This document shows positions 1 to 64,000 of a stretch of DNA of 64,000 nt, one piece after another. The number at the start of each line of letters is the position of its first letter. Position 1 is the stretch's first letter. Position numbers and translations under genes: made by a program. The DNA comes from Streptomyces sp. NBC_01788 (lineage in GTDB: Bacteria > Actinomycetota > Actinomycetes > Streptomycetales > Streptomycetaceae). Under the pieces are notes generated by a model. That model was not told where the DNA came from, searched no databases, and saw only the letters and a program-made list of their open reading frames with translations. Where the stretch lies: positions 8,205,446-8,269,445 of the forward strand of contig NZ_CP109090.1 of the NCBI RefSeq assembly GCF_035917575.1, read 5' to 3'.

Positions 1-367
1 CTGGCCCTGGGTCCAGGAGAACGACCCCGCCGCGGCCGAGCGCATCGCCGAATGCCGCAAGGCCGCCGAGGAGATCGGCGCGTGCCTCGATGCCGTCTCT
101 TCGGAGGCCTGGGGCAAGGTCACCGCCGGCGCGCCCCGTCACCTGCCGCCCTGGACCCGCACCGCGCGCACCCTGTACTGGCCCCGCGCCGAGGCCACCT
201 TCTGGAGCCTCCTGGACGGCGACCCCGCCCGCAGTGCACGTGCCGCGTTCGCCACTGACGCCATCGCCGCACTGCGCACCGCCACCCGCCCGGCGATCGC
301 CCAGCACTTCCGCACCGGCGAAGCCGTCGCCGTCGCCGTAGCCCAGCTGCGCCTGCGCAGCCACTGA
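1..367 (+). CDS. cas8e: Cas8e (Cse1/CasA), C-terminal fragment
   Basis: The reading frame enters from the left edge in frame 2 and stops at 365-367, giving the last 121 residues of a larger protein. It is predominantly helical and contains a tract reading TLYWPRAEATFWSLLDG, which resembles the C-terminal four-helix bundle of type I-E Cas8e, the Cascade subunit that recognises the PAM and, in canonical systems, recruits Cas3. The assignment rests mainly on position: it directly precedes cas11, cas7e, cas5e and cas6e in canonical I-E order on the same strand. The N-terminal PAM-sensing part lies outside the window, so it cannot be judged whether the Cas3-contact surface is kept. Confidence 0.8.
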   Translation, partial: WPWVQENDPAAAERIAECRKAAEEIGACLDAVSSEAWGKVTAGAPRHLPPWTRTARTLYWPRAEATFWSLLDGDPARSARAAFATDAIAALRTATRPAIAQHFRTGEAVAVAVAQLRLRSH

Positions 368-413
368 CCTTTCCCCTCCACCTTCCCGTCCTCTTGCCGA
401 AGGCTGCCGCACC

Positions 414-1085
414 ATGCCCGTCACCACTGCGCAACGCCGCGCCCACTACGACGACTTCGTCCACCAGGTCATCACCCTGTGCGCGGTCAACAGCATCCGC
501 GCCGACCTCGCCTCGAGCTTCGGACGCCCCGTCGCGGAGTGCCCGCGGATGCCCGAACACCTCACCCGGCACATCGCCGGTTTCGGAGCGCGCCGCGCCC
601 ACTACACCGTGGCCGGCCTCATCGCCCTGCACCGCGACCTGCCCCACGAAGACGACCCCTACCAACCCGAACTGCTCATCCCGGACCCCGGCAAGAACCG
701 GGACAGCCCCGCCGTACCGGACGCCACCCGCGCCGTCTCGCCGCAGCACGTCCAGCCCCTTGCACAACCGGCCACGCCTGCGCAGCCCTGGCGCAGCCGC
801 CCCGATCTCGGCACCCACCTCGCCATCGCCGTGGCCCGGTACGGCTTCAAAGAAGCCAGCATGACCAACCGGGTCAAGGTCCTCACCGGACTCGACACGT
901 CACTGCTGCACCCGCAGCTGTGGGCACTGGCCGGCCACCTGCACAGCCGAGGCGCCGCCCGCTTCGACTTCGCCGTCCTCCTCGAGGACCTGGCCTGGTG
1001 GGACGACGACCGGATGAAGATCGCCGCCCGCTGGCGCGAGAACTACTTCCTCGCCCTCCACACCCTCAACCTCACGGAGCACTGA
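414..1085 (+). CDS. cas11: Cas11 (Cse2/CasB), Cascade small subunit
   Basis: A 223-residue protein in the position of the type I-E small subunit, which lines the belly of Cascade and stabilises the R-loop. The helical, Arg-rich C-terminal part (WALAGHLHSRGAARFDFAVL followed by a WWDDDR segment) fits Cse2, although at 223 residues it is somewhat longer than most. A Pro/Ala-rich linker around residues 80-125 probably separates two helical halves. The ATG start follows cas8e by 46 bases and the stop precedes cas7e by one base, so expression is coupled. Identification relies on gene order as much as on sequence, because Cse2 is poorly conserved. Confidence 0.82.
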   Translation: MPVTTAQRRAHYDDFVHQVITLCAVNSIRADLASSFGRPVAECPRMPEHLTRHIAGFGARRAHYTVAGLIALHRDLPHEDDPYQPELLIPDPGKNRDSPAVPDATRAVSPQHVQPLAQPATPAQPWRSRPDLGTHLAIAVARYGFKEASMTNRVKVLTGLDTSLLHPQLWALAGHLHSRGAARFDFAVLLEDLAWWDDDRMKIAARWRENYFLALHTLNLTEH

Positions 1086-1086
1086 C

Positions 1087-2268
1087 ATGGCCGCCTACGC
1101 CCCCGCCCGCTACGCCGACTTCCACGCCCTGCACCCGGTCGGCGCCTCCCTCCTCAACCGAGGGCAGGACGACCTGCCCAAAACCATGGAATTCGGCGGC
1201 GTCGTCCGGCCCATGGCGTCCTCCCAGTCCTGGAAGCGGCCCGTCCGCCTGTGGCTGGAGGAAGTCCTCGACGAGCACGCTGCCCGCACCCGCAAGGTGC
1301 CCCTGAGGGTGGCCGACAGGCTGCGCGCAGCCGGCTGGCCCGACGCTCTCGCCGCTTTCGCCGGAGCCCAGATCGTGCGCTCGGCCACCCGGGAAGGACT
1401 GAAGACCGAGGAAAACCAGAACGGCATCACCTCAGCCACCCTCTACCTGCCGCGCGACGTCCTCGACGACTTCACCGCCCTGTGCACCGAACACCGCCCG
1501 CAGCTCGAAGAAGCCCTCGCGGCCCATATCGCCGAACAGGCCAAGCCCAAGGCCAGGAGGACCAAGCCGGACGCCGTCCTGCCCACCCGCACGGTCACCG
1601 CACTCATCCGCCGCCGCACCGCCACCATCAACCTCTTCGGCCGCATGCTCGCCGAGATCAGCGGCGCCCACGTGGACGGCGCCGTGCAGATGGCACACGC
1701 CTTCACCGTGCACCAAGGCGCCTCCCAGCCGGACTACTTCACGGCGGTGGACGACTGGTCGGATCACGACGAAGCCGGAAGCGCCCACCTGCAGACCGCG
1801 TTCTTCACCAGCGGCCTGTTCTACCGCTTCGCCACCGTCAACCTCACCGAACTGACCCGCAACCTGGACGGGGACCACAAGCAGGCCCTGCACCTGCTGG
1901 CCCTGTTCGCCGAGGCCTTCGCCGACGCCATGCCCGGCGCGAAGAAGACATCCACCGCCCCGCACACCTACCCGCACCTCATCCACTACGCGATCCGTGA
2001 CCGCCGCTCCGTCTCCTACGCCGGCGCATTCGAAAAGCCCGTCAGGCCCGCCCACGGCGGCGGCTACACCGCCCCCGCCGTCCACGCCCTGTCCGAGCAC
2101 GCCGGCCAGCTGAACCGGATGATCGGCACCCGCCGTCTCATCGGCTCCGGCTACACCGCCCTCCAAAGCGAGCCCGTCGACCACCTCGGCACCGCCCATG
2201 CCAGCCTCGACGACCTCATCGACGCGCTCGCCGAGACGGCCGCCCTGCCCTCGGCCGCGACCGTATGA
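1087..2268 (+). CDS. cas7e: Cas7e (Cse4/CasC), Cascade backbone
   Basis: A 393-residue protein matching the I-E Cas7 family, which polymerises along the crRNA as the six-copy Cascade backbone. Supporting features are an N-terminal tract with NRGQDDLPKTMEFGGVVR, which corresponds to the usual Cse4 'NRD..G.PK....GG..R' signature, and the late YASGxx-like MNGILL junction with cas5e. Length is close to typical for the family. It begins one base after the cas11 stop, and its stop overlaps the cas5e start as ATGA, so the effector genes form a tight translationally coupled operon. Confidence 0.92.
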   Translation: MAAYAPARYADFHALHPVGASLLNRGQDDLPKTMEFGGVVRPMASSQSWKRPVRLWLEEVLDEHAARTRKVPLRVADRLRAAGWPDALAAFAGAQIVRSATREGLKTEENQNGITSATLYLPRDVLDDFTALCTEHRPQLEEALAAHIAEQAKPKARRTKPDAVLPTRTVTALIRRRTATINLFGRMLAEISGAHVDGAVQMAHAFTVHQGASQPDYFTAVDDWSDHDEAGSAHLQTAFFTSGLFYRFATVNLTELTRNLDGDHKQALHLLALFAEAFADAMPGAKKTSTAPHTYPHLIHYAIRDRRSVSYAGAFEKPVRPAHGGGYTAPAVHALSEHAGQLNRMIGTRRLIGSGYTALQSEPVDHLGTAHASLDDLIDALAETAALPSAATV

Positions 2269-3056
2269 ACGGCATCCTGCTGCGCCTGGCCGCGCCCCTG
2301 ATGTCGTTCGGGGAACACGCCGCCTTCCACTACCGCGACACCCTCCCTTTTCCCTCCCGCTCGGCCCTCATCGGCATGTTCGCTGCCGCCGACGGACGCG
2401 CCCGGGAGGAAGCCCTCGCACCCGACCCGGCCACCGGCAAAGTCCCGTACACGGACCTGGAGTTCACCGTCCGCGTCGACCGGCCCGGCACCCGCCACAC
2501 CGACTTCCACACGGTCGGCGGCGGCCGCGGCCACCAGAAGGGCTTGCACACCAGCAGCGGCGCGTACCGCCCCGCGGAGAAATCCACCCTCGTCAGCGAA
2601 CGCGTCTACCTCGCCGACGCCGTCTTCACCCTCGCCGTGCAAGGCCCCGACCGGCTGCTGGAACACCTCGTCCACCGGCTCGAACAGCCCGCCTTCGCCC
2701 CCTACCTGGGCCGGCGCGCCTGCGTCCCCCACGAGCCCCTCGTCCTGCGCGGCCCGCACCCCGACCCCGTCGGTGAACTCCGTTACCACGTCCCGCTCGC
2801 CCTGAGCGCCCCACCCGGCCCCGGGCACAGCACCGTGCCGGTCACCTTCGTCTGGGAACACCCGCCCTCCCACGTGCCTGCCGCGCACAGCGAACGCGAA
2901 GTCGCCGACGTCCCCAACGACTTCACTCCCACACGGCGCTTCCACAAGACCCGCCGTACCTGGCACACCACCGAAGACCTGCCCGCCGCCCTGTACGCCC
3001 CACCCCCCGCACTCACCGAACTGACCGCCTACATCCACCAGGACGCCACCCCGTGA
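2265..3056 (+). CDS. cas5e: Cas5e (CasD), crRNA 5'-handle binding subunit
   Basis: A 263-residue RAMP protein. It starts with the typical Cas5 beta strand and 'APLMSFGEHAAFHYRDT..FPSRSALIGM' arrangement (residues about 8-40), in which the conserved PS(R/K)S.(L/I)(I/V)G(M/L) helix is clear. A later segment near residues 110-130 with ERVYLADAVFTLAVQG is also as expected. Cas5e caps Cascade at the 5' handle of the crRNA. The ATG overlaps the cas7e stop by four bases, and its stop overlaps the next GTG start. No truncation or frameshift is visible, so the effector complex appears intact. Confidence 0.92.
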   Translation: MNGILLRLAAPLMSFGEHAAFHYRDTLPFPSRSALIGMFAAADGRAREEALAPDPATGKVPYTDLEFTVRVDRPGTRHTDFHTVGGGRGHQKGLHTSSGAYRPAEKSTLVSERVYLADAVFTLAVQGPDRLLEHLVHRLEQPAFAPYLGRRACVPHEPLVLRGPHPDPVGELRYHVPLALSAPPGPGHSTVPVTFVWEHPPSHVPAAHSEREVADVPNDFTPTRRFHKTRRTWHTTEDLPAALYAPPPALTELTAYIHQDATP

Positions 3057-3763
3057 CCAGCACCCCAACCGCCGCCCTCGCCACCACAGCGACACTGACC
3101 CGCATCCGCCTCAACCGCCGTAGCCCGGCCGCCCGCCGTGACCTGGCCGACGCCGTCAGGCTGCACAAGAGCGTGATGCTCCTGGCCCCCGACGACCTCG
3201 GCGAAAACCCCCGGCAGCAGGCCGGCCTGCTCTTCCGCCTGGAAGACGCCACCGACGACACCCCACCCACCCTGCTCGTCCAGTCCCACCAGCCGCCCGA
3301 CCTCACCCGCCTGCCCCACCACTACGGCACCGCCGAAACCCGACCCCTGCACCCCATGTTCCAGGCCCTGACCCCCGGCCGAGCGGTGCGCTACCGCATC
3401 ACCGCCAACGCCAGCGCCGCCCGCCGCGTCCTGGACGACCACCACCCCGTCGACAACAAGCACGGCCGGAAAATCGTCGCGCTCTACGGCGACGACGCCC
3501 TCGCCTGGTGGCAGCGCCGCGCCCACCAAGCCGGCCTCACCCTGGCCACCACCGACATCACCCCCGCCCGCTTCCCCCGCGCACGCCGCCGCGCCGACAA
3601 GCCCGGCGAACAAGCCCACTCTCCCGGCCCCATGCACGCACTGACCCGCTTCGACGGCCTGGCCACCATCACCGACCCCGACCAACTCAGCCACGCCCTG
3701 CTCACCGGCATCGGCCGCGGCAAGCCCTACGGCGCCGGCCTGCTCACCCTCGCCCCCGCCTGA
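3053..3763 (+). CDS. cas6e: Cas6e (CasE), crRNA-processing endoribonuclease
   Basis: A 236-residue protein that starts with GTG overlapping the cas5e stop (GTGA). It has the double-RRM layout of Cas6e: an N-terminal LTRIRLNRRSPAARRDLADA tract followed by RLHK, whose His (about residue 38) sits where the catalytic His is found in characterised Cas6e enzymes. The C-terminal glycine-rich loop GIGRGKPYGAGLL (about 217-230) is the Cas6 signature. It should cut pre-crRNA repeats and stay bound to the 3' hairpin. An intact Cas6e implies that an array is used, though none is visible in this window. A 48-base gap then leads to a transposase gene instead of cas1. Confidence 0.92.
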   Translation: MTSTPTAALATTATLTRIRLNRRSPAARRDLADAVRLHKSVMLLAPDDLGENPRQQAGLLFRLEDATDDTPPTLLVQSHQPPDLTRLPHHYGTAETRPLHPMFQALTPGRAVRYRITANASAARRVLDDHHPVDNKHGRKIVALYGDDALAWWQRRAHQAGLTLATTDITPARFPRARRRADKPGEQAHSPGPMHALTRFDGLATITDPDQLSHALLTGIGRGKPYGAGLLTLAPA

Positions 3764-3811
3764 CCCACCCGCGCCCCCCGACGTCCACCACCCCAAGAAA
3801 GACCCCGACGC

Positions 3812-5398
3812 GTGCCCGCCACACCACCACCCGACGGCCCCTACGACACCACCTCCCTGCGCGCCGCCGCCGTACGCCGCCTACTGCGCCTGCGTAATGC
3901 CGAACGCCTGACCCACTACGACGTGCGTACCGTCGCCGCCGCCTTCACCGTCCACTGGCGCACCGTGCGCCGCTGGATGGACAACGCCACCACCCACAAC
4001 GGCACCTACACCCCCCAAGGCCGCCGCCACTTCACCCTCACCCCGGCCATGCACGAAGCCCTGGCCCGATGGAACGGCAACGCCGCAGCCACCTACCGCG
4101 AACTCGTCGGCGATGGCATCTTTGGCAACCCGCCCCGTGTATCCCAGGCAACCTTTTACCGCGCCGTAGACCGGGAACTCACGCCCGGCCAGCGTGCCGC
4201 CCTCAGAGGAGGCGAAGCCGCCCGCCGCCGACACGACGTGCACGCCCTGCGCCCGCACGGCAACCGCAACGACGTATGGGAGACCGACCACGTCGAAGCC
4301 AGCGTCTTCGTCAACATCGACGGACGCCGCCGCAAACCCTGGATCACCTGGTTCATCGACCACACCACCGCCGTCATCTGCGGTCTGGCCATCACCCCCC
4401 ACCAGCCCAGCCAGGACGCCATCCTGGCCGCCGCCCGCGACGCCATCCTCTGCACTGATCACCACCGGCCCTTCGGCGGCATCCCCCGCAAGATCCGCAC
4501 CGACCGCGGCCGCGACTTCCTGGGCAAGTGCGTGGACGAAGCGTTCAAAAAGTTCGGCACCGAACTGATCGTCCTGCCGCCCTACAGCCCCCACCTCAAA
4601 GGCACCGTCGAAGCCATCAACGGCGCCGCCAAGCACATGCTGTTCAAAGGACTGCCCGGCTACGCCCACACCCCCCGAAGCCGCCGCGACCGCCGCGGCC
4701 AGCCCCTATGGGCCCTTCACGAACTCCTCGACTACGAAACCTTCATCACCATCGTCCTCGACTGGGTGGACTGGTGGAACAACGACCACACCATCGCCCG
4801 CCTCCACCGGCGCACCCCCGCCCAGGCCTGGCACGCCGACCTCACCCCCATCGACACCCTCGACCCCGCAGACCTGCACACCTACACCCTCACCGACGCC
4901 GGCCCACCCCGGAAGATCACCAGCAAGGGCGTCCGCTGGAAAAGCGCCTACTACGTCGGCGACTGGATGCACGGCCACTCAAGCGCCGGCGAGATGGTCC
5001 GCCTGCGCCACGAACCCCACCACTACCACCGCGTCGAGCTCTACGACGCCGACACCCTCACCTACCGCGGCCCCGCCTTCCGCAGCGACGAAATGAGCCC
5101 CCGCCAAGCCCGTGCACTGCACAACGCCCGCCGACGTGAAGCCGACCGCTACGCCGCCAAAGCCCGCCGAGCACGCAAAAACGCCACACCCCGCTACGCC
5201 GCCACCAGTGTCACCGCCGCGCCCGAACCCCTCAACCGGCTCACCGCCAGCCAGGCAGCCGCCCAGCTACGCCAGTTGCAGACACCGGAAGGCCACCTGC
5301 ACGCCGAAGCCCGGCCCGACCTCCTCAACCGGCCCCAGCCCGACTCCGCCCGCTGGACCAAACCCCGGCCCGACCCCAAACCCCAGGACACCGAGTGA
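3812..5398 (+). CDS. TnsB/TniA/MuA-type DDE transposase linked to the type I-E operon
   Basis: A 528-residue integrase-core (rve) transposase. An N-terminal helix-turn-helix region (about 30-60, TVAAAFTVHWRTVRRWM) and a second DNA-binding domain precede the catalytic core. The acidic triad is visible as D159 (WETDHVEA), D231 (IRTDRGRDF) and E267 (LKGTVEAIN), the last pair spaced as D-35-E. A Mu-type C-terminal beta domain follows (about 370-435), then a basic, coiled Arg/Ala tail. This architecture is that of TnsB/TniA/MuA proteins, which cut and join transposon ends. It starts with GTG 48 bases after cas6e on the same strand, and its stop overlaps the next gene. Position suggests that a Cascade complex directs it, as in CRISPR-associated transposons; that link is inference. 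Confidence 0.88.
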   Translation: MPATPPPDGPYDTTSLRAAAVRRLLRLRNAERLTHYDVRTVAAAFTVHWRTVRRWMDNATTHNGTYTPQGRRHFTLTPAMHEALARWNGNAAATYRELVGDGIFGNPPRVSQATFYRAVDRELTPGQRAALRGGEAARRRHDVHALRPHGNRNDVWETDHVEASVFVNIDGRRRKPWITWFIDHTTAVICGLAITPHQPSQDAILAAARDAILCTDHHRPFGGIPRKIRTDRGRDFLGKCVDEAFKKFGTELIVLPPYSPHLKGTVEAINGAAKHMLFKGLPGYAHTPRSRRDRRGQPLWALHELLDYETFITIVLDWVDWWNNDHTIARLHRRTPAQAWHADLTPIDTLDPADLHTYTLTDAGPPRKITSKGVRWKSAYYVGDWMHGHSSAGEMVRLRHEPHHYHRVELYDADTLTYRGPAFRSDEMSPRQARALHNARRREADRYAAKARRARKNATPRYAATSVTAAPEPLNRLTASQAAAQLRQLQTPEGHLHAEARPDLLNRPQPDSARWTKPRPDPKPQDTE

Positions 5399-6264
5399 CC
5401 CACCCGACCACCACGCCCGAGAACCAGCCGACCGCCGGCCCCAACTACCACTACATGGGCCTACCCGGCGCCCGCGCCATGCTGACCCAGGCCAGCGCAG
5501 AGACCTACGCCAACCTTGTCACCACCCTCAACGCCGACGCCGGCAAGGGCGCCATCATGTGCGTCCACGGCGGCGTCGGCCTGGGCAAGACCTTCGCCGT
5601 CAACAGCCACCTCGACGACCTCGCCCCCCACACCACCCTGCGCATCAAAGTCGGCTCCGCCAAAATCCAGGCCCTGCGCGCCGCCCTGTACAAAAAGCTC
5701 GACCTGCCCGGCGAGGCCCCCCTCAACAGCACCCGCTGCGAAACCATCCTCAAGGAAGCCCTGTCGGAAACCCCGCGCGTCCTGGTCGTCGACGAAGCCC
5801 AGTGGCTCGACACCCGGGCCTTCGAATTCATCCGCGAGCTCTGGGACGACGAAGACACCCGCCTCGCCGTCGTCCTGGTCGGCGCCGAAACCTGCTACCA
5901 GAAGATCAAAAACCGTCCGGCGCTGGACTCCCGCATCCTCGTCTGGCAGCGCTACAAGCCCCTCACCCCGGCCGAAGTCCTCACCGTCATCCCCGAATAC
6001 CACCCTCTGTGGGCGGACGTACCCACCGACGAACTGCTGTGGATCGACGACGTCGCCTGCCACGGCAACTTCCGCCAGTGGGCCAAAATCACCTACCTGC
6101 TCCAGGAACAGCACGGCGGCCCCGGCTCGATGGGGGCCGGAAGCACGGGGCCGACGAACCCGCCCACTCCACACGACGCGGCCGCACCGCTCCCTCCCTA
6201 CAGCCGGGACCTCATGCGCGCCGTCCTCAGCCGCCTCGACCCCACCCAACGTCACACCGACTGA
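5395..6264 (+). CDS. TnsC/TniB-type AAA+ ATPase (transposition regulator)
   Basis: A 289-residue AAA+ ATPase. Walker A is GGVGLGKT (residues 59-66) and Walker B is VLVVDEAQW (129-137); a sensor strand VVLVGAE follows. The size and the VDEAQ form of Walker B match TniB/TnsC/MuB-type transposition regulators, which form filaments at the target and activate the DDE transposase. GTG overlaps the transposase stop (GTGA), so the two are translationally coupled. In described CRISPR-associated transposons this protein bridges TniQ-Cascade and TnsB. No TniQ gene is visible here. The gene ends 26 bases before a convergent toxin-antitoxin operon. Confidence 0.88.
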   Translation: MTHPTTTPENQPTAGPNYHYMGLPGARAMLTQASAETYANLVTTLNADAGKGAIMCVHGGVGLGKTFAVNSHLDDLAPHTTLRIKVGSAKIQALRAALYKKLDLPGEAPLNSTRCETILKEALSETPRVLVVDEAQWLDTRAFEFIRELWDDEDTRLAVVLVGAETCYQKIKNRPALDSRILVWQRYKPLTPAEVLTVIPEYHPLWADVPTDELLWIDDVACHGNFRQWAKITYLLQEQHGGPGSMGAGSTGPTNPPTPHDAAAPLPPYSRDLMRAVLSRLDPTQRHTD

Positions 6265-6290
6265 AGCGCCGCCCCGGCGTCTGGGCACAT

Positions 6291-7427
6291 CTAGCCCGCG
6301 GTGAGATCGCCGGAGAGGCTGATCTCGATGGGGCGTTTGAGTTTGCTGCCGTATTTCCAGTCCAGGACGCCGTCGTGCTGGAGGCGTCCGACGACGATGC
6401 CCGGGGCGATGCCGGCCCGGCGGGCGAAGGCTGTGATGTTGGTGAAGGGCATAGGGCGCTGGGCGAGTTGCTTGTAGGCGGCCGCGTGCTCGGGGGGGAT
6501 GAGGGTTTCCCTGGCGAATGCGTCGGCTTCGTCCTCGCTGCGGTCTCCTTCGGGGGTCGTGTCGTCGTCGCGGTTTGTGTTGTCGATGAAGGTGAGGCGT
6601 TTGCCGTGCAGGAGGACATGCCCGAGCTCGTGGAAGACGGTGAACCAGAAGTGGTCGTCCTTCTTGAACCGGCCGCTGAGGGCGACTCCGACCTTTTCCG
6701 GAGTGAGCCATCGGGTGACGCCGGAGACGCGGCTGTTGGGGGGTGCGGCAACGAACACCACCGCGACGCCGGCCTGGGCGCACAGGTGCGGGATTTCGGT
6801 GCGCCAGACGGCGGGTTCCTCGACGGTCAGGGCGCGTAGCTGGGGGAGTAGCTCAAGCAGGGCTGCACGGTCGTAGGGTGCGCAGGGGATTTCGCGTGCT
6901 CTGAGTTCGGCCTGGCGCAGCCAGACGGCGGTGGCATAGTCGTCGGGTGTGAGGACGGTGGAGCGCCGGAAGGCGGTCCGGTAGCTGCCCCACACGTTCT
7001 CTGCAACCTCGGGGTCGGCGACACCGAAGAACGCCAGCAGATGCTCGAGATTGTCCACCGTGCGCTCTTTGGTCGGCAGGATGCCCCGCTTGACCAGCTC
7101 CTGCAGGGAGAAGCGGTCGAGCCAGTCGAGGCGGTGGCTGAGAGCTTCACGGCTCTGGGTGCGGCTGACGTGGGTGCGCCAGGCGGCCTCCATCTGGTTC
7201 CACAGCGAAGCCGGGATTCCAACGGCCCGCTCCAGCAGAAGGGCAGTCTCGGGGGTGAGGACGGCGCTGCCTTGGACGATCTGGTTGATGTGCTTGGTCG
7301 ACAGTCCGGTGCGGCGGGCGAGGTCCGCCTGGGGGATGCCGAGGGCGTCGAGCTGTTCTTTCAGTGTGTCGCCCGGAGGCAGGACTTCATCCGGTGCGAA
7401 CGGGTGCGGGGCGGAGGGCGGAGTCAC
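6291..7427 (-). CDS. HigA-type XRE antitoxin fused to an ImmA/IrrE-type metalloprotease
   Basis: A 378-residue two-domain protein. Residues about 20-75 are a HigA-like helix-turn-helix (GIPQADLARRTGLSTKHINQ, with the 'VLTPETALLLERAVG' and 'PASLWNQMEAAWR' tail typical of VapI/HigA antitoxins). Residues about 195-330 hold a zinc-protease domain with HELGH at 266-270 and a downstream DEADAFARE helix that supplies the third ligand, as in ImmA/IrrE. Such proteins repress their own operon and may degrade or be controlled by a partner. It starts with GTG behind a GAGAGG ribosome site, 49 bases after the HigB-like gene on the same strand. Confidence 0.85.
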   Translation of the reverse strand: MTPPSAPHPFAPDEVLPPGDTLKEQLDALGIPQADLARRTGLSTKHINQIVQGSAVLTPETALLLERAVGIPASLWNQMEAAWRTHVSRTQSREALSHRLDWLDRFSLQELVKRGILPTKERTVDNLEHLLAFFGVADPEVAENVWGSYRTAFRRSTVLTPDDYATAVWLRQAELRAREIPCAPYDRAALLELLPQLRALTVEEPAVWRTEIPHLCAQAGVAVVFVAAPPNSRVSGVTRWLTPEKVGVALSGRFKKDDHFWFTVFHELGHVLLHGKRLTFIDNTNRDDDTTPEGDRSEDEADAFARETLIPPEHAAAYKQLAQRPMPFTNITAFARRAGIAPGIVVGRLQHDGVLDWKYGSKLKRPIEISLSGDLTAG

Positions 7428-7476
7428 GTGAGTGCCTCTCGGTCGGCGAGGCTGCGGGGCGGGCCTGGTGGCGGGG

Positions 7477-7851
7477 TCAGGGGCGGTGGATCGCTGCGAC
7501 GATCACACCGCGTACGGCGTGCTCGTTCAGGGTGCCGTCGTCGAGGGTGTCGGGCGGGTCGTCGCGCGGGCGGACCACGAGATCGCCGTGATCACCGAGC
7601 GACACCAGCAGAGTGAAGCAGTCCCCGTTGGCTGCGGGCCGCAGCCGCGTGGCCGCAATGTGCCGCAGGTCAGCCAGGTGGTGGGCGGCCGACATCTGGC
7701 CAAGACGCCGGAGCAGGGTGGTCGCTCCGTCGGGGCCTAAACGGTCCCTGCGGGCAGGGCCGTTGTTGCAGACACGGGCGAGCTCGGCGTCCTCGAAGAC
7801 GATCTCCACCAGCGACCTCAGAATCCTTTTCCGTTTACCTACTGCTTCCAT
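7477..7851 (-). CDS. HigB/RelE-family toxin (killer-protein type)
   Basis: A 124-residue protein resembling the HigB/RelE mRNA interferase fold: VEIVFEDAELARVCN at the start, a middle LLRRLGQMSAAHHLADLRH helix, the RLRPAANGDCFTLLVSLG strands and a final RGVIVAAIHRP strand. These toxins cleave mRNA on the ribosome. ATG at 7851 is preferred because GGGAGG lies 6 bases before it; a GTG at 7875 is weaker. The order is toxin first, antitoxin second, as in higBA. It is divergent from the CBASS operon, with about 110 bases between. The AT-rich run just upstream suggests the higBA promoter is there. Confidence 0.75.
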   Translation of the reverse strand: MEAVGKRKRILRSLVEIVFEDAELARVCNNGPARRDRLGPDGATTLLRRLGQMSAAHHLADLRHIAATRLRPAANGDCFTLLVSLGDHGDLVVRPRDDPPDTLDDGTLNEHAVRGVIVAAIHRP

Positions 7852-7965
7852 GTTATCCTCCCGATCAAGGTCCACAAGATTTCATGCACCTGCTGGGTAA
7901 ATGAAACTGTGGAGTAGGGTGTGGCCTGTGTTACCGCCGGCCGCTGGAGATCTGGAGGACAGCTC

Positions 7966-8106
7966 ATGGCAGGCAAGCGCAGCGCATCCAACGGCCAGCG
8001 GGGCCGCAGCGCCGTCACGGGCCGGTTCGTGAAGCAGGCCACCGTGAAGCGGCACCCGAAGACGACGACCAATGAGAGCGCCGGCAAGGGCGGCAGGAAG
8101 AAGTAG
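7966..8106 (+). CDS. Small basic protein preceding CBASS genes
   Basis: A 46-residue, strongly basic, Ser/Gly/Lys-rich protein with the core RSAVTGRFVKQATVKRHPKTT. GGAGG lies 6 bases before the ATG at 7966, which argues for real translation. Similar short 'R(S/T)xxxGRxV...xxHPxTT' proteins are, from memory, seen in front of other bacterial defence genes, but I know of no assigned function. It is 93 bases upstream of the CD-NTase on the same strand and probably is co-transcribed. It has no membrane segment and no catalytic motif; a nucleic-acid-binding role is only a guess from charge. Confidence 0.6.
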   Translation: MAGKRSASNGQRGRSAVTGRFVKQATVKRHPKTTTNESAGKGGRKK

Positions 8107-8199
8107 GCGGCCATGCCCCTCGCAGCCGACCTCGCATTGTCAGTGGTGTGAGGCAAGCTCGGCAGGCCGATGCAGTCACAACCAGGATCGGAGGGCCCG

Positions 8200-9204
8200 A
8201 TGGCTCACCTCAAGCAGCAGTTCAAGGATGCGCTGAGCTCCATCGAGCCCGGCGACGACAAGACCAACGCGCCAGAGGCGCATCGCCTCGTCCGTGACGC
8301 CCTCAAGGCTGACTCCAAGCTCGCCGAGTACGGCGTCAGCCCGATCCTGATCGGCTCCTACAAGCGCAACGTGTCGATCCGGAGGATCAAGGACGTCGAC
8401 GTGTTCGTGCGCCTGCCCGATGTTCCGAGCGACGTCACGTCGACGGACATCCTCGACAGATTTTTCAAGGTCCTGCATGCGGAGTTCGGCACCGACGCCG
8501 ACGGGCACCGGCGCACCAAGCGGCAGGATCGTAGCCTGCAGGTCTCCTTCCCGGAGTACGACCTCTACGTCGACGCGGTGCCCGCCCGCCCCTACGGCGA
8601 CGGAACGTGGGAGATCCCGCAAAAGGGCGACGAGAACGAGTGGGTGCGCACCAACCCCGACGGGCTGACGGACCTGTCGAGCACGATGAACGCGGACCAC
8701 GACGAGTACTACGTACCGACCATCAAACTGCTTCGTCAGACGCGTCGCGCCCTGCTCGGCACGAAGAAGCCCGGCGGATTCTTCATCGAGATGGCCGCCT
8801 ACCAGGCGTTCGCCTCAGGCGCAGTCTCGGGCAACTACCAGGCGGAGTACTACGTCAGCGCACTCCGGGAGGTCAGCAAGATCATAGATAACTTCGTGAC
8901 CTACGGCATCGCAGTGACCGACCCGACACTGCCCGGGCACACCATCCGCATCCGCGCGACCGACGACGAACTGGACACCGCGCGGACGCGGTTCACCGAC
9001 GCCGCAGCGTCGGCAGAAGCTGCGCTCGACGAGGAGGACGCGGGCAAGGCCGCGCTGGCGTTCCGGAAACTGCTGGGAACGAACGGCGATGGGGACACGG
9101 TCTTTCCGATGCCCCCCGGCTTCAACGAGGACGGCAGCAAGAAGGCATCCGCGATCTCGCCCGGCGCCCGCGTCGTTCCTGCCGGCAAGAGGACCTTCGG
9201 GTGA
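8200..9204 (+). CDS. CBASS CD-NTase (cGAS/DncV-like nucleotidyltransferase)
   Basis: A 334-residue nucleotidyltransferase. The active site is GSYKRNVSIRRIKDVDVFV: the GS of the Pol-beta fold at 52-53, metal-binding Asp at 65 and 67, and a third Asp in LYVDAVPA (126). It should make a cyclic oligonucleotide messenger upon phage infection. ATG 8200 is chosen over 8170 because GGAGG lies six bases ahead. The C-terminus ends in a glycine (KRTFG), which matters because in type II CBASS the Cap2 enzyme joins the C-terminal residue of the CD-NTase to targets. The stop overlaps the Cap2 start (GTGA). The exact nucleotide product cannot be read from sequence. Confidence 0.92.
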   Translation: MAHLKQQFKDALSSIEPGDDKTNAPEAHRLVRDALKADSKLAEYGVSPILIGSYKRNVSIRRIKDVDVFVRLPDVPSDVTSTDILDRFFKVLHAEFGTDADGHRRTKRQDRSLQVSFPEYDLYVDAVPARPYGDGTWEIPQKGDENEWVRTNPDGLTDLSSTMNADHDEYYVPTIKLLRQTRRALLGTKKPGGFFIEMAAYQAFASGAVSGNYQAEYYVSALREVSKIIDNFVTYGIAVTDPTLPGHTIRIRATDDELDTARTRFTDAAASAEAALDEEDAGKAALAFRKLLGTNGDGDTVFPMPPGFNEDGSKKASAISPGARVVPAGKRTFG

Positions 9205-10667
9205 CCCCTGTCGGCTTCGACGAGTATGTCGCCTACGCGCGGCAGCACTTCGAGGAAGGCCTGATCCGCGCCGGGTTCCGCGAGGTTGAAGCAAGATGGG
9301 AAGGGCCGGTCCCGCACTCGGCGGTCACGACCCGCGTCGTGATCGACCTGCCGCCCCGTTTCCCGTTTCTGCCGCCGAGAGTGGCGCCGGTCGAGCACGA
9401 CGCGGTGCCCTGGTCCTGGCACCGCGACCCGGACGGCGGTCTGTGCCTGGTCGCCGAAGATGATCATGAAGGGTTGTGGTGGACGGAGGCACCGGCGTTC
9501 CTGGAACACGTCACAGCGTGGTTCGAGCGCGCGGACATCGGCTGGACGGGCGATCGGCCAGACCTCGACCTCGACCGGTACTTCCAGCCGTCCGCGGACC
9601 GGCGCCTTTATCTCTACGGCGGCCTCGGCCAGTACCTCAACCGCTCCGTCCGCTTCAGCCCGTCCAGCAACAACACGATGCGGATCAGGAACGGCAGCCG
9701 CCCCAGGAAGGCCCTTGAGCACAGTAAGGACCGCTTCGGGTATGTAGCCGACCTCGGCGAGGTGGACGTGCCGCCGCGAACCTGGGCAGACATCTCCGCC
9801 CGGCTCGGCTCGAACACGGAGCTAGACCGCAGAATTCGTCAGCAGTCGGTCGCAGCTGTCGTGCTGATCTACCGACGCGGCACCCACGAGGGCGCGATCG
9901 TGCTGGACGTAGCGTCCACGAAGGAGGGCGGCACGGCCGTCACACGTCTGCGCTCGGGCGCAGACACCGAGGCAGCCCGGTCCGCTCGTGCAGGCGTCCT
10001 CGCCCCCGCACTGCGTGAATCCAGGGTCGCAGTCGTCGGCGTCGGCGCTTTGGGATCGTTCATTGCCGACATGCTGGTGCGCTCCGGTGTCCGTTACCTC
10101 ACTCTCATCGACGACGATGTCGTCATGCCGGGAAACCTCGTTCGCCACCTCGTGGGCCACGACACGGTCGGGCTGCCGAAAGTCGAAGCGGTCAAGCGAC
10201 ACCTCGTTAGGCAGAACGAGGCGCTGGCCAGCGGCATCGGCATCATCAATGGCGCGCTTACCTCGGGCGCTGACGCGGTTGACCATCTGCGGAACCACGA
10301 CCTCGTCGTGAACGCCACCGCCGACTTCGCCACCACGGCGCTCCTGCACGTAAGCGCCCGGACAGTAGGCACACGGGTCCTGTCCGCGGCGCTTCAAAAC
10401 GACGGCAGGACCTATCGCATCGACGTACTGCCACCGCTCGGCGATGCCGCACCGCTGCCGCCTTCGACGACCAGAGCCGATACCGAGGCACCGCTACTGT
10501 TCGAAGCAGGCTGCGGAAGCCCTATCTCCCCAACGCCGCCCCACGCGGTGATCGAGGCAGCAGCGGCAACCGTCCGACACGCCATCGGCCTCCTCGTGGA
10601 GAGTCCACTCCATCCTGCTGGGGAGACGCGTCACCTCCACTCCGCATCACAAGGGAGCCACCAGTGA
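9201..10667 (+). CDS. cap2: Cap2-like E2-E1 fusion, CBASS ubiquitin-transfer enzyme
   Basis: A 488-residue fusion. Residues 1-120 are an E2-like domain with DLPPRFPFLPPRV and the catalytic Cys in GGLCLV (C82). Residues about 265-480 form an E1/ThiF adenylation domain with the nucleotide loop VVGVGALGS, then LTLIDDDVVMPGNLVRHL and the crossover Cys in FEAGCGSP (C438). In type II CBASS this enzyme adenylates the CD-NTase C-terminus and conjugates it, priming signal synthesis. GTG start overlaps the CD-NTase stop, and the stop overlaps the next gene, giving a three-gene coupled operon. All expected catalytic residues are present. Confidence 0.9.
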   Translation: MTPVGFDEYVAYARQHFEEGLIRAGFREVEARWEGPVPHSAVTTRVVIDLPPRFPFLPPRVAPVEHDAVPWSWHRDPDGGLCLVAEDDHEGLWWTEAPAFLEHVTAWFERADIGWTGDRPDLDLDRYFQPSADRRLYLYGGLGQYLNRSVRFSPSSNNTMRIRNGSRPRKALEHSKDRFGYVADLGEVDVPPRTWADISARLGSNTELDRRIRQQSVAAVVLIYRRGTHEGAIVLDVASTKEGGTAVTRLRSGADTEAARSARAGVLAPALRESRVAVVGVGALGSFIADMLVRSGVRYLTLIDDDVVMPGNLVRHLVGHDTVGLPKVEAVKRHLVRQNEALASGIGIINGALTSGADAVDHLRNHDLVVNATADFATTALLHVSARTVGTRVLSAALQNDGRTYRIDVLPPLGDAAPLPPSTTRADTEAPLLFEAGCGSPISPTPPHAVIEAAAATVRHAIGLLVESPLHPAGETRHLHSASQGSHQ

Positions 10668-12442
10668 CCCGGCCGGCACCACGGATCGAGCTGCGCCAGG
10701 AGGCATACGAGGCCATCGCGTCCGCGACCGCCCGGCAGCTGCCGCGGGAAACGGGTGGCATCCTCCTCGGCTACCGGGAAGACGCCAACCTCGCTGTCAC
10801 TCATGCCCTCGTGGTCGACGGACAAGGAGCGTCCACCCACAGGTACGTGCGCGATGACGTCAGGGCGAACGCGCTCCTCGCAGAGTTCCTTGCAGAGCGA
10901 GTGGATGACGATCCAACCGGCTACGTCGGCGAGTGGCACAGCCATCCGGCACCGTCCGGACCGAGCTCGATAGATGTTGCTGCGATGCGGGCAACAGCCC
11001 GGGAGCACGACGGCCCGATCGCACTCCTCGTTTACGCTCCCGGCGGGGCGGATCCCTTCTCCGGACTGATCGCGCGGCGCCAACGATGGGGACGTGTCAC
11101 CAGCAAGGCAGCAACGGTCCTTCCGCCACCACAGAGATTCGAGGCGCTGGGGCCACTGCCCGAATATGCGGTTCGGCGTGACGGCGCGGTGTTCATCTCC
11201 TACCGGCAGTCGGATGGCTCCCCGCAGGCCGATTCGATCGAGAACTTGCTCAGGGCAGCCGGTCTCGTCGTGTGGAGAGACCGTACCGACCTGCGCCCAG
11301 GCACGACGACCGATCGCCTCGAACAAGCCCTGACCACAGGGCTTTCGGCAGCCGTGCTCGTCGTGACACCGGAGATCGTCCACAGCGACATCGTCCGAGA
11401 ACGTGAGCTGCCTCGGCTGCTTCAACTGGACGAGGACCCCGCCTTCAGCCTGTGCATCGCGAATAAGATCGCCAGAGCGGGAAGCAATACACAGTGCGAC
11501 TACGAGGCACCGGACCGACTCCTGAGACTCGTTCCCTCTCGGACCCTCGCCGACAAGAAGCAAAGCAACATGCTGCAGCCGTCCGGCGAGAGCGAGATCG
11601 TGCGGGACCTGCTGATGCACCGAGTCGAACAACGTAAGTCCGCCATCCGCAGCGAGAACCGCGCCTTCACGATCCGAGTACAGACCCGTCCCGCGCCCTT
11701 CGCCATGGACGCGGGCGAGGACGACCTGCACATCCGCATCAGATCCGCCGGCGACGGAGGTCTGCCCTCGCGCGAGGGACTCACGCTCCTGCAGACCACG
11801 CTGCCTCTGGTCAGCGACGCCGTGTACGCAGCCGATGCGAAAGCGGTACGCGTCTCCGGCGGAGCTCACCTGTCGGTAGCGCTGGCCTTGGGAGCGGCCC
11901 TGCCCGAGACCAAGATCGGCAATGTCGAGGTGGTCGATACCCTCGGCGCTCTGTGGACGTCCACAGAAGCTGGTGACGACCCGCTGACCAGCGAACTTCA
12001 TACGCAACCAGTTGACCTCGAACAAGCGGATACGTGCGACAGCCACGACCGCATCGCGATCTTCGTCAGCCTGACTGCCGCTCCAGATCGGACCGCATTC
12101 GAGCAGCTCCTGCACGAGTCCAGCGACGGCTTCGCGGCGGCCGCCGTAGTCTCCGTCGCCGACGAAGACCGACTCGACCCGCGCGAGGCCGCACGCCTCA
12201 GCGCGGCTGCCGCGCAACAGATCAAAGCGCTGGCCGCACGCAGCGGCCGTGCGGAGGTGCATCTCGCTTTCCACGGCCCGTACACGATGGCCCTACTCGT
12301 AGGGCGATACCTCAACACGCTGCGTACCGTCGTCTACGAGTGGGACGGCGCGACCCCTGGGAGGCCCCGCTACACCCCAGCTCTCGTGCTTGAGCCAGGT
12401 GTGGCTGGCGGACCGATCACCCAGGTCCTGCTCGGCCAATAG
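10664..12442 (+). CDS. JAB (Cap3-like) - TIR - SAVED fusion, CBASS effector
   Basis: A 592-residue protein with three domains. Residues about 8-130 are a JAB/MPN peptidase: E30 in ETGGILLG and the JAMM motif EWHSHPAPSGPSSID (H92, H94, S101, D104). Residues about 173-265 are a TIR domain (GAVFISYRQSD, VVWRDRTDLRPG, then SDIVRERELPRLL with candidate catalytic Glu). Residues about 335-592 are a SAVED domain ending in HLAFHGPYTMALLVGR and VVYEWDG. Cap3 normally removes Cap2-made conjugates; TIR-SAVED effectors bind a cyclic nucleotide, assemble and destroy NAD+. Here regulator and killer sit in a single chain. Start GTG overlaps the Cap2 stop. Domain calls are by motif; the fusion itself is read directly from one uninterrupted frame. 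Confidence 0.88.
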   Translation: MTRPAPRIELRQEAYEAIASATARQLPRETGGILLGYREDANLAVTHALVVDGQGASTHRYVRDDVRANALLAEFLAERVDDDPTGYVGEWHSHPAPSGPSSIDVAAMRATAREHDGPIALLVYAPGGADPFSGLIARRQRWGRVTSKAATVLPPPQRFEALGPLPEYAVRRDGAVFISYRQSDGSPQADSIENLLRAAGLVVWRDRTDLRPGTTTDRLEQALTTGLSAAVLVVTPEIVHSDIVRERELPRLLQLDEDPAFSLCIANKIARAGSNTQCDYEAPDRLLRLVPSRTLADKKQSNMLQPSGESEIVRDLLMHRVEQRKSAIRSENRAFTIRVQTRPAPFAMDAGEDDLHIRIRSAGDGGLPSREGLTLLQTTLPLVSDAVYAADAKAVRVSGGAHLSVALALGAALPETKIGNVEVVDTLGALWTSTEAGDDPLTSELHTQPVDLEQADTCDSHDRIAIFVSLTAAPDRTAFEQLLHESSDGFAAAAVVSVADEDRLDPREAARLSAAAAQQIKALAARSGRAEVHLAFHGPYTMALLVGRYLNTLRTVVYEWDGATPGRPRYTPALVLEPGVAGGPITQVLLGQ

Positions 12443-12790
12443 GCGCGGCGATACACGCGCAGTGTGCTGTCCCGTCTCGCTCTGGCGCGCACAAAAGAGC
12501 CAGCGACCGAGCGCGAGAGCCCGCCAACCTCGGAGGGTGGGGCTCCTTTCGAGGGACAGGATGAGCTGGACATTTGCCGGTTCGGTTCGACTGCCGGTCA
12601 TGGAGATCCTTTCGAAGCCAGCAGGTCACGCCCACCCGCCGGATCAAGGACAACAGCGCGGGGGCGCGGGTTACCGCGCGGGCCCCTGTGGTGGTCGAGT
12701 CGATCACTCGGGGACGACGCATCCGAAGCCGAGGATTGTCGCCGGTCCCGGTGCATGGCCTAACCCACCATGAGGCCGGGCCGGGGGTGA
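12443..12790. other. Gap after CBASS, with a possible second IS remnant
   Basis: No convincing gene. A short frame opens at ATG 12561 behind a GAGGGACAGG sequence but has no recognisable product. The stretch at 12541-12570 resembles the 5' leader of the adjacent ISKra4-type element (about 12806-12836): both read GG.TCCT then AGGGA.AGG then TGAGCTGGA. This could be the remains of a related, more decayed copy. No terminator-like hairpin is obvious after the CBASS stop. Confidence 0.3.
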
Positions 12791-14252
12791 ACCCCGAAGG
12801 GCGCGGTTCCTCTGAAGGGAAAGGTTGAGCTGGAGGAACACCTCGACGCGGCCGGGCGAGAACTGCTTCGCCTGCTGCTGCAGGACCACCTGGACCTGCG
12901 GGCCAGGCAGGAAGAGAACCAGGTCCGCGCCGGTGCCGGCCCGGCGGTGACCGGGCCGGAGGGGCGGGTGCGGCCCTGGCGGGAGGCTGGGCACTCGCGG
13001 TGGCTGGCCAGCGTGTTCGGGATGGTCCGGGTCACCCGGGTCGCCCACCGTGGGCCGGGCATGGGCAACGTCCACCCCGCTGACCAGGAGCTGTCCCTGT
13101 CTGCAGGCCGGCACTCGACGGGACTACGGCGGCTCGCTGTCACCGAGGCCGTCCACGGCTCTTTCGACCAGGCCCACGACGCGGTGACACGCCGCTGCGG
13201 GAACGTGCTCGGCAAGTGCAGGCTGGAAGAGCTCGTGGTCGCTGCCGCGGTCGACGTCGACGGCTCCTACCGGACGAGGATCCCCATCCCGTGCCCGTGC
13301 AGCCGCGAGATGCCGCTGGTGGTCCAGGTGGACGGCAAGGGCGTGGTCATGCGCCTGGAGGCACTGCGGGAGGCCACCCGCCGGGCCGCCGCCAGGACAG
13401 CTGGTGGCCATCGCGGCCGGCTCGCGCCGGGTGAGAAGCCGAACCGCAAGCGGATGGCGACCGTGGCCTGCGTCTCCGACACTCGTCCGGCGCGCAGGCG
13501 TCCACACGATGTGATCCACCCGCCTGGCGGCCGAAGCGGCGAACGCCCCGCCCGCCCGGGGCCCAGGGCAGAGAACAAGTGGTGCACCGCCTCGCTGGTC
13601 CGCCCGCCCGAGCAGGTCATCGCCGATGCCTTCGACCAGGCCCAGGCACGCGACCCGAAAAATTTAAGGCCGTGGATCGTCCTGGTCGACGGCGCCCGCC
13701 ACCAGCTCGACGTGATCAGCGCCGAGACCGGCCGACGCGGCGTCACGGTCCACGTGCTGCTGGACTTCGTGCACGTCGCCGAGTACGTCTGGGCCGCCGT
13801 CCACGCCTTCCACAAACCGGGCACCGCCGAGGCCGAGGCATGGGCGGCCGACCGTCTGACCGTGATCCTCTCGGGCCACGCCGCTCGCGCTGCCGCCGAG
13901 GATGACCGCCCAGGCGAAGCGGGAACAACTGTCAGCCGCCCGGCGCGAGGCCATCGACGCCTGCCACAGCTACCTGACCGGCCACCTCGATGAGCTCCAC
14001 TGCGACACCGCGCTCGACAACGGGTGGCCGATCGGCACCGGCGCGGTCGAGGGCGCCTGCCGCCACCTGATCGCCGACCGCCTCGATATCACCGGCGCCC
14101 GATGGGGCCTGCCCGGAGCCGAAGCCGTCCTGCGACTGCGCGCCATCGTTTCCAACGGCGACCTCGATCCCTACTGGCGCTTCCACGCCGCACGTGAGCA
14201 CGAACGCCTCTACCCCGCCCCGGACCAGCGGCGGTTGGACCTCGCCGCTTGA
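12791..14252 (+). pseudogene. ISKra4-type transposase, frameshifted
   Basis: An uninterrupted frame from 12791 to 13993 and a second frame from 13902 to 14252 together make one transposase. Its N-terminus reads ELEEHLDAAGRELLRLLLQ, the middle WIVLVDGARHQLD with a DDE-like Asp and LLDFVHVAEYVWAAVHAFH, and the C-terminus LDNGWPIGTGAVEGACRHL, the classical ISKra4/'GTGAVEG' block. The frame change falls near 13900, within a segment reading GHAARAAAEDD in one frame and MTAQAKREQL in the other. No ATG/GTG start with a ribosome site is evident at the 5' end. Terminal repeats and target duplication could not be found by eye. It is probably inactive. Confidence 0.8.
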
Positions 14253-14364
14253 TCACGGGACTGCTTGCGGACAGACTGCGACCTATGAGGTTCACAGGCG
14301 TGCCCACCGACGCGCAGACCACCCGCGTCGACGCGGCTTGCTCCTTGCCCAGGCAGGCTCGCCG

Positions 14365-14898
14365 GTGAGCGCCAATCTGCCCTCCTTCCGCTACCACCCC
14401 GAACCCGTCGCAAGCGGATCCATCCGCGAGAGTGCCGAGACCTGCGCCTGCTGCGCGCGCAGCACCGGGTGGATCTACACCGCGGCCTTCTACACAGCCC
14501 AGGACGTCAGCGGGCAGTTCTGCCCCTGGTGCATCGCCGACGGCAGCGCCGCTGAACGATTCGAAGGTGAATTCACCGACTCATACGGGCTCGACGGTGT
14601 CAGCGAGGAGACCCTGGAGCACGTCACCCGCCGCACCCCCGGCTTCCACGCCTGGCAAGACCCGCACTGGCTCGTCCACTGCAACGACGCAGCCGCCTTC
14701 ATCGGCGAGGTCGGATACGCCGAACTCGCCGCCCACCCCGACGCACTCGACCAGCTTCGAACCGAATTGCGGATCGGCGGTTGGCACGACGCATCCCGGC
14801 TCGAGAACTTCCTGACCCACCTCGGGCAGGGTGCGAGCGCCATGCTCTTCCGCTGCACCGTCTGCGGCACCTACCTCGCCTACGCCGACGCTTCATAG
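14365..14898 (+). CDS. CbrC-family (UPF0167-type) protein
   Basis: A 177-residue protein beginning LPSFRYHPEPVASGSI, with a CxxC pair (ETCACCARSTGWIYTA), FCPWCIADGSAAERFEGEF, a central TPGFHAWQDPHWLVHCNDAAAFIG and a C-terminal FRCTVCGTYLAYAD. These features match the CbrC/UPF0167 family, named for a colicin-tolerance gene of E. coli; molecular function is not known. Four CxxC-type pairs suggest zinc binding. GTG 14365 is chosen because family similarity starts there; upstream in-frame codons derive from the IS flank. It stands alone on the plus strand. Confidence 0.75.
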   Translation: MSANLPSFRYHPEPVASGSIRESAETCACCARSTGWIYTAAFYTAQDVSGQFCPWCIADGSAAERFEGEFTDSYGLDGVSEETLEHVTRRTPGFHAWQDPHWLVHCNDAAAFIGEVGYAELAAHPDALDQLRTELRIGGWHDASRLENFLTHLGQGASAMLFRCTVCGTYLAYADAS

Positions 14899-15179
14899 CC
14901 ACGCTCAGCCCAGACGCGCCTTTCCCTTCAAAGGAACTGCACCCATCTCAGAAGCCGGTGGCGAGCCGGCCGGCCGTCTGGACCTGCTGTGTCTGCGGAG
15001 TTCTGGAACGAGCTGCCTCGGCGCAGGCGCCAGCGCGGTCACAGCAGACGGTCGCCACCCCAGGGCCGGAGGCCGTGCAGCCAGGTGAGTGACTCGGCCG
15101 GGCCGGAGACGGGCCTGGATCGAAAGGGGATGCGCCGGTATCGCGGCCGGGGAGGCCAGCACTGCAGGGGTTGCGATGC
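14899..15179. other. Intergenic stretch between convergent genes
   Basis: Nothing convincing. Possible frames here have no ribosome site or recognisable motif. It separates the CbrC-like gene (plus) from the DUF2971-like gene (minus), so a terminator would be expected, but no strong hairpin was seen. Confidence 0.4.
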
Positions 15180-16652
15180 TTACTCATCCCCGGTGACGCT
15201 GTCGCGCGCCTGGTTGAACATCGGGCGGACGGTACGCACCTGGCTGGACAGCTCGTTCAGTATGGCCGACACGGTCTGCGGAGCCTGGGTCTGGGGGCAC
15301 TCCTGTCGGCCGCGCCAGTGCTCGGTGATCTGGTTGCCGTCGGGCAGCCAACGCTCTGTCGTGACGACGGCATGCAGACGCAGACGCCGGCCGTCGAGTA
15401 CCTGGACTGCTGCGGACGCCACCAGAGTGTGGGAGTACTTGGGGAGGTTCTCCACCACGCACATGAAGCCGCGCTGGTAGTGGACCACCTCGCCCGGGAC
15501 ACCCGGACTGGCTTTGTGCTCTTGCGGAGGGACGGCCCTGGACTGGGGGTAGGTTTCCACCTCGGTGCCAGGCCAGCTGCTCAGCTCACGAGCCAGTTCC
15601 CCGATGCCTTCTTCCAGTGCCTCGGCATGTTCTTCTGCCACGAGAGCTCCAGCCGCGGCGCGTGCTTCGGCCTCGGTTTGTGCCGAACGCAGAGCCTGAA
15701 GACGCTCTGCCAGGGATCCACTTCTGCGCGCGGCGGGCCACACCACCTCTGACACCGGCCGAACGCAGTGCTCAACACCTCCTTCGAAGGGAAGGAGGTG
15801 CAGGCTGCGGTTGAAGAACCGGATCTGCTGTATCTCGATGCCCGGGTAGGCGTCCAGTGCGGCGAGCAGGTCCGGCAGGCGCTCCGGCGGGAAGGCCTGG
15901 CCCAGGACGACGCCGGTGAGGGCGCTGCGGATGTCGACGTAGTCGTAGTCCACGGATTGGTTCAGCACCACCAGCCGGTACTCGCTCTCGCTGTTCCAGT
16001 CGATGTGCTTGCGGAGGAACAGATGGTCCTTGTTGGCCTCAGCGTAGGCCAGTGACATCGCGTCGATCCCGAACTCTGCGACCTGCTCCATGTCGATGCC
16101 GACAATGGCGGGGCCGTGCTGGCTGCTGACGTAGCGGACGGGTCCGTGGAAGGCCAATGACTCAGGGCCGGAGTGGTGGAGGAACGACTCGACGAGCCGG
16201 TCACGGTCGAACCGCAGGCACACCCCCTCATGCCCCGCGCCATAGTGGGCCCACAGTGCCAGGTGGGCCCAGCCGCGCAGTGCGTCGGGGCTGGTCACGG
16301 TGTCCGGCAAGATCACGTCCTGGGTCAGGCATCCGACCTTGGTGTGCAGACGCAGTTGCCGGTCGACTTCGTCCCACAGGGCCAAGTCCGGGCCGGGGCC
16401 CGTACCTGAGCGCTGGCTGAAGCTTGGGTAGTGGGGCTGTGATTCCCACAGGTCATTGGTGAACTGATAAGGCGACAGGCGGAGTTTGCCCGAGGCCAGG
16501 ATGCCGGAGAGTCCCTTGCCGTTCGTGTAGTGGAACAGGCTGCCCGTCAGGGTGCGCGGGGCGCTCCAGATCTCGTACTCCTGGTGGCTTTCGAAGGCAA
16601 GAGCAGCCTCCGAGAGGGCCGCGGAGCTGTGGGGCTGGGCATCTGTGGTCAT
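15180..16652 (-). CDS. DUF2971-like protein with a long C-terminal extension
   Basis: A 490-residue protein whose N-terminal 250 residues match the DUF2971 pattern: LFHYTNGKGLSGILASGKLRL, then YQFTNDLWES, LALWAHYGAGHEGVCLRFD and KHIDWNSESEYRLVV. The fold is related to ADP-ribosyltransferase-like and toxin-like proteins in some predictions, but no activity is established. The C-terminal 200 residues contain a coiled coil (ERLQALRSAQTEAEARAAAG) and a separate domain. Start is uncertain: ATG 16652 is given; a GTG at 16691 has an AAAGGG stretch upstream but would place the start inside the palindromic control site at 16681-16744. It is a single-gene unit, as many defence-type DUF2971 genes are. 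Confidence 0.65.
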   Translation of the reverse strand: MTTDAQPHSSAALSEAALAFESHQEYEIWSAPRTLTGSLFHYTNGKGLSGILASGKLRLSPYQFTNDLWESQPHYPSFSQRSGTGPGPDLALWDEVDRQLRLHTKVGCLTQDVILPDTVTSPDALRGWAHLALWAHYGAGHEGVCLRFDRDRLVESFLHHSGPESLAFHGPVRYVSSQHGPAIVGIDMEQVAEFGIDAMSLAYAEANKDHLFLRKHIDWNSESEYRLVVLNQSVDYDYVDIRSALTGVVLGQAFPPERLPDLLAALDAYPGIEIQQIRFFNRSLHLLPFEGGVEHCVRPVSEVVWPAARRSGSLAERLQALRSAQTEAEARAAAGALVAEEHAEALEEGIGELARELSSWPGTEVETYPQSRAVPPQEHKASPGVPGEVVHYQRGFMCVVENLPKYSHTLVASAAVQVLDGRRLRLHAVVTTERWLPDGNQITEHWRGRQECPQTQAPQTVSAILNELSSQVRTVRPMFNQARDSVTGDE

Positions 16653-16680
16653 CGCGCACCGTCCGTCCGGGGCCTGAACT

Positions 16681-16744
16681 GGTGTATGCACCCTACCCTT
16701 TAATCGTCATCATGACGATAACCGGGGGGTGTATGCACCTACCC
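16681..16744. promoter_or_regulatory. Palindromic operator between direct repeats, upstream of the DUF2971-like gene
   Basis: A perfect inverted repeat with 8-bp arms ATCGTCAT and ATGACGAT around one base (16703-16719) sits between two direct copies of GGTGTATGCACC(C)TACCC at 16681-16698 and 16728-16744. This symmetric layout right upstream of the minus-strand gene looks like a regulator site with its core promoter. The AT-rich core contrasts with its surroundings. The binding protein is unknown. Confidence 0.5.
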
Positions 16745-17512
16745 AAAGGAGGTGGCCGCCGTTCTGCCGATGCCACTCCTTGCCTCCGATCGGGCGTGGG
16801 TATCGACCGCTACAACCGCCAGCCGTCGCACCTGCCTTGACGGCTCTCGCCGCTCCAGAGTCGGCACTGGCCGATGGCCTCACCGGCGTGGCGCGGCCGT
16901 ACTGGCCGCTGCGGGGTCGCCTGATCTTCCGCGGCGGGGGACTCGTCTGCTCGCTCGGGCCGGGGGAGTGCAGGATGCCGACGTCAGCTTTGTCGCCCAG
17001 GTCGAGATCGACGAACTCGGCGTGCCCGTCGCGGGGGTGATGCGGCGAGTGCCAGCGAAAGCCAAGGCGTTCCTCCCGGCCGCCAACGGTCCTACCGCAG
17101 CGGCTGCGAGGGACCATCTGGAGCCGCCGGACCAAGGATGCGCCGCAGCCTGGCGGTACGGAGAAGAGGGCATCGTGGCGTCCTTCTGTGCGCAGCTCCG
17201 GAGAATGGCGCAATCCGCCGCGGCCAGGCTGCACGATCACGCATGGGGCAAGTGCGGGCCCGTGCGCGCCGTGGACTGGTCTCGGCCGCAGTCCGCTCTG
17301 GTGAACCCGCCGCCCGGCCAGGTTCCGGAGATCGCGAGCGGCCATGCGCGCGTACACAGCCGAGTGCCGACCGATAGTCAAGGGCGTGCATGTGATGGCG
17401 TGAACTAGCCCCGAAGAATGGGTAGTTGGGGACATCCCGGCGCCTCGTTGTCCGTGGTGGCCGTCAGCATGGAGCGCGTTGTGGGACGTGACGACCATCT
17501 GGGGGAAACTGC
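16745..17512. other. 768-bp stretch without a supported gene
   Basis: Long frames exist on both strands (for example plus 16752-17408 and minus 16710-17666), but neither has a clear ribosome site, the predicted proteins are low-complexity in Arg/Ala/Pro, and no motif is recognisable. A segment at about 16978-17070 reads sensibly in one plus frame (DVSFVAQVEIDELGVPVAG) and may be a remnant of a lost gene. I see no tRNA, repeat or terminator. Confidence 0.35.
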
Positions 17513-17863
17513 ATGCCATTCGTGCGGCCGTACGTGCGTTCTGACGGAACACCGGTCCGGGGACATACCCGATGGGCGCCGGGTGCGCGCCGGGAGCTGA
17601 CCATCTTCGCCTTCGCTGCGCTGGTGGTGCTCGGGTATGGCAACAGCGCGGATGCCGGTGATGCATCCGGCACCCGCCCCCAGCCCCAGGCCTCCTACCC
17701 GGTCCGCTACGACCGTGTTGGTACCGGCGGGGAGGGGCGTGCCGTGCCGAGCCCGACGGTGTCGTACCCGGTCAGATTCGATACCCCCACGATCCACAGG
17801 GTGGTGCCCACGCCGACCGTGTCGTACCCGATCGACTTCTCACGTCTGAGAGGCGGACGATGA
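17513..17863 (+). CDS. Small secreted/anchored protein with SYPVR(Y/F)D repeats
   Basis: A 116-residue protein. It opens with a basic region ending GARREL, then a hydrophobic segment TIFAFAALVVLGY (about 30-43), followed by a Pro/Thr-rich tail in which a short motif is repeated three times: ASYPVRYD, VSYPVRFD and VSYPIDF. GGGGGAA lies 6 bases before the ATG. The stop overlaps the start of the Mrr-type nuclease gene (ATGA), so the two are co-translated. I do not know a function; the N-terminal layout is familiar from Streptomyces proteins placed next to nuclease genes. Confidence 0.6.
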   Translation: MPFVRPYVRSDGTPVRGHTRWAPGARRELTIFAFAALVVLGYGNSADAGDASGTRPQPQASYPVRYDRVGTGGEGRAVPSPTVSYPVRFDTPTIHRVVPTPTVSYPIDFSRLRGGR

Positions 17864-18543
17864 CCCGGCGCCGCCCCGCCCGCCAGTCGCGCCGCAAGCA
17901 GCAGGACGATGCCCAGTTCGTCCTTGTGGCTGTGATCGCGGCAGGGGCGATCGCTCTCGTGGTGGCGGTGGTCCACTGGCTGCTCGCGCACTGGTGGCTG
18001 CTGCTCGTGGCGGCTGTCGTCGCCGTCCCGGCCTTCGTCGTCTGGTGGCGCCAGCGGGCGGAGCGCATGCGCTGGGAACAGGTCCAGGCGCGCGCTCTGC
18101 GCTACGGCCTGGCCCAACTGGACGCTCTCTCCGACCGGCAGTTCGAGTTCGCCGTACGTGACCTCATGCGCCGGGACGGCTGCACCGATGCCGTCCAGGT
18201 CGGCGGGCAGGGAGACCTGGGCGCGGACGTGAAAGCGACTGACCCGTTGGGACGCCGGTGGGTGATCCAGTGCAAGCATCGCCGCGGCGGTGAACGCGGT
18301 GCCGCCGTGGGAACGCCGGAGCTGCAGGTCCTCAACGGCACGGGCCGCCCGGTCCACAAGGCCGACGTGGTGGTGATGCTGACCAACGGCAGGATCACCC
18401 AGCCCGGCCGTACCTTCGCCCGCCAGCAGCGCCTCCACCTCGTCGACCGCAACCTGCTGGGGGCCTGGGCGTCGCAGGGTCGGCCCCTGTGGGAACTGCT
18501 GCCCGCACTTCCCGCTCCCCGCAGACCGTCCTCCCTTTCCTGA
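17860..18543 (+). CDS. Membrane-anchored Mrr-type restriction endonuclease
   Basis: A 227-residue protein. A basic N-terminus is followed by two transmembrane segments (about 20-42 and 45-62: VLVAVIAAGAIALVVAVVHW and a Leu/Val-rich second). The C-terminal domain is an Mrr_cat endonuclease: LDALSDRQFEFAVRDLMRRD, then GGQGDLGADVKATDPLG and WVIQCKHRR. The catalytic set is the Glu of FEF, the Asp of GAD and the QxK of QCK. Mrr proteins cut modified or foreign DNA. Coupling to the preceding repeat protein by a 4-base overlap suggests they act together at the membrane. Confidence 0.85.
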   Translation: MTRRRPARQSRRKQQDDAQFVLVAVIAAGAIALVVAVVHWLLAHWWLLLVAAVVAVPAFVVWWRQRAERMRWEQVQARALRYGLAQLDALSDRQFEFAVRDLMRRDGCTDAVQVGGQGDLGADVKATDPLGRRWVIQCKHRRGGERGAAVGTPELQVLNGTGRPVHKADVVVMLTNGRITQPGRTFARQQRLHLVDRNLLGAWASQGRPLWELLPALPAPRRPSSLS

Positions 18544-18682
18544 GCGGATCCACCGAAGTCGCCGCATCGAATGCCGCAGGTCCTGAAGCGTGTCGCCAAC
18601 AGAGGGCCGCTGATGCTCGGCGTGCTGACGCACACCGCGTGGCAGGCCAGAGGGCAGCCGTGAATGGCCGCATATCTGTGGC
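18544..18682. other. Intergenic between convergent genes
   Basis: Short spacer between the Mrr-type gene and the convergent coiled-coil regulator. No hairpin with long arms was seen. Confidence 0.3.
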
Positions 18683-19288
18683 TCATCCAGCGGATTCGTG
18701 CTGGGCCTCGTCCGTAGCTGCTGCCTCTTGTTCCGGTGTACCAGCGGCGGTGTAGAAGACCGAGGAGCCTTGCTTGGTTCGGTGGATGCGGCTCTTGGCC
18801 ACCAGGTTTTCGAGAGTGGTGCGCACGACCTTGGTGTCGATGGTGCGCTCGGTGTGGGCCTGCCTGAGTACTTCGGCGATTTCCGCCGCGGAACGGGGCT
18901 CGCTCTGCTCGGCGACATGCTGGTGGATGAGGTCGACCAGAGTGGGCTGCGCCGTCTTCGCGGCCTCCGTCTTGCCCTGGGAGCGTTGCGACGGTGCCTT
19001 CTTCGCCGACGGGCGTGTGCCGGATGCCGACGCCGACTTCTTCCTGGGGGAGGGAACTGTGGCGCTGCCGGTGCTGGCCGGCTCGGGTGGGGAGGCCGGG
19101 ACACCAAGTGCCTGTTGCATGTTGAGCAGGACGGTGTGGTCTCGCTGCAGCGTTGCCAACTGCTCGTGCAGTGCTGCGAGTTCCGTTGTGACGCGTTCCT
19201 GCTCCTTGACGTTGTGTTCGAGGTCGCTGGTCACCTGGCTGACGTAGTGCGAAGTCAACTCGGTGCTGTGGGTTGTGCTTTCGGACAT
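18683..19288 (-). CDS. Coiled-coil protein with C-terminal winged helix (putative regulator)
   Basis: A 201-residue protein typical of Streptomyces. The N-terminal 65 residues form a coiled coil (VSQVTSDLEHNVKEQERVTT, then ELAALHEQLATLQRDHTVLL). A Ser/Lys/Ala-rich linker (70-110) leads to a winged-helix-like domain: LVDLIHQHVAEQSEPRSAAE, VLRQAHTERTIDTKVVRTTL and ENLVAKSRIHRTKQGSSVFY. This resembles small DNA-binding regulators that dimerise through the coil. ATG 19288 has GAGGAG six to eleven bases upstream. The target is unknown. It is alone on the minus strand. Confidence 0.7.
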   Translation of the reverse strand: MSESTTHSTELTSHYVSQVTSDLEHNVKEQERVTTELAALHEQLATLQRDHTVLLNMQQALGVPASPPEPASTGSATVPSPRKKSASASGTRPSAKKAPSQRSQGKTEAAKTAQPTLVDLIHQHVAEQSEPRSAAEIAEVLRQAHTERTIDTKVVRTTLENLVAKSRIHRTKQGSSVFYTAAGTPEQEAAATDEAQHESAG

Positions 19289-19473
19289 CGCTCGCTCCTC
19301 GGGTTCCTGACCTTGGCGAAGCCTCGCTGGGTCAGATGCGGCGCGTCAGGAAGGACGCTCTGGCCGCAGTATGCTCCGGCCCAGCGATATTACGGGTGGG
19401 AAGCCCTGTTTCCGCTGTGCGGTGCGCAGAGCCATGTGCCCTCGGATGGACATCGTCTCGGCGCGAGAGCTTC

Positions 19474-20520
19474 TTATCGATGGGGCAGCCGCGGATGCCA
19501 CGTGAGGGGTCCCGGCTCCGTGTGAGGCGAGCGCGATTGCCACAACACCTCGTCTGTCTCCCGGTTGGGACACCATGCTGTCAGCGCCCGCAGGGCGACC
19601 AGCCGGTCGAGCAACTCGGCTGTCTGTTCCCAGGAATACCCGCCCAGGCGGGTGAGCACATCCATGCCGATGCTGCACACCGTGCGGTCGGCGCTGTGCG
19701 CGGACAGGATCAAGGCGATCAGACGCAGCGCAGGCGGCGAGGCCATGGGCAGGCGCAACGGTGTGGGGAGCAGTGCCCAGTGGGCGGCGCGGCCGCGTGA
19801 TCTGCGGCCGGGAACTTGGTCCAGGACGGTGGCGTCGAGCAGCTGTACCTCCACCTGCGTGGGCCTGAGGTCGGGGCATCGCAGCCAGGCCGCGTGGGCG
19901 AGTTCCTCCCAGACTTCCCTGCGTCCGCGCAGGCGCATGCCGCGCAGCAGGCCCGCAGGCAGGCGGGTGTGACCGCGGGCGTCGGCGCGCAGCGTGCACT
20001 GGACGGCGAGCAAGCGGGCGGCGGGGGAGGTGAACTGAGGCAGCGCGGCGGCGAGGTAGGTAAGTGTCTCCCGCGCTCGCAGGTGTTCCTCGGCTCCGAG
20101 CCGGTGTGGGCCACGTGCGGGTACCGACGGGGCGGGGGAGTGGGGGCTGCCGAGTTGGGTGTCGGGGACGACGGCGGTGTGGCTGGTCGCGGCCGCGCAG
20201 GCCGCGCAGGCGTCGGCCAGCCGCCAGGCGCGGCCGCCGCGGCCCTGGGTGAGGGCGAGCAGGACCGGGCCGGCGCAGCCGCGGTGGCGCGGATGCCAGC
20301 GGCAGCCCTGGGCCCGGCACTGGCAGGTGCGCAGGTGCCCGGGCAGCGCGTCGGCGCGTGCGTGGCAGGCCAGATGGGCCAGGGCGGCGGACCGCGCGGT
20401 AGTCGCCTCGCATGCGGGCGTGCGGGCGGTGCACTGGGCGCAGACCAGGTTGGGGCCGCCTGCCCGCGGATGCAGTTCCACCGTCCAGATGCGCCGCACC
20501 GCGGCACCGCCGAGCCTCAT
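19474..20520 (-). CDS. Streptomyces hypothetical with Cys/His clusters
   Basis: A 348-residue protein. The N-terminal third is rich in Cys and His: LVCAQCTARTPACE, HLACHARADALPGHLRTCQC, GCRWHPRHRGC and ACAACAAAT, suggesting zinc binding. The rest is Arg/Leu-rich and helical, with no enzyme motif that I recognise. AGGAGG lies 10 bases before ATG 20520, so the start is well supported. It is divergent from the XRE gene, and the shared region holds three palindromic operators, so both genes are probably controlled by that regulator. Confidence 0.6.
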   Translation of the reverse strand: MRLGGAAVRRIWTVELHPRAGGPNLVCAQCTARTPACEATTARSAALAHLACHARADALPGHLRTCQCRAQGCRWHPRHRGCAGPVLLALTQGRGGRAWRLADACAACAAATSHTAVVPDTQLGSPHSPAPSVPARGPHRLGAEEHLRARETLTYLAAALPQFTSPAARLLAVQCTLRADARGHTRLPAGLLRGMRLRGRREVWEELAHAAWLRCPDLRPTQVEVQLLDATVLDQVPGRRSRGRAAHWALLPTPLRLPMASPPALRLIALILSAHSADRTVCSIGMDVLTRLGGYSWEQTAELLDRLVALRALTAWCPNRETDEVLWQSRSPHTEPGPLTWHPRLPHR

Positions 20521-20598
20521 CGGCCGACCGTCCTCCTGTCTGTTCGTGTCGTAGGGCTGGATCGCCTGCGGTCAGGCGTTCCGGACGGACGCACGGTA

Positions 20599-20682
20599 GT
20601 GCAGATCCCTGCACCAGGGGCGCGCGATCCTCTCCAGGGAAGAAAGTGCAGAGGTCTGCACTGACGGGGCAGAGGTCTGCAC
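20599..20682. promoter_or_regulatory. Three copies of a GTGCAGA..TCTGCAC operator
   Basis: Three 16-bp inverted repeats: GTGCAGATCCCTGCAC (20599-20614), GTGCAGAGGTCTGCAC (20646-20661) and GGGCAGAGGTCTGCAC (20667-20682). The second is perfect with 7-bp arms; the third is offset by exactly 21 bp (two helical turns). They fill the region between the minus-strand gene starting at 20520 and the XRE gene starting at 20697. The last copy ends 14 bases before the XRE start, consistent with autorepression. Confidence 0.7.
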
Positions 20683-20696
20683 CGTCGGATGGTGGG

Positions 20697-20960
20697 GTGA
20701 CGATCATCCCGCCCGATCCCGACCTCAACGCGCTGCGCGTCGAACTCGTGCGGCTGCGGGGCGAGCGCGGATGGACCTACGACGAACTCGCCGAACGCAG
20801 CAACCTGGCCCGGCGCACCCTCATCGACCTCGAGCACGGCCGCAGCACCGGGACCGTCACCACCTGGCACGCGCTGGCCCACGCCTTCGACGTCCCCATC
20901 GAACGCTTCCTCACCGCGCTGTGTGAAGGTCACCCCGTCCCGGGCACTCCTCAGCCCTGA
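20697..20960 (+). CDS. XRE-family helix-turn-helix regulator
   Basis: An 87-residue, single-domain DNA-binding protein: LNALRVELVRLRGERGWTYD, ELAERSNLARRTLIDLEHGR and TWHALAHAFDVPIERFLTAL cover the complete five-helix XRE fold. GTG 20697 is taken because the folded domain starts there and because longer frames would read through the operators. GGTGGG lies just ahead of the GTG. Three palindromes directly upstream make it the likely binder of those sites and a regulator of both divergent genes. Confidence 0.75.
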   Translation: MTIIPPDPDLNALRVELVRLRGERGWTYDELAERSNLARRTLIDLEHGRSTGTVTTWHALAHAFDVPIERFLTALCEGHPVPGTPQP

Positions 20961-21124
20961 TCCGGCCGCTCATCGGACACGGACAGGAATCACCCGGCCG
21001 GGCGAGACGGCATCGAACGAAAGATCCACCTCTCGGGCAGCTGTTCCCATGTATGGGGCCGATCGTGTGACATCCCCGGAAGCCGCCCCCGGCCATCGGC
21101 GCGCCACCTGGCACGGTCACCGCC

Positions 21125-21994
21125 ATGCACTCCCACCCCCTGCCCGCGGACCGTCACTGGGACGGCAGCCCCCGCCGCGTCTCCCGCCGTCGCGGTCTGC
21201 AGATCGCCCCGGCCAGCCGCAGCCGTCTGCTGCGCGCCGGGCAGAGCGGCCGCTGCCGTCACTGCGGCAACCGCGTCGACTGGTACCCGCGCCACGATGA
21301 CCGCCCCATCGCTCTGCACCCTGCGGACGTCGCGGTCGTCGGAACCCCGGCGTCCTGCCGCTGGCACATTGGCGGCGGCATCGCCCACCCCCACGACGAC
21401 GGCAGTGCCTGGTGCCGCATCCCTCACGCCGTCCTCTGTCCCCAGCAGCCTTTGCGTTCCCACATCGGCCATACCCGGCTCACCTCGTTGCGCCGTGACC
21501 TCGCCGTGCACTCCCGCCGCCTCATCGACACCGGCGCCTTCACCCCTCAGCCCTGCCCCCAGGCCCCTGCAGCTGCGCCAGCTGGCGAGGCCGGACAGCC
21601 CATCCGTCCCGTCGTCCGGATCCTCCTCGTTCCCTACCTCGGCCGCAGCCCCCTGGAAGACATCCGCTGCGTCGCCCAGACCCGCCAACGCCGCCGCTGC
21701 ACCCTCACCGTCCTCGCCCCCGGCCACCTGGCGGGCCGCTGGAGACTCCTGCCCACCGGCCCCCACCACGGCCAACTCGCCCTTCCCGGCACCACGATGG
21801 CTGTTTACGACCTCAGCCACCTGCCCTACACCCACCAACTACGCTGGCGCGCCCAGCACTGCCCCGCCCACGCCACCGGAACCGCCCCCGATCTCACCCT
21901 CGCCGACTGGCAGGTCTTCGACCCCCTCCTGCACGCGGCGCACATCCGCACCCGCCTGCCGCACATTCCGGCACGCGGGCTGGGGGGCCGGTGA
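21125..21994 (+). CDS. DUF6083-type Streptomyces protein
   Basis: A 289-residue protein whose N-terminal half contains GQSGRCRHCGNRVDWYPRHD, RPIALHPADVAVV, then CRWHIGGGIAHPHDDGSAWC and RIPHAVLCPQ. The paired Cys/His suggest a zinc site, and the pattern is the one I associate with DUF6083 proteins found in Streptomyces arms and plasmids. Function is unknown. The C-terminal half lacks known motifs. The stop overlaps the next start (GTGA), so it forms an operon with the following small protein and the helicase. Confidence 0.6.
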   Translation: MHSHPLPADRHWDGSPRRVSRRRGLQIAPASRSRLLRAGQSGRCRHCGNRVDWYPRHDDRPIALHPADVAVVGTPASCRWHIGGGIAHPHDDGSAWCRIPHAVLCPQQPLRSHIGHTRLTSLRRDLAVHSRRLIDTGAFTPQPCPQAPAAAPAGEAGQPIRPVVRILLVPYLGRSPLEDIRCVAQTRQRRRCTLTVLAPGHLAGRWRLLPTGPHHGQLALPGTTMAVYDLSHLPYTHQLRWRAQHCPAHATGTAPDLTLADWQVFDPLLHAAHIRTRLPHIPARGLGGR

Positions 21995-22470
21995 CAGTGC
22001 AGCACGCCCTGGAAATCGTGCTGACACGGCCTGCGACGGCGGCCGAGCTTCGCTGCGCTGGCCAAGACTGGCCGCTCGCAGCCAACCACGACACCAGCCG
22101 CCTCATGGCCGTGGCAGGCGGTAAAACCCCGGAACGGGCCGCACACCGCCTGCGCCAGCAGCTCACCGGCCGACTGCCCATCGACGTGATCACGACCCAC
22201 TACCCAGACGCGTACGGACACGTCCTGCTCAACATCGCCTTCCCTCCGGCCGCCTACACCGCCCTGGAACGAGACGCCCGCCACGCGGGCCAGAGCCCCG
22301 AACGCTACGTACACGCAGCCATCCACCGCGCCCTCGACGAGCACACCGCCCAGGAAGCCGACCGCCTCAACCACGCCGTCCGCCAACTCCTCGCCCACAC
22401 CAGCCCCGCACACCTGATCGCCGCCGTCGGCCACGCACTCACCCAACTCCCCGAAAGCCCCAGGCCATGA
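21991..22470 (+). CDS. Hypothetical protein in DUF6083-helicase operon
   Basis: A 159-residue protein of unknown function, GTG start overlapping the previous stop and its own stop overlapping the next ATG. The C-terminal half is strongly helical (AAYTALERDARHAGQSPERY, then EADRLNHAVRQLLAHTSPAH) and begins like a ribbon-helix-helix or CopG-type segment. The N-terminal half has LTRPATAAELRCAG followed by a basic HRLRQQLTGRL helix. It may be a partner of the helicase it is coupled to. Confidence 0.55.
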   Translation: MTVQHALEIVLTRPATAAELRCAGQDWPLAANHDTSRLMAVAGGKTPERAAHRLRQQLTGRLPIDVITTHYPDAYGHVLLNIAFPPAAYTALERDARHAGQSPERYVHAAIHRALDEHTAQEADRLNHAVRQLLAHTSPAHLIAAVGHALTQLPESPRP

Positions 22471-23936
22471 ACCCCACAGACGAACAAGCCGCGGCCGCCG
22501 ACGCCTTCCACAGCGGCGACCACCTCGCCCTCCAGGCCGGCGCCGGAACCGGCAAGACCACCACCCTCGCCCTCCTCGCCCACGCCACCACACGCCGCGG
22601 CCGCTACCTCGCCTACAACCGGGCCATCGCCCAGGACGCCCGCACCCGCTTCCCGGACACTGTCCAGTGCAAGACCGCACACGCACTCGCTTACGCGGCC
22701 GTCGGCCGCCGCTACACCCGCCGCCTGAACGCACCCCGCCGCCCCGCCTGGCAGACCGGCCAGGCCCTCGGCATCACCAAGCACCTGCACCTCGGCGAGC
22801 GCCAGGTGACACAGAAGGCCCTCTCCAACGCCACCCTTCGCACCGTCGCCCGTTTCTGCCACACCGGCGACGAGACCATCACCCCCCACCACGTGCCCCC
22901 ACTGCGCGGCCTGGAAGACCCCGACCTCCACGCCCAACTCGCCGCACACATCGTGCCCTTCGCCCGCAAAGCCTGGACCGACCTGCAACACCCGGACGAC
23001 GGGGCCGTCCGCTTCGACCACGACCACTACCTGAAAATCTGGGCTCTCACCCGCCCCCGCATCGACGCCGACTTCCTGCTCCTGGACGAAGCCCAGGACA
23101 CCAACCCCGTCGTCGAACAGATCTTCCTCAACCAGCGCGACCACACCCAACTGGTCATGGTCGGCGACTCCGCCCAGGCCATCTACCACTGGCGCGGCGC
23201 CAAAGACATCATGACCGGCTTCGACGGCACCCACCTGACCCTGTCCCAGTCCTTCCGCTTCGGCCCCGACCTCGCCGCGGAAGCCAACCGCTGGCTACGC
23301 CTGGCCGACGCCCCCATCCGCCTGACCGGCACCCCGGCGGTGCCCACCGAACTCGGCCCCGTCACCCGGCCGGACGCCGTACTGTGCCGCACCAACATGG
23401 GCGCCATGGCCCACGTCATGACCCTCATGGCCACCGGACACCAGGTCGCCCTCGCCGGCGGAGGCGACAGCCTGCAGGCCCTGGCCCTCGCCGCCCGAGA
23501 CCTGAAAGACGGCCACCGCACCCACCACCCCGAACTGCTCCTCTTCCCCAGCTGGGGCGACCTGCAGGACTACGCCGCCCACGACCCCGCCGGCCGCGAC
23601 CTGCAACCCCTAGTCAACCTCGTCGACACCCACGGCCCCGACGCCATCCTCACCGCCCTCGCCCACCTCACACCCGAACAGCACGCCCAGGTCACCGTCT
23701 CCACCGCCCACAAGGCCAAAGGACGCGAATGGCCCCGCGTGCTCATCGCAGACGACTTCGCCCGACCCAACGACAGCACGACCGACGAACAGACAAGCAC
23801 CACGAGACCCCCCGACCCCATCGACGACGCCGAAGCCCGCCTGGCCTACGTAGCGGTCACCCGCACCCGCCAGCGCCTCGACCTGGGCGGCCTCTCCTGG
23901 ATCCACCACCACCCCGACGGCAGCCCACCCGTCTGA
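22467..23936 (+). CDS. UvrD/Rep-family superfamily 1 helicase
   Basis: A 489-residue SF1 helicase with all main motifs: motif I GAGTGKTTT (25-33), Ia YLAYNRAIA, II FLLLDEAQDTNP, III LVMVGDSAQAIYHWRGA, IV-like LSQSFRFGPDLAAEAN, V VSTAHKAKGREWPRVLI and VI LAYVAVTRTRQRLDLG. The motif spacing recalls FBH1-like and ICE-encoded helicases more than full-length UvrD, since the 1B/2B insertions are short. It should translocate 3'-5' on single-stranded DNA. It is the last gene of a three-gene coupled operon, so the two upstream proteins of unknown function may assist it in DNA repair or element maintenance. Confidence 0.85.
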   Translation: MNPTDEQAAAADAFHSGDHLALQAGAGTGKTTTLALLAHATTRRGRYLAYNRAIAQDARTRFPDTVQCKTAHALAYAAVGRRYTRRLNAPRRPAWQTGQALGITKHLHLGERQVTQKALSNATLRTVARFCHTGDETITPHHVPPLRGLEDPDLHAQLAAHIVPFARKAWTDLQHPDDGAVRFDHDHYLKIWALTRPRIDADFLLLDEAQDTNPVVEQIFLNQRDHTQLVMVGDSAQAIYHWRGAKDIMTGFDGTHLTLSQSFRFGPDLAAEANRWLRLADAPIRLTGTPAVPTELGPVTRPDAVLCRTNMGAMAHVMTLMATGHQVALAGGGDSLQALALAARDLKDGHRTHHPELLLFPSWGDLQDYAAHDPAGRDLQPLVNLVDTHGPDAILTALAHLTPEQHAQVTVSTAHKAKGREWPRVLIADDFARPNDSTTDEQTSTTRPPDPIDDAEARLAYVAVTRTRQRLDLGGLSWIHHHPDGSPPV

Positions 23937-24078
23937 GTAATCCGGCAATGTACGGACGTGGCCACGCGAGGTCGTACTGGAAGACCTCTGGTCCGTCTGT
24001 GCCTGCGAGGTTCCACTTGGCCCGTCGGTAATCCTTGTCGGCCGAACGCGGCCGTCACGGCAACGCACTGTTGCAGTG

Positions 24079-25242
24079 TTAGGCCGCGTTGGCGGGCGTC
24101 GGCATCAGTGTGTGTGCGGTGCGGGTGATGAGGTGGGCGGCTTGGTCGATGTCGGTGTCGGTGGTGGTGCGGCCGATGCTGAGCCGGAGGGTGGCTCGGG
24201 CCTGGTTGCGGGTGAGTCCGATCGCGGTGAGAACGTGGGAGGGTTCGCCGCTTCCGGTGTTGCAGGCCGAGCCGGTGGATGCGGCGATGCCGGGGAGGCG
24301 GTCGAGGAGGTCGGTGGCTTCGATGCCGGGGAGAGTGAGGCTGAGGTTTCCTGGCAGTCGCCGGTGCGGATGGCCGTTGACGGTGGCGCCGGGGAGCGTG
24401 GCCAGGAGGCGGTCCTGGAGCCGGTCACGCAGGGCCCGGATGCGGGTCGGGGGCGGGACCGCGTCCGTGGTGATGAGGTGGGCGGCGGCGCCGAAGCCGA
24501 CGATCGCGGGGACGTTGGGGGTGCCGGCCCGCAGGCCGCGTTCTTGTCCGCCGCCAGTCTGCTGTGCGGTGATGCGGAGGCCGCCGCGGATGTAAAGGGC
24601 GCCGATGCCTTTGGGGCCGTGGAGTTTGTGGGCGGACAGGGAAGCGAGGTCGACGCCGAGTTCGGCGACGTCGAGGAGTCCGTAGCCGGTGCTCTGGGCG
24701 GCGTCGGTGTGCAGGACAATGCCGCGCGGGGCGGTGATCTCGGCGATGGCTGCGAGCCGTTGCAGGGTGCCGATCTCGTTGTTGGCGTGCATCACGGAGA
24801 CCAGCACAGTGTTCGGGGTGAGGGCGGCGGCGATGTCGGCGGGGTGGGCTCGGCCGTGCCGGTCGACGCTGACGCGGGTGAGGGTGTAGCCGTGGTGATC
24901 GACGAGCTGCTGGCAGGCGGCGAGGACGGCCTTGTGCTCGATCGCAGTGGTGACGATGTGGCCGCCGTGCGGGCGGGCGGCCAGGGCGGCGCCGAGGATC
25001 GCGAGGTGATTGGCCTCGGTGGCGCCGGAGGTGAAGACGAGCTCCAGTGGGTTCTTGGCGCCGACCAGGTCGGCGACCTGCTGGCGGGCGGTGCGGATCG
25101 CCCTCGCGGCGGTGCGTCCGCAGGCGTGCGGGCTGGAGGGGTTGCCGTACTCATGGGTGAAGAACGGCAGCATTGCCTCGAGAACGCGCTCGTCGAGTGG
25201 AGTGGTGGCCTGGTGGTCGAGGTAGATCGGTGGGGTGTTCAT
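24079..25242 (-). CDS. Cysteine desulfurase (NifS/IscS/DndA type)
   Basis: A 387-residue PLP enzyme. It begins IYLDHQATTPLDERVLEAM, has TSGATEANHLAILG, the PLP-binding LSAHKLHGPKGIGAL with its Lys after His, and the mobile-loop catalytic Cys in ASTGSACNTGSGEPSHVL. It removes sulfur from cysteine as a persulfide for transfer to an acceptor, which could be Fe-S clusters, tRNA or DNA. It is the last gene of a minus-strand run (dCTP-deaminase-like, HIT, unknown, desulfurase), overlapping its upstream neighbour by 4 bases. That context favours a dedicated sulfur-transfer role over housekeeping. Confidence 0.92.
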   Translation of the reverse strand: MNTPPIYLDHQATTPLDERVLEAMLPFFTHEYGNPSSPHACGRTAARAIRTARQQVADLVGAKNPLELVFTSGATEANHLAILGAALAARPHGGHIVTTAIEHKAVLAACQQLVDHHGYTLTRVSVDRHGRAHPADIAAALTPNTVLVSVMHANNEIGTLQRLAAIAEITAPRGIVLHTDAAQSTGYGLLDVAELGVDLASLSAHKLHGPKGIGALYIRGGLRITAQQTGGGQERGLRAGTPNVPAIVGFGAAAHLITTDAVPPPTRIRALRDRLQDRLLATLPGATVNGHPHRRLPGNLSLTLPGIEATDLLDRLPGIAASTGSACNTGSGEPSHVLTAIGLTRNQARATLRLSIGRTTTDTDIDQAAHLITRTAHTLMPTPANAA

Positions 25243-26183
25243 ACAGCCCGCTCCTTGTGTCGGGCGGCGGCCGGTGCCGTCGCGGCGTACTTGCGTTCGC
25301 CGTCGACCAGGTCCCAGTAGACGGTGCGGGGTTCCTCGAAGACGGAGAGCGCGGTGGCCAGGCAGTGCCAGTTCCGGTTCGGCTGGGACCGGGCGAGGAA
25401 GAAGGCGTCCTCGAACAGCTGGCGGGCACGTCTGGCAAGGGCCTCGCGGGTCGGTTGTGGTCCGAACAGGTGCAGGTAGCCGCGTTGCCGCAGCCAGTGT
25501 TCGGCGTGCTCGGCGCCGGTCTCGCCGTTGAGGTGGCCGCCGTCCGTGAGGGTCTGGGAGGCGAGCCGTTCAAGGCGACGGATGCGGCGGACGTCCTCGC
25601 CGCCGGGGCACTGGTCCCCGGTGATCTTCCACTCGTGCCAGCGTGGCGGCTGGTAGCAGGCGAAGTCGACGTCGTGGAGGTGGGCGGTGACCTGCGGCGG
25701 GATGTGCCCGCGGGTCAGGTCCGCGACGTCGTAGCCGGGCCCGAGGGCTTCCAGGGTCAGCGCACCGGGGCGGCCGGGGCCGGGCCTGTCCATGCGGACC
25801 AGGACGGTGAGCCGGTTGGTGAAGCGGTTGGTGGGCTCCGCGAGGATCACCGCCCGCCCGTCGTCCAGCAGCTCGGCGGCCCGAGGCCCGATCTCCTTGA
25901 TGGGGAAGGTGTTGCCGCCGCGGTAGTACTGCTTCTTCTCCACCCCGCCGTCCGAGCGGATCATCAGCGTCTCGGCACCGGTGGCGGCGGCCAGAATCTG
26001 GGCGGCGGTGCGAACGGTGCCTGCGCTGTCGCCAGGCTGGACGAGGCAGGCGTTGAGCACAGGCAGTTTCAGCGAGTGCAGCAGGGCCATGGTCTGCCAC
26101 TTCGGCCAGCGTCGGTCCCTGGCTGCCGCTTCCAGCTCGGCAGCGGTGAGCGCATGTAACGGGCGGGGCAGGGGTATCGCCAT
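25239..26183 (-). CDS. Unassigned enzyme-like protein, possibly ATP-grasp related
   Basis: A 314-residue protein that I cannot place firmly. A central block has ETLMIRSDGGVEKKQYYRGG, a strand RAVILAEPTNRFTNRLTVLV and LEALGPGYDVADLTRG, which together resemble the lysine/glutamate nucleotide-binding layout of ATP-grasp or PEP-synthase-like domains. The C-terminus has WLRQRGYLHLFGPQPTREAL and a helical end. The stop overlaps the desulfurase start, so the two probably act in one pathway. Start ATG 26183 follows AGAGAGGGG. A ligase-type reaction consuming ATP would fit next to a sulfur donor, but this is inference. Confidence 0.5.
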   Translation of the reverse strand: MAIPLPRPLHALTAAELEAAARDRRWPKWQTMALLHSLKLPVLNACLVQPGDSAGTVRTAAQILAAATGAETLMIRSDGGVEKKQYYRGGNTFPIKEIGPRAAELLDDGRAVILAEPTNRFTNRLTVLVRMDRPGPGRPGALTLEALGPGYDVADLTRGHIPPQVTAHLHDVDFACYQPPRWHEWKITGDQCPGGEDVRRIRRLERLASQTLTDGGHLNGETGAEHAEHWLRQRGYLHLFGPQPTREALARRARQLFEDAFFLARSQPNRNWHCLATALSVFEEPRTVYWDLVDGERKYAATAPAAARHKERAV

Positions 26184-26207
26184 CGCGCCGTTCCCCTCTC
26201 TCTTGGC

Positions 26208-26837
26208 TCAGACGGCGTCCGCAGGGCGCAGGTCGGCGGACAGCTCGGCGAACGTGCGCTCGCGGTGGGCGGTGAAGGGGTGATCCCGCCAGTCGTAGAA
26301 GTCGCCGATGCCGAGCTGGACCGCGCAGACCCGGCGTACGAACTGCCGTGCGAAGCCGGCCGAAGGCCAGTAGTAGTGCTCGCCGGGCCGCGGGGAGAGG
26401 TAGAGGTAGGAGCCGTCCGCGGCCTCCGGGAGGGCCACCATGGAGGTGAGCCGTCGGCCGGGGCCGCCGGTCTTCTCGTAGGCGGCGGTGATCGCGTCCG
26501 GGTCGGGGACGGGGATCAGATGCAGGTGGCAGTGGCTGCAGCACGATGCCCCCAACTCGCAGTCGCGCGGGCCGTGTTCGGCCAGGATCACCGGCCCGTA
26601 GCGGGCCTGGATCAGTGTGCGCATCTGTTCGGTCTCCTCGGCGACCCGGGCGAGTGCAGCAGGGGTGACGTCGGCGGCGGCGTCCAGGTGCTCAAGCGGC
26701 ATGAACAGGCAGTAGCCCGGGGTGAGGGAGCCGATGGTCGGCAGCAGCACCCAGCCGCCGGTGGTCTCGGTGATGATCCGGGGCGTGTTCTCGCGTGCCG
26801 TGAACTCGGTGCAGAACTGGCAGTCCATCACGATCAC
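26208..26837 (-). CDS. HIT-family nucleotide hydrolase/transferase-like protein
   Basis: A 209-residue histidine-triad protein: CQFCTEF at the N-terminus, WVLLPTIGSLTPGYCLFMP with EHLD, and the triad-like SHCHLHLIPVPD, which reads H-x-H-x-H-like with the usual phi residues. The first part (residues 1-130) is the HIT domain; the extra C-terminal 80 residues (YLYLSPRPGEHYYWPSAGFA, FVRRVCAVQLGIGDFYDWRD) appear family-specific. HIT proteins hydrolyse or transfer nucleoside monophosphates. It overlaps the upstream gene by 4 bases and is part of the four-gene minus-strand operon. Confidence 0.8.
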   Translation of the reverse strand: MIVMDCQFCTEFTARENTPRIITETTGGWVLLPTIGSLTPGYCLFMPLEHLDAAADVTPAALARVAEETEQMRTLIQARYGPVILAEHGPRDCELGASCCSHCHLHLIPVPDPDAITAAYEKTGGPGRRLTSMVALPEAADGSYLYLSPRPGEHYYWPSAGFARQFVRRVCAVQLGIGDFYDWRDHPFTAHRERTFAELSADLRPADAV

Positions 26838-27391
26838 CTCTGACTCGGATTGGCGGGAAACTCGTCGGCGTATCGGCTCTTCAGGTCGGACTCGTGGCCG
26901 TAGAAGGGGTGGGGTGCGACGTCGTCGGAGCGGGGGCCGTACAGGGCGAAGACGAGCAGGCGCCCCAGCGGCATGCCGTGGTGCAGACGCAGGACGGCGG
27001 GGCCGGTGTTGACCAGCTCCAGCGTCAGATGCCCGTTCCAGCCGGGCAGAACGAACGGGCTGGTGACGTGGACGGCCAGGCCGACACGGGCCAGGTGGCT
27101 CAGTCCGCCGATCATGCCCATCACTCCGGGGCCGAGCCGCAGCGGCTGTTCGACCGCGCCTAGCAGCATCTCGCCCGGCCTCATCTCGTAGCTCGTCCAG
27201 TGGGTGACCGGCTCGCTGTAGAGGCCGTCGATGCTTGACTGGTCAGCCAGGTCGATGACCCGCGCGCTGGGCGCGGTGAGCGGTTGCAGTGGTGAGCCGA
27301 GCGTCAACAGCAGTCCGTCGCCGCGGAGTTGCCCAGGCCATTCCATAGCGTTCTGTGTGATCAGGCAGGTGATCGACTCGGCTGAGAGCAT
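26834..27391 (-). CDS. dCTP deaminase/dUTPase-superfamily protein
   Basis: A 185-residue protein that resembles the trimeric dUTPase/dCTP-deaminase fold: VIDLADQ near 45, EMRPGEMLLGAVEQPLRLGP, GMIGGLSHLARVGLAVHVTS and PFVLPGWNGHLTLELVNTGP, where the 'SSxxR.G' helix and 'D.G' strand of true enzymes are replaced by related residues (SHLARVG, LPGWNG). It may hydrolyse or deaminate a pyrimidine nucleotide, possibly an unusual one. First gene of the minus-strand operon, divergent from a LysR regulator, with a 16-bp palindrome between them. Confidence 0.7.
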   Translation of the reverse strand: MLSAESITCLITQNAMEWPGQLRGDGLLLTLGSPLQPLTAPSARVIDLADQSSIDGLYSEPVTHWTSYEMRPGEMLLGAVEQPLRLGPGVMGMIGGLSHLARVGLAVHVTSPFVLPGWNGHLTLELVNTGPAVLRLHHGMPLGRLLVFALYGPRSDDVAPHPFYGHESDLKSRYADEFPANPSQR

Positions 27392-27486
27392 GGCTCATCC
27401 CCCGGGGCCAGACAGTGCTGTGGTCATCGCCTTTCGAATCGAAGGCGGTTGCTGAAATGTTCCCCGGGATAGTCCGCGATATCCAT

Positions 27487-27502
27487 ATGTCCGATCGGAC
27501 AT
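27487..27502. promoter_or_regulatory. 16-bp perfect palindrome in divergent promoter region
   Basis: ATGTCCGATCGGACAT is a perfect inverted repeat located between the dCTP-deaminase-like gene (minus, start 27391) and the LysR-type gene (plus, start 27598). The surrounding 27470-27520 is AT-rich for this genome and probably holds one or both promoters. It is a natural binding site for the adjacent LysR-type regulator, although the symmetric core is longer than the T-N11-A norm of that family. Confidence 0.6.
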
Positions 27503-27597
27503 TTAAAGGTTTTCTCGGGGTGAAATGCGGAGAAGTTCAGTTCCGCTGGCCGTGCGGACAGTGCAAGCTGGGCGAGTCCGCGTCAGGAGGGGGCGTC

Positions 27598-28668
27598 ATG
27601 GTGCCGTCGTTGCCGTCCGGGCCGTTGAGGCTGCCGGGTCCGGAGGGGTTCCGCGCCGACCTCATCTCGTGTTCCCCGGACCTTCTGGATCTGACCTGGG
27701 ACCAATTGCGGACGCTGATCATCGTGAGGGAGACGGGGACTGCGCTGGCCGCGGCGAAGATGCTGGGACGCGAGCAGTCCAGCGTGCAGAAGCAGCTCGA
27801 CATCCTCAACCGCAACTTCCAGTCCCTGACCGGCGAGTTACTGGTGGTCAAGCAAGGCCGGGGCCGGGACTTCCTGTTCACCCCAACCGGACTGGAGGTC
27901 GTCGAGCGGGCGCGGGCGACCTTCGCCGACTGGCTGCAGGGCATAGCTGATTCCCGGCGCCGGCTTGGCTCGATGCTGACGGTGGGGACGACCGAGTTCA
28001 CCCTCGGCTTCCTGGGGCGGGTATGGGAGCGAGTCGCCCCGACGCTGCTGGAGCGGGAGGTCGAGCTGAAAGTCGTACATGTGCGGACCCGCGATTTTTG
28101 GGCACGCCTGGACTCCAACCAGGTCGACCTGCTGTGCGGCGGCCTCGCGGCCGACGCCGCCGTCGAGCAAGTCGCCCCTGAATACGACTTCCTGGAGTGG
28201 CATCGTGAGGGCCTGGCCCTCCTGACAAACCTGCCGGTCCGCGAGCTCGCGGCCAAGACCGTCGGTGTCGACCGGCTGCGGAGTCTACCGCTGGTGATCC
28301 CCTCACGCGGCGTGATCACCGACTTTGTCGAGCGCTGGTACGGGCCCGACTTCCGCTCACAGCTGCAGATCGCCGCCGAGATCGATGACATCTATTACGG
28401 ACTCGCCCTGCTGCGCTCCCGCATGACCTATGGGTGCATGCTGTGTGCCCGCTCGATTGGGCAGGCCGCCATCGACGGGCGACTGCCCACCAGCGAGAGC
28501 TTCCGGCTCATCGACTTCGCCGACGACTTCACCCCCATGCTCCAGCTGGTCTCCGGCGTCTTCGCCCGGAAAGGGGAACGCGAGACGTACGACGCCTCTC
28601 ACCCCCTGAACATCCTGTGGGACGCCTTCCGTGACGAGGCTGCCTCCGGCAGGCCCCTGCCCCTGTAA
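27598..28668 (+). CDS. LysR-type transcriptional regulator
   Basis: A 356-residue LysR-like protein. The winged helix is LTWDQLRTLIIVRETGTALA with AAKMLGREQSSVQKQLDILN, then a linker helix and an effector domain (SMLTVGTTEFTLGFLGRVWE, VDLLCGGLAADAAVEQVAPE, LPLVIPSRGVITDF). ATG 27598 is preceded by AGGAGG at a spacing of 8 bases. Divergent from the four-gene operon and 21 bases upstream of the endonuclease-methyltransferase gene, it probably controls both. The ligand is unknown. Confidence 0.8.
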   Translation: MVPSLPSGPLRLPGPEGFRADLISCSPDLLDLTWDQLRTLIIVRETGTALAAAKMLGREQSSVQKQLDILNRNFQSLTGELLVVKQGRGRDFLFTPTGLEVVERARATFADWLQGIADSRRRLGSMLTVGTTEFTLGFLGRVWERVAPTLLEREVELKVVHVRTRDFWARLDSNQVDLLCGGLAADAAVEQVAPEYDFLEWHREGLALLTNLPVRELAAKTVGVDRLRSLPLVIPSRGVITDFVERWYGPDFRSQLQIAAEIDDIYYGLALLRSRMTYGCMLCARSIGQAAIDGRLPTSESFRLIDFADDFTPMLQLVSGVFARKGERETYDASHPLNILWDAFRDEAASGRPLPL

Positions 28669-28689
28669 TCCCCGCTCTGGAGGACCTTC

Positions 28690-30030
28690 GTGCTGCTGGC
28701 CTCGGTCAACCTCAACAAGCGTCTCGGCGCCACCGGCGCCCGCTCCAACCTTGCCACCTGGCTGCGCGAGCACGGCGTGAAGATCGTGCTCGCGCAGGAA
28801 CCGTACAAGCCTGCCGACCGGACGCCGCCAGCCCTGGCGGGCTTCGCGTTCGCCGGCGGGGACGGGCACCTGGCCGCCTGGGTCCACGAGAACCTTGCCC
28901 CGCCAGCCGTGTCCTCGCCTGCTCCGTGGGTGCAGCGGGTCGAGCTGGAGTGGCTCGTCGTCCTTCAGGTGCACCTCGACTCCTACGGCAGTGCCTCCCG
29001 GGCCGCCCAACTGACCCAACTCACCATGATGGCGACTGCCGAGAGGGGACGCCCACTGCTCGTCTGCGGGGACTTCAACCTTGCGCCCCGTCCCGCGGAC
29101 GGCCTGTTCGGCGAGGAGACTAGTGACTTCACCACCCAGGCCGAACGCACGGCTCTACGGCAGCTGATGCGGGTCGCGGGCCTGGTCGACACCACCGCCG
29201 AGGAGGTGCCAGCCTTCACCTTTGAACGGGTCTTCAACGGCAGGCCCAGCCGCTTCCGCTGCGATCTCGCCCTGCTCAGCGACCATCTGACGGCGACGAC
29301 CACCATCACCGTGGACGACTCGGTGCGAAGTGGTCCAGCGTCCTTCACCGACCACTCCGCGCTGTTGATCGACCTGCCTCTGACCCTGCAGGCAGCCGAG
29401 CCGGACGACGTGCTCTTCGCGCTGAGCGAGCTGACCGGCGACCACCCGGCTGACACCTCAACAAGGCGGGAGTACCAGCCCCATAAGACCGCTATGAGCC
29501 GCCAGGCGCCCTCACCGGCCTCCCGGGCGGTGACCAAGCACCTGACCGGCCCGCTCGGCATCCGGAGCATCCTGGACCACGGATGCGGCCGCGGCGCCGA
29601 CGTCGCCCACTACCGCTCGACGGGCCTGGACGCGGAAGGCTTCGACCCCCACGACGACTTCGGCTGGCCCCGGCCCCAGCGGAGTGAGTTCGACCTGGTC
29701 ACTTCGATGTTCGTCCTCAACGTGCTGCCCGACCCCTGGCAGCGGATCCAGGCTCTCAAGGACGCGGCGTCCTTCGCCCGCCCCGGCGGGTATGTCGTGG
29801 CAGTCACCCGCTCGCCCGAGGAAATCACCAAGGCCGCTGCGGACGGCGGCTGGAGCATCCACCACGACGGATTCTGGTCCAGCCAGTCCAAGGGGACCTT
29901 CCAGCGCGGCATCGCCGGCGGCGAGATCACCGCCCTCGCCCGCCAGGCCGGCCTCCAGCCAGCTGAGGGCGCCCCGGTGCTGCCGTTGCCCGGGGTCTGC
30001 TACGCCGTCCTGACCAAGCCGACGACGTAA
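28690..30030 (+). CDS. Endonuclease/exonuclease/phosphatase domain fused to a SAM methyltransferase
   Basis: A 446-residue fusion. Residues 1-230 are an EEP (DNase I-like) domain: SVNLNKR at the start, VLAQEPY, LLVCGDFNLAPRP, RCDLALLSDHL and the final DHSALLIDL, with the catalytic Asn, Glu, Asp and DH pair present. Residues about 258-446 are a class I methyltransferase beginning with YQPHKTAMSRQAPSPASRAV and SILDHGCGRGADVAHYRSTG. That 'HKTAxxR' plus 'D.GCGRG.DV' combination resembles methyltransferases annotated as phosphorothioation-associated. GTG start follows GGAGGACCTTC. Cleavage or dephosphorylation plus methylation in one chain, beside a cysteine desulfurase operon, suggests nucleic-acid or nucleotide modification. 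Confidence 0.7.
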   Translation: MLLASVNLNKRLGATGARSNLATWLREHGVKIVLAQEPYKPADRTPPALAGFAFAGGDGHLAAWVHENLAPPAVSSPAPWVQRVELEWLVVLQVHLDSYGSASRAAQLTQLTMMATAERGRPLLVCGDFNLAPRPADGLFGEETSDFTTQAERTALRQLMRVAGLVDTTAEEVPAFTFERVFNGRPSRFRCDLALLSDHLTATTTITVDDSVRSGPASFTDHSALLIDLPLTLQAAEPDDVLFALSELTGDHPADTSTRREYQPHKTAMSRQAPSPASRAVTKHLTGPLGIRSILDHGCGRGADVAHYRSTGLDAEGFDPHDDFGWPRPQRSEFDLVTSMFVLNVLPDPWQRIQALKDAASFARPGGYVVAVTRSPEEITKAAADGGWSIHHDGFWSSQSKGTFQRGIAGGEITALARQAGLQPAEGAPVLPLPGVCYAVLTKPTT

Positions 30031-30129
30031 GGCGTACCAGCGAACATCCTCGGCTGCCTGCAACCTGGTGCACGAAGTCGCGTACCAACGAACGCATGCA
30101 GTCGCATACGACATTGCGTACCAAACGAC
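30031..30129. repeat. Three short GCGTACCA(A)CGAAC repeats
   Basis: The spacer between two convergent genes contains GCGTACCAGCGAAC (30032-30045), GCGTACCAACGAAC (30080-30093) and the variant GCGTACCAAACGAC (30116-30129). The spacing is 48 and 36 bp. I see no hairpin. They could be protein-binding sites or a relic of tandem duplication. Confidence 0.4.
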
Positions 30130-30148
30130 GGCCGAATGAGCCGCGCGG

Positions 30149-30496
30149 TTAGCGGTTGCCGGTCCAGACGATCCGATCCGCGAAGCCTCCGCGCTCACTC
30201 GCCTTGATCTCGCGGATCTTCTCCAGCTGCCCCGCGTCGACCCCCAGGACCGCGGCGAGCGCGTGCAGGACCTCCAGTACGTCCGCAAGCTCCTCCGGCG
30301 CCTCGGTGTCGTCAGCCGCCAGGAACTCGGCGACCTCCTCGCCGAGCTTGTCCCGTAGACGGTTGCGGTACTCCTCTGGACCCGCGACGTAGGTGACCGG
30401 CTCGGCTCCCTTCTCGCGGATGATCTGCGGAATCCGGTCCCGCACCAACTTGCCGTACCCGCCTTTGCGGTTCACCGGTTGTTCTCCCGCAGCCAT
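30149..30496 (-). CDS. MazG-like / phosphoribosyl-ATP pyrophosphohydrolase-like protein
   Basis: A 115-residue all-helical NTP pyrophosphohydrolase-like protein: YGKLVRDRIPQIIREKGAEP at the start, a helix KLGEEVAEFLAADD carrying the E-x-x-E type metal ligands, and EELADVLEVLHALAAVLGVD carrying the ExxD second set. Such enzymes remove non-canonical or excess NTPs. ATG 30496 is chosen because family similarity begins there. It is convergent to the EEP-methyltransferase gene and may clean the nucleotide pool for that pathway, or be an independent phage-defence-like gene. Confidence 0.8.
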   Translation of the reverse strand: MAAGEQPVNRKGGYGKLVRDRIPQIIREKGAEPVTYVAGPEEYRNRLRDKLGEEVAEFLAADDTEAPEELADVLEVLHALAAVLGVDAGQLEKIREIKASERGGFADRIVWTGNR

Positions 30497-30675
30497 CACC
30501 GTGAGGCGGGCCCCGATGGCCGCCCCTTCATGCCGAGGCAGCCTAGGCAAATCGCCTCACTACTCGCCATGTAAACCGCCATTCCCACCCGTTCGGCTCC
30601 AGGATGGCTCAGAACCAGCGCCAGCCGCGCGGAAGTGGGCGCCGAGCCGTCTGAAGGGTCCGTAGACGGCGCAGA

Positions 30676-32736
30676 TCATGCAGAGGCAGCTGGTGGTTGC
30701 TGTGTGCTGTTGGTTTCTTGGCCGTTCGTGTTGCTCTCGGGCGAGTCTGCGGAATGGTGCTTTTGGAGGGCACCGTGGACGTCACCGATGAGGTTGATGG
30801 TGGTGACGCGGGGGCGTGAGCCGAGGCCGTTGAGCGCGATGACGGAGGCGGTTCCCCAGACGAGGGCGGTCAGGCCGGCTGCTGTGGGGCGTGTGGTGGC
30901 GGGTGTGCCGGTCCAGGTCATCCAGATGGTTGCTGCTCCCCACAGCGCCCAGGTCAAGCGGGCTGCGAAAGCACGGGTAGCGGCGGAGAGCAGGCCGATA
31001 GCGATTCCGCCTGTCAGCCACAACGTGTGGACTTCTGACGCGGTGAGCGGCAGTCCGCCGGTGTGGGTGGCGAAGAAGCGGGTGACGGGCTGGTTGATGG
31101 TGGCCCACACCGCGCCCGCATGCTTGGCCAGGGGGCTGAAGAACCGTTCGAGAACCACACTGAGGGGAGCGAGTGCGAGGAACACCAACGGCGTCAGGCA
31201 GATCAGCAGCCACCAGGGCGTGTGGGGACTCCAGGGTCGGCGCAGGAAAGCCTTGATTTCATCGGCGCGGGTGTCGATCCACCGGCCGTCCAGGATCTGC
31301 AGCCACCGCTGCCGCACTGGGAGCCGCCGCTGGCCGGGGGGCGGCTGCGTGGCGGGGATGGCCGGGGCTTTGAGGTCGGCGAGTACGTCGGCGAGTGCCG
31401 CGCGCAGCGTCTGGGCAAGACTGCGGTCGTAGCCGCACACCGTGACCAGCGCCATGACCGCGGCACCGGGAAGGGTGAGGCAGAGCCACCACAGGTGATC
31501 GTTGCGGGCGAGGGACGTGGTGTAGCCGGCCCCGGCGGCCGCGAGTATCGCTGTCAGACCGCGCATCAGCCGGGGAGCGAGATCACCGAGCAGGACCGGG
31601 AGCTGTCGCGGGAGCGGCTCCCGGCGGAAGGCGGAGCGTATCCAGGGCCAGGCCACGGCGATCCAGTGCCATGGGTCGATGGCCAGAACAACGCCGAGCA
31701 TCAGCACCGGAGCGGTCAGAAGGTGCCAGGCGGCAGGGGTGGCGACCTGGACGGCTGCGCTGCTCATGGCCAGCACGCAGCCCAGGGCCCGCCCCAGCAC
31801 GAGCGTGGAGGCCTGCCAGCGCTCGCTGCGCCGTACCACCTGGCTGGTGGCGGCAGTTGAAGCGGCCACTCCCAGGAAGTCGGCTGCTTCTGCACGCAGG
31901 ACGCGTCCCTCGTCCAGCAGGCGCCGGGCGGTGCGTAGTGCTTCTGCCGGGTCGGCGAGCAGTGCCTGAGTATCCAGGTCCGGCCTCGCCTCCGGGTCCG
32001 AAGATGCAGAGGAGGGGGCAGTGTCGGGATCGAGCAGCCGCAGCAGGGCAAGTTCTTCTTCGAGCTCCAGACAGCGGCGGCGGGCGGTCGCGGCCAGCGC
32101 TTCTGCCTGATCACGCGCCTGACGGGCCTCCACGAGATCCTTCTGCGTCTGCTCCAAATGATGCAGTACCTCGGCGAGTTGCTGCTGGGCCTGCTCGCTG
32201 TCGCCTTCATCCGATGCGGTAGCCAGCTGCTGCAGGCGGGCGTCGAGGCTGGTGTTGAGCGCGGTCAGCATCACCACCAGTTCCTGAGCGGTCGCCAACT
32301 CTCTGGCCAGCCGGCGGCTTTGCTGGTCGACCTCGGATAACCGGGAGTGACCGTCGTGCAGGTAGCGGGCCACCACAGGGGGAGTGCCGGCTGGTTGCTG
32401 GCGCACGGCTACCTGGGCGGAGGGCGGATTGGCAGCGCGTTCCCACAGGCGGACCGCTTCCGCCTTCTTCTGTTCCACCTCGTGCGGCAACGCGGTCGCC
32501 TCCACCAGCTGCACCACGACCCGGCGGGATGGGACAGCGCCGCTGTAGTGGTTGCCGATACTGGAACGCGACCAGTTCAGCTCCGCCGCGAGATCGTTGT
32601 AGGTCTTGCCGGACCGCTCCCACAACTCGCGCAGAAACACCGTCAGCCGCCGTGCTTCAGGCGTCTCCGCCCGGATCGGTGCCGGCTTACGCCCCCGCTT
32701 CTTGCCGTCGGCCATCCACGCCCCCACCTGCACCAT
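30676..32736 (-). CDS. HTH-coiled coil-multi-membrane-spanning protein
   Basis: About 686 residues from ATG 32736, or 679 from ATG 32715; the true start is unsure. The N-terminal part is a basic segment (GKKRGRKPAPIRAETPEARR), then an XRE-like helix-turn-helix (WERSGKTYNDLAAELNWSRS). A long coiled coil follows (about 130-250, rich in Glu/Gln/Ala). The C-terminal half has at least eight hydrophobic segments (for example VATPAAWHLLTAPVLMLGVV, LWWLCLTLPGAAVMALVTVC, WWLLICLTPLVFLALAPLSV). A DNA-binding head on a polytopic membrane protein is a recurring Streptomyces type, perhaps tethering DNA or sensing envelope state. A strong inverted repeat lies directly upstream. Confidence 0.65.
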   Translation of the reverse strand: MVQVGAWMADGKKRGRKPAPIRAETPEARRLTVFLRELWERSGKTYNDLAAELNWSRSSIGNHYSGAVPSRRVVVQLVEATALPHEVEQKKAEAVRLWERAANPPSAQVAVRQQPAGTPPVVARYLHDGHSRLSEVDQQSRRLARELATAQELVVMLTALNTSLDARLQQLATASDEGDSEQAQQQLAEVLHHLEQTQKDLVEARQARDQAEALAATARRRCLELEEELALLRLLDPDTAPSSASSDPEARPDLDTQALLADPAEALRTARRLLDEGRVLRAEAADFLGVAASTAATSQVVRRSERWQASTLVLGRALGCVLAMSSAAVQVATPAAWHLLTAPVLMLGVVLAIDPWHWIAVAWPWIRSAFRREPLPRQLPVLLGDLAPRLMRGLTAILAAAGAGYTTSLARNDHLWWLCLTLPGAAVMALVTVCGYDRSLAQTLRAALADVLADLKAPAIPATQPPPGQRRLPVRQRWLQILDGRWIDTRADEIKAFLRRPWSPHTPWWLLICLTPLVFLALAPLSVVLERFFSPLAKHAGAVWATINQPVTRFFATHTGGLPLTASEVHTLWLTGGIAIGLLSAATRAFAARLTWALWGAATIWMTWTGTPATTRPTAAGLTALVWGTASVIALNGLGSRPRVTTINLIGDVHGALQKHHSADSPESNTNGQETNSTQQPPAASA

Positions 32737-32745
32737 GACGTTGTC

Positions 32746-32769
32746 CTGGACATTGCCAACAATGTCCAG
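32746..32769. promoter_or_regulatory. Inverted repeat with 10-bp perfect arms upstream of HTH-membrane gene
   Basis: CTGGACATTG and CAATGTCCAG are exact complements separated by CCAA. The site starts 9 bases upstream of the ATG at 32736 and 30 bases upstream of ATG 32715. Because it would overlap the ribosome site of the longer form, it favours the shorter start if it is an operator. There is no T-run, so it is not a classic terminator. The adjacent protein with its own helix-turn-helix is the likely binder. Confidence 0.55.
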
Positions 32770-32871
32770 AGCCGACCTGCACGAACCCTCAGCGGCCCGT
32801 GTGGACAATTCCCCACCGCCGCAACCTCAAGACGAACCGCTCTTCCCCGGACCTCGTCTTGGAGCCCGCCC

Positions 32872-34056
32872 ATGACCGCGCAGACCACCCAGCCCGCCCC
32901 CGCCTCCGTGCCGGCCCGCACCGCACCTGCCCGCCGGCCGCGCTCGCGCAGCGGGGACATCGCCCTCGACACCCGCACCGGCCTCCTGCTCGACCTCACC
33001 GTCTCCGCCGGCCCGGCCCAGCGTCTGCCCCGCGGGCGCGCCCAGGACCGCTACCGCTGCCTAGCCTGCGGCCTGCCCCTGGAGTACTGCGGCCCCCGCA
33101 CCCGCCCCGACTACACCGCCCGCTTCCGCCACACCCGCCACGACCCGGACCGCTGCAACGCCAGCCCCGCCCGCCAAGCCAGCGTCCCCGCGGCCGTCCG
33201 TCATGCCCGCACCCTGGCCCAACACCTCCACACCGCCCAGCCCGGCACGGACATTGAGCTGGTTGTCACCGCCATCGCAGACGGCGACTGCCCACCCGTG
33301 CTGGCCGTGCGGCTGCACGCCCCGCACGGCACCACCACCGTCCACCTCGCCTACACCAGCGAACTGTCCCCCCACCAAGCCGATCAACTGGCCCACGCGG
33401 CCCACGACACCACCACGCGTCACTGGCTGCTGTACGACCGCCTCACCCCCGCCCACACCCACGACCTCGGACAGATAACCGTCCGCCTCCACCGGCAAAA
33501 CCAGCGCCTGGAACGCCTCACCCCCACCGCCACCCAGCGCCGCCTGGCCGCCACATCCGTCGCCGTCGCCTGGCGCGCCCAGGGACTCCTGCTGATTCCC
33601 TTCGGCGGACACGCCGTTCTCCACCAACCCCGCACCGGAGAGAACTGGACAGGCCCAGCCGCCCCCTTCCAACGGGACTGGAAGATCAGCCACCCCCGGC
33701 CGGCCACGGATGCAACCTGGTGGGGTCTGGTCCCCGTTCCGCTGCGGGCCCTGACCGCCCCCACACTGCTGGCCGCCGCACCCAAGACCATGGCTGAGCT
33801 GGAACGCGTCCAACACGGCCGCGAAAGCTACCGACGCGCCCAGGCCCGCGCCCAGTTCACCCAGGCACAGACCCAGCTGCCCCCTACGCCCGCCGCGCAC
33901 CCGACGCGGCCAGTGGCGACGGCCGAGAAAGACACGGCAGCATCGCCGCAGCCGCAGCCGCAGCCGCAGCCGCAGCCGTCCGCCTCGATCACGTTTGCGC
34001 GGCCGCGGCTGGCCCGGCTGCGCAAAGCCCTGCGGCGACTGTTCCGCCGGCCCTGA
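32872..34056 (+). CDS. Hypothetical protein with CoiA-like zinc segment
   Basis: A 394-residue protein. Residues about 60-105 carry RYRCLACGLPLEYCGP and ARFRHTRHDPDRCN, a Cys/His arrangement similar to the zinc segment at the N-terminus of competence-type CoiA proteins. A middle region (VVTAIADGDCPPVLAVRLHA) has an alternating beta pattern. The C-terminal quarter is disordered: a (PQ)5 stretch encoded by five identical CAGCCG units, then a basic Arg/Leu tail. It is divergent from the HTH-membrane gene. Function unknown; a nuclease-related role is only suggested by the CoiA-like part. Confidence 0.55.
   Translation: MTAQTTQPAPASVPARTAPARRPRSRSGDIALDTRTGLLLDLTVSAGPAQRLPRGRAQDRYRCLACGLPLEYCGPRTRPDYTARFRHTRHDPDRCNASPARQASVPAAVRHARTLAQHLHTAQPGTDIELVVTAIADGDCPPVLAVRLHAPHGTTTVHLAYTSELSPHQADQLAHAAHDTTTRHWLLYDRLTPAHTHDLGQITVRLHRQNQRLERLTPTATQRRLAATSVAVAWRAQGLLLIPFGGHAVLHQPRTGENWTGPAAPFQRDWKISHPRPATDATWWGLVPVPLRALTAPTLLAAAPKTMAELERVQHGRESYRRAQARAQFTQAQTQLPPTPAAHPTRPVATAEKDTAASPQPQPQPQPQPSASITFARPRLARLRKALRRLFRRP
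33949..33978 (+). repeat. Five CAGCCG hexanucleotide repeats inside a gene
   Basis: Five tandem CAGCCG units encode alternating Gln-Pro in the disordered tail of the preceding protein. In-frame copy-number change would alter only linker length. Confidence 0.8.
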
Positions 34057-34163
34057 ACCTCTTCGACGACCACGGGGCCTGCTCCCGGGCCCCGCCCCGT
34101 ACCTCCAGGCAGTGTGAACGGCACTCCCAGAACAGGACGGCCCGCGGAGCCACAATCACGGCC

Positions 34164-34179
34164 CCCGCGGTACCGCGGG
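34164..34179. promoter_or_regulatory. Perfect 16-bp palindrome CCCGCGGTACCGCGGG
   Basis: A fully self-complementary 16-mer in the 166-bp spacer before the gene at 34223. It may be a regulator site or part of a short terminator for the previous gene; the centre TA leaves no hairpin loop, which favours protein binding. Confidence 0.4.
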
Positions 34180-34222
34180 AGCAGGATGGTGGACGTGACG
34201 GTGACGCAAGGAGGAGCGGCGT

Positions 34223-35086
34223 ATGGAAGTGGGGGAGCGGTGGGCGCACCGAACGGCACCGCACCACGGCCCCGTCGAAGAGGTCGAGGTGCTGAAGATC
34301 GGCGCACAGCGCCCGCTGCGCATCAAAGTGCGCTTCGTCGCCGAGGACGCCGAGGGCCGCGAGGAGTGGGTGCCGCCGGCCCGGCTGCGCGTCCTCTGGC
34401 AGAACAAGGACGTGTGGCTGGCCCGCGAGCAGCAGTGGAGCGAACTGACGAAAGACAGCCCGGACGACGAGGATCCTGCCTTCCGGGCGGTCATCATTCT
34501 GTTCGACGAACGCCTCTGGGACGAGCTGGTGACCTTCGGCGTCAACTACCGCGATCGAGGCCTGCTGTACATCGAAGACGTGCCCGCTCTGGCCGCGCTC
34601 CTCGAGGTCCCCGAACGTTTCTTCCACACCGATCCGCGGGCCTTCACCGACACCGACGGCACGCTGACCGCACCCTGGCCCACCACCGTCGAGGTGGCAC
34701 GTCTCCTGGCCCGCACTCAGGCCGACCACCTCGTAACCCTCTTGGATCAACACGAACGCCAGGCACAGCAAGAAGCGATCTACGGCCACTACTACCGCGG
34801 CCGAGGCAAGAACCCCGGCACCTACATCAGCCCCGAGATCTGTGCCGAGGTCGACCGCAGCTCCAAACCCGCCCGCGACCTGCTGCGTCAGTGGTGCGGC
34901 ACCGATGCGGTGGAAAGCCACGAGGAGCTGAAGGCCCTGCGTGACGAAGTGCTCCGCATCGGGAAACTCATGGAACAGTCGATCGGCTGCCTCCGCCAGG
35001 CCGGACAGACCAAAGCGGCCGACCGGTTCGAACGCGAACTCGGCATCCCCCTCGAGACGCTGCGCCAGGCCGAACGCGACGACTGA
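34223..35086 (+). CDS. Streptomyces hypothetical protein
   Basis: A 287-residue protein with an excellent AAGGAGG ribosome site 8 bases before ATG. The N-terminal 60 residues form a beta-rich domain (RWAHRTAPHHGPVEEVEVLK, then IKVRFVAEDAEGREEWVPPA) like a small SH3/Tudor-type module. The rest is helical with TYISPEICAEVDRSSKPARD and a coiled C-terminus (EELKALRDEVLRIGKLMEQS). I do not recognise a family function. It ends 37 bases before the next gene, also plus strand, so they are probably co-transcribed. Confidence 0.6.
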   Translation: MEVGERWAHRTAPHHGPVEEVEVLKIGAQRPLRIKVRFVAEDAEGREEWVPPARLRVLWQNKDVWLAREQQWSELTKDSPDDEDPAFRAVIILFDERLWDELVTFGVNYRDRGLLYIEDVPALAALLEVPERFFHTDPRAFTDTDGTLTAPWPTTVEVARLLARTQADHLVTLLDQHERQAQQEAIYGHYYRGRGKNPGTYISPEICAEVDRSSKPARDLLRQWCGTDAVESHEELKALRDEVLRIGKLMEQSIGCLRQAGQTKAADRFERELGIPLETLRQAERDD

Positions 35087-35123
35087 CACCCCGACCGTCC
35101 GGGCACCAACGACAGGAAGCTCC

Positions 35124-36416
35124 GTGGCCCGCACCAAGCTCAACGAGCGCCAACTCGACGCCCTGCGCCGCATCTGCCACGGCGAGACACCCATCACCTC
35201 CGACGACTCCGGCCTCGCCGCGACCGTCTACGCCCTGCGCAACCGGGGCCTGGTCACCACGCCCCGGACCGACGGCCGCTGGACCGCTGCCCCCACCGAA
35301 GCCGGTCTCCAGCACTTCGCTCACGCCGACGCCACGCCCGCCCCGCCCTCGAGCGCCGCTGCCCCGCCGACGGCACCCGAGGCGGCCGAACTGATCAGCA
35401 GACTCCAGCAAGCCGGCGGCACCCTGCACATCGCCAACCCCACCCCGGACGAGCGCGCCCGCTGGCGCCGCGCCCTGCACACCGCACGCGCAGACCACCT
35501 GGTCCCCGACGGCCACCACCTCCAGCACACCGGAAGAGACAAAGGCGACCTGGTCATCACCCTGCGCCCAGGCCCACCACCACGACGCTCCACGTCCCCA
35601 GACGAGACCGTCCCCGTCCCCGACGACCTGCCCCCAGACCACCTGCACCCCGCAGCCGCCACAGCGCACATCCCGGCCTGCCCCGACTGCCAGCCCCGCG
35701 CCCGCCGTATCCTCCACGCCCTCTGTCATGCAGCAGAAGCCAAGAACTACACGGTCAGCAACCCCGAGTCCGGCTCAGCCGCCAGCCTGGTGATCACCAT
35801 CGGCGACAGTTCCTTCCCGCTCTCCTTCCACGAAGGCGCCTACGAGGTCCCCGACCCCAGCGGCGCGAAGTACGCCTGGCAACGCGTGACCGCACACACC
35901 ACGCGCCCCTCCCATCAACTCGGCCTCAGCCTCCAGCACACCTACGCGCATCGAGGCCGCCGCTCTCACTGGGGAGACCGGCAACGCTGGCGCCTGGAAG
36001 ACAAACTCCCCGCCCTCCTACGAGAAATTGCCCACCGCGCACAGACCGATTACGAACGACGGCAGGCCCAGCAGCGCAAAGAGGAAGAGACACGCCAACG
36101 CTGGCTGACCGCGATGCAGCAGGCTCGCACCGCCCTGGTGGAAGATCACCGGCTGAAGACCCTGCGCACGCAGGTGCAGGCCTGGCAGGAAGCCACTGTC
36201 ATTCGCGCTTACTGCGACGCACTGGAAGACCACCAGGACACCGATCCCGCAGCGGCCGAAGGAGTCACGGCCTGGACCGCTTGGGCCCGGGCCTACGCCG
36301 ACCGCATCGACCCCGTACTCCAGAACCCGCGACTACCGGACCCTCCGACGATCACACCAGAGGACCTGCGCCCCTACCTGCGTGGCTGGAGCCCGTACGA
36401 GCCCAAGCGCAAATGA
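35124..36416 (+). CDS. Hypothetical protein with N-terminal winged helix
   Basis: A 430-residue protein. Residues 1-55 look like a winged helix (LNERQLDALRRICHGETPIT, YALRNRGLVTTPRTDGRW). A Pro/Ala linker leads to a middle domain (RRILHALCHAAEAKNYTVSN) and a long helical C-terminus rich in Arg/Gln (AQTDYERRQAQQRKEEETRQ). GTG 35124 has AGGAAG five bases upstream; an ATG-started longer frame from 34941 would overlap the previous gene and is rejected. Function unknown. Confidence 0.6.
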   Translation: MARTKLNERQLDALRRICHGETPITSDDSGLAATVYALRNRGLVTTPRTDGRWTAAPTEAGLQHFAHADATPAPPSSAAAPPTAPEAAELISRLQQAGGTLHIANPTPDERARWRRALHTARADHLVPDGHHLQHTGRDKGDLVITLRPGPPPRRSTSPDETVPVPDDLPPDHLHPAAATAHIPACPDCQPRARRILHALCHAAEAKNYTVSNPESGSAASLVITIGDSSFPLSFHEGAYEVPDPSGAKYAWQRVTAHTTRPSHQLGLSLQHTYAHRGRRSHWGDRQRWRLEDKLPALLREIAHRAQTDYERRQAQQRKEEETRQRWLTAMQQARTALVEDHRLKTLRTQVQAWQEATVIRAYCDALEDHQDTDPAAAEGVTAWTAWARAYADRIDPVLQNPRLPDPPTITPEDLRPYLRGWSPYEPKRK

Positions 36417-36641
36417 GCCGACGCCGTACCCAGACGGCGTTCACCTGCTGAGCAAGGCCTTCGCCACGCGATATCTCCGCCATCTGCCCATCGTCCGCAG
36501 CGGCACGGCCCCATATGGCCGTCGATCCTGAGAGCCTGCGTCGGGTCCTGACATGATGAGTCAGCCCGAGATAGCGCTGGGGTGAAGCCACCCAGCAATG
36601 CTTCCGATGGTGTCACTGGCCGTCGGTAACGTGCTGGCGTG

Positions 36642-37175
36642 ATGGTGGGCACCGAAGAAACCCGGCTGGTCGTCCTGCGTGGCAACAGCGCCTCAGGGAA
36701 GTCGTCCGTCGCGGCCGGCCTGCGCGAACGGTTCGGCCGCGGCCTGGCCGTCGTCGGCCAGGACAACCTCCGCCGCATCGTGCTCCGTGAACGGGACCGG
36801 CCCGGCGCCGCGAACATCGGCCTGATCGGCCTGACCGCCCGCTACGCCCTCGACGCCGGATTCCACGTCGTCATCGAAGGCATCCTCTACGCCGAGCACT
36901 ACGGCGACATGCTCACCGAGCTGCGCGCCGACCACCGCGGCCCGACCCACGGCTACTACCTGGACGTCCCGTTCGGTGAAACCCTCGCCCGGCACGCCAC
37001 CAAGCCGATCGCGGACGACGTCAGCGAGACGCAGTTGCGCGACTGGTACCGGCCGCGCGATCTGTTGCCCGGCGGCACTGAGACCGTCATCGGCGCCGAC
37101 AGTGCTCTGCATGAGACCGTCGACCGCATCATGCTCGACACCGGCCTGGCCCACCTGCCCGCCGTGGACCGTTGA
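36642..37175 (+). CDS. P-loop kinase (zeta-toxin/chloramphenicol phosphotransferase-like)
   Basis: A 177-residue small-molecule-kinase-like protein: Walker A in VVLRGNSASGKSSVAAGLRE, VVGQDNLRRIVLRERD, FHVVIEGILYAEHY and a lid region RHATKPIADDVSETQLRDWY. The compact fold and the GNSxSGKSS P-loop resemble zeta-type toxins and antibiotic phosphotransferases. No antitoxin neighbour is present, so a stand-alone metabolic or resistance kinase is more likely. Start could be GTG 36639 or ATG 36642. It lies 123 bases before tap on the same strand. Confidence 0.75.
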   Translation: MVGTEETRLVVLRGNSASGKSSVAAGLRERFGRGLAVVGQDNLRRIVLRERDRPGAANIGLIGLTARYALDAGFHVVIEGILYAEHYGDMLTELRADHRGPTHGYYLDVPFGETLARHATKPIADDVSETQLRDWYRPRDLLPGGTETVIGADSALHETVDRIMLDTGLAHLPAVDR

Positions 37176-37229
37176 CCGGAGCACTGCTGTGACACACAGA
37201 CCAAGCCCCGCACCCCATCCAAAATGTGC

Positions 37230-37261
37230 GATCCAATGCGCGAATCATTGATCGATCCAAT
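37230..37261 (+). promoter_or_regulatory. Twin GATCCAAT repeats upstream of tap
   Basis: GATCCAAT occurs at 37230-37237 and again at 37254-37261, a 24-bp interval, in an unusually AT-rich stretch that ends 37 bases before the tap GTG. It probably overlaps the tap-tpg promoter. A longer reading frame from 37224 would read through it, which supports the later start. Confidence 0.4.
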
Positions 37262-37298
37262 AAGTGCTTGGCGTAGGGTGCTGATGGAGGTGAGCTCA

Positions 37299-39488
37299 GT
37301 GCCCACTGAGAACGAGCTGCTCAACAATGTCGATGCGCTGCTGAATCGGGTCGACCAGAACGACCTGCCGACCCCTGCGGAACGTCGGCGCCTGCGTGAG
37401 GCCGCCGGTCTGACGCAGACCGACATTGCGAAGGTGCTCGGCACACGTCGGGAGGCGGTGGCGAACTGGGAGGCGGGTAAGAACGAACCGCGGCCGCCGC
37501 AGCGCACCGCGTACGCCCGGCTGCTCGAAGGCCTCACCGTGCGCTTCCCCGCCTCCGCCACCGAGACGGCCCCCGACTCTGCGGTGCCGGACACGCTCAC
37601 CACCACCTCCGCTCCGGAAACCCCATCCGCGATGGCGCCGGCCGCTGCCAAGCCGCCCGCCCACCCAGCGGCGAGCTCCACCAGGCCGGCGTCGACGTCG
37701 CGGCGGCCGTCCGCGAAGAAGGCGGTGAAGAAGACCGCCGCCCCAGCGGCCGTCGTCGACCCGCGCTTCGAGAACGGCCCGCTCGCCGTCGTCGACTGCG
37801 AGGACGGGCAGGTGTCGGCCTACTGCGTCGGCGGCCTGGTCCTGGACGTGCCCGCCAAGTCGCTGCCCGCGCTGGTCGACTGGACCATCACCGAAGCCCG
37901 CCTCGGTCAGACCCGCCTGCACCGCAACGGCCGCGACGCCGACCCGATCCTGGTCCTCACCCCGGCCGCCCTGGAGCGCTACGGCCTACCCGCCGCCCTG
38001 TCGGACGAGGAACGGCGTACGGGCCGGCTCAAGGACAGCCACAAGGTGGTCAAGCAGATCCAGCGGGCCGAACTCCAGCTCACCCAGCGCGGACTGGGGC
38101 CATGGGCGCGCCTCTTCCGCGACCCGGAGGGCCCCCGGCGGCGCTGCGTGCAACTGTGCATCCCGTCGTGGAACGCGCTGGACGCCCGGGAGTGGGACAA
38201 GAAGGACGACCCGCAGCTGCCGGGCATGCACCCAGCCGACCTCGCCCGGTACCTGGGCACGTACGCGCAGCGGGTGATGACGCCGCGCGGCACCACGTCG
38301 ACGACCGGCCTGGAGCTGATGACCGCGCTACGGCCGCCGACCCGCGCGGAGAAGAACGAGACCACCGGCGAGTTCGAGCGGGCCCTCAACACGGACGCCT
38401 TGACGGCGGTGTACGAGCACGTGGAGTGCGAGGTCCCGGACGAGCACCCGAAACTGAAGGGAAAGTTCGAGCGCCACCACCTGCGCACTCCGGCAGAGAT
38501 GCTGATGGAGGAGCCGTACGACTGGTGCCGGCCGCTGACCGATGACGAGTGCATGCTGCCGTACCTGGTCGCCATCGACGTCAACATGGCGTTCGCGGCG
38601 GCCACCAACGGCCTCACCGTCGGCCTGGGCGCCCCCACCCACCTGACCGGCAACCCGGTCTTCGACCCGAAGGTGCCCGGCTCGTGGCTGGTCGACCTGA
38701 GCCACGTCGACCTGTCCCGCGTGGAGACCGGCGGGCGCACCCTGGACGCCGGCCTGCTGCCCTCGCCGTTCACGCCGAAGGGCGACCGCCCGACCGGCCC
38801 GGCCTGGTACGCCACCCCCACCGTCGCCTACGCGCAGGAGCTGGGGTTCGAGGTCGCGCCGATCGAGGCGCACGTACGTCTGGAATCCGGCCGCTACCTG
38901 GACCCCTGGTACAACCGGCTGCGGGACGCGTACGTGGCCACGATGGCCGACCTCGGGGTCACCACGACGATGGGCGGCCAGGAGTTCCTGGACGCGATAA
39001 CGGTGCACAAGCAGGTCGACCCGACGATGGCGCTGCTGCTGAACGCGATCAAGTCCACGGCGAAGGGCGGCATCGGCAAACTCAGGCAGCGCAGCCGGGG
39101 CCAGGTGCCGTACTACGAGCCGTGGCCGGCCCTCGCGCGGGAGACGTGGCGCCCCGACATCCGGGCCGCCGTGCTGGCCACCGTCCGGATCGGGATGCAC
39201 CGCAAGATCCTCAAGACCGCTGCCGCGACCGGCCGCTACCCCGTCGCGATCGGCACAGACTGCATCGTCTACCCCTCCACCGGGCCCTCCCCGCTGGACG
39301 TCCTGCCGTACACGGACGAGGGCAAGCCGGTACCGGGCACCTTCCGGCTCGGTGTCTCGCCGGGCATGGTCAAGCACCAGGGCACTCAGACCGTGCTGTG
39401 GGCAGAAGCCCAGTTCGAAGAGGCGGGCGCCGTGTTCAACCTCGCCAACCTCATCAAGACCGACCCGGCCTCCGGGGAAGGGGAGTAG
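37299..39488 (+). CDS. tap: Telomere-associated protein Tap
   Basis: A 729-residue protein, close to the length of known Tap proteins. The N-terminus carries an XRE-type helix-turn-helix (RRLREAAGLTQTDIAKVLGT, REAVANWEAGKNEPRPPQRT) and a Ser/Ala/Lys linker. The large C-terminal domain begins near residue 150 (FENGPLAVVDCEDGQVSAYC) and includes PYLVAIDVNMAFAAATNGLT and YPVAIGTDCIVYP, where Asp residues are placed like those of a polymerase-type fold. Tap binds 3' single-stranded telomere overhangs and recruits Tpg for end patching. GTG 37299 is preferred because GGAGG lies nine bases ahead and because the family usually begins at PTENELL. It is coupled to tpg, six bases downstream. Confidence 0.92.
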   Translation: MPTENELLNNVDALLNRVDQNDLPTPAERRRLREAAGLTQTDIAKVLGTRREAVANWEAGKNEPRPPQRTAYARLLEGLTVRFPASATETAPDSAVPDTLTTTSAPETPSAMAPAAAKPPAHPAASSTRPASTSRRPSAKKAVKKTAAPAAVVDPRFENGPLAVVDCEDGQVSAYCVGGLVLDVPAKSLPALVDWTITEARLGQTRLHRNGRDADPILVLTPAALERYGLPAALSDEERRTGRLKDSHKVVKQIQRAELQLTQRGLGPWARLFRDPEGPRRRCVQLCIPSWNALDAREWDKKDDPQLPGMHPADLARYLGTYAQRVMTPRGTTSTTGLELMTALRPPTRAEKNETTGEFERALNTDALTAVYEHVECEVPDEHPKLKGKFERHHLRTPAEMLMEEPYDWCRPLTDDECMLPYLVAIDVNMAFAAATNGLTVGLGAPTHLTGNPVFDPKVPGSWLVDLSHVDLSRVETGGRTLDAGLLPSPFTPKGDRPTGPAWYATPTVAYAQELGFEVAPIEAHVRLESGRYLDPWYNRLRDAYVATMADLGVTTTMGGQEFLDAITVHKQVDPTMALLLNAIKSTAKGGIGKLRQRSRGQVPYYEPWPALARETWRPDIRAAVLATVRIGMHRKILKTAAATGRYPVAIGTDCIVYPSTGPSPLDVLPYTDEGKPVPGTFRLGVSPGMVKHQGTQTVLWAEAQFEEAGAVFNLANLIKTDPASGEGE

Positions 39489-39494
39489 CCGACG

Positions 39495-40052
39495 ATGGCC
39501 GACTCGATCGGGGACAGCCTGGACGCCGCGCTGGAGGGGGCGTTCACCCGCCGCATCCCGCAGAGCGCCCAGGCGCAGATGAAATACCTGGTCAAGCAGC
39601 TCAAGGGCACCAAGGCCGCCGCCGAGGCCCTGGGGATCTCCCAGCGCACCGTGGAGCGGTACGTCACGGGCAAGTTCAAGCGGCCCCGCCGCGACCTGCG
39701 TGACCGCATAGAGCGTGAGGTCAAGAAACGGTGGCAGCCCCAGATCCGGGCGAAGGCGAAGAAGCGGGCCGCGTCCACGGCCGGCCTGGTCGTCTCCACC
39801 CGCGCCCGGTTCGGGTTCACCGCCGCGCCGGGCACGACCGACGACACCCGCATCCGCGACATCACCCAGGCCCTGCCGCCGGAGTTCGCGGACCGCCTGT
39901 TCACCGCCCGCGAGCAGGGCGCCACCGAGCAGCAGCTCCAGCAGATCGCGGCCGACGGCCTCGCACGGATGTACTTCCGCGCCAACAACACGCGGGCCGC
40001 GGGCCTTGGCGTGGAGTTCACCGATGTGGAGCACATCCAGATCGAGCTGTAG
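39495..40052 (+). CDS. tpg: Terminal protein Tpg, primer of telomere end patching
   Basis: A 185-residue protein of the length and sequence type of Streptomyces terminal proteins. An N-terminal helix-turn-helix (KYLVKQLKGTKAAAEALGIS, QRTVERYVTGKFKRPRRDLR) is followed by a basic bridge (KKRWQPQIRAKAKKRA) and a C-terminal half with RFGFTAAPGTTDDTRIRDIT and MYFRANNTRAAG. It becomes covalently linked to the 5' DNA ends and primes synthesis. GGGGAG precedes the ATG. The tap-tpg order is standard. Its presence shows the replicon has linear ends of the archetypal type. Confidence 0.93.
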   Translation: MADSIGDSLDAALEGAFTRRIPQSAQAQMKYLVKQLKGTKAAAEALGISQRTVERYVTGKFKRPRRDLRDRIEREVKKRWQPQIRAKAKKRAASTAGLVVSTRARFGFTAAPGTTDDTRIRDITQALPPEFADRLFTAREQGATEQQLQQIAADGLARMYFRANNTRAAGLGVEFTDVEHIQIEL

Positions 40053-40090
40053 TCGAGACAACAACTCGTCCCCGGCATTGCAGCTGTGAT

Positions 40091-40120
40091 CGAGCGCTCG
40101 TTTTGACGAATGAGCGCTTG
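40091..40120 (+). terminator. Stem-loop after tpg
   Basis: CGAGCGCTC (40091-40099) and GAGCGCTTG (40112-40120) pair over 9 bases with one G-T wobble, around a 12-base loop containing TTTT. It lies 38 bases after the tpg stop. The lack of a downstream T-run is usual for actinomycete terminators. Confidence 0.45.
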
Positions 40121-40201
40121 AGCTGACGGCGTTCCTCGGTAAAGTGTGTGTGAGGCGATCATCTGCGGGATGGGCCGGTTCATCACCGGAGTCGTCACTG
40201 T

Positions 40202-40272
40202 GCGGGAGATACCGGTTCGAGCCCGGTCCGTGGACTTTCGGTCCACCAGTAGCTCAATGGCAGAGCGCCCGC
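40202..40272 (+). other. tRNA-like element with 3' half placed before 5' half
   Basis: A complete T-arm (ACCGG, loop TTCGAGC, CCGGT; 40211-40227) is followed by CC, GTGGAC, a TTTCG loop, GTCCAC, then TA and a complete D-arm (GCTC, AATGGCA, GAGC; 40252-40266). The base G and CCCGC (40268-40272) that follow complement GCGGG (40202-40206) in front of the T-arm with a 4-base AGAT variable loop. So anticodon stem (5/5), T-stem (5/5), D-stem (4/4) and six acceptor pairs form only if the order is permuted. Weak points: two acceptor mismatches near the T-stem, an extra acceptor nucleotide and no obvious U33 in the loop. It may be a permuted tRNA gene, a decayed one, or a tRNA-mimicking RNA. Confidence 0.4.
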
Positions 40273-40274
40273 TC

Positions 40275-41183
40275 CTAACGAATGGCCTCTCGGCCCGCAC
40301 GCAGTTCGTCGGGGGTCATCCCCAACGGGCGGTAATACGTGGTGGCGTGCCCCAGCAGCCGTTGCAGGGCACGCTCCTGGCCCGGACGGGGTTTGCTGTT
40401 CTCGTCCACCACCGTCCTACCCGGCGTCATGCTGTTGAAGCGCCTCCGTCCGTGCCGCGAACCGTCCCGGTAGTCAAAGGCGATGACTTGAGCCCACTGC
40501 TCCCGCGTGAGCAGCCGCCCGATCCGTGCGTTGATCTCGCCGGCCGACTCCTTCGTCACCGCAAGCGTGGCCATGACCTCAGGCCAGCGGAGGTCCGGCA
40601 GCGCACCGATCCTCGCGTACGTGAAGGGCCGTCCGGCCAGCGCTTCCCAGCGAGTCTTCGCCGCATGAGGAAGATCTCTCCATACTTGGATCAACTTGTC
40701 GTCGACCTTGCCGGCACCATGCATGATGGTGTTCCGCAGCTTTACGCAGAACTTCATGAGATGGTCTGCGGTCGTCTCCGTTTCTCCGAACCTGACCGTC
40801 TTCGCCAAGAGCGGCACAGCCCACCACTCAGGCGACTGCTTCTGTGGCCCGATGAGGCTCGGGAAACGCTGGCACTCGATCACCGTGCCGACGCACAACT
40901 CGATGTGTAGGGCAACGACTTGCGGTATGGCCAAGAACGCCATGTCTTCCGTGGCCGTCCTGAAGATCCGTTTCGCGTCTGTCGCCGTCACGTCCAGCCG
41001 CTTGGCCTGCGCCACCCCGGCGAGTACTGCGCCCGCTGTGTCGCCCGGGTACGCAGACCTGGCCATCTCCTGCTCCGCGAGGCTGGCACCGATAGCCAGT
41101 GCCACGATGCTGTTGTTTGACCGCTTCTGCATCGTCTGCCACGTCCGAAACGCGGGATACTGGATCAACACGGTTCCCTTCAC
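40275..41183 (-). CDS. HEPN-like hypothetical protein
   Basis: A 302-residue, mostly helical protein of unknown family. Residues around 130-145 read FCVKLRNTIMHGAGKVDDK, with RNTIMH fitting the R-x4-H active motif of HEPN ribonucleases. The flanking helices (YPGDTAGAVLAGVAQAKRLD) do not match a named family. Its start ATG or GTG near 41183 lies after an AT-poor region, and its stop lies three bases from the tRNA-like element. The codon usage is less biased than that of the neighbours, which hints at transfer. Confidence 0.5.
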   Translation of the reverse strand: MKGTVLIQYPAFRTWQTMQKRSNNSIVALAIGASLAEQEMARSAYPGDTAGAVLAGVAQAKRLDVTATDAKRIFRTATEDMAFLAIPQVVALHIELCVGTVIECQRFPSLIGPQKQSPEWWAVPLLAKTVRFGETETTADHLMKFCVKLRNTIMHGAGKVDDKLIQVWRDLPHAAKTRWEALAGRPFTYARIGALPDLRWPEVMATLAVTKESAGEINARIGRLLTREQWAQVIAFDYRDGSRHGRRRFNSMTPGRTVVDENSKPRPGQERALQRLLGHATTYYRPLGMTPDELRAGREAIR

Positions 41184-41461
41184 AACAGATCACCTATCCG
41201 GACAGGGTAGATGCCGCAGAAACGGGTTCCGATCCTGAGGGCGCTTACCGAGCGCGTCGTTGTGGCGAAGCCCGGCAATTGAAGCGCTCCGTCTCAGTAG
41301 CTGCCAGGGAAAAGACGTTTCGCATCCCAGGCAGAACGGCCCGCGGCTCCCTTGGGAGGCTGGCTGTGAAGTCGTTCAGCGGGTCCTGGCGCGCACTCCT
41401 GAAGGCGAGCATGCTGCTCGCCTGTAGGACACGGAGTGCGACCGTCGGGAGGCAGCACAAC

Positions 41462-42074
41462 GAACAGGACGCTGGAGTCCCGCCAGGGCGATGGGCGGGG
41501 CGGGGCTTGCCCGCGCTCGGTCTCGCGCTCGGTGCGGAGGTGACCGACGCGCAGTTGCGTTCCCTGCTCGGAAAAGGCCGGCACCCGGACGCCGACGGGC
41601 TCATGGCCGAGCTGTGCGAGCACGGCCCGGCCGGGCGGATCTTCTGGCGCTTCGGCCGCGGGCCCTGGGGCCGGGAGTCGTTCCAGCCGCTCCTGGACGC
41701 GATCGGTAACGCCCGCCAGGGTCGCGGCCGAAGCCGCGCGGGAGGCCCGCTGGAGAGCCGAACAGGAGGCGCACAAGGCCGAACAGCGGCGCCGAGCTGA
41801 GCAGGAGGCCGCTGAGCGGGAAGCCCGCCGTCCCGTCTGTGCCGACTGCGGGGCGAAGTTCACTGACGAACGGTGGAAGGACTCCGACCCCGACCACTGG
41901 GGTGCCCCGCGCGACACCCACCCGCAGCTGTGCGACGCGTGCAAGGATACGGCGATCGAGATCCGACGTCAGGCAGAACAGGATGAGCGCGAGCGCCAGG
42001 AGCAGGAACGCCAGGAGCAGGAGGCGGCGCAGGCCTCGAAGGCCGGCGGCTGGCTCGGACGCTGGCGCAGCTGA
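41462..42074 (+). pseudogene. MobF/TraA-type relaxase remnant, frameshifted
   Basis: One frame (from about 41462) encodes GVPPGRWAGRGLPALG, GAEVTDAQLRSLLGKGRHPD and a truncated middle, resembling the early part of TraA-type conjugative relaxases of actinomycetes ('PG.W.G.GL..LGL...V....L..L.G.HP'). Near 41718-41720 one extra base shifts the sense into another frame, which continues as a coiled, Glu/Arg-rich segment with a CADCGAK...CDACKD zinc-like pair and ends at 42074. No start codon with a ribosome site is visible. It points to a conjugative plasmid or ICE as donor of this region. The C-terminal zinc/coil part could also be a separate small gene. Confidence 0.6.
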
Positions 42075-42097
42075 CCCGGGCAGCCTCCCGGTAGCGC

Positions 42098-42131
42098 GGG
42101 GGCTTGCCCAGGGCCCCCTGGGCAAGCCCCC
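42098..42131. terminator. Strong inverted repeat, 16-bp arms with 2-base loop
   Basis: The two arms (GGGGGCTTGCCCAGGG and its exact complement) are separated by two bases and directly follow the relaxase remnant. The calculated pairing is continuous except for the centre. It lacks a T-run but has the form of actinomycete intrinsic terminators, and would act in both directions. Confidence 0.6.
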
Positions 42132-42162
42132 GTTGTCGGTGCTGGCTGCGAGGCTGGAGACC

Positions 42163-42435
42163 ATGGACAGCGACGATGAGCAGCTGCTGCGCGGCCGGAT
42201 CTACGGCGCTGACCACGATCACCCGGGGCCGAAGCCGGGCCGGAGCTACGCCGAACTGGTGGGCGGGCCGCTGGACGGACTGCTGCTCGACATCACCGGC
42301 TGGAGGCCGGAGGAGATCAGCGACGGTGTCTCCCTCCAGACCGAGCTCGGGCAGTTCGGCCCCGGAGGCCGGGCGCTGTACGACCCGCGCCCCGGCGACC
42401 CGGCCCGCTGGGACTGGGGCGGCGACAGCCCCTGA
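42163..42435 (+). CDS. Small acidic hypothetical protein
   Basis: A 90-residue acidic protein (SDDEQLLRGRIYGADHDHPG, then ELVGGPLDGLLLDITGWRPE and a Trp-rich end DPARWDWGGD). It resembles small proteins found next to plasmid transfer genes in Streptomyces; the function is not known. It begins 32 bases after the strong inverted repeat, with GGCTGGAGACC ahead of its ATG. Confidence 0.5.
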   Translation: MDSDDEQLLRGRIYGADHDHPGPKPGRSYAELVGGPLDGLLLDITGWRPEEISDGVSLQTELGQFGPGGRALYDPRPGDPARWDWGGDSP

Positions 42436-42444
42436 CGGCCTGCT

Positions 42445-42508
42445 ACTCGGTCGGGTGAAGACAAGGCAGCGGTGGAACCCGCACCGGGCGCCCCGGCGTA
42501 GTGCCGTA
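42445..42508 (+). repeat. Left copy of a 64-bp direct repeat
   Basis: Begins ACTCGGTCGGGTGAAGACA and ends GGCGTAGTGCCGTA; the copy at 44755-44818 has the same length and about 49 of 64 identical bases. In the right copy the repeat is the leader of a DUF6207-type gene. Between the copies lies only the two-gene DUF4238 unit. Confidence 0.65.
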
Positions 42509-42650
42509 GTTGTCGGCCAGCCCTCCGAGGTGGAGCGGTCCGCCCCCTCCCGGCCGTGGGCGCCGCCCTCGTAGACCGATGCTCCCAATAAGCAAGGTGC
42601 TCCTGACGGCTGCGGCAGTAGGATCACGCCTCGGAGCGAGGGGCGATGAC

Positions 42651-43772
42651 GTGACTGGGCTACTGGAACCGCTGGATGACTCGCAGCGCTTGCTGGTGGA
42701 TCTCGTCTGGAGCCGGTTCTCCGACGCGGGTCAGTTCCCCAAGTACTTCTACATCGAGTACTTCATGCGTCAGCACGGCTACCAGGCTGAGGTGGTCCTG
42801 CGCAGCTTCCCTGGACCCGGCCCCCAGCTGCGGCATCCCGGCTACCGGGCGGTGACCTGGATCAGCAGCGGTGTCACGCCGGACCCTGACGGGCCCGTCC
42901 GGATCACCCTGGCGGCGCTGCACCACCTCCTGCACGATCCAATGGCCTCGCAGATCAGCCGGGCACTGCTGGCGTTCATGCGGCAGTTGACCAGCGCCCA
43001 GAAGCGGATCTTGGATTCCCCCTTCGAACGCCCGGACCTGGAGGTGAACCTGCGTGAGTTCCTCAAGGATTCGGGGCAAGGCGAAGGATCTGCGGAGCAC
43101 ATTGCGCAGATCGCGGCGGCCGAGTGGCCCGGAATCAGCTTCCAGGAGTCGGCTGGAGCCGGTCGGCTGGGCTACCTGACCGAGGCCACCTTCTTCACCA
43201 CCGATGCCTACCTGAACGCCGTGACTGCGGCGCTGACACCGTCGGACCCGCCATCCGTGCTGTCGTACACCGACCCTCGGGCTCTGCTGCGCACGCTGAA
43301 CTTCCTTGACCTCACTTGCGAGTTAGTCCTGGGCAAGGGCCTGGTGCCGCGGCCACCGATGGACCGCTCCAGCCTGCTGGCACTGCCCGCTTCGACGGAA
43401 GCCGAGTTTCAGGCCGGCGTCGTCGTCCTGAGCGAGATCCTGCGCGAGCTGGGCGTGCCGGGAAGGAGTCCGTCCCATGCCTTGGGGCGCCTCGGTGACT
43501 ACCTGATGCGCCGCCTGCCCGGGATCGACCGAGCAGCCATCGATCCGGCGGTGCGGCGGCTCGATCAGATCCGGATGGTCCGCAACTCCTTCGTGCATCC
43601 CAAGCCGGATCCTGCTCTGATACAAGCCCACCATGACCTGGGGCTGGCCTTCCCCGTGCGGGACTTCGCCGTCGGCTGGGACAGCGTGCGCGCGCACGCC
43701 GCGGACAGCCTTGGCCGCCTCCAGGAGGAGATCCAGGCGGCGCGCGCCACTGTCGTACCGGAGGTGCCGTGA
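42651..43772 (+). CDS. Unknown partner of a DUF4238 protein (C-terminal RxxxxH)
   Basis: A 373-residue protein. The first half starts LLEPLDDSQRLLVDLVWSRF and is helical, with PKYFYIEYFMRQHGYQAEVV and SQISRALLAFMRQLTSAQKR. Near the C-terminus RLDQIRMVRNSFVHPKPDPA includes RNSFVH, an R-x4-H motif like that of HEPN ribonucleases. I do not recognise the family. GTG 42651 is chosen because GAGGGGC precedes it; an upstream ATG at 42579 has no ribosome site. The stop overlaps the DUF4238 gene (GTGA), so the two proteins are probably made together and act together. Confidence 0.65.
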   Translation: MTGLLEPLDDSQRLLVDLVWSRFSDAGQFPKYFYIEYFMRQHGYQAEVVLRSFPGPGPQLRHPGYRAVTWISSGVTPDPDGPVRITLAALHHLLHDPMASQISRALLAFMRQLTSAQKRILDSPFERPDLEVNLREFLKDSGQGEGSAEHIAQIAAAEWPGISFQESAGAGRLGYLTEATFFTTDAYLNAVTAALTPSDPPSVLSYTDPRALLRTLNFLDLTCELVLGKGLVPRPPMDRSSLLALPASTEAEFQAGVVVLSEILRELGVPGRSPSHALGRLGDYLMRRLPGIDRAAIDPAVRRLDQIRMVRNSFVHPKPDPALIQAHHDLGLAFPVRDFAVGWDSVRAHAADSLGRLQEEIQAARATVVPEVP

Positions 43773-44602
43773 GCAGCGGGGACCGCCAGCACTACCTGCC
43801 CGCCACCTTGCTGGGCGGGTTCGGCGTGGCGCGCAGTGACCGGCTGCGCGAGGCAGAGCTGCGGTGGCGGCGACGTAACTCGAAGACGGTGCTGGCGACG
43901 AAGGCCGATGCGATCGGCTGGCGTTCGCGCATGTACCGGCTGACGAATCCGGCGCCCGGCGTGGATCCCGACGTCGTCGACGCCGTATGGGACATCATCG
44001 AGCCCCGCCTGCCGAAGGTCGTCGGTGAACTCGAGGCCGGCAGCACCGACCCGGTGATCCAGCAGGCCTTCCTGGTGTACGCCGCCATGGTCGGCGTACG
44101 CCACCCCGACTTCGGCGGTGCACTCAACCGCTGGTTCGCCGAGGCAGGCTGGCCAGCTACATCCGGCGACGCCCTCCAGATGGCCCGGCTGGAGGTCATG
44201 AGCAACGGGCTGCAGACCCTGCTGCCGAGCATGCGCTGGCGCTTCCTGCACAGTCCGCCGGACGCGCCCCGGTTCACCATCAGCGACCGCGGCTGGACCT
44301 ACATCGGCCAGCATGATCGCCAAGGTAGGGGGCTGTACATCCCGTTGAACACGCGCGTCGCCGCTGTCGGCTGGGAAGGCCCGGCCGGCGGATTTGACCA
44401 CCGGGTCCTGAGGCCGAACTACGTCCGGTGGCTGAACGCGGCGACCTGGACGGATGCCCCGGAGTTCGTGGTCGCGCACCCGCATAGCGAAGCGGAGCTG
44501 GAGGCTCAGCGCACTGCTCGCGAAGTCTCGGAGCGTGTCACTCTCGCGAACGGCGCCTTCCGGGACATTCCGGGGCGCCGGTATCTCTTTGACGAAATCT
44601 GA
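43769..44602 (+). CDS. DUF4238-family protein
   Basis: A 277-residue protein starting SSGDRQHYLPATLLGGFGVA, the hallmark of DUF4238 ('HY.P..yL..F'), followed by SKTVLATKADAIGWRSRMYR, a conserved central helix and a late PLNTRVAAVGW strand with an ending ANGAFRDIPGRRYLFDEI. DUF4238 proteins appear in predicted defence and toxin contexts; the activity is unproven. Coupled to the preceding gene by a 4-base overlap. A second, distantly similar DUF4238 pair occurs at 52.2-54.2 kb. Confidence 0.75.
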   Translation: MSSGDRQHYLPATLLGGFGVARSDRLREAELRWRRRNSKTVLATKADAIGWRSRMYRLTNPAPGVDPDVVDAVWDIIEPRLPKVVGELEAGSTDPVIQQAFLVYAAMVGVRHPDFGGALNRWFAEAGWPATSGDALQMARLEVMSNGLQTLLPSMRWRFLHSPPDAPRFTISDRGWTYIGQHDRQGRGLYIPLNTRVAAVGWEGPAGGFDHRVLRPNYVRWLNAATWTDAPEFVVAHPHSEAELEAQRTAREVSERVTLANGAFRDIPGRRYLFDEI

Positions 44603-44754
44603 TTCCGCCCCGCCGCTTCCGCGGGGGACTCGCGCCCCGCGGACAGGCTGAAGCCCGTCAGCCGACCACCGCGCCCAGCTGGACGAGCGTGAACTACCAG
44701 GGCACGGTCAGGCCGTTTTCTGCGCATGCCTCCCCCTACAGCTACTCCCAGACC
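44603..44754. other. Short spacer after the DUF4238 gene
   Basis: Contains GCGGGG/CCCGC-type partial complementarity just after the stop (about 44608-44645) that may act as a terminator, but no long perfect arms. Confidence 0.25.
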
Positions 44755-44818
44755 ACTCGGTCGGGTGAAGACACCGCGCGAACGGAACTTCGCCCGGGCG
44801 CCGGGGCGTAGTGCCGTA
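44755..44818 (+). repeat. Right copy of a 64-bp direct repeat
   Basis: Same ends as the copy at 42445-42508 (ACTCGGTCGGGTGAAGACA ... GGCGTAGTGCCGTA). It ends two bases before the ATG of the DUF6207-type gene, so it appears to be a promoter or leader of that family that was duplicated. Confidence 0.65.
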
Positions 44819-44819
44819 C

Positions 44820-45063
44820 ATGGACCCGATCAACGAGGCCCATGTGAGCGAGCCAGGCGGCCTGGTCGTCGTCGACGTCGCGGCCGCCGATGACGCGACC
44901 GCGCTCGCCTTCCAGCAGCTGCTTGCCGACCGGTGGGCGACGGCGACAGCGGAGCACACGACTCGCGACGCCCGGCGTACGGCTGCGCTGCTACTTGGAC
45001 CTGCGCCAATTGATCAGCCCGACCGCGCCGAACGAGCCCATCATCGAAGCCGCACCACGGTGA
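44820..45063 (+). pseudogene. DUF6207-type small protein, frameshifted
   Basis: ATG at 44820 starts DPINEAHVSEPGGLVVVDVA and ADDATALAFQQLLADRWATA, the pattern of DUF6207 proteins common in Streptomyces arms. Sense then moves to another frame near 44970-44985, where VRLRCYLDLRQ and PTAPNEPIIEAAPR complete the protein and stop at 45061-45063. The 3' end overlaps the convergent ligase pseudogene. Confidence 0.55.
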
Positions 45064-45836
45064 CCACCGCGTGCCGGATCGTACCTGCCACGACCTCCAC
45101 CACCACATCACCGGCGACGGGTGTGTAGGAGTCGCCGTCCTTCGCGAACGCCCGCCCGGCCTGGGGGAGCAGGCGCGGGCCGACGACGGAGGCGAGCGCC
45201 GTGGTCAGCCGTTGCGAGAGCGCCACCCGCCCGTCGGGCAGCCGCACGGCGAGCGTCTTCGGATGCCGGGCCGTGCCGGTGAAGCCGACCACGGCGGCGT
45301 CGACCGTGTCCGCGTGCCTCACCTTCACCCAGATCCTGGTCGCCGCGTACGCCGATTTCAGCGGCTTCGCCACGATCCCCCTCCACACCCGTGCCTTCGA
45401 GCGACTCGTACCAGAGCAGGGCCTCGGCGCGGTCGGTCGTCGACCACACTGGCTCGATCGGCGGGCCGACGCCGGCGAGCACGTCCAGGAGGACCTGGCG
45501 GCGCTCCGAGTACGGACGCGGTCGCAGGTCAGGAACGCCCGCCGCAGGGTGGGCCAGGGCGTCGAACGCCACGTACGTCGCCGGGTGCCGGGCAGCGAGC
45601 TCCCGGGCCCGGCGGGGGCTGGACAGCGCGCGGGACTGCGCTGCGGCAAAGCTGATGTGCGCAGTGCCGTCGGCGCCGGCGACGTACACCACGGCCTCGC
45701 CGTCCAGGACCACACCGGGAAGCAAGCGCATGGCGGCCACGGCCAGGTCCATCCACAGTGCGGTGACGTCGCGGCCGGTACGCGACTGCAGCCGGACGTC
45801 GTCCTCGGTCCGCCACAGCACGGTCCGGTGGCCATC
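45041..45836 (-). pseudogene. ATP-dependent DNA ligase, main part, interrupted and frameshifted
   Basis: The minus strand continues a ligase from motif I onward: DGHRTVLWRTEDDVRLQSRT, motif III-like LLPGVVLDGEAVVYVAGADG, ATYVAFDALAHP and, in another frame, RVWRGIVAKPLKSAYAATRI (motif IV/V) and an OB domain RLTTALASVVGPRLLPQAGR. The frame changes at a run of five C (45377-45381 on the plus strand), one more than needed. The 5' part of the gene (51007-51095) was separated by a 5,170-bp insertion. Removing the insertion with one copy of its 5-bp duplication restores the codons for KVDGHRT. Confidence 0.75.
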
Positions 45837-46145
45837 CTTCTCCAGAGTTCGCTATGTCTCATGAGGCAGAGCCATCGGCTCGATCGAACAGGCCAAGACC
45901 CGCCCGCTGTCCTGGGGCCCCGGCCGCCGTAAGCCTTCATCCCCCTCCGCTGAGCCGCTCTGTCGCGCATCGACCGCACCGCCGACTACGGCGCCTTCCA
46001 GGACGCCGCCCGCAGCCGGATCGACCTCGCTCTCGCGCTGGATGTGACCCGACCGCCGGCGGCACCGGGGAAAGCACGCCGGAATGCTGTGATGATTAGC
46101 CTCGCCGTTTCGCTTGAGCGGCGTCCGGATCTTGGGCGAGAACAC

Positions 46146-46216
46146 GAAAGTGCCTTCTGACCTGGGACGATAGGGCTTGTCGAAGGCTTCTGTCGTTCCA
46201 GCAGGAAGGCACTTTC
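46146..46216 (+). promoter_or_regulatory. Fold-back leader hiding the IS transposase ribosome site
   Basis: GAAAGTGCCTTC (46146-46157) and GAAGGCACTTTC (46205-46216) are exact complements, 47 bases apart. The second arm includes the GGAAGG sequence ahead of the transposase GTG (46220). In read-through transcripts both arms would pair and mask the ribosome site, whereas transcripts starting inside would lack the first arm. Confidence 0.5.
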
Positions 46217-46219
46217 TGC

Positions 46220-47626
46220 GTGCACACTACCGCCTCGCGTCCCCAGCTCGCCGTCTCGGCCGACGGCCATGGAGTGGTCAGCCACGCCGGCTCCCGCCTG
46301 CTGGCCGATCTGGCCGATGCCACCGGCCTGACCGTCGCCTTCAACGACGTGCTGCGCAGGCTGCGGCCACGGGGTACCGGACACGCCCCCGGGCGGATCG
46401 CCGTGGACATAGCCGTGATGCTCGCCGACGGCGGCGAAGCAATCCGTGACCTCGGCATCCTGCGTGACCAGCCGACGGTGTTCGGCCCGGTCGCCTCCAC
46501 AACGACCGCATGGCGGCTGCTGACCGACATCGACTCCACGATGCTCGCCGCGCTGCGGGCGGCCAGAGCCCAAGCCCGCGAAGTCGCCTGGCTGCAGGCC
46601 GCCGAAACCGGCGGGGGCATACCCGCGACCCGCGCCGCCGGGCGCGACCTGCCCGGCCTGGTCCTGGACATCGACGCCACACTGATCACGTGCCACTCCG
46701 AGAAGGAGCAGGCCGCACCCACCTACAAGGGCGGCTTCGGCTACCACCCGCTGCTGTGCTTCCTGTCGAACACCGGCGAAGCAATGTCCGGGCTCCTGCG
46801 GCCCGGCAACGCCGGAGCCAACACCGCCACCGACCACATCACGGTCCTCGACGCCGCGCTCGCCCAGATCCCCGGCGCCCACCGGCACGGCACCCCCATC
46901 CTCATCCGGGCCGACAGCGCCGGAGGCGCGAAAGCCTTCCTGGCCCACCTCCAAACCCTGCGTGAGAACGGCCTGGACCTGCGCTTCTCGGTCGGCTACC
47001 CGGTCACCGAACCAGTCCGCCGCGCGATCCGGGCCCTCCCCGACAACCTCTGGCACCCCGCCCTCGACCAGAACGGAACCCTGCGGGACGGCGCCGAGGT
47101 CGCCGAGCTGACCGGCATGGTCGACCTGGCCGGCTACCCGGCCGGCACCCGCCTCATCGTGCGACGCGAACGACCGCACCCGGGCGCCCAACTGTCCCTG
47201 TTCGACCAGGACGAGGGCCTGCGCCACCAGGTGTTCCTCACCGACACCCCCTTCGCGGGAGGCGGTTCCGCCCAGTTCCTGGAGGTCCGCCACCGCGGGC
47301 ACGCCACCGTCGAAGACCACATCCGCACGGGCCAAAGCACCGGATTCGGCCGCTTCCCCTCCCGCCACTTCGCTCTCAACGCCGCCTGGTTCGAGCTGTC
47401 CCTGACCGCAATCGACCTGCTGGCCTGGACCCGCCTCCTGCTGCTGGACGGCGAGTTGGCCACCGCCGAACCCAAGAAGCTCCGCTACCGACTGCTGCAC
47501 GCCGCCGCCCGCATCACCCGCGGCGGACGCCGCCTGCGACTACGGATCGCCACCACCTGGCCCTGGCGACACGAGCTGGCCAGTGCTTTCACCCGCCTGC
47601 AGGCCCTGCCCCGACCGGTCACCTGA
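46220..47626 (+). CDS. IS1380-family transposase
   Basis: A 468-residue DDE transposase of the IS1380 type. Key blocks: GRIAVDIAVMLADGGEAIRD, the first Asp in LVLDIDATLITCHSEKEQAA with TYKGGFGYHPLLCF, the second Asp in ILIRADSAGGAKAFLAHLQT, and a late NAAWFELSLTAIDLLAWTRL leading into the C-terminal helix. No frameshift or stop is visible. GTG start, ribosome site GGAAGG about 12 bases upstream, inside the fold-back leader. Confidence 0.9.
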   Translation: MHTTASRPQLAVSADGHGVVSHAGSRLLADLADATGLTVAFNDVLRRLRPRGTGHAPGRIAVDIAVMLADGGEAIRDLGILRDQPTVFGPVASTTTAWRLLTDIDSTMLAALRAARAQAREVAWLQAAETGGGIPATRAAGRDLPGLVLDIDATLITCHSEKEQAAPTYKGGFGYHPLLCFLSNTGEAMSGLLRPGNAGANTATDHITVLDAALAQIPGAHRHGTPILIRADSAGGAKAFLAHLQTLRENGLDLRFSVGYPVTEPVRRAIRALPDNLWHPALDQNGTLRDGAEVAELTGMVDLAGYPAGTRLIVRRERPHPGAQLSLFDQDEGLRHQVFLTDTPFAGGGSAQFLEVRHRGHATVEDHIRTGQSTGFGRFPSRHFALNAAWFELSLTAIDLLAWTRLLLLDGELATAEPKKLRYRLLHAAARITRGGRRLRLRIATTWPWRHELASAFTRLQALPRPVT

Positions 47627-47781
47627 ACCGGGCACCACCTCCCCTGCCCACCCACGACCGAGGAGCCTGGAGAACCCGGCCGAGCGTCGGGCCATCGCCA
47701 TGCGCACCGGCAGACCAGCAGCCAGAACCGCCCATCTCACCGGGACTACCCCGCGCAGCCTCCCGAAGCGAAACAGGGAGG

Positions 47782-47964
47782 TTAGTGGTAGGCGCTGACG
47801 GCGGTGAGGTACAGGGCGCAGGCCGTACCGGTGGCGCTGCCGCCGATCAGGAAGGCCCTGGCCGGGCGGGTGCCGCCGCGCCAGGCGGTGAAGGCGGCGG
47901 CGCAGCCGATGTGCAGGGCCATGGACAGTGCCAAAAGCAGTGACAGCATCTGGAACGTCGACAT
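47782..47964 (-). CDS. Small membrane protein
   Basis: A 60-residue protein with two hydrophobic segments (QMLSLLLALSMALHIGCAAA and ARAFLIGGSATGTACALYLT) joined by a WRGGTRP loop. Similar short proteins are common on Streptomyces plasmids; the function is unknown. Its TAA stop is formed within the TTAG target duplication of the IS, so the IS landed exactly at the 3' end of the gene; one or a few original terminal residues may have been lost. GGGAGATACCGCA precedes the ATG. Confidence 0.6.
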   Translation of the reverse strand: MSTFQMLSLLLALSMALHIGCAAAFTAWRGGTRPARAFLIGGSATGTACALYLTAVSAYH

Positions 47965-48152
47965 TGCGGTATCTCCCGTGGGTGAGCGGCCCCCTTGTGT
48001 GACCGGTTGAGAAGGACGCTGCCTGTCCGGCGCCGTGTCCTGCCCCTGTCTGCCGAGTAGCCGGACAGATCTGTCCCTGGGCTTCTGGTGACGGGCCTGG
48101 CCTCCAGGTGTCCGGTAATGTCCGTCCGGACACCGGCGAGCAGGGGGCGGCC

Positions 48153-50810
48153 ATGGGCATGACGCCTGACTTCTTCGAGGACCTGCGGCGTGTGGGCGCG
48201 CTCAAGCGGGACCGTCTGGGCGGAAAACCATCGGACAATGCCCTGTCCAAGGCTCCGCGACCGCCGGTGTCCCGGGACACGGTCGGGGCGTGGCTGCGCG
48301 GGCGATTCCCTCAACGGCTGGAACCGCTGCTGGCCGTCTTGGAGGATATCCGGGCCGAGGCCGCCCGCCTGGGCATCCTGCAGACCATGGCCCCTGGTGT
48401 CCCGGGCGAGACCGTTGCCGATCTGCTGGCCGAGACCCGCTGGCGAAGTACGTGGGCCGACGAACAGCAGCGCCGGACGCAGGTGAATCTGGAGGCCGTC
48501 GAACGGCAGAAGGCCTACAAGGCCCTGGAAGACGACGAGCGGCGTGCCCGCCAGGCAGCGCTGCCGGACCTCCCTCGCCCCGTACGGTCCTGGACACCCC
48601 AGCGGCTCGGAGTGCACCCGGCCGTTCCCGGGTATCCCTCCGGGCCTCACGGCTCTGGGTTCGTCCTGCCCACCTACGTGCCCCGCCCGCACGACATCGA
48701 GCTGCGCGAGCGCCTGGCCGCCGCCATAGCCGACGGGGCTCCACCGCTGCTAGTGGTGGTGCGGGGGGAGTCATGCACCGGTAAAACCCGCACCGCCTTC
48801 GAAGCCCTGAACGCGACGGTGCCGGACGACTTCGAGCTACTCTCCCCTACGAACACCGACAACCTCCTGGCCGTGCTCGCCGCGAACGCCCTTGCTCCAC
48901 GGACCGTGTTGTGGCTGAACGAGGCACAGGACTATTTGGCTGACCCCGCAGGCGAAGCTGCCGCAGCCGCGCTGCTTCGCCGTCTCGATGCCGACGGCCC
49001 CCTCATAGTGATCGCCACCCTGTGGCCCGACCACGACGAGACACTCACTGCCGCCCCCGGCAACGACGACCCGCACCGGCACGCTCGGACCTTGCTGGCC
49101 CAGGCCCACTACACCTTCCTTCCCCGCTCCTTCGCCGACGACCTGGACGCCGTCCGCAGCACGGCTGGCCACGACCAGTCCCTAGCCACTGCCCTTGATG
49201 TCGGCGGCGTCAACCTCACTCAGGCCCTGGCCGCCGGACCGGACCTGGTCACCCACTACGAGCACCCGGCCGGCGCGTACGGCATCTACGGCAGGGCTCT
49301 GATCAGCGCGGCCATGGACGCCTACCGGCTGCGGGTCAGCAGGCCTCTGCCGCTAGCGTTTCTGGAAGCCGCAGCACCCGGCTACCTCACCGACACCGAA
49401 CGCACCAATGCCAGCCCCGACTGGTTCATCGGTGCCCTGGCCCACGCCCGCACCCTGATCAAACAGACCACCAGGCCACTGCAGGATCTCCCCCACCCAA
49501 CCGGAATGGGCGCGCTGCCCAATGTGGTCCGCCTCGCCGATTACCTCCAACAGCACGGCCGCCGCACCCGTCGGCTGCTGTTCCCGCCCGTCTCGTTCTG
49601 GAACGCCGCAGCCGAACATCTCACCAGCAAAACCGACCTCACCCAGCTCGGGTTTGCTGCTCAGATCCGGGGCCGCTACCGCCACGCCGCAGAACTCTTC
49701 TGCGCAGCCGCCGATATCGGTAACCCCAATGACCTACTGCCTTTGGCGATGTTGCGAGAGGTAACCCTGGATTCCGACGGAGCCGAGCGGCTGTACCGTC
49801 TCGCCGCCGATGCCGGGAACCTTGCCGCCCTGCGGACCTTGGGGGACAAACGGGAGGCTGCTGGCGACCGAGAGGAGGCCGAACGGCTGTACCGTCTCGC
49901 CGCCGATGCCGGGGATTCCGCCGCTTTGCGGACCTTGGGAAAGAGGCGAGAGGCTGCTGGCGACCGAGAGGAGGCCGAACGGCTGTACCGTCTCGCCGCC
50001 GATGCCGGGGATTCCGCCGCTTTGCTCTCCCTGGCGAACTTGCGAGAGCCAGCTGGGGATCGACAGACCCTCGAACAGCTGCTTCGCGCCTCCGCCGATA
50101 CCGGAGACAGCGAAGCCCTCACGGCCCTGGCGATGATGCGCGAGAGGGCCGGGGACTGTGACGAAGCCCAACAACTCGCCCTTCAAGCTGCCGATGCCGG
50201 AAACCCCGGCGCTCTACTGGCCCTGGCAACCATGCGGGAGAAAGCCGGGGGGCGAGACAGGGCCGAACGGCTGTTTCGTGCTGCTGCCAACGCTGGCCAC
50301 GCTGTCCTTGTCGTGCAGATGGCACGGGTTCTGGAGAACCTTAAGGACTCGCGAGCCGAAGGCCTCTATCGAGCCGCCGCCGACAGCGCGAATCCCGCGG
50401 CCCTGCTGGGCTTGGCAAGACTGCGAGATGCGGCCGGAGATCGAGAGGAGGCCGAACGGCTGTACCACGCTGTCGGCAGTCACCTTGGGGCGGATCCGGC
50501 GCGGTCGCGAGAAGGGGGCAGAGATCGTGACAGGGCCGAGCCGTTGCCCCCCGCCGAGACCGATGCCGAGGATCTTGCAACCCTGCATGCACTGGCCGAG
50601 CTGCGATTGGTGAACAGGGACCGACAGGAAGCAGAACGACTCACTGTGCAAGTCATCAACGGCGCAGGCCTCTCGACCCTGGAAGACTTGGCGCGTATAC
50701 GGGAGGAATCAGCGCCGGAGTATAAGCGCTATGGCCTTGACGCAGACGGCACGCTGGCCAAGCCGTGGGCGTGGCCAGAACCGCGCACCGCCGACAACGA
50801 CCCAGCCTAG
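48153..50810 (+). CDS. P-loop NTPase with N-terminal HTH and C-terminal TPR/Sel1-like repeats
   Basis: An 885-residue protein. An N-terminal helical domain (RDTVGAWLRGRFPQRLEPLL) resembles helix-turn-helix domains that precede Streptomyces NTPases. Walker A is GESCTGKT (205-212); the Walker B strand reads TVLWLNEAQD (250-259) with Asn replacing the usual first Asp. From about 505 to 790 are at least seven 36-residue repeats of the type DREEAERLYRLAADAGDSAA, several nearly identical even at DNA level (49850-50020). The layout of sensor repeats plus NTPase is like STAND regulators used in phage sensing. It is the main cargo of the 5.17-kb element. Confidence 0.7.
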   Translation: MGMTPDFFEDLRRVGALKRDRLGGKPSDNALSKAPRPPVSRDTVGAWLRGRFPQRLEPLLAVLEDIRAEAARLGILQTMAPGVPGETVADLLAETRWRSTWADEQQRRTQVNLEAVERQKAYKALEDDERRARQAALPDLPRPVRSWTPQRLGVHPAVPGYPSGPHGSGFVLPTYVPRPHDIELRERLAAAIADGAPPLLVVVRGESCTGKTRTAFEALNATVPDDFELLSPTNTDNLLAVLAANALAPRTVLWLNEAQDYLADPAGEAAAAALLRRLDADGPLIVIATLWPDHDETLTAAPGNDDPHRHARTLLAQAHYTFLPRSFADDLDAVRSTAGHDQSLATALDVGGVNLTQALAAGPDLVTHYEHPAGAYGIYGRALISAAMDAYRLRVSRPLPLAFLEAAAPGYLTDTERTNASPDWFIGALAHARTLIKQTTRPLQDLPHPTGMGALPNVVRLADYLQQHGRRTRRLLFPPVSFWNAAAEHLTSKTDLTQLGFAAQIRGRYRHAAELFCAAADIGNPNDLLPLAMLREVTLDSDGAERLYRLAADAGNLAALRTLGDKREAAGDREEAERLYRLAADAGDSAALRTLGKRREAAGDREEAERLYRLAADAGDSAALLSLANLREPAGDRQTLEQLLRASADTGDSEALTALAMMRERAGDCDEAQQLALQAADAGNPGALLALATMREKAGGRDRAERLFRAAANAGHAVLVVQMARVLENLKDSRAEGLYRAAADSANPAALLGLARLRDAAGDREEAERLYHAVGSHLGADPARSREGGRDRDRAEPLPPAETDAEDLATLHALAELRLVNRDRQEAERLTVQVINGAGLSTLEDLARIREESAPEYKRYGLDADGTLAKPWAWPEPRTADNDPA
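49850..50020 (+). repeat. Nearly identical tandem coding repeats
   Basis: Two adjacent units of about 108 bp around GAGGCCGAACGGCTGTACCG (49877 and 49973 regions) differ at few positions, and the same core appears in weaker form at 49783 and 50446. The identity at synonymous sites points to recent duplication or gene conversion, which would change the number of protein repeats. Confidence 0.6.
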
Positions 50811-50997
50811 GGTGCGCATCCCGACCATTGATCGCGTCGAAGTCGATCTCCGGGTCGGTTTGCGACTGTCATCTGGGCGGCATCGGCGGCGCAGTGGTCG
50901 GCCCGGGCACAGCGGCTAAGTGCGACCTTCTTCGTATTCCGATAGAGGGCGGAGCAGGCATGAGCCACGGTGTCATCCGATGAGGCAACTTCAAGTG
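50811..50997. other. Right flank inside the 5.17-kb element
   Basis: No gene seen. The stretch leads from the cargo stop to the right inverted end. It contains ATTCCGATAGAGGGCGGAGC (50936-50955), a motif that recurs as ATTCCGATAGACGGTGCGCGC near 60660. Confidence 0.3.
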
Positions 50998-51006
50998 TCT
51001 GGAGAA

Positions 51007-51095
51007 CCATCGACCTTGAGTTCGTACGCCCACGACGGACCCGTCGGCAACTGCGTCACGGGCCGCGCTAGGACAACGTCCACGGGCCACTCCAC
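51007..51095 (-). pseudogene. 5' part of the interrupted DNA ligase
   Basis: From GTG 51095 the minus strand encodes VEWPVDVVLARPVTQLPTGP and SWAYELKVDG, where the insertion begins. The same start occurs in the second ligase copy at 59867. The last residues are the beginning of motif I (KxDG), the lysine that accepts AMP, so the element landed in the most important codons of the gene. Confidence 0.75.
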
Positions 51096-51360
51096 ACCGT
51101 CAGCCTGCACCTTCGTGACACCGACTGCCTGCTGACGTACTTCCGCACGGCCAGCAGGCGGCCCGGGCGGCGCGACCGTTGCGGTACAGCCGCGCCGCCG
51201 CACGGCGCGAGCCTGGCCGCGCTACGCGACCGGGCCCTGAAGTGGTCTGTGGTGTTCTCGACTTCCTGCTGAGCGTGTCGCCGAACCGCCCGGCTGTCAT
51301 CACCCACACGAGTGGCGCGCGCTCACACCGCGGCGGCCTCCTTCTCCTGCCGCCTGGCCT
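51096..51360. other. No gene seen
   Basis: Spacer between the ligase fragment and the pseudogene ending at 51361. Only Arg-rich shadow frames, without ribosome sites. Confidence 0.35.
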
Positions 51361-52082
51361 TCACAGGGCGAGCGGGGAGCGCCGGCCCTTTCCGACGTTG
51401 TGCAGCTGCTCCCGGTCGACCTCAGGGTGCGTGTCGACGGACGCCGTGGTGAACATCGGGGACCATTCATCACCGATCCGGCCCGCGACGTGCCGAAACG
51501 TACCTGACGCCGTTCCGTCGGCCGTACCCACATCAGGTCGCGCATGTAGTCGAAGTCGACCCTCCTCACGCCCAGCCTGGCGGCGGCCTGGTCCGGCCCG
51601 AGCGGCGCTTCGGCGGCGAGTCGCTGCGCGAGGCCCTTGATGCCGCAGACTGCCGCCACCTGGTCGGGGTTGATCAGTACGGCCTCTGGGTTCGCCGTCA
51701 GGCCGGTCAGCAGCCCGCAGGTGATGAGCCGGCGCACTGCGAAGGCGCTCACGACTGGCGGTTCGTCGGGCATGTTCGGCGTGTCCAGGGCTCGGGCGAT
51801 CCGGTCCGCGGTCGCTGCGGCGGAGATCGGCTCGTGGGGGAGCGAGGCCTGGATCGCGGCGGCGTCGATCGCTTCCACAGTGGCCCGCGACCACTGGTAG
51901 GAGGAGGCGTCCGGGGCCGGGACGAGGCCGGTGTGCCGCGCCCACCGGAAGGAGGCGATCGGCACCCGGAGACGTCCGGCGGCCTGGCTTTCGTCGTACT
52001 CCGGTGCGTCGTGCGATGGGGGATCTTCCTCTCGCTCGGTCCGCCCGGAGCGGGCGAACCCGACCGTGGCAGAATGTCTCAA
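51361..52082 (-). pseudogene. Regulator-like hypothetical, frameshifted near the C-terminus
   Basis: The frame from about 52082 encodes VPIASFRWARHTGLVPAPDA, RATVEAIDAAAIQASLPHEP and LGPDQAAARLGVRRVDFDYM, a helical protein with a helix-turn-helix-like end, of a type found on Streptomyces plasmids. Near 51490 the sense changes frame and continues as RIGDEWSPMFTTASVDTHPE and DREQLHNVGKGRRSPLAL to a stop at 51361. Function unknown and probably lost. Confidence 0.45.
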
Positions 52083-52202
52083 ATTCTTTCAAGAACCTTA
52101 AAAACAGGGCAAGTTAGGACCATGCGCTTAGATCCGCGCCCGTGTACGCGAGGGAGAAATTCACCCAGCGGCGTCAACTCGACAACGGGTAGCGTCCCGG
52201 CC

Positions 52203-53234
52203 ATGAGCGATCTCGACGCGGATGAGGCGTGGGAGCGGCTGCGGGCCAGCCGTTCCAATCCACCGGCCAAAGCCAGCAGCGCCTCCCGCCGCAAGACGTA
52301 CACGGCGGCTCTGGAACAGGCTCAGCAGCTGTTCCACGCCGCCGCCGTTGTGGGCCCGGCCACGAGCCCGATCCTGGCCTTCTACGGCCTCAGCCAGGCC
52401 GGCCGCGCCATTACGGCCGCCGCCTGGTCCCTCAAGGGCGAGGACTGGCGCCTCGACACCCACGGGATCAAGACCACGGGGTTCCACTCGCCCTTCCCCG
52501 ACATCGAGATCCGCACCGACCCGCCCGGCACCCAGGGCAGCTTCGTGAAGGTCAGCGAGGTCCTCGACTCACCCGTGTGGGAGAAGGACCCGCTGCGCCT
52601 GGAAGACATCTGGGATCTGCTGCCGACGAACCTCAGCTACCCGCTCACCACCAGGGACCGGCTCACCCCGCTCTACACAAGCGAGGGCAGCGTCGACGAA
52701 GGCGACCACTCCCTGCTCAGCGTCTTCGTGTGCAACATTCCCGACCGGATCGTCAAAGCCGGCACTCGTGAGGCGCTGGCCGACTTTCTGACGGTGTACC
52801 CGGCTGTCGCCCAGCACGAGAGCTACTCGAATGTGGGAGCGGCGGCGCTTCCGAACTACGTCCGTTACGACCACGGCGGGGGCCAGCTGTCGATGAACTG
52901 GCTGATGCCCGAGGGCGTGGGAACGGGGTTCGACGGGATGGCGACTATGGCCGAACGGCAGGCCCATCTGCGGACCCTGACCCGCGGCTACGCCGGGAGC
53001 CGGTACTTCCTGCCCATCCTGGGCTCGATGAAGCGGGAACTGCACCCGCTGATGGCCTGGTGGGCCGTGCTGTACACGCTGTCCATGCTCGCCCGCTACG
53101 AACCCGCGGTCTGGAACACGCTCATCAACGTAGACACCAGCAAGTACGCAGTCCCGATCGAACGGCTCCTGGAACGCGGCATCAACCACTTGCCCGTTTT
53201 GATCGCGGACACCATCACCGAGGTGAGCACCTGA
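52203..53234 (+). CDS. YaaC-like protein
   Basis: A 343-residue protein with the YaaC pattern: KTYTAALEQAQQLFHAAAVV, then ILAFYGLSQAGRAITAAAWS and WRLDTHGIKTTGF. The middle is beta-rich, and the C-terminus contains SRYFLPILGSMKRELHPLMA and WWAVLYTLSMLARYEP. The biochemical role is unknown, but YaaC-like proteins often pair with other unknown proteins in what look like defence islands. It lies one base before a DUF4238 gene, on the same strand. The AT-rich stretch at 52078-52125 is likely its promoter. Confidence 0.75.
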   Translation: MSDLDADEAWERLRASRSNPPAKASSASRRKTYTAALEQAQQLFHAAAVVGPATSPILAFYGLSQAGRAITAAAWSLKGEDWRLDTHGIKTTGFHSPFPDIEIRTDPPGTQGSFVKVSEVLDSPVWEKDPLRLEDIWDLLPTNLSYPLTTRDRLTPLYTSEGSVDEGDHSLLSVFVCNIPDRIVKAGTREALADFLTVYPAVAQHESYSNVGAAALPNYVRYDHGGGQLSMNWLMPEGVGTGFDGMATMAERQAHLRTLTRGYAGSRYFLPILGSMKRELHPLMAWWAVLYTLSMLARYEPAVWNTLINVDTSKYAVPIERLLERGINHLPVLIADTITEVST

Positions 53235-53235
53235 C

Positions 53236-54237
53236 GTGTCTGTGCCGAAACTCCATCACTACGTGCCGCAGAGCTATCTGGCACGATTCGGGCGAGGCGA
53301 CATGGTCAGAGTGAGACGCCGGTGCCCGCCGAAGACGTACCTCGCCAACGTCAAGAACGTTGCTGCCGAGACCGGCTTCTACACGATCACGGACGAGAAC
53401 GGCCTGCCCTCCACGGCCATCGAGCACGAGCTCAGTGGCCTGGAAGGGCAGGGGCTTGCCGCCCTGCGGCGAATAGACGAGACGGGAATGCCGCCGGCCG
53501 TCGGCAGCGACGACCGTGAGCTGCTCTGCCTCTACCTGGCTGTGCAGTTTGCCAGGACACCACGCAAGCGCACTGGTCCGCTCTTCGGGCGTAATGTCAC
53601 CGCCTACGCAAACGGCCGGGAAGTCGACATGGCTCTCATGACCGAGTACCTCACGCGCAAGCATCTCGGTCACCCGCCACGGGAAGCCGAAGTCCAGGGC
53701 GCCTTCGACTACTACCACGGCACACGGGCGATGAACGGCGGCAACGACCCAACCCACGACGAAGCGGTCGCCGTGACCTTCAGCTCGGTCCGGGTGTGCA
53801 TCCCGCAGTACCGTGCCCGGCACTGGCGCCTCGAGACCTGCCGCAAGCCGATCTTCCTCACCTCCGACGCACCCCTCGTGCTCTGGCGCCCGGAAACTCC
53901 GGAGGACGCCTACCGAGGGTTCGGCCTGGAGGGGGCTCACGAGATCAGATTCCCGGTCAGCCCCACAGCTCAGCTCGTCCTCGTCCCCGGCCACGGCACA
54001 TCCGCGAAAGAGGTCAGCCTCAGCCGAGTGAACAGCTGCAACCAGGACCTCGCGGACACCTGCGAACAGGTCGTCATCGGGCACCCGGACCGGCACGCCG
54101 CGCTCGACAGGGTCCAGCTGAGCGAGCGCGGGCCCACGCTGCGCTTCAACACGGCCCCCGGCTTCCAGGAGAACCCGGACGGCACGGTAGAGCCCATGGG
54201 GAAGGACATCCTTCATCTCTGGACCACTCGCCGCTGA
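53236..54237 (+). CDS. DUF4238-family protein
   Basis: A 333-residue protein beginning VPKLHHYVPQSYLARFGRGD, with RRCPPKTYLANVKNVAAETG and FYTITDENGLPSTAIEHELS, the complete DUF4238 N-terminal pattern. LLCLYLAVQFARTPRKRTGP follows, and later KPIFLTSDAPLVLWRP, a strand with Asp seen in most members. It starts with GTG one base after the YaaC-like stop. This is the second DUF4238 pair in the window, with an unrelated partner. Confidence 0.85.
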   Translation: MSVPKLHHYVPQSYLARFGRGDMVRVRRRCPPKTYLANVKNVAAETGFYTITDENGLPSTAIEHELSGLEGQGLAALRRIDETGMPPAVGSDDRELLCLYLAVQFARTPRKRTGPLFGRNVTAYANGREVDMALMTEYLTRKHLGHPPREAEVQGAFDYYHGTRAMNGGNDPTHDEAVAVTFSSVRVCIPQYRARHWRLETCRKPIFLTSDAPLVLWRPETPEDAYRGFGLEGAHEIRFPVSPTAQLVLVPGHGTSAKEVSLSRVNSCNQDLADTCEQVVIGHPDRHAALDRVQLSERGPTLRFNTAPGFQENPDGTVEPMGKDILHLWTTRR

Positions 54238-54245
54238 CAAGGCGG

Positions 54246-54674
54246 CTAGTGGTCCCAGGGCCGCGGCAGCATGTGCCACAGGGTTCTAGGCCAGTCGGGC
54301 GGGTTGATCAGGAACTTGTCCACCAGGCGGGCTGTGAAGGACCGAGCGGCGCCCTGGGCGGCCCCCTGGATTATCGCGGCGGTCAGGCCAGCACCGGCAG
54401 CGGGCTGCTGCCGAGCCGGTGACGGGTCGGGTGGCTGGACGGGCGCGGGCACGTTGTCCCGGGTCATGATGCTGCTCCCTTGAGCAGAGAGATCGAGGAC
54501 AGCGGACACCTGCGTGGTGTCGTCCGCGGGGGTGTGCGCCGCGCGGTCGGCGGTCCTGCTGCGGCTCTCTGCCTGAGAGCGTCCCTGTGGAGTCTCGGCC
54601 CGGCCCAGGGTGGGCGTGTTCAGCGTAGCCGCGATCGGCGCGGGTATTCCCTCGGTCGTTTGGTGGGTGGTCAT
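54246..54674 (-). CDS. Hypothetical protein, Pro/Ala-rich with short C-terminal helix
   Basis: A 142-residue protein convergent to the DUF4238 gene. The first 90 residues are low-complexity Ala/Pro/Thr, the C-terminal 50 read AAIIQGAAQGAARSFTARLV and FLINPPDWPRTLWHMLPRPW. A shorter form from ATG 54468 (TRDNVPAPVQPPDPSPARQQ) has an AGCAGCAT context and may be the real protein. I do not recognise it. Confidence 0.4.
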   Translation of the reverse strand: MTTHQTTEGIPAPIAATLNTPTLGRAETPQGRSQAESRSRTADRAAHTPADDTTQVSAVLDLSAQGSSIMTRDNVPAPVQPPDPSPARQQPAAGAGLTAAIIQGAAQGAARSFTARLVDKFLINPPDWPRTLWHMLPRPWDH

Positions 54675-55197
54675 TGCTCTGGCCTCCGGGGTGAGTTCGG
54701 CATGGCGGACGGGACGGTGACAGGTCTCAGGTGCGTGCGTCTCGTCCTTGCGGCATCGGCTTCTTCACCCTGTAAGGCCGGAAGCCGGCCCCCGGACAGC
54801 AGCGACCGGCGAGGAAATTCGAGGGCATGACGAAGGCCCGGACGCCTGGTCCGGGCCTTCGCTCTCTCTGTACCTGTTATGGGGCGCTGGGAGTCACATG
54901 TGACGTGCGCCTTCTACGTCCAGCGCATACTGATCGCGGACTGCTGCTCCACCCGCTCCGGAGCCAACGTCGCGGCCCCGGACGCTGGTGGCCGATCCAG
55001 GCGCCCAGCTTCAGCTCCCGCTCCTCCTCGCAGCTGCCGCCCTTCCTATCGCCGGCGACGATCTGCTGGCTCTTGCCCGTTGCGGACCAATCAGGTTGGT
55101 GGCCTGGGAAGCGTCACGATTGCGGTACCGCCTATGTGCCCAGCGTCACATGCGTGCGAAGATCGCTGGCAGCTCGACAGGATGGGTGGAGGGGGCT
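54675..55197. other. Intergenic region with one terminator-like hairpin
   Basis: No supported gene. It contains a hairpin at 54831-54861 (separate entry). The last 200 bases before the ABC-3C operon probably contain its promoter; no clear consensus was seen. Confidence 0.4.
54831..54861. terminator. Hairpin with 13-bp arms before the ABC-3C operon
   Basis: CGAAGGCCCGGAC and GTCCGGGCCTTCG are exact complements around a 5-base GCCTG loop, followed by CTCTCTCTGT. It may isolate the ABC-3C operon from plus-strand transcription coming from the left. Confidence 0.65.
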
Positions 55198-56412
55198 ATG
55201 GCGGCCAAGGACGATCAGTTCGAAGCATCTGCTTCAGCGCTCGGCTACCTCTACCAGTTCGCCAAGGCGCTGCAGTTCTGCATCGAGCAGTGGGTGGGCG
55301 GACTGGAGTGGAGTGTTGCTGTTGAGGCCGCCGACGACATCGAGAAGCATGCCGGGTCGGTGAGAGAGCTACTTCAGCTCAAGCAACGAGCAGACGGCAC
55401 GCGGCTGACTGACTCGGCCCCCGATCTGTGGAAGACGCTTCGGATCTGGTGCGAGGCAGCTACGGCCGGGCGGATCGACCTCGCCGAAACGAACCTCTTC
55501 CTGATGACGACGGCCGAGCTCCCGCCAGACAGTGCCGGCTATCACCTGCAGCCCAAAGCCAGCGGACATCGTGACGAAGGCAAGGCCCTCACCTTGCTGC
55601 GGGCGGCCCGTGAAGCATCCTCGAGCGACAAGCTGCAGAAGGCATTTGCGGCTTTCGACGGGCTGGAAGCCGATGGGGCTGTAGGACACAGCGCCCTGCT
55701 TGCCCGGATCGACGTCATCGGTGACGCTCCGCGGATCGACGAGGTCCGCGAGACGATGCTCGGCCATGCGGCCCTCGTGGTGGGGCACGACCTCGCTAAG
55801 TCCTTCCTCACCCGCCTCGAGGGATGGTTCTACGACCGGGTGATCGAGCAGATGCGCACACCTGGCGGCGCGCCCATCACCGGCGAGGAGTTCGACCAGA
55901 TCTTCAGCGATCTACGCCACCAGTTCGGTCCCAACAATCTGCCTATCGACCCCGATATCGCCGACCTGAACCCTGAGCCTGCCGAGTCCGCCGACAAGAT
56001 GTTCGTCCGCCAACTTGACCTGATTGGCGTCGGATCCGAACGCATCCGTCTCGCCGTGCGGGACTACGTGCGGGCATTCAACCAACGATCGCGCTGGTCG
56101 GAGGAGAAGCTGCTCCGCGTAGGAGAGCTCGGCAGATACGAGCGCAGGCTGGTTGAGGAGTGGCAGGCGCGCTTCGCGGACATGCGGGAGGACCTCGGAG
56201 ACGACGCAACCGAGGAGGAGATGAAGCGGGAGGCCAAACTGATCTATCGCTGGGTTGACCGGGAGGCCCGCGCCCAGATCCGCACCGGCCTCGAAGAAGT
56301 GTTCATCCCCAAGGGCTCATACCACATGCTCGCCGACGAACTACGGGTCGGCTGGCATCCGGACTTCACCGCCCGGCTGATGGCCCTCCTTGAGCCGACC
56401 GGAGCACGCTGA
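55198..56412 (+). CDS. ABC-three-component system: nuclease-like first component
   Basis: A 404-residue protein. The N-terminal domain reads ASASALGYLYQFAKALQFCI, VAVEAADDIEKHAGSVRELL and QLKQRADGTRL, then DLWKTLRIWCEAA. This is the pattern of DUF4297/Cap4-like PD-(D/E)xK nucleases (Glu of VEAADD and the QLK). The remaining 250 residues are helical, with KSFLTRLEGWFYDRVIEQMR, resembling the ABC-3C core. ATG 55198 is preceded by GGAGGGGG. The next gene starts at its stop (TGATG). It probably cuts DNA when activated by the partner ATPase; the mechanism is inferred. Confidence 0.75.
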   Translation: MAAKDDQFEASASALGYLYQFAKALQFCIEQWVGGLEWSVAVEAADDIEKHAGSVRELLQLKQRADGTRLTDSAPDLWKTLRIWCEAATAGRIDLAETNLFLMTTAELPPDSAGYHLQPKASGHRDEGKALTLLRAAREASSSDKLQKAFAAFDGLEADGAVGHSALLARIDVIGDAPRIDEVRETMLGHAALVVGHDLAKSFLTRLEGWFYDRVIEQMRTPGGAPITGEEFDQIFSDLRHQFGPNNLPIDPDIADLNPEPAESADKMFVRQLDLIGVGSERIRLAVRDYVRAFNQRSRWSEEKLLRVGELGRYERRLVEEWQARFADMREDLGDDATEEEMKREAKLIYRWVDREARAQIRTGLEEVFIPKGSYHMLADELRVGWHPDFTARLMALLEPTGAR

Positions 56413-56897
56413 TGGCGGCAGTCGAACTGAGCCGCGAGGAGCGGGCCCTGTACAACCCGGCGTTCACAGCGGTGCTGTGTACCCGGGCAGTCCAGGGCTA
56501 TGACAAGGAGTACGCGGCTCCGTGCCCGTTGCAGGTGGCCGTGACAGCTGCCGTTATGGCCCTGCAACCATCCATCCGGGCGGTCCTGCCGGCCACCACG
56601 GGAACCGGTCTGATGGGGTGGCTGGACGAGAACGACGCCGTGCGAGTCGCCATGACACGCCACGCGGCCTCGTTGGCTGCGGTCGTGCGCCCCGGCCTGC
56701 TGTTCGCGTTGCAGAGTCACATCCTGCACTGGGACAGCGAGGGACTGACTCTCGTTCCCCGCGCACTCACCAAAACGATCAAGGGCGACACGGAACAGAG
56801 CGTCGCCATCCAGAAGGCTGCCGTCCAGCTCGGGCGCTGGCTGCCCAGCACCGGAAGCTTCAGTACCGTCCTGACCCTCCTTGGAGTCAAGCCGTGA
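56412..56897 (+). CDS. ABC-three-component system: middle component
   Basis: A 161-residue protein: REERALYNPAFTAVLCTRAV, QGYDKEYAAPCPLQVAVTAA and VTRHAASLAAVVRPGLLFAL, with a late AAVQLGRWLPSTGSFSTVLT ending in LLGVKP. The 'N.a..a..l' opening and the C-terminal 'T...LG..P' are the pattern of middle components (three-component ABC systems). It is thought to link the ATPase to the effector. Both its start and stop overlap neighbours. Confidence 0.75.
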   Translation: MAAVELSREERALYNPAFTAVLCTRAVQGYDKEYAAPCPLQVAVTAAVMALQPSIRAVLPATTGTGLMGWLDENDAVRVAMTRHAASLAAVVRPGLLFALQSHILHWDSEGLTLVPRALTKTIKGDTEQSVAIQKAAVQLGRWLPSTGSFSTVLTLLGVKP

Positions 56898-58846
56898 CCT
56901 TTCAGATCCAGGCGGTCACCATCTACGGCAAGAAGCCCGGCCAGATGCGCACCGTGCCCTTTGATCCCGGCACCCTCAACATCGTCACCGGCGACTCCCG
57001 ACGCGGCAAAAGCGCACTGCTGACCATCATCGATTACTGCCTCGCCAGCAACGGCTACCCTGTCAAGGCTGGCAAGGTCCGCGACTACGTCAGCGTCTAC
57101 GCCCTCACTTTGGTCAAGCCCGGCCAGCAACTCTTCGTCGCCCGCCGCGCACCCGAAGGCAAAGCCGCCGTCAGCACCGTCCTGTGCATCCTCTCGCAAG
57201 CCCCCGGCACCCCGCCTCCACCGCTGCAAGAGCTCAAGTTCGCCACCCCGCTGGACGCGGCAAAGGACATGCTCAGCGACTTCTGCGGCATCGACCGCAC
57301 AGTCCGCGTACCAGCCGTTGGCCGAGCCCAGACCATCGCCCCGTCCATCCGCCACGCCCTGTTCTTCTGCCTCCAAGCGCAGAACGAGGTCGCTAACCCA
57401 GACCTGCTCTTCCACTCCCAAGGCGAGGAGTGGCGACCCAACACCATCCGCGGTGTCATCCCGTACTTCCTGGGCGCCGTAGACCCAGAGCAGGCACTGC
57501 GTCGCAACCGGCTTCGCCTCCTGCGCCGCGACCTCGCTGACCTCGAAACCGCGCTCGCCCCCTCACGGAACCTCGACCCCGCCGCCGGCCAGGCCCGCGC
57601 CCTGCTCATTGAGGCCGTCGAAGCGCACCTGGTAGCACCCCTGACCAATCCAGAGCCATCAGCCGACGAAGTGCTGAGCCTTCTACGCCAGGCCATGAAC
57701 CACACCGGCCCCCCGCCTGAGCAGGACAGCGACGAGGATCCCCTCAGCGCACTCACCACGCGACGCAACGAGCTACGCGGCCTCCACGGACAGACCCGTG
57801 TAAAGATCGCCGATCTCAAGCGAGCACTTGCCGAGAACACGGACTTCACCACCCAAGCCACCGAGCAGCGTGCCCGTTTGGTCTCCCTCGGCCTGCTCCG
57901 CCGAGACCCCGAGACCTCCAACGCCTCGCACTGCCCCGTGTGTGATAGCAGCCTTCCCTCCGCCAACGACACGGTCACCGCCCTCACCCGCGACCTCGCA
58001 CATCTGGACGGCGATCTCCAGGTAATCGGTAGCGACACCCCAGCGATTCAACGCCTGATCAGCCAGGAGGAAGAGCGCCTGCAGGAACTGCGCTCTGCAC
58101 TCGCCCGGAATCAAGAAGAGATCAACGAAGTCACCGCGGGGATGCGGGCCCTACAACAGGAACCCGACGACGCTCGCCGCGCCGCCATGGTCCAGGGACG
58201 CATCAGTCTCTACCTGGACACCGCCGCTCGCCGCGCAGTAACCCCTCAAGTGGAAGACCGGCGAGAAGAACTCCGTCAGCAGATCGCCGACCTGGAAGAA
58301 CTGCTCAGCGACGACACACAAGGCGAGCGCCTCGCCAGCTACCTCTCACTGATCAGCCAGAAGATCACCAGTAAGGCCGCAGGGCTCAGCCTCGAGCATT
58401 CGGAGAACCCCATCCGGCTCGACGTCAACCGCCTCACCGTCATCGCCGACAAGGCCGATGGCCCGTTGCCCCTACCCGAGATGGGCAGCGGAGAGAACCA
58501 CCTCGGCTACCACGTAGCAGCCATGCTCAGCCTTCACGAGTGGTTCACTGAGCACCGCGCACCCGTGCCTCGTGTCCTGGTGCTCGACCAACCGTCGCAG
58601 GTCTTCTTCCCGCCCGACCACACAGGCGAAGCCATTCTGGGAGCCAACGACCGCCACAAGCTGCTGAAGATCTTCCAGACAATCCATCAGACGCTGCGCC
58701 TGCTGGAAGGCCAGTTCCAGGTCATCGTCATGGAACACGCCGACCTGGACCACCCGGACTTCAGCCCATACGTAACCCAGCGATGGCGCTACGACACCGA
58801 TCAAGCACTCGTACCTGCCGACTGGATTGAGGAAGAGGCTGACTGA
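56894..58846 (+). CDS. ABC-three-component system: DUF3732-type ATPase
   Basis: A 650-residue SMC/Rad50-like ATPase. FQIQAVTIYGKKPGQMRTVP opens the N-lobe, Walker A lies in VTGDSRRGKSALLTIIDYCL. A coiled coil spans about 200-470, with a central CPVCDSSLP zinc-hook-like CxxC. The C-lobe carries the signature-like LPEMGSGENHLGYHVAAMLS and the Walker B-type VPRVLVLDQPSQVFFPPD, where DQPSQ replaces the usual DEP. This matches DUF3732 ATPases of ABC-3C systems. GTG overlaps the preceding stop. It probably senses unusual DNA ends and controls the nuclease-like component. Confidence 0.85.
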   Translation: MTFQIQAVTIYGKKPGQMRTVPFDPGTLNIVTGDSRRGKSALLTIIDYCLASNGYPVKAGKVRDYVSVYALTLVKPGQQLFVARRAPEGKAAVSTVLCILSQAPGTPPPPLQELKFATPLDAAKDMLSDFCGIDRTVRVPAVGRAQTIAPSIRHALFFCLQAQNEVANPDLLFHSQGEEWRPNTIRGVIPYFLGAVDPEQALRRNRLRLLRRDLADLETALAPSRNLDPAAGQARALLIEAVEAHLVAPLTNPEPSADEVLSLLRQAMNHTGPPPEQDSDEDPLSALTTRRNELRGLHGQTRVKIADLKRALAENTDFTTQATEQRARLVSLGLLRRDPETSNASHCPVCDSSLPSANDTVTALTRDLAHLDGDLQVIGSDTPAIQRLISQEEERLQELRSALARNQEEINEVTAGMRALQQEPDDARRAAMVQGRISLYLDTAARRAVTPQVEDRREELRQQIADLEELLSDDTQGERLASYLSLISQKITSKAAGLSLEHSENPIRLDVNRLTVIADKADGPLPLPEMGSGENHLGYHVAAMLSLHEWFTEHRAPVPRVLVLDQPSQVFFPPDHTGEAILGANDRHKLLKIFQTIHQTLRLLEGQFQVIVMEHADLDHPDFSPYVTQRWRYDTDQALVPADWIEEEAD

Positions 58847-58907
58847 ACGCCTGGTCTGCAACCTGATCGTGTCGCGTCGATTGCGGCGTAGGGGCGGTCA
58901 GCGTGGC

Positions 58908-59867
58908 TCACTCGTCGAACAGCGGTACCTGCGCCACGTCGACGTCCGCGCGGATGCGGTGAGGGCCGGCCGGGTGCCGCCACCGGCGGGCACTGTCGCG
59001 GGCGACGTCGACGCCGACTTCCGTCACGACATCCGGCTGCACCAGGACGGCATAGAGGGTGTGCTGCGTTCCCCACCCTGCTGAGAACGTCCAGCCCGTC
59101 CACGGGTGCGCGCCGTGCGGCGAGGCCAGATGGTCGGCCACAGCGCGGCCGGCGGCCCGGGACAGAGTGGTGCGGCGGGCCGACGTACTGCAGGCGACCC
59201 GCCGGGTCGTAGCGTCCCAGCAGCAGCGTGCAGGGCGCGGCAAGCGACCCGGTGACCGCGCCGATAACGGCCTTCGTGGTGACCCGCACCTTGTACTTCC
59301 GCCACGACCGCACGCACCCGCGATAGGACTCCCCCAGCCGCTTGAAGCACAGCCCCTCCACCGCGGCCGCCGTCCAATCCAGCCACTCCCGAGCCAGGGC
59401 CGGGTCGGTCGTCGACGGGCACAGCGTGAACGGCGCCGACAGCCGCGCTCCGCGAACAACGCCTCCAACGCCGCACGGCGCCGCGCGTACGGCCAGCCGG
59501 TCAGGTCGTCACCTCGGTGGACCAGGTCGAAGGCCACGAAGTGCGCCGGCCACTCCCGTGCCGCCTGAGCGGCAGCTGCCCCGCGCCGGGGAGGTCGCTG
59601 CTGCAGCCGCTCGAATGCCAGCCGATCCCGCTCCCACACCATCAGCTCGTCCAGGATCACGCCCGGCGGCAGGCGCATCGCGGCCACGGCCAGGTCCGTC
59701 CATAGCACGATGACGTCGCGGCTGGCCCGCGACTGCAGCCGGACGCCGTCCTCGGTCCGCCACAGCACGGTCCGGTGGCCGTCGACCTTGATCTTGTAGG
59801 CCCACGACGGGCCCGTCGGCAGCTGCGTCACGGGCTGCGCGAGGGCGACGTCCACCGGCCACTCCAC
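58908..59867 (-). pseudogene. ATP-dependent DNA ligase, second copy, frameshifted twice
   Basis: GTG 59867 begins MEWPVDVALAQPVTQLPTGP, with motif I in AYKIKVDGHRTVLW and a nucleotidyltransferase domain. Around 59440-59460 sense shifts into another frame (VEGLCFKRLGESYRGCVRSW, RKYKVRVTTKAVIGAVTGSL) and around 59190 returns to the first (PWTGWTFSAGWGTQHTLYAV, DVDVAQVPLFDE). All motifs of the LigD/LigC type ligase can be found, but in pieces. It gives the uninterrupted reference for the copy split at 45.8/51.0 kb. Confidence 0.75.
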
Positions 59868-60261
59868 CCCATCAGCCTGCCCCCGGTGGACACCGGTCGC
59901 CTGCTGGCCACAGGTAGCGGTGCTCGAGCGTACTTACGCCTGTACTTGCGTCAGTCCTTCCTCTGGGGCTGCAAAACGGGCCCTGAGGTGGCGTGTTCCC
60001 CAAGGCCCAGGGCCGCACAGCGCTTCGAGAATCACCATGAAATGCGGCAAAGTGGGCATGCGGGCATTTCAAATTCAGGAACTTTCGAGCGCTGGACGCC
60101 CGTGAAAGCCTCTGAAAGCCTCCAGGAGCGATTTGGGTGCTCAGAAATGAAATCACGCGCCGGGAACCGAAGAGCTTTCTGGTCGGCAAGTTTGTCGGGT
60201 ACGATGGTGCCCGCACGCCGGACGCATCTATGGATTCGTTAGGGTGGGGTTCGGCGGGTAG
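59868..60261. other. No gene seen
   Basis: Spacer of about 400 bases between the ligase remnant and the terminator of the 29-residue gene. Local G+C is lower than average (60000-60200), with GAAAGCCTCTGAAAGCCTCC, a short direct repeat at 60103-60122. No motif recognised. Confidence 0.35.
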
Positions 60262-60298
60262 ATAAAACAAGAACCGCCCCCTGGCTGGGAGGCGGCTC
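60262..60298 (-). terminator. Intrinsic terminator of the 29-residue gene
   Basis: On the minus strand GAGCCGCC and GGCGGTTC pair around CCC...GGG inner pairs, followed by TTGTTTTATC. It is the only hairpin in this window with a real T-run. It lies 25 bases after the small gene's stop. Confidence 0.75.
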
Positions 60299-60322
60299 CT
60301 GTAGGTGATGGCCGGGCTGGGC

Positions 60323-60412
60323 CTATCGCTTCGTGATCACGTCGAGCAGCCACTCAACCAGCGTGACCACGAAGGTCCAGAAGTCCCAGTTCGGTTCATC
60401 GTCGTCCCCCAT
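60323..60412 (-). CDS. 29-residue amphipathic/membrane peptide
   Basis: ATG 60412 to TAG 60323. The peptide has an acidic head (GDDDEPNWD), a hydrophobic helix (FWTFVVTLVEWLLDVI) and a basic end (TKR). AGGAG is placed 7 bases before ATG, and a terminator follows, so it is a complete transcription unit. The form (short, one Trp-rich helix, charged ends) is like type I toxin or small regulatory membrane peptides. Function is unknown. Its leader can form two alternative hairpins. Confidence 0.6.
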   Translation of the reverse strand: MGDDDEPNWDFWTFVVTLVEWLLDVITKR

Positions 60413-60436
60413 GGTGTTTCTCCTGCTTCCGGTGCG

Positions 60437-60471
60437 CCGGAGGGCTCTCCTCCGGTCAATTGACCCGGAGG
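60437..60471 (-). promoter_or_regulatory. Leader with competing hairpins ahead of the 29-residue gene
   Basis: On the minus strand three segments occur in order: CCTCCGG (60471-60465), CCGGAGG (60455-60449) and CCTCCGG (60443-60437). The middle one can pair with either neighbour; the first alternative is extended by the palindrome TCAATTGA (60456-60463). The last segment, if free, could pair with the AGGAG ribosome site. This is the form of a switching leader. Confidence 0.45.
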
Positions 60472-60784
60472 GGTGCGGCAGGTGGACACTTCGAGAAACG
60501 CCCGTGGTGGATTCTACGGTCTTTCAGGGCGTCTATCCGACCCGTCTATAAGGGCAAATCAGAACAACATCCTTCATTCCGGACAGAATTCAGGGATCAC
60601 GCCTCCGTAGGTCCCTCGTTCGGGTGAACATCGGCCCTTTCTGGTGAGCTCTTCCGGGTATTCCGATAGACGGTGCGCGCAGCCCACGCCTCTGGACTCG
60701 CCCCTCACACAGCGAACCAGGACGACGGCGGCCTGGCGGATCCGGCCGCCGCGCCCCCACGCTCCGGTGAACCGCACCTGGTCC
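60472..60784. other. Spacer upstream of the small gene, downstream of the helicase unit
   Basis: About 310 bases with no supported gene. It must contain the promoter of the 29-residue gene; AT-rich parts lie at 60510-60600. ATTCCGATAGACGGTGCGCG (60660-60679) resembles a sequence inside the 5.17-kb element. Confidence 0.35.
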
Positions 60785-60880
60785 TCAGCCCAGTCGCTGC
60801 CACGGCCGTACCCGGCCCACCAGGTAGCCCACCACCAGAGCCACGGCGGCCGCCGTGATGACCGAGGCGTTCCCGCTCAT
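60785..60880 (-). CDS. 31-residue single-span membrane peptide coupled to the helicase
   Basis: ATG 60880 lies two bases after the helicase stop. The peptide is one hydrophobic helix (NASVITAAAVALVVGYLVG) followed by a basic RVRPWQRLG tail. There is no separate ribosome site beyond GGTGG, so translation would depend on ribosomes finishing the helicase. Such holin-like ends are seen after several Streptomyces genes. Function unknown. Confidence 0.4.
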   Translation of the reverse strand: MSGNASVITAAAVALVVGYLVGRVRPWQRLG

Positions 60881-60882
60881 CG

Positions 60883-63393
60883 TCAGGACCACCGCATCCC
60901 GATCGCGGACAGCTGCTCGCGCCGGTCCTCCGACAACGTCGCCGCACGCGAGCGCTGGTTGCTGACCCATGCCCCCAGACGGAACTGCAGTTCCCATCCC
61001 TCGTCCGAGAGCACGGTCTCCACGTGGCTGCGGGGGACGATCAGATGGCCCTCACGCTCGTAGAACTGCTTCGCGGCGGCCAGGTTGGCGGCCCACTTGT
61101 CGGCCTGCGTACGGCGCGGCTGGGGCTTCTCGTCCTCGGTGGCGGGCTCGATCCCGAGGACCTGCTCCAGCATCCACTGCTGCACTCCGGTGAGCTTGTC
61201 CCAGCCCAGCCGCTGGGCACGCACCCACCGCCCGAGGTCCTCGCCCTGGCGCAGGACGTCACCCGGCTCGGTCGGCAGTGCCTCGCCCTCGTCCAGGTGC
61301 AGCCGGGTGAGGTGGAACGCCCGCTGCCACTCCACCGGCCAGGTGGGGCACCACGAGGCGTCGATCTCCTCCAGCTGCTCGCGCCGGTCCTCCGACAGCG
61401 CACCGGCCACCGATCCCACCGGCAGGCCCTCGGCATGCCGCTGCTCGATCTCGGCTGCCTTACGGGCGGCGGCCCGGGCGTTCTTGAGCCAGATGCCCAC
61501 CTTCGCGCCCTGGTAGGTGGCGTCCAGCGGAGCCAGGAGGTGCCCGTTCTCGGCAGCCCAGCCGCGGGCAGCGGCCAGGCCCTCCTCCCATGCGACGTCG
61601 AAGTGCGACCACACCATGCCCAGCTTCTCCAGCTGCTGGACGCGGTCCTCGTCCATGTCCCCTCGGGCGTAGAAGCGACGGGCATCTGCGATCCACTGCC
61701 CCAGCGGGAAGTTGCCCAGCGCGGCCGGCCACCCCGCCTCCACCGCCTCCGGTCCCTTCGGCACCCGGTACGTGAACGGCACCTTCAGGTCGCCGAACTC
61801 GCGCGTGTACAGCACGGCGGCCTCGACGCCGCGCCGCCAGTGCTCGTGCTCGGGGTTGAGGACCCGCAGGTTGATGAACGCGGCCAGCTGCGCCGGGTCA
61901 CGCGGCGTGGAGAACTTCAGCAACGCCTTCGCCGACGCGGACGGCCCCCCGTCCCTGCCGCTCTTCTCCTTGCCCTGGGCGTCCTTCTGGACCGGCTTGT
62001 AGCGGCTCGGGGCCTGCGGTTGGGCCAGCTGTTCGACGATGCGAGTGTCGTGCGCCCTGAGCGCCTCCAGCAGCTTCGCCAGCCCGCCGAACGCCCGGCT
62101 GGTGAGCATGTTGTCCGCCGTCTCCCCGGGCGCCAGCAGCACCGGCACCACGAGGGATGCCATCTTGCCCTCGCCGGGCTGCATCCGCAGCGCACGGCCC
62201 ACGGCCTGGACCAGGTCCGGCATCGAGCCGCGCACGTCGGCGAAGTACACGGAGTCGCAGTTGCGGGTATCGACGCCCTCGCCCAACACCTTCACCGAGC
62301 TGAGGAACGCCTTCTCCACCACCGTGCCGTCCGTGGCGATCAGGGAGGAGAACTCCCCGAGCACACGCCGGCGGTGCAGCGCCTTGTGATCCCCGCACAG
62401 CCAGTCCGCCCACACCGTCGCCGGGTACAGCTCCGGATCGGCGGCGTGCAGCTGCGCGGCGACATCCGGGACCCCGGCCGAGAACGCCTCGGCCTCCTTG
62501 ACGACGTGATGGAACACGAGCGTGCGCTTGAAGGCCTCCTCGGCTGACGCCTTCACCAGGGCCGTCTGGAGCGCGGCGAGCCGGGCGCCGCGCATCTCGT
62601 CCGACCGGCCCTCGGCACCCAGCAGCAGCACGGCCTGAAACTGCGTATCGGTGATGTCCACACACACCACCTGGTACGGCGCACAGATCCCCCGGTCGAT
62701 CGCCTCCGACAGCGTCAGCGTGAAACACCGGCTGCCGAACGGCCCGTCCTGGTCGTCCTCCATGCTCGCCACCAGCTCACCCGGGGCACCGCCCTGCTCC
62801 TGGTCCTCGTCCAGCTGCCACAGCCGGGGCGTGGCCGTCATGTACAGCCGCCGCAGCGACGGGATCCGCAGGTTGTCGTGAACGACCGCCCACGGCTTGC
62901 CGATCCGGCCCGAAGTCCTGTGCGCCTCATCGACCACGATCAGGTCCCACGCCGAAAGGCCGGCGGCATGCGCCCGCTCCAGCGTGCCCAGACCCAGGCT
63001 GGCGTAGGTGGCGTACACGGTGACCTTCTCCAGGCCCCTCGTCCACTCCACCAGCTCGTCCACGTCCGTGGTGTTGGGAAAGGACACCTCCTCACCCCGC
63101 AAGGAGGAGACACCGATCATCGGGCCCCTGCGGCCGCCCTCGCGCCATGCGGCCTCGGTCTGGGCGAGCAGATCCAGCGAGGGCACGAGGACCAGCACCC
63201 GGCCCGCGTGGAGCTCTTCCGCGCTCCGGACCGCCACCCGTGTCTTCCCGGACCCGGTCGCCATGATCACCTGTGTCCGCAGACCCCGCTCTGGCACCAG
63301 CGATCTTGCAGGGAGTTCAAGGGCGCGCAGTACCGCGTCAATGGCTTCTCGCTGGGCGGCCTCACGCTGATCCGCGCGGTTCGTGGTCGACAT
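60883..63393 (-). CDS. Telomere-proximal superfamily 2 helicase with helicase-associated repeats
   Basis: An 836-residue helicase. Motif I is MATGSGKTRV near residue 46, motif II VVDEAHRT, motif III MTATPR, and motif VI-like SMPDLVQAVGRALRMQP. The C-terminal 330 residues contain four helicase-associated (HA) modules, each with a 'G.LG.W....R' core (FPLGQWIADARRFY, KVGIWLKNARAAA, DLGRWVRAQRLGW, RLGAWVSNQRSRA). This architecture and position, 0.6 kb from the telomere and pointing inward, match the ttrA-type telomere helicases of Streptomyces chromosomes and linear plasmids, which are linked with transfer. ATG 63393; AGGAG precedes it at a rather long distance. Confidence 0.85.
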   Translation of the reverse strand: MSTTNRADQREAAQREAIDAVLRALELPARSLVPERGLRTQVIMATGSGKTRVAVRSAEELHAGRVLVLVPSLDLLAQTEAAWREGGRRGPMIGVSSLRGEEVSFPNTTDVDELVEWTRGLEKVTVYATYASLGLGTLERAHAAGLSAWDLIVVDEAHRTSGRIGKPWAVVHDNLRIPSLRRLYMTATPRLWQLDEDQEQGGAPGELVASMEDDQDGPFGSRCFTLTLSEAIDRGICAPYQVVCVDITDTQFQAVLLLGAEGRSDEMRGARLAALQTALVKASAEEAFKRTLVFHHVVKEAEAFSAGVPDVAAQLHAADPELYPATVWADWLCGDHKALHRRRVLGEFSSLIATDGTVVEKAFLSSVKVLGEGVDTRNCDSVYFADVRGSMPDLVQAVGRALRMQPGEGKMASLVVPVLLAPGETADNMLTSRAFGGLAKLLEALRAHDTRIVEQLAQPQAPSRYKPVQKDAQGKEKSGRDGGPSASAKALLKFSTPRDPAQLAAFINLRVLNPEHEHWRRGVEAAVLYTREFGDLKVPFTYRVPKGPEAVEAGWPAALGNFPLGQWIADARRFYARGDMDEDRVQQLEKLGMVWSHFDVAWEEGLAAARGWAAENGHLLAPLDATYQGAKVGIWLKNARAAARKAAEIEQRHAEGLPVGSVAGALSEDRREQLEEIDASWCPTWPVEWQRAFHLTRLHLDEGEALPTEPGDVLRQGEDLGRWVRAQRLGWDKLTGVQQWMLEQVLGIEPATEDEKPQPRRTQADKWAANLAAAKQFYEREGHLIVPRSHVETVLSDEGWELQFRLGAWVSNQRSRAATLSEDRREQLSAIGMRWS

Positions 63394-63868
63394 TCCTGTC
63401 TGCTTTCTCCTGGGTGATGCCCTGTCGGTTCGAGCGATGGGAAACGGGAAACCTGCACGTAGAGGCGCCAGAAGGGCTACGGTGGGAGTGGCTCGGGTGG
63501 TTGGCTACTCTGCCTCACCGAAGCACACGCAAGGGTCCTAAGCGGATCTCGATAAGCCTCCGAGCGTTCCAAGGGTGGTGCGCTCTGAGTCCAGAGTCTA
63601 TCTCGTGCTTCAAAATGAAGCAGCAACAAGAGAGAAAATCCCTCGAACGTGGCACGATTACGATAGTCTGGCCCAGTCGGAGCCGGAAAGCAGCCTGACG
63701 GGAGGTCACGTGATCGTGGTCTCAAGTCCACTCCCAGTCCAGCGCTTCCAAGCCCCTCTGACTTCCCGTCACCCCTCCTGCTGCTGCTTTCCTGGCCGGT
63801 TCCCCAGTAGGCGGGGAGGGTTGGGGCTGGAGCGCAGCGGAGGCCCCGTTCCGGGCTCAGGTGGGGGC
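63394..63868. other. Subtelomeric non-coding stretch
   Basis: No supported gene between the helicase start and the telomeric palindromes. It must hold the helicase promoter; 63540-63690 is clearly less GC-rich. Short frames are present on both strands but have no ribosome site or recognised motif. Confidence 0.5.
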
Positions 63869-63990
63869 CGGCCGCATTGCGGCCGTGGCTCGTGGCGCGC
63901 AGCGGCGCGAGACTAACTCGCATGCGCAGCATGCGAGTTGACGTCAGGTCACGCAGTGACCTGACAGGCGCTCACGCGGAGCGGGAGCGC
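63869..63990. repeat. Telomeric palindrome cluster with GCA loops
   Basis: Five consecutive hairpins: CGGCCGCA/TGCGGCCG with a T centre (63869-63885); imperfect TCGTGGCGC/GCGGCGCGA around GCA (63890-63910); AACTCGCATGC/GCATGCGAGTT around GCA (63915-63939); GTCAGGTCAC/GTGACCTGAC around GCA (63943-63965); and GCGCTCACGC/GCGGGAGCGC around GGA with one mismatch (63968-63990). GCA-type loops closed by G-C are the stable foldbacks known from Streptomyces 3' telomere overhangs, bound by Tap/Tpg. The last hairpin is one base from a palindrome that I remember in the archetypal telomere. Confidence 0.85.
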
Positions 63991-64000
63991 AGCCACCGTG

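Follow-up and report, generated by a model that had tools for sequence, protein, structure and literature searches.

A type I-E Cascade operon with tnsB- and tnsC-like genes in a probable telomeric transposon of Streptomyces sp. NBC_01788

Gene content and setting of the locus

The window analysed here (64,000 nucleotides) is the final 64 kb of the 8.27 Mb linear chromosome of Streptomyces sp. NBC_01788, the contig ending at position 64000. Open reading frames together with Pfam and NCBIfam calls (the C-terminal piece of Cse1, Cse2, Cas7/Cse4, Cas5e, Cas6e, rve with Mu-transpos_C, and AAA_22) upheld the gene series given for its left edge in a preliminary description of the sequence, in which the end of cas8e is followed by intact cas11, cas7, cas5, cas6, tnsB and tnsC (Table 1). 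The genes cas11 and cas7 lie 1 base apart, 4-base overlaps join cas7 to cas5, cas5 to cas6 and the transposase gene to the ATPase gene, and a 48-base gap separates cas6 from the transposase gene. The identities assigned earlier to the last two products, a D-D-35-E transposase and an AAA ATPase, were likewise confirmed by their domains. The transposase carries the triad D159-D231-E267, with 35 residues between the last two members, which is invariant in 24/24 cas-linked copies; its top PADLOC match is TnsB (6.4e-13). The ATPase has a Walker A motif (GGVGLGKT) and a Walker B motif (VLVVDEAQ) visible in its sequence.

Table 1: Features of the window, with the profile or observation on which each call rests.
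Feature	Position	Strand	Basis
cas8e, 3' part	2..367	+	Cse1 profile 7.3e-54 on full gene
cas11 (cse2)	414..1085	+	PF09485 4.5e-10
cas7 (cse4)	1087..2268	+	TIGR01869 1.3e-72
cas5e	2265..3056	+	TIGR01868 2.5e-46
cas6e	3053..3763	+	TIGR01907 8.5e-16
tnsB-like DDE transposase, 528 aa	3812..5398	+	rve + Mu-transpos_C; PADLOC TnsB
tnsC-like AAA+ ATPase, 289 aa	5395..6264	+	AAA_22 3.5e-17
Putative cargo of proposed telomeric element	6265..60882		Between tnsC and terminal helicase
Terminal DEAD-box helicase with helicase-associated domains, ttrA-like, read inward	60883..63393	-	PF03457 1e-47
Chromosome right end, terminal palindromes (by eye); proposed right element boundary	63394..64000		Contig end and sequence

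Extension to the left showed that the full cas8e gene (L005:13574-15367) starts ∼1.4 kb outside the window and that an intact cas3 lies further left, with HD (PF18019, 9.3e-38; HD motif at residues 80-81), DEAD helicase and C-terminal domains all present. By profile matches the type I-E Cascade of the locus is complete. Five CRISPR arrays were also found left of the window, and an Rfam scan of this flank returned no family reaching its gathering score. The cas1-cas2 adaptation module is absent from the operon and tnsB-tnsC occupy its place, as had been proposed; the sole Cas1 match of the genome, at 6109489, is 2.1 Mb from the locus.

The search for a transposon end, also leftwards, yielded a candidate at 8174549, 95 kb from the chromosome tip. 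It begins with TGC, contains TnsB-like sites and is common to four genomes, this one and three others, one of the copies being divergent. An end-motif scan at ≤2 mismatches gave no second transposon-end motif in the window. The ttrA-like terminal helicase gene lies 607 bp from the chromosome end, and its product shares 28% identity with the terminal helicase encoded by plasmid CP109195.1. One specific end with the telomere as the other boundary is the arrangement of a telomeric transposon, and by sequence it is the arrangement found here. Two of the four elements start within sequence common to stand-alone tns elements, a class targeted by their guides. Between their cas3 and cas8 genes, loci L010 and L015 have a second cluster that resembles a transposon end.

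Conservation of the gene order

Among 80 relatives, tnsB is adjoined by cas genes in 22, and 17 have the full set of five Cascade genes plus cas3 as well, although the locus edge cuts into some of the cas3 genes. A further 20 stretches, in part duplicates of the 80 relatives, gave cas genes beside tnsB in seven. The eight-gene order cas3-cas8e-cas11-cas7-cas5-cas6-tnsB-tnsC is thus kept in 17/80 relatives, which answers the question of conservation raised in the preliminary description and is far beyond chance. Since tnsB and tnsC follow cas6 in 17/17 full relatives, a joint role of the cas and tnsBC genes is suggested. The tree left out L089, L090, L092, L093, L094, L096, L098 and L102, which are duplicates or fragments.

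CRISPR arrays and their guides

The array units are regular and mostly 61 nt long, with spacers of 32-33 nt. The PAM is AAG, TT standing at the position predicted from it in 19/24 non-array protospacers; an AAG PAM and a 61-nt repeat-spacer unit are defining marks of type I-E. The repeats have degenerated, few neighbours being identical, and are 70–83% alike, against 99% in the genome's ordinary I-E array. In some genomes without a Cas1 match, such as those of L091 and L023, similarity among repeats is higher on the leader side than at the distal end. Repeat stems are paired in 94.7% of cells compared with 93.9% in shuffles (4/500 as high) and contain six double-changed cells compared with 1.7 (2/500 reach it), a modest signal of compensatory change. 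Cas1 was not found in 20/23 carrier genomes, several of which are drafts; it is present in this genome and in those of L015 and L021, and the Pfam Cas1 model gave 3/21. Read by eye, spacer L027_1310 seems to have acquired a stop codon relative to a coding sister.

The guide set comprised 209 spacers, the arrays of L090, L092, L098 and L019 being excluded as repeats of other genomes. Fifty of the 209 match telomere-proximal genes (ttrA-like helicase, tnsB and tnsC), with matches lying within 35 kb of a replicon end, and 159 have no end match at ≤6 mismatches. Over their outermost 40 kb, 20 chromosomes gave 51 guide matches at ≤6 mismatches, in 8/20 outer and 6/20 next stretches, these chromosomes being a non-random set (a tnsB relative in 15/20), as are 20 further end stretches, mostly from tnsB-bearing genomes. 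The same 20 chromosomes gave no guide match at 100–120 kb or at 1000–1020 kb, and reversed guides gave none in any bin. Nor did the 46 spacers of the genome's ordinary I-E array match at the ends, or in 56 loci from the tnsB search, nearly all of them stand-alone tns.

The genome's own leader-side guide finds a 33/33-base match in the gene for the terminal helicase of linear plasmids, and among the matches listed 22 of 25 counted rows fall ≤3 kb from an end (H246-H270, 25 of 40 listed, 72 records). The arrays of nine genomes together account for 19 guide matches on a single plasmid end of 20 kb. Own guides do not match the own chromosome ends, the terminal helicase gene having no match at ≤9 mismatches; a guide from a relative does match that gene, at 62092, with 3 mismatches. 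A site ∼108 kb from the own tip is matched by two own guides, one at 6 and the other at 7 mismatches, and lacks a PAM.

Polarity was largely uniform. The PAM faces the replicon interior for 22/25 guides at ≤4 mismatches. Outside the L029/L030 clade, all 22 of 22 such guides would place a CAST-type insertion between target and telomere; the guides of that clade are oriented oppositely (3/3 at ≤4 mismatches, 5/5 at ≤5). The guides of one array mostly lie on one strand, and the L029/L030 clade shares the opposite strand. Among the plasmid matches listed within 40 kb of an end, four arrays had an inward PAM in 51/52, 52/53, 11/13 and 23/23 rows, which are rows and not independent events. Rows counted elsewhere were H57-H110 (54 of 60 listed, 82 records; those left out include H53-H56, some of them ordinary guide matches), H112-H170 (59 of 60, 113 records) and H187-H200 (14 of 30, 38 records); uncounted rows are mostly long or repeat-like matches. 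The L088 array breaks the pattern in plasmids (H7-H40, 34 of 40 listed, 66 records): among matches listed, 2/34 rows lie ≤10 kb from an end, with 1.5 expected, and the PAM is inward in 8/23 rows ≤60 kb from an end. Its rows derive mostly from one guide, 39–51 kb inside.

No phage targets were found for the L091 and L088 arrays, the two compared against phages. The ordinary I-E array of the same genome likewise has no phage matches, so this absence proves nothing. Because linear replicons conserve their terminal genes, old guides may be detectable only at the tips, while guides against variable plasmid interiors would go unrecognised.

Discussion

The founding work on I-E5 telomeric transposons is reportedly that of Hsieh et al. 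in 2025. The system described here is already known and fits this variant, which Makarova et al. 2025 (PMC12669027) present as a “CAST variety” of telomeric transposons and which, in the parts of that source available to us, has the same I-E Cascade, Cas3 with HD domain, TnsB/TnsC and telomeric position, as well as the same absence of TniQ/TnsD from the element and of cas1-cas2 from the locus. The initial impression that no I-E version had been described is therefore outdated at the sequence level. Streptomycetaceae I-E loci with tnsBC had been reported before that (Faure et al. 2019, via PMC12231136 and PMC8730458); as relayed there in part, they have the same cas3-cas8e-cse2-cas7-cas5-cas6-tnsB-tnsC order and no cas1-cas2, no transposon ends were found and a role in adaptation was proposed, whereas here four genomes share an end. 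Compared with the available parts of PMC12669027, PMC12231136 and PMC8730458, the end sequence, guide targets, PAM and strand predicted in this study appear to be additions. The seven genes form the right-hand portion of an I-E5 locus, and the element around it is, judging from sequence, most likely a telomeric Tn7-like transposon of 95 kb.

Type I-F3 and I-B CASTs combine a Tn7-like transposase with Cascade, contain TniQ and TnsA and insert on the PAM-distal side. The present system shares the transposase, Cascade and an expected PAM-distal insertion, and differs in that those elements have TniQ and TnsA and are not known to have Cas3. The preliminary description proposed a CAST in which Cascade steers insertion rather than cleavage. 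A Tn7-like transposase joined to I-E Cascade, the conserved order and the candidate end agree with the first part of this; the idea that insertion takes the place of cleavage finds no support, Cas3 being intact. Comparison of 209 guides with the 400 bp inside each of the four element junctions revealed no protospacer beyond chance, the best matches (9–11 mismatches) being at the level of random 400-mers (8–12). Guided insertion thus left no trace at a set spacing from a protospacer, though the guide once used may have disappeared. The suggested tniQ gave matches in the own genome at 8171524 (over the cut-off) and 8164038 (under it), both left of the element end and so outside the element; G091, G118 and G251 had none, as had the named control genomes, so that sensitivity rests on the own-genome match. 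TnsA had no match, and neither had its controls, so this negative carries no weight.

Many guides match tip genes of other linear replicons, so the system likely helps the element to keep chromosome tips from its rivals. Our favoured reading, for which we put the chances at about even, is that it guards the tip: Cascade and Cas3 would attack the telomere-proximal core genes of competing linear plasmids and telomeric transposons. TnsB and TnsC would mobilise their own element, Cascade would be loaded with crRNAs made from the hairpin repeats, and Cas3 would destroy the rival end. This reading draws on the complete Cas3 domains, the tip-limited guide matches with their AAG PAM, the silence of the ordinary array at the tips, the perfect match of the leader-side guide, the lack of matches to the own ends, the plasmid end matched by arrays of nine genomes and the bare junctions. 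Same-strand guides may record primed acquisition by a Cas1-Cas2 since lost from most carriers; as priming would give one-strand arrays, the strand sharing within arrays, including the opposite-strand L029/L030 clade, counts for defence. We set against it the retention of tnsBC behind cas6, the decayed repeats, the 159 unmatched guides, the L088 array, the two-guide site ∼108 kb from the own tip and the strand coherence, which also fits orientation-limited insertion.

Defence is favoured over RNA-guided telomere takeover, in which Cascade would mark a site near a rival's tip and TnsB/TnsC insert a single end on the telomere side, the own telomere replacing the old one and Cas3 perhaps removing the displaced end. 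The classification of I-E5 as a CAST variety (PMC12669027, as far as available), the telomere-side orientation of the 22 guides, the inward plasmid rows of four arrays, the start of two elements within stand-alone tns sequence and the retained tnsBC all point this way. The bare junctions, the failure to find TniQ in three of four genomes, the intact Cas3, the reversed L029/L030 guides and the L088 rows argue against it, and we regard it as possible but rather unlikely. A takeover machine whose fixed-polarity guides address the last few to 35 kb of rival replicons, with Cascade/Cas3 cutting the rival's end and TnsB/TnsC joining the element's own single end on the telomere side, seems slightly more doubtful still.

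It is improbable that the locus is a relic, a once active CRISPR system caught in a telomeric element and decaying, with tnsBC as its sole working part. Decay of the repeats means that part of the arrays may be dead, and dN/dS values of up to 0.58 (cas7), 0.86 (cas11) and 0.96 (cas6), along with the apparent stop codon in L027_1310, would suit such a history; cas3 and cas8, however, have dN/dS of 0.27–0.38, the repeat stems remain paired with double changes rarely matched in shuffles, and this genome holds a perfect-match guide. Least probable is that TnsB and TnsC serve as spacer integrase in place of Cas1-Cas2: the frequent lack of a Cas1 match and the more uniform leader-side repeats of L091 and L023 speak for it, but the 61-nt units, 32-33 nt spacers and AAG PAM are a Cas1-Cas2 signature, leader-side growth likewise counts against it, a Tn7-type transposase is known for a 5 bp stagger and not for copying a 28-29 bp repeat, the repeats have few identical neighbours, and the shared end contradicts the published absence of flanking ends.

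Type IV systems serve in conflict between plasmids. Defence of the tip would similarly turn a mobile-element CRISPR system against competitors; type IV differs in its effector, its lack of a Tn7-like transposase and its targets, which are not confined to telomeres. The element that owns the chromosome tip decides the maintenance and exchange of linear bacterial genomes. If the guides act, CRISPR would here serve a contest over telomeres, destroying or replacing incoming rival ends. With guides, PAM, polarity and element end mapped, the defence and takeover readings become separable; these data also bear on the older idea of TnsBC as an adaptation module.

Gene order and setting of the cas-tns locus

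The seven genes cas8e (end)-cas11-cas7-cas5-cas6-tnsB-tnsC were recovered with the positions and junctions assigned to them in the preliminary description, and open reading frames and profile searches agree with their naming. The TnsB DDE triad (D159-D231-E267) is invariant in all 24 cas-linked TnsB proteins, and TnsC retains its Walker A and B motifs. Leftward extension, proposed as a way of finding cas3 and a CRISPR array, yielded a full cas3 gene with HD, DEAD and Cas3 C-terminal domains as well as five arrays, all in the same orientation. The leader side was placed toward cas3 on account of the repeat handle and the more uniform repeats on that side in relatives.

I-E systems with tnsB-tnsC are reported in Streptomycetaceae (PMC12231136, PMC8730458), and the gene arrangement is therefore already known; the former credits the work, including an adaptation hypothesis, to Faure et al. 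2019. For I-E5, the type I-E Cascade with cas3 and tnsB-tnsC on a telomeric Tn7-like element, a 2025 study that lists it as a variety of CRISPR-associated transposon (CAST) reports an active Cas3 HD domain and suggests that the system may serve two functions (PMC12669027), and among the matches listed in our literature search on I-E5 and telomeric CASTs, only that paper covers I-E5. Titles and abstract openings retrieved for CRISPR spacers with Streptomyces linear plasmids or telomeres held nothing on such targeting.

Coordinates of features in and around the locus (G000:C1, chromosome carrying the window; L005 and L006, stretches left of the window; other L numbers, fetched loci)
Feature	Location	Remarks
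Window	G000:C1:8205446-8269445	Right end of single 8,269,445 bp contig
Remainder of cas8e	Left of window (L005, L006)	
CRISPR arrays	L006:4412-4562, 8750-9080, 17299-17659	
CRISPR arrays	L005:1394-1770, 6017-6328	
NACHT STAND NTPase-bacterial sugar transferase fusion	L005:9517-13020	1167 aa, unusual; in cas operon between cas3 and cas8e; no match at that position in any other fetched locus
T5orf172/MUG113 (GIY-YIG-like) gene	L005:2162-3121	Between two arrays
cas6-tnsB-tnsC	Window 3053-6264	94-98% identical to L008, L010 and L015
HTH + M78 peptidase protein	Window 6291-7427 (-)	Top PADLOC match PD-Lambda-2_B
CBASS operon	Window 8170-12442	Proposed cargo; cyclase, E1-E2, JAB-TIR-SAVED effector
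Terminal stretch	Window 44038-64000	Up to 100% match to a set that contains first 20 kb of same chromosome (merged BLAST)
Stretch similar to stand-alone tns elements	L006:1609-4104	About 89% identical to L069, 83% to L077
Second TnsB-like site cluster	L010:4456-4547; L015:4459-4545	Between cas3 and cas8e
Two CRISPR repeats	L012:6081-6170	3' of tnsC, S. ipomoeae
Leader-like sequence, three copies	L091, near 4085, 4555, 5613	By eye
Guide to helix-turn-helix gene	L088:7026-7061	Matches in many linear plasmids lie mostly 39-51 kb inside; polarity opposite to other guides
Second, ordinary I-E system with Cas1	G000:C1:6109489-6110472; L233:1422-4500	49 nearly identical repeats; used as control

Candidate element end and telomere

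The search for transposon ends succeeded on one side: a candidate end was found to the left, and the window held no such motif. The similarity of L006 to both stand-alone elements stops at 4104, after which comes a sequence beginning TGCGACTTCTCATTGCGATGTCAC with four TnsB-like sites, two direct and two inverted, ahead of the first CRISPR repeat. Another carrier genome (G091) has this start and arrangement of sites as well, a second (G251) has them in partly degenerate form, and a third (G118) has a more divergent version starting where sequence common to 25 other fetched loci stops. The simplest reading of these sequences is an element of 94.9 kb, running from 8174549 to the tip and enclosing the whole window. 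The match of the terminal stretch to a set that takes in the chromosome's own left end points to terminal inverted repeats at least about 20 kb long. The second site cluster in two relatives may represent a former end or have a regulatory role.

Conservation and evolution of the pairing

Conservation of the gene order in other strains was borne out. In a set of 80 named loci retrieved through a TnsB alignment, cas genes adjoin tnsB in 22, and cas3 with all five Cascade genes is also present in 17; the same adjacency occurs in 7 of 20 further genome stretches, some of which repeat genomes of the first set. In a tree of 92 TnsB proteins, a fully supported branch separates all 24 cas-linked members from 67 stand-alone ones; the sole other member on the cas-linked side comes from a contig (L011) that starts 26 bp before tnsB. 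A single origin of the pairing, which was then kept, would be the simplest reading.

Against the three nearest relatives, dN/dS was lower for tnsB and tnsC (0.14-0.21) than for cas3 and cas8 (0.27-0.31), the remaining cas genes lying at 0.30-0.60, but this was no longer so against the more distant L088 (tnsB 0.35, tnsC 0.47; cas3 0.38, cas8 0.29). The identity of cas6-tnsB-tnsC to three other loci exceeds that of cas3 to cas5 (only 81-89%), which suggests separate exchange of that block.

With Cas1 of the ordinary I-E locus as query, Cas1 was found in 3 of 23 carrier genomes. I-E5 array repeats are 70-83% alike over all pairs, as against 99.1% for the 49 repeats of the ordinary array in the same genome. 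Repeat-spacer units are mostly 61 nt, and we take the units to bear the marks of Cas1-Cas2 work. Unit length, repeat divergence and the scarcity of Cas1 together point to arrays that carry this signature yet in most carriers no longer seem to be renewed. Pairing in the repeat stems is maintained (94.7%), with modest covariation. The three leader-like copies in L091 suggest that arrays and leaders were duplicated inside one locus.

Guide targets at replicon ends

At up to 6 mismatches, 38 of 154 regular spacers matched fetched loci, compared with none of the 154 reversed spacers. Five of the 29 best matches were to other arrays; of the 24 left, some of which share targets, 19 have TT on the PAM side, equivalent to a 5' AA(G) PAM. 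We then compared 209 spacers with the left ends of 20 chromosomes and with 20 further end stretches, using reversed spacers as the control. The chromosome ends gave 29 matches at 0-20 kb (8/20 stretches) and 22 at 20-40 kb (6/20), with none at 100-120 kb or 1000-1020 kb in the same chromosomes; the further stretches gave 108 (14/20), and reversed spacers none in any of the five sets. The 46 ordinary I-E spacers matched neither these ends nor 56 tnsB-search loci, almost all of them stand-alone tns, and gave one weak match at 1000 kb.

A search of 72,556 plasmid records gave further matches; the counted rows, drawn from the matches listed, are not independent events. Streptomyces accounted for 81/82 matched records for L091, 113/113 for L023, 61/66 for L088, and 5/10, 22/38 and 64/72 for three arrays of the window's genome; rows from Klebsiella, Thermus and elsewhere appear to reflect matching to repeats. 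Among the matches listed, 42/54 rows for L091 (8.7 expected), 40/59 for L023 (8.7) and 7/14 for the genome's own second array (2.2) lay within 10 kb of a plasmid end, as did only 2/34 for L088 (1.5), which departs from this bias. The own leader-side spacer matches 33/33 bases of a terminal helicase gene in several plasmids, with 22 of 25 counted rows among those listed within 3 kb of the record end (3.2 expected within 10 kb). One 20 kb S. cynarae plasmid end drew 19 matches from the arrays of nine genomes, which hit the helicase gene, tnsB, tnsC and genes of a second tns operon. By place and domains the matched helicase is the counterpart of ttrA, which is described as terminal, read inward and required for SLP2 conjugation (PMC8743542).

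PAM polarity and function

At up to 4 mismatches, the PAM lies on the interior side for 22 of 25 guides, regardless of target gene strand, and the three exceptions all come from two loci, L029/L030. Counts of interior, telomeric and mixed guides were 32, 6 and 1 at up to 5 mismatches and 38, 9 and 3 at up to 6; some targets are common to several guides, which reduces the number of independent sites to a count of about 15. Among the plasmid matches listed within 40 kb of an end, the PAM faces inward in 51/52 rows for L091, 52/53 for L023, 11/13 for the own second array, 23/23 for the own leader-side guide and 7/8 for L088; within 60 kb, L088 falls to 8/23, mostly through one guide 39-51 kb inside.

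CAST-type insertion falls on the PAM-distal side, Cas3 travels away on the PAM side, and primed acquisition takes new spacers from the primed strand. With an interior PAM, insertion would thus be expected between target and telomere, and Cas3 would be expected to run into the replicon. Primed acquisition would also predict one strand per lineage and would best fit the reversed L029/L030.

The preliminary description had Cascade steering insertion rather than cleavage. RNA-guided insertion that replaces a rival's telomere draws on the linkage of tnsBC to the cas operon, the bias of targets to replicon ends, the majority PAM polarity and two elements nested within the class of DNA that the guides target. 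Against it as the main function stand the intact Cas3, the lack of protospacers beyond chance within 400 bp of four junctions, the finding of no TniQ in three of four genomes searched, with the hits in the fourth lying outside the element, and the one clade that points the opposite way. The claim in its original form is not supported, and we rank guided takeover second and consider it rather unlikely. Both this and defence of the tip require that a genome's own ends go unmatched, and the own guides had no match in the own left 20 kb (up to 6 mismatches) or the window (up to 9); a site some 108 kb inward of the tip is matched by two of them, at 6 and 7 mismatches and with no PAM. On this balance we rank first, at about an even chance, defence of the chromosome tip as the main function, in which Cascade-Cas3 would attack the ends of rival linear replicons.
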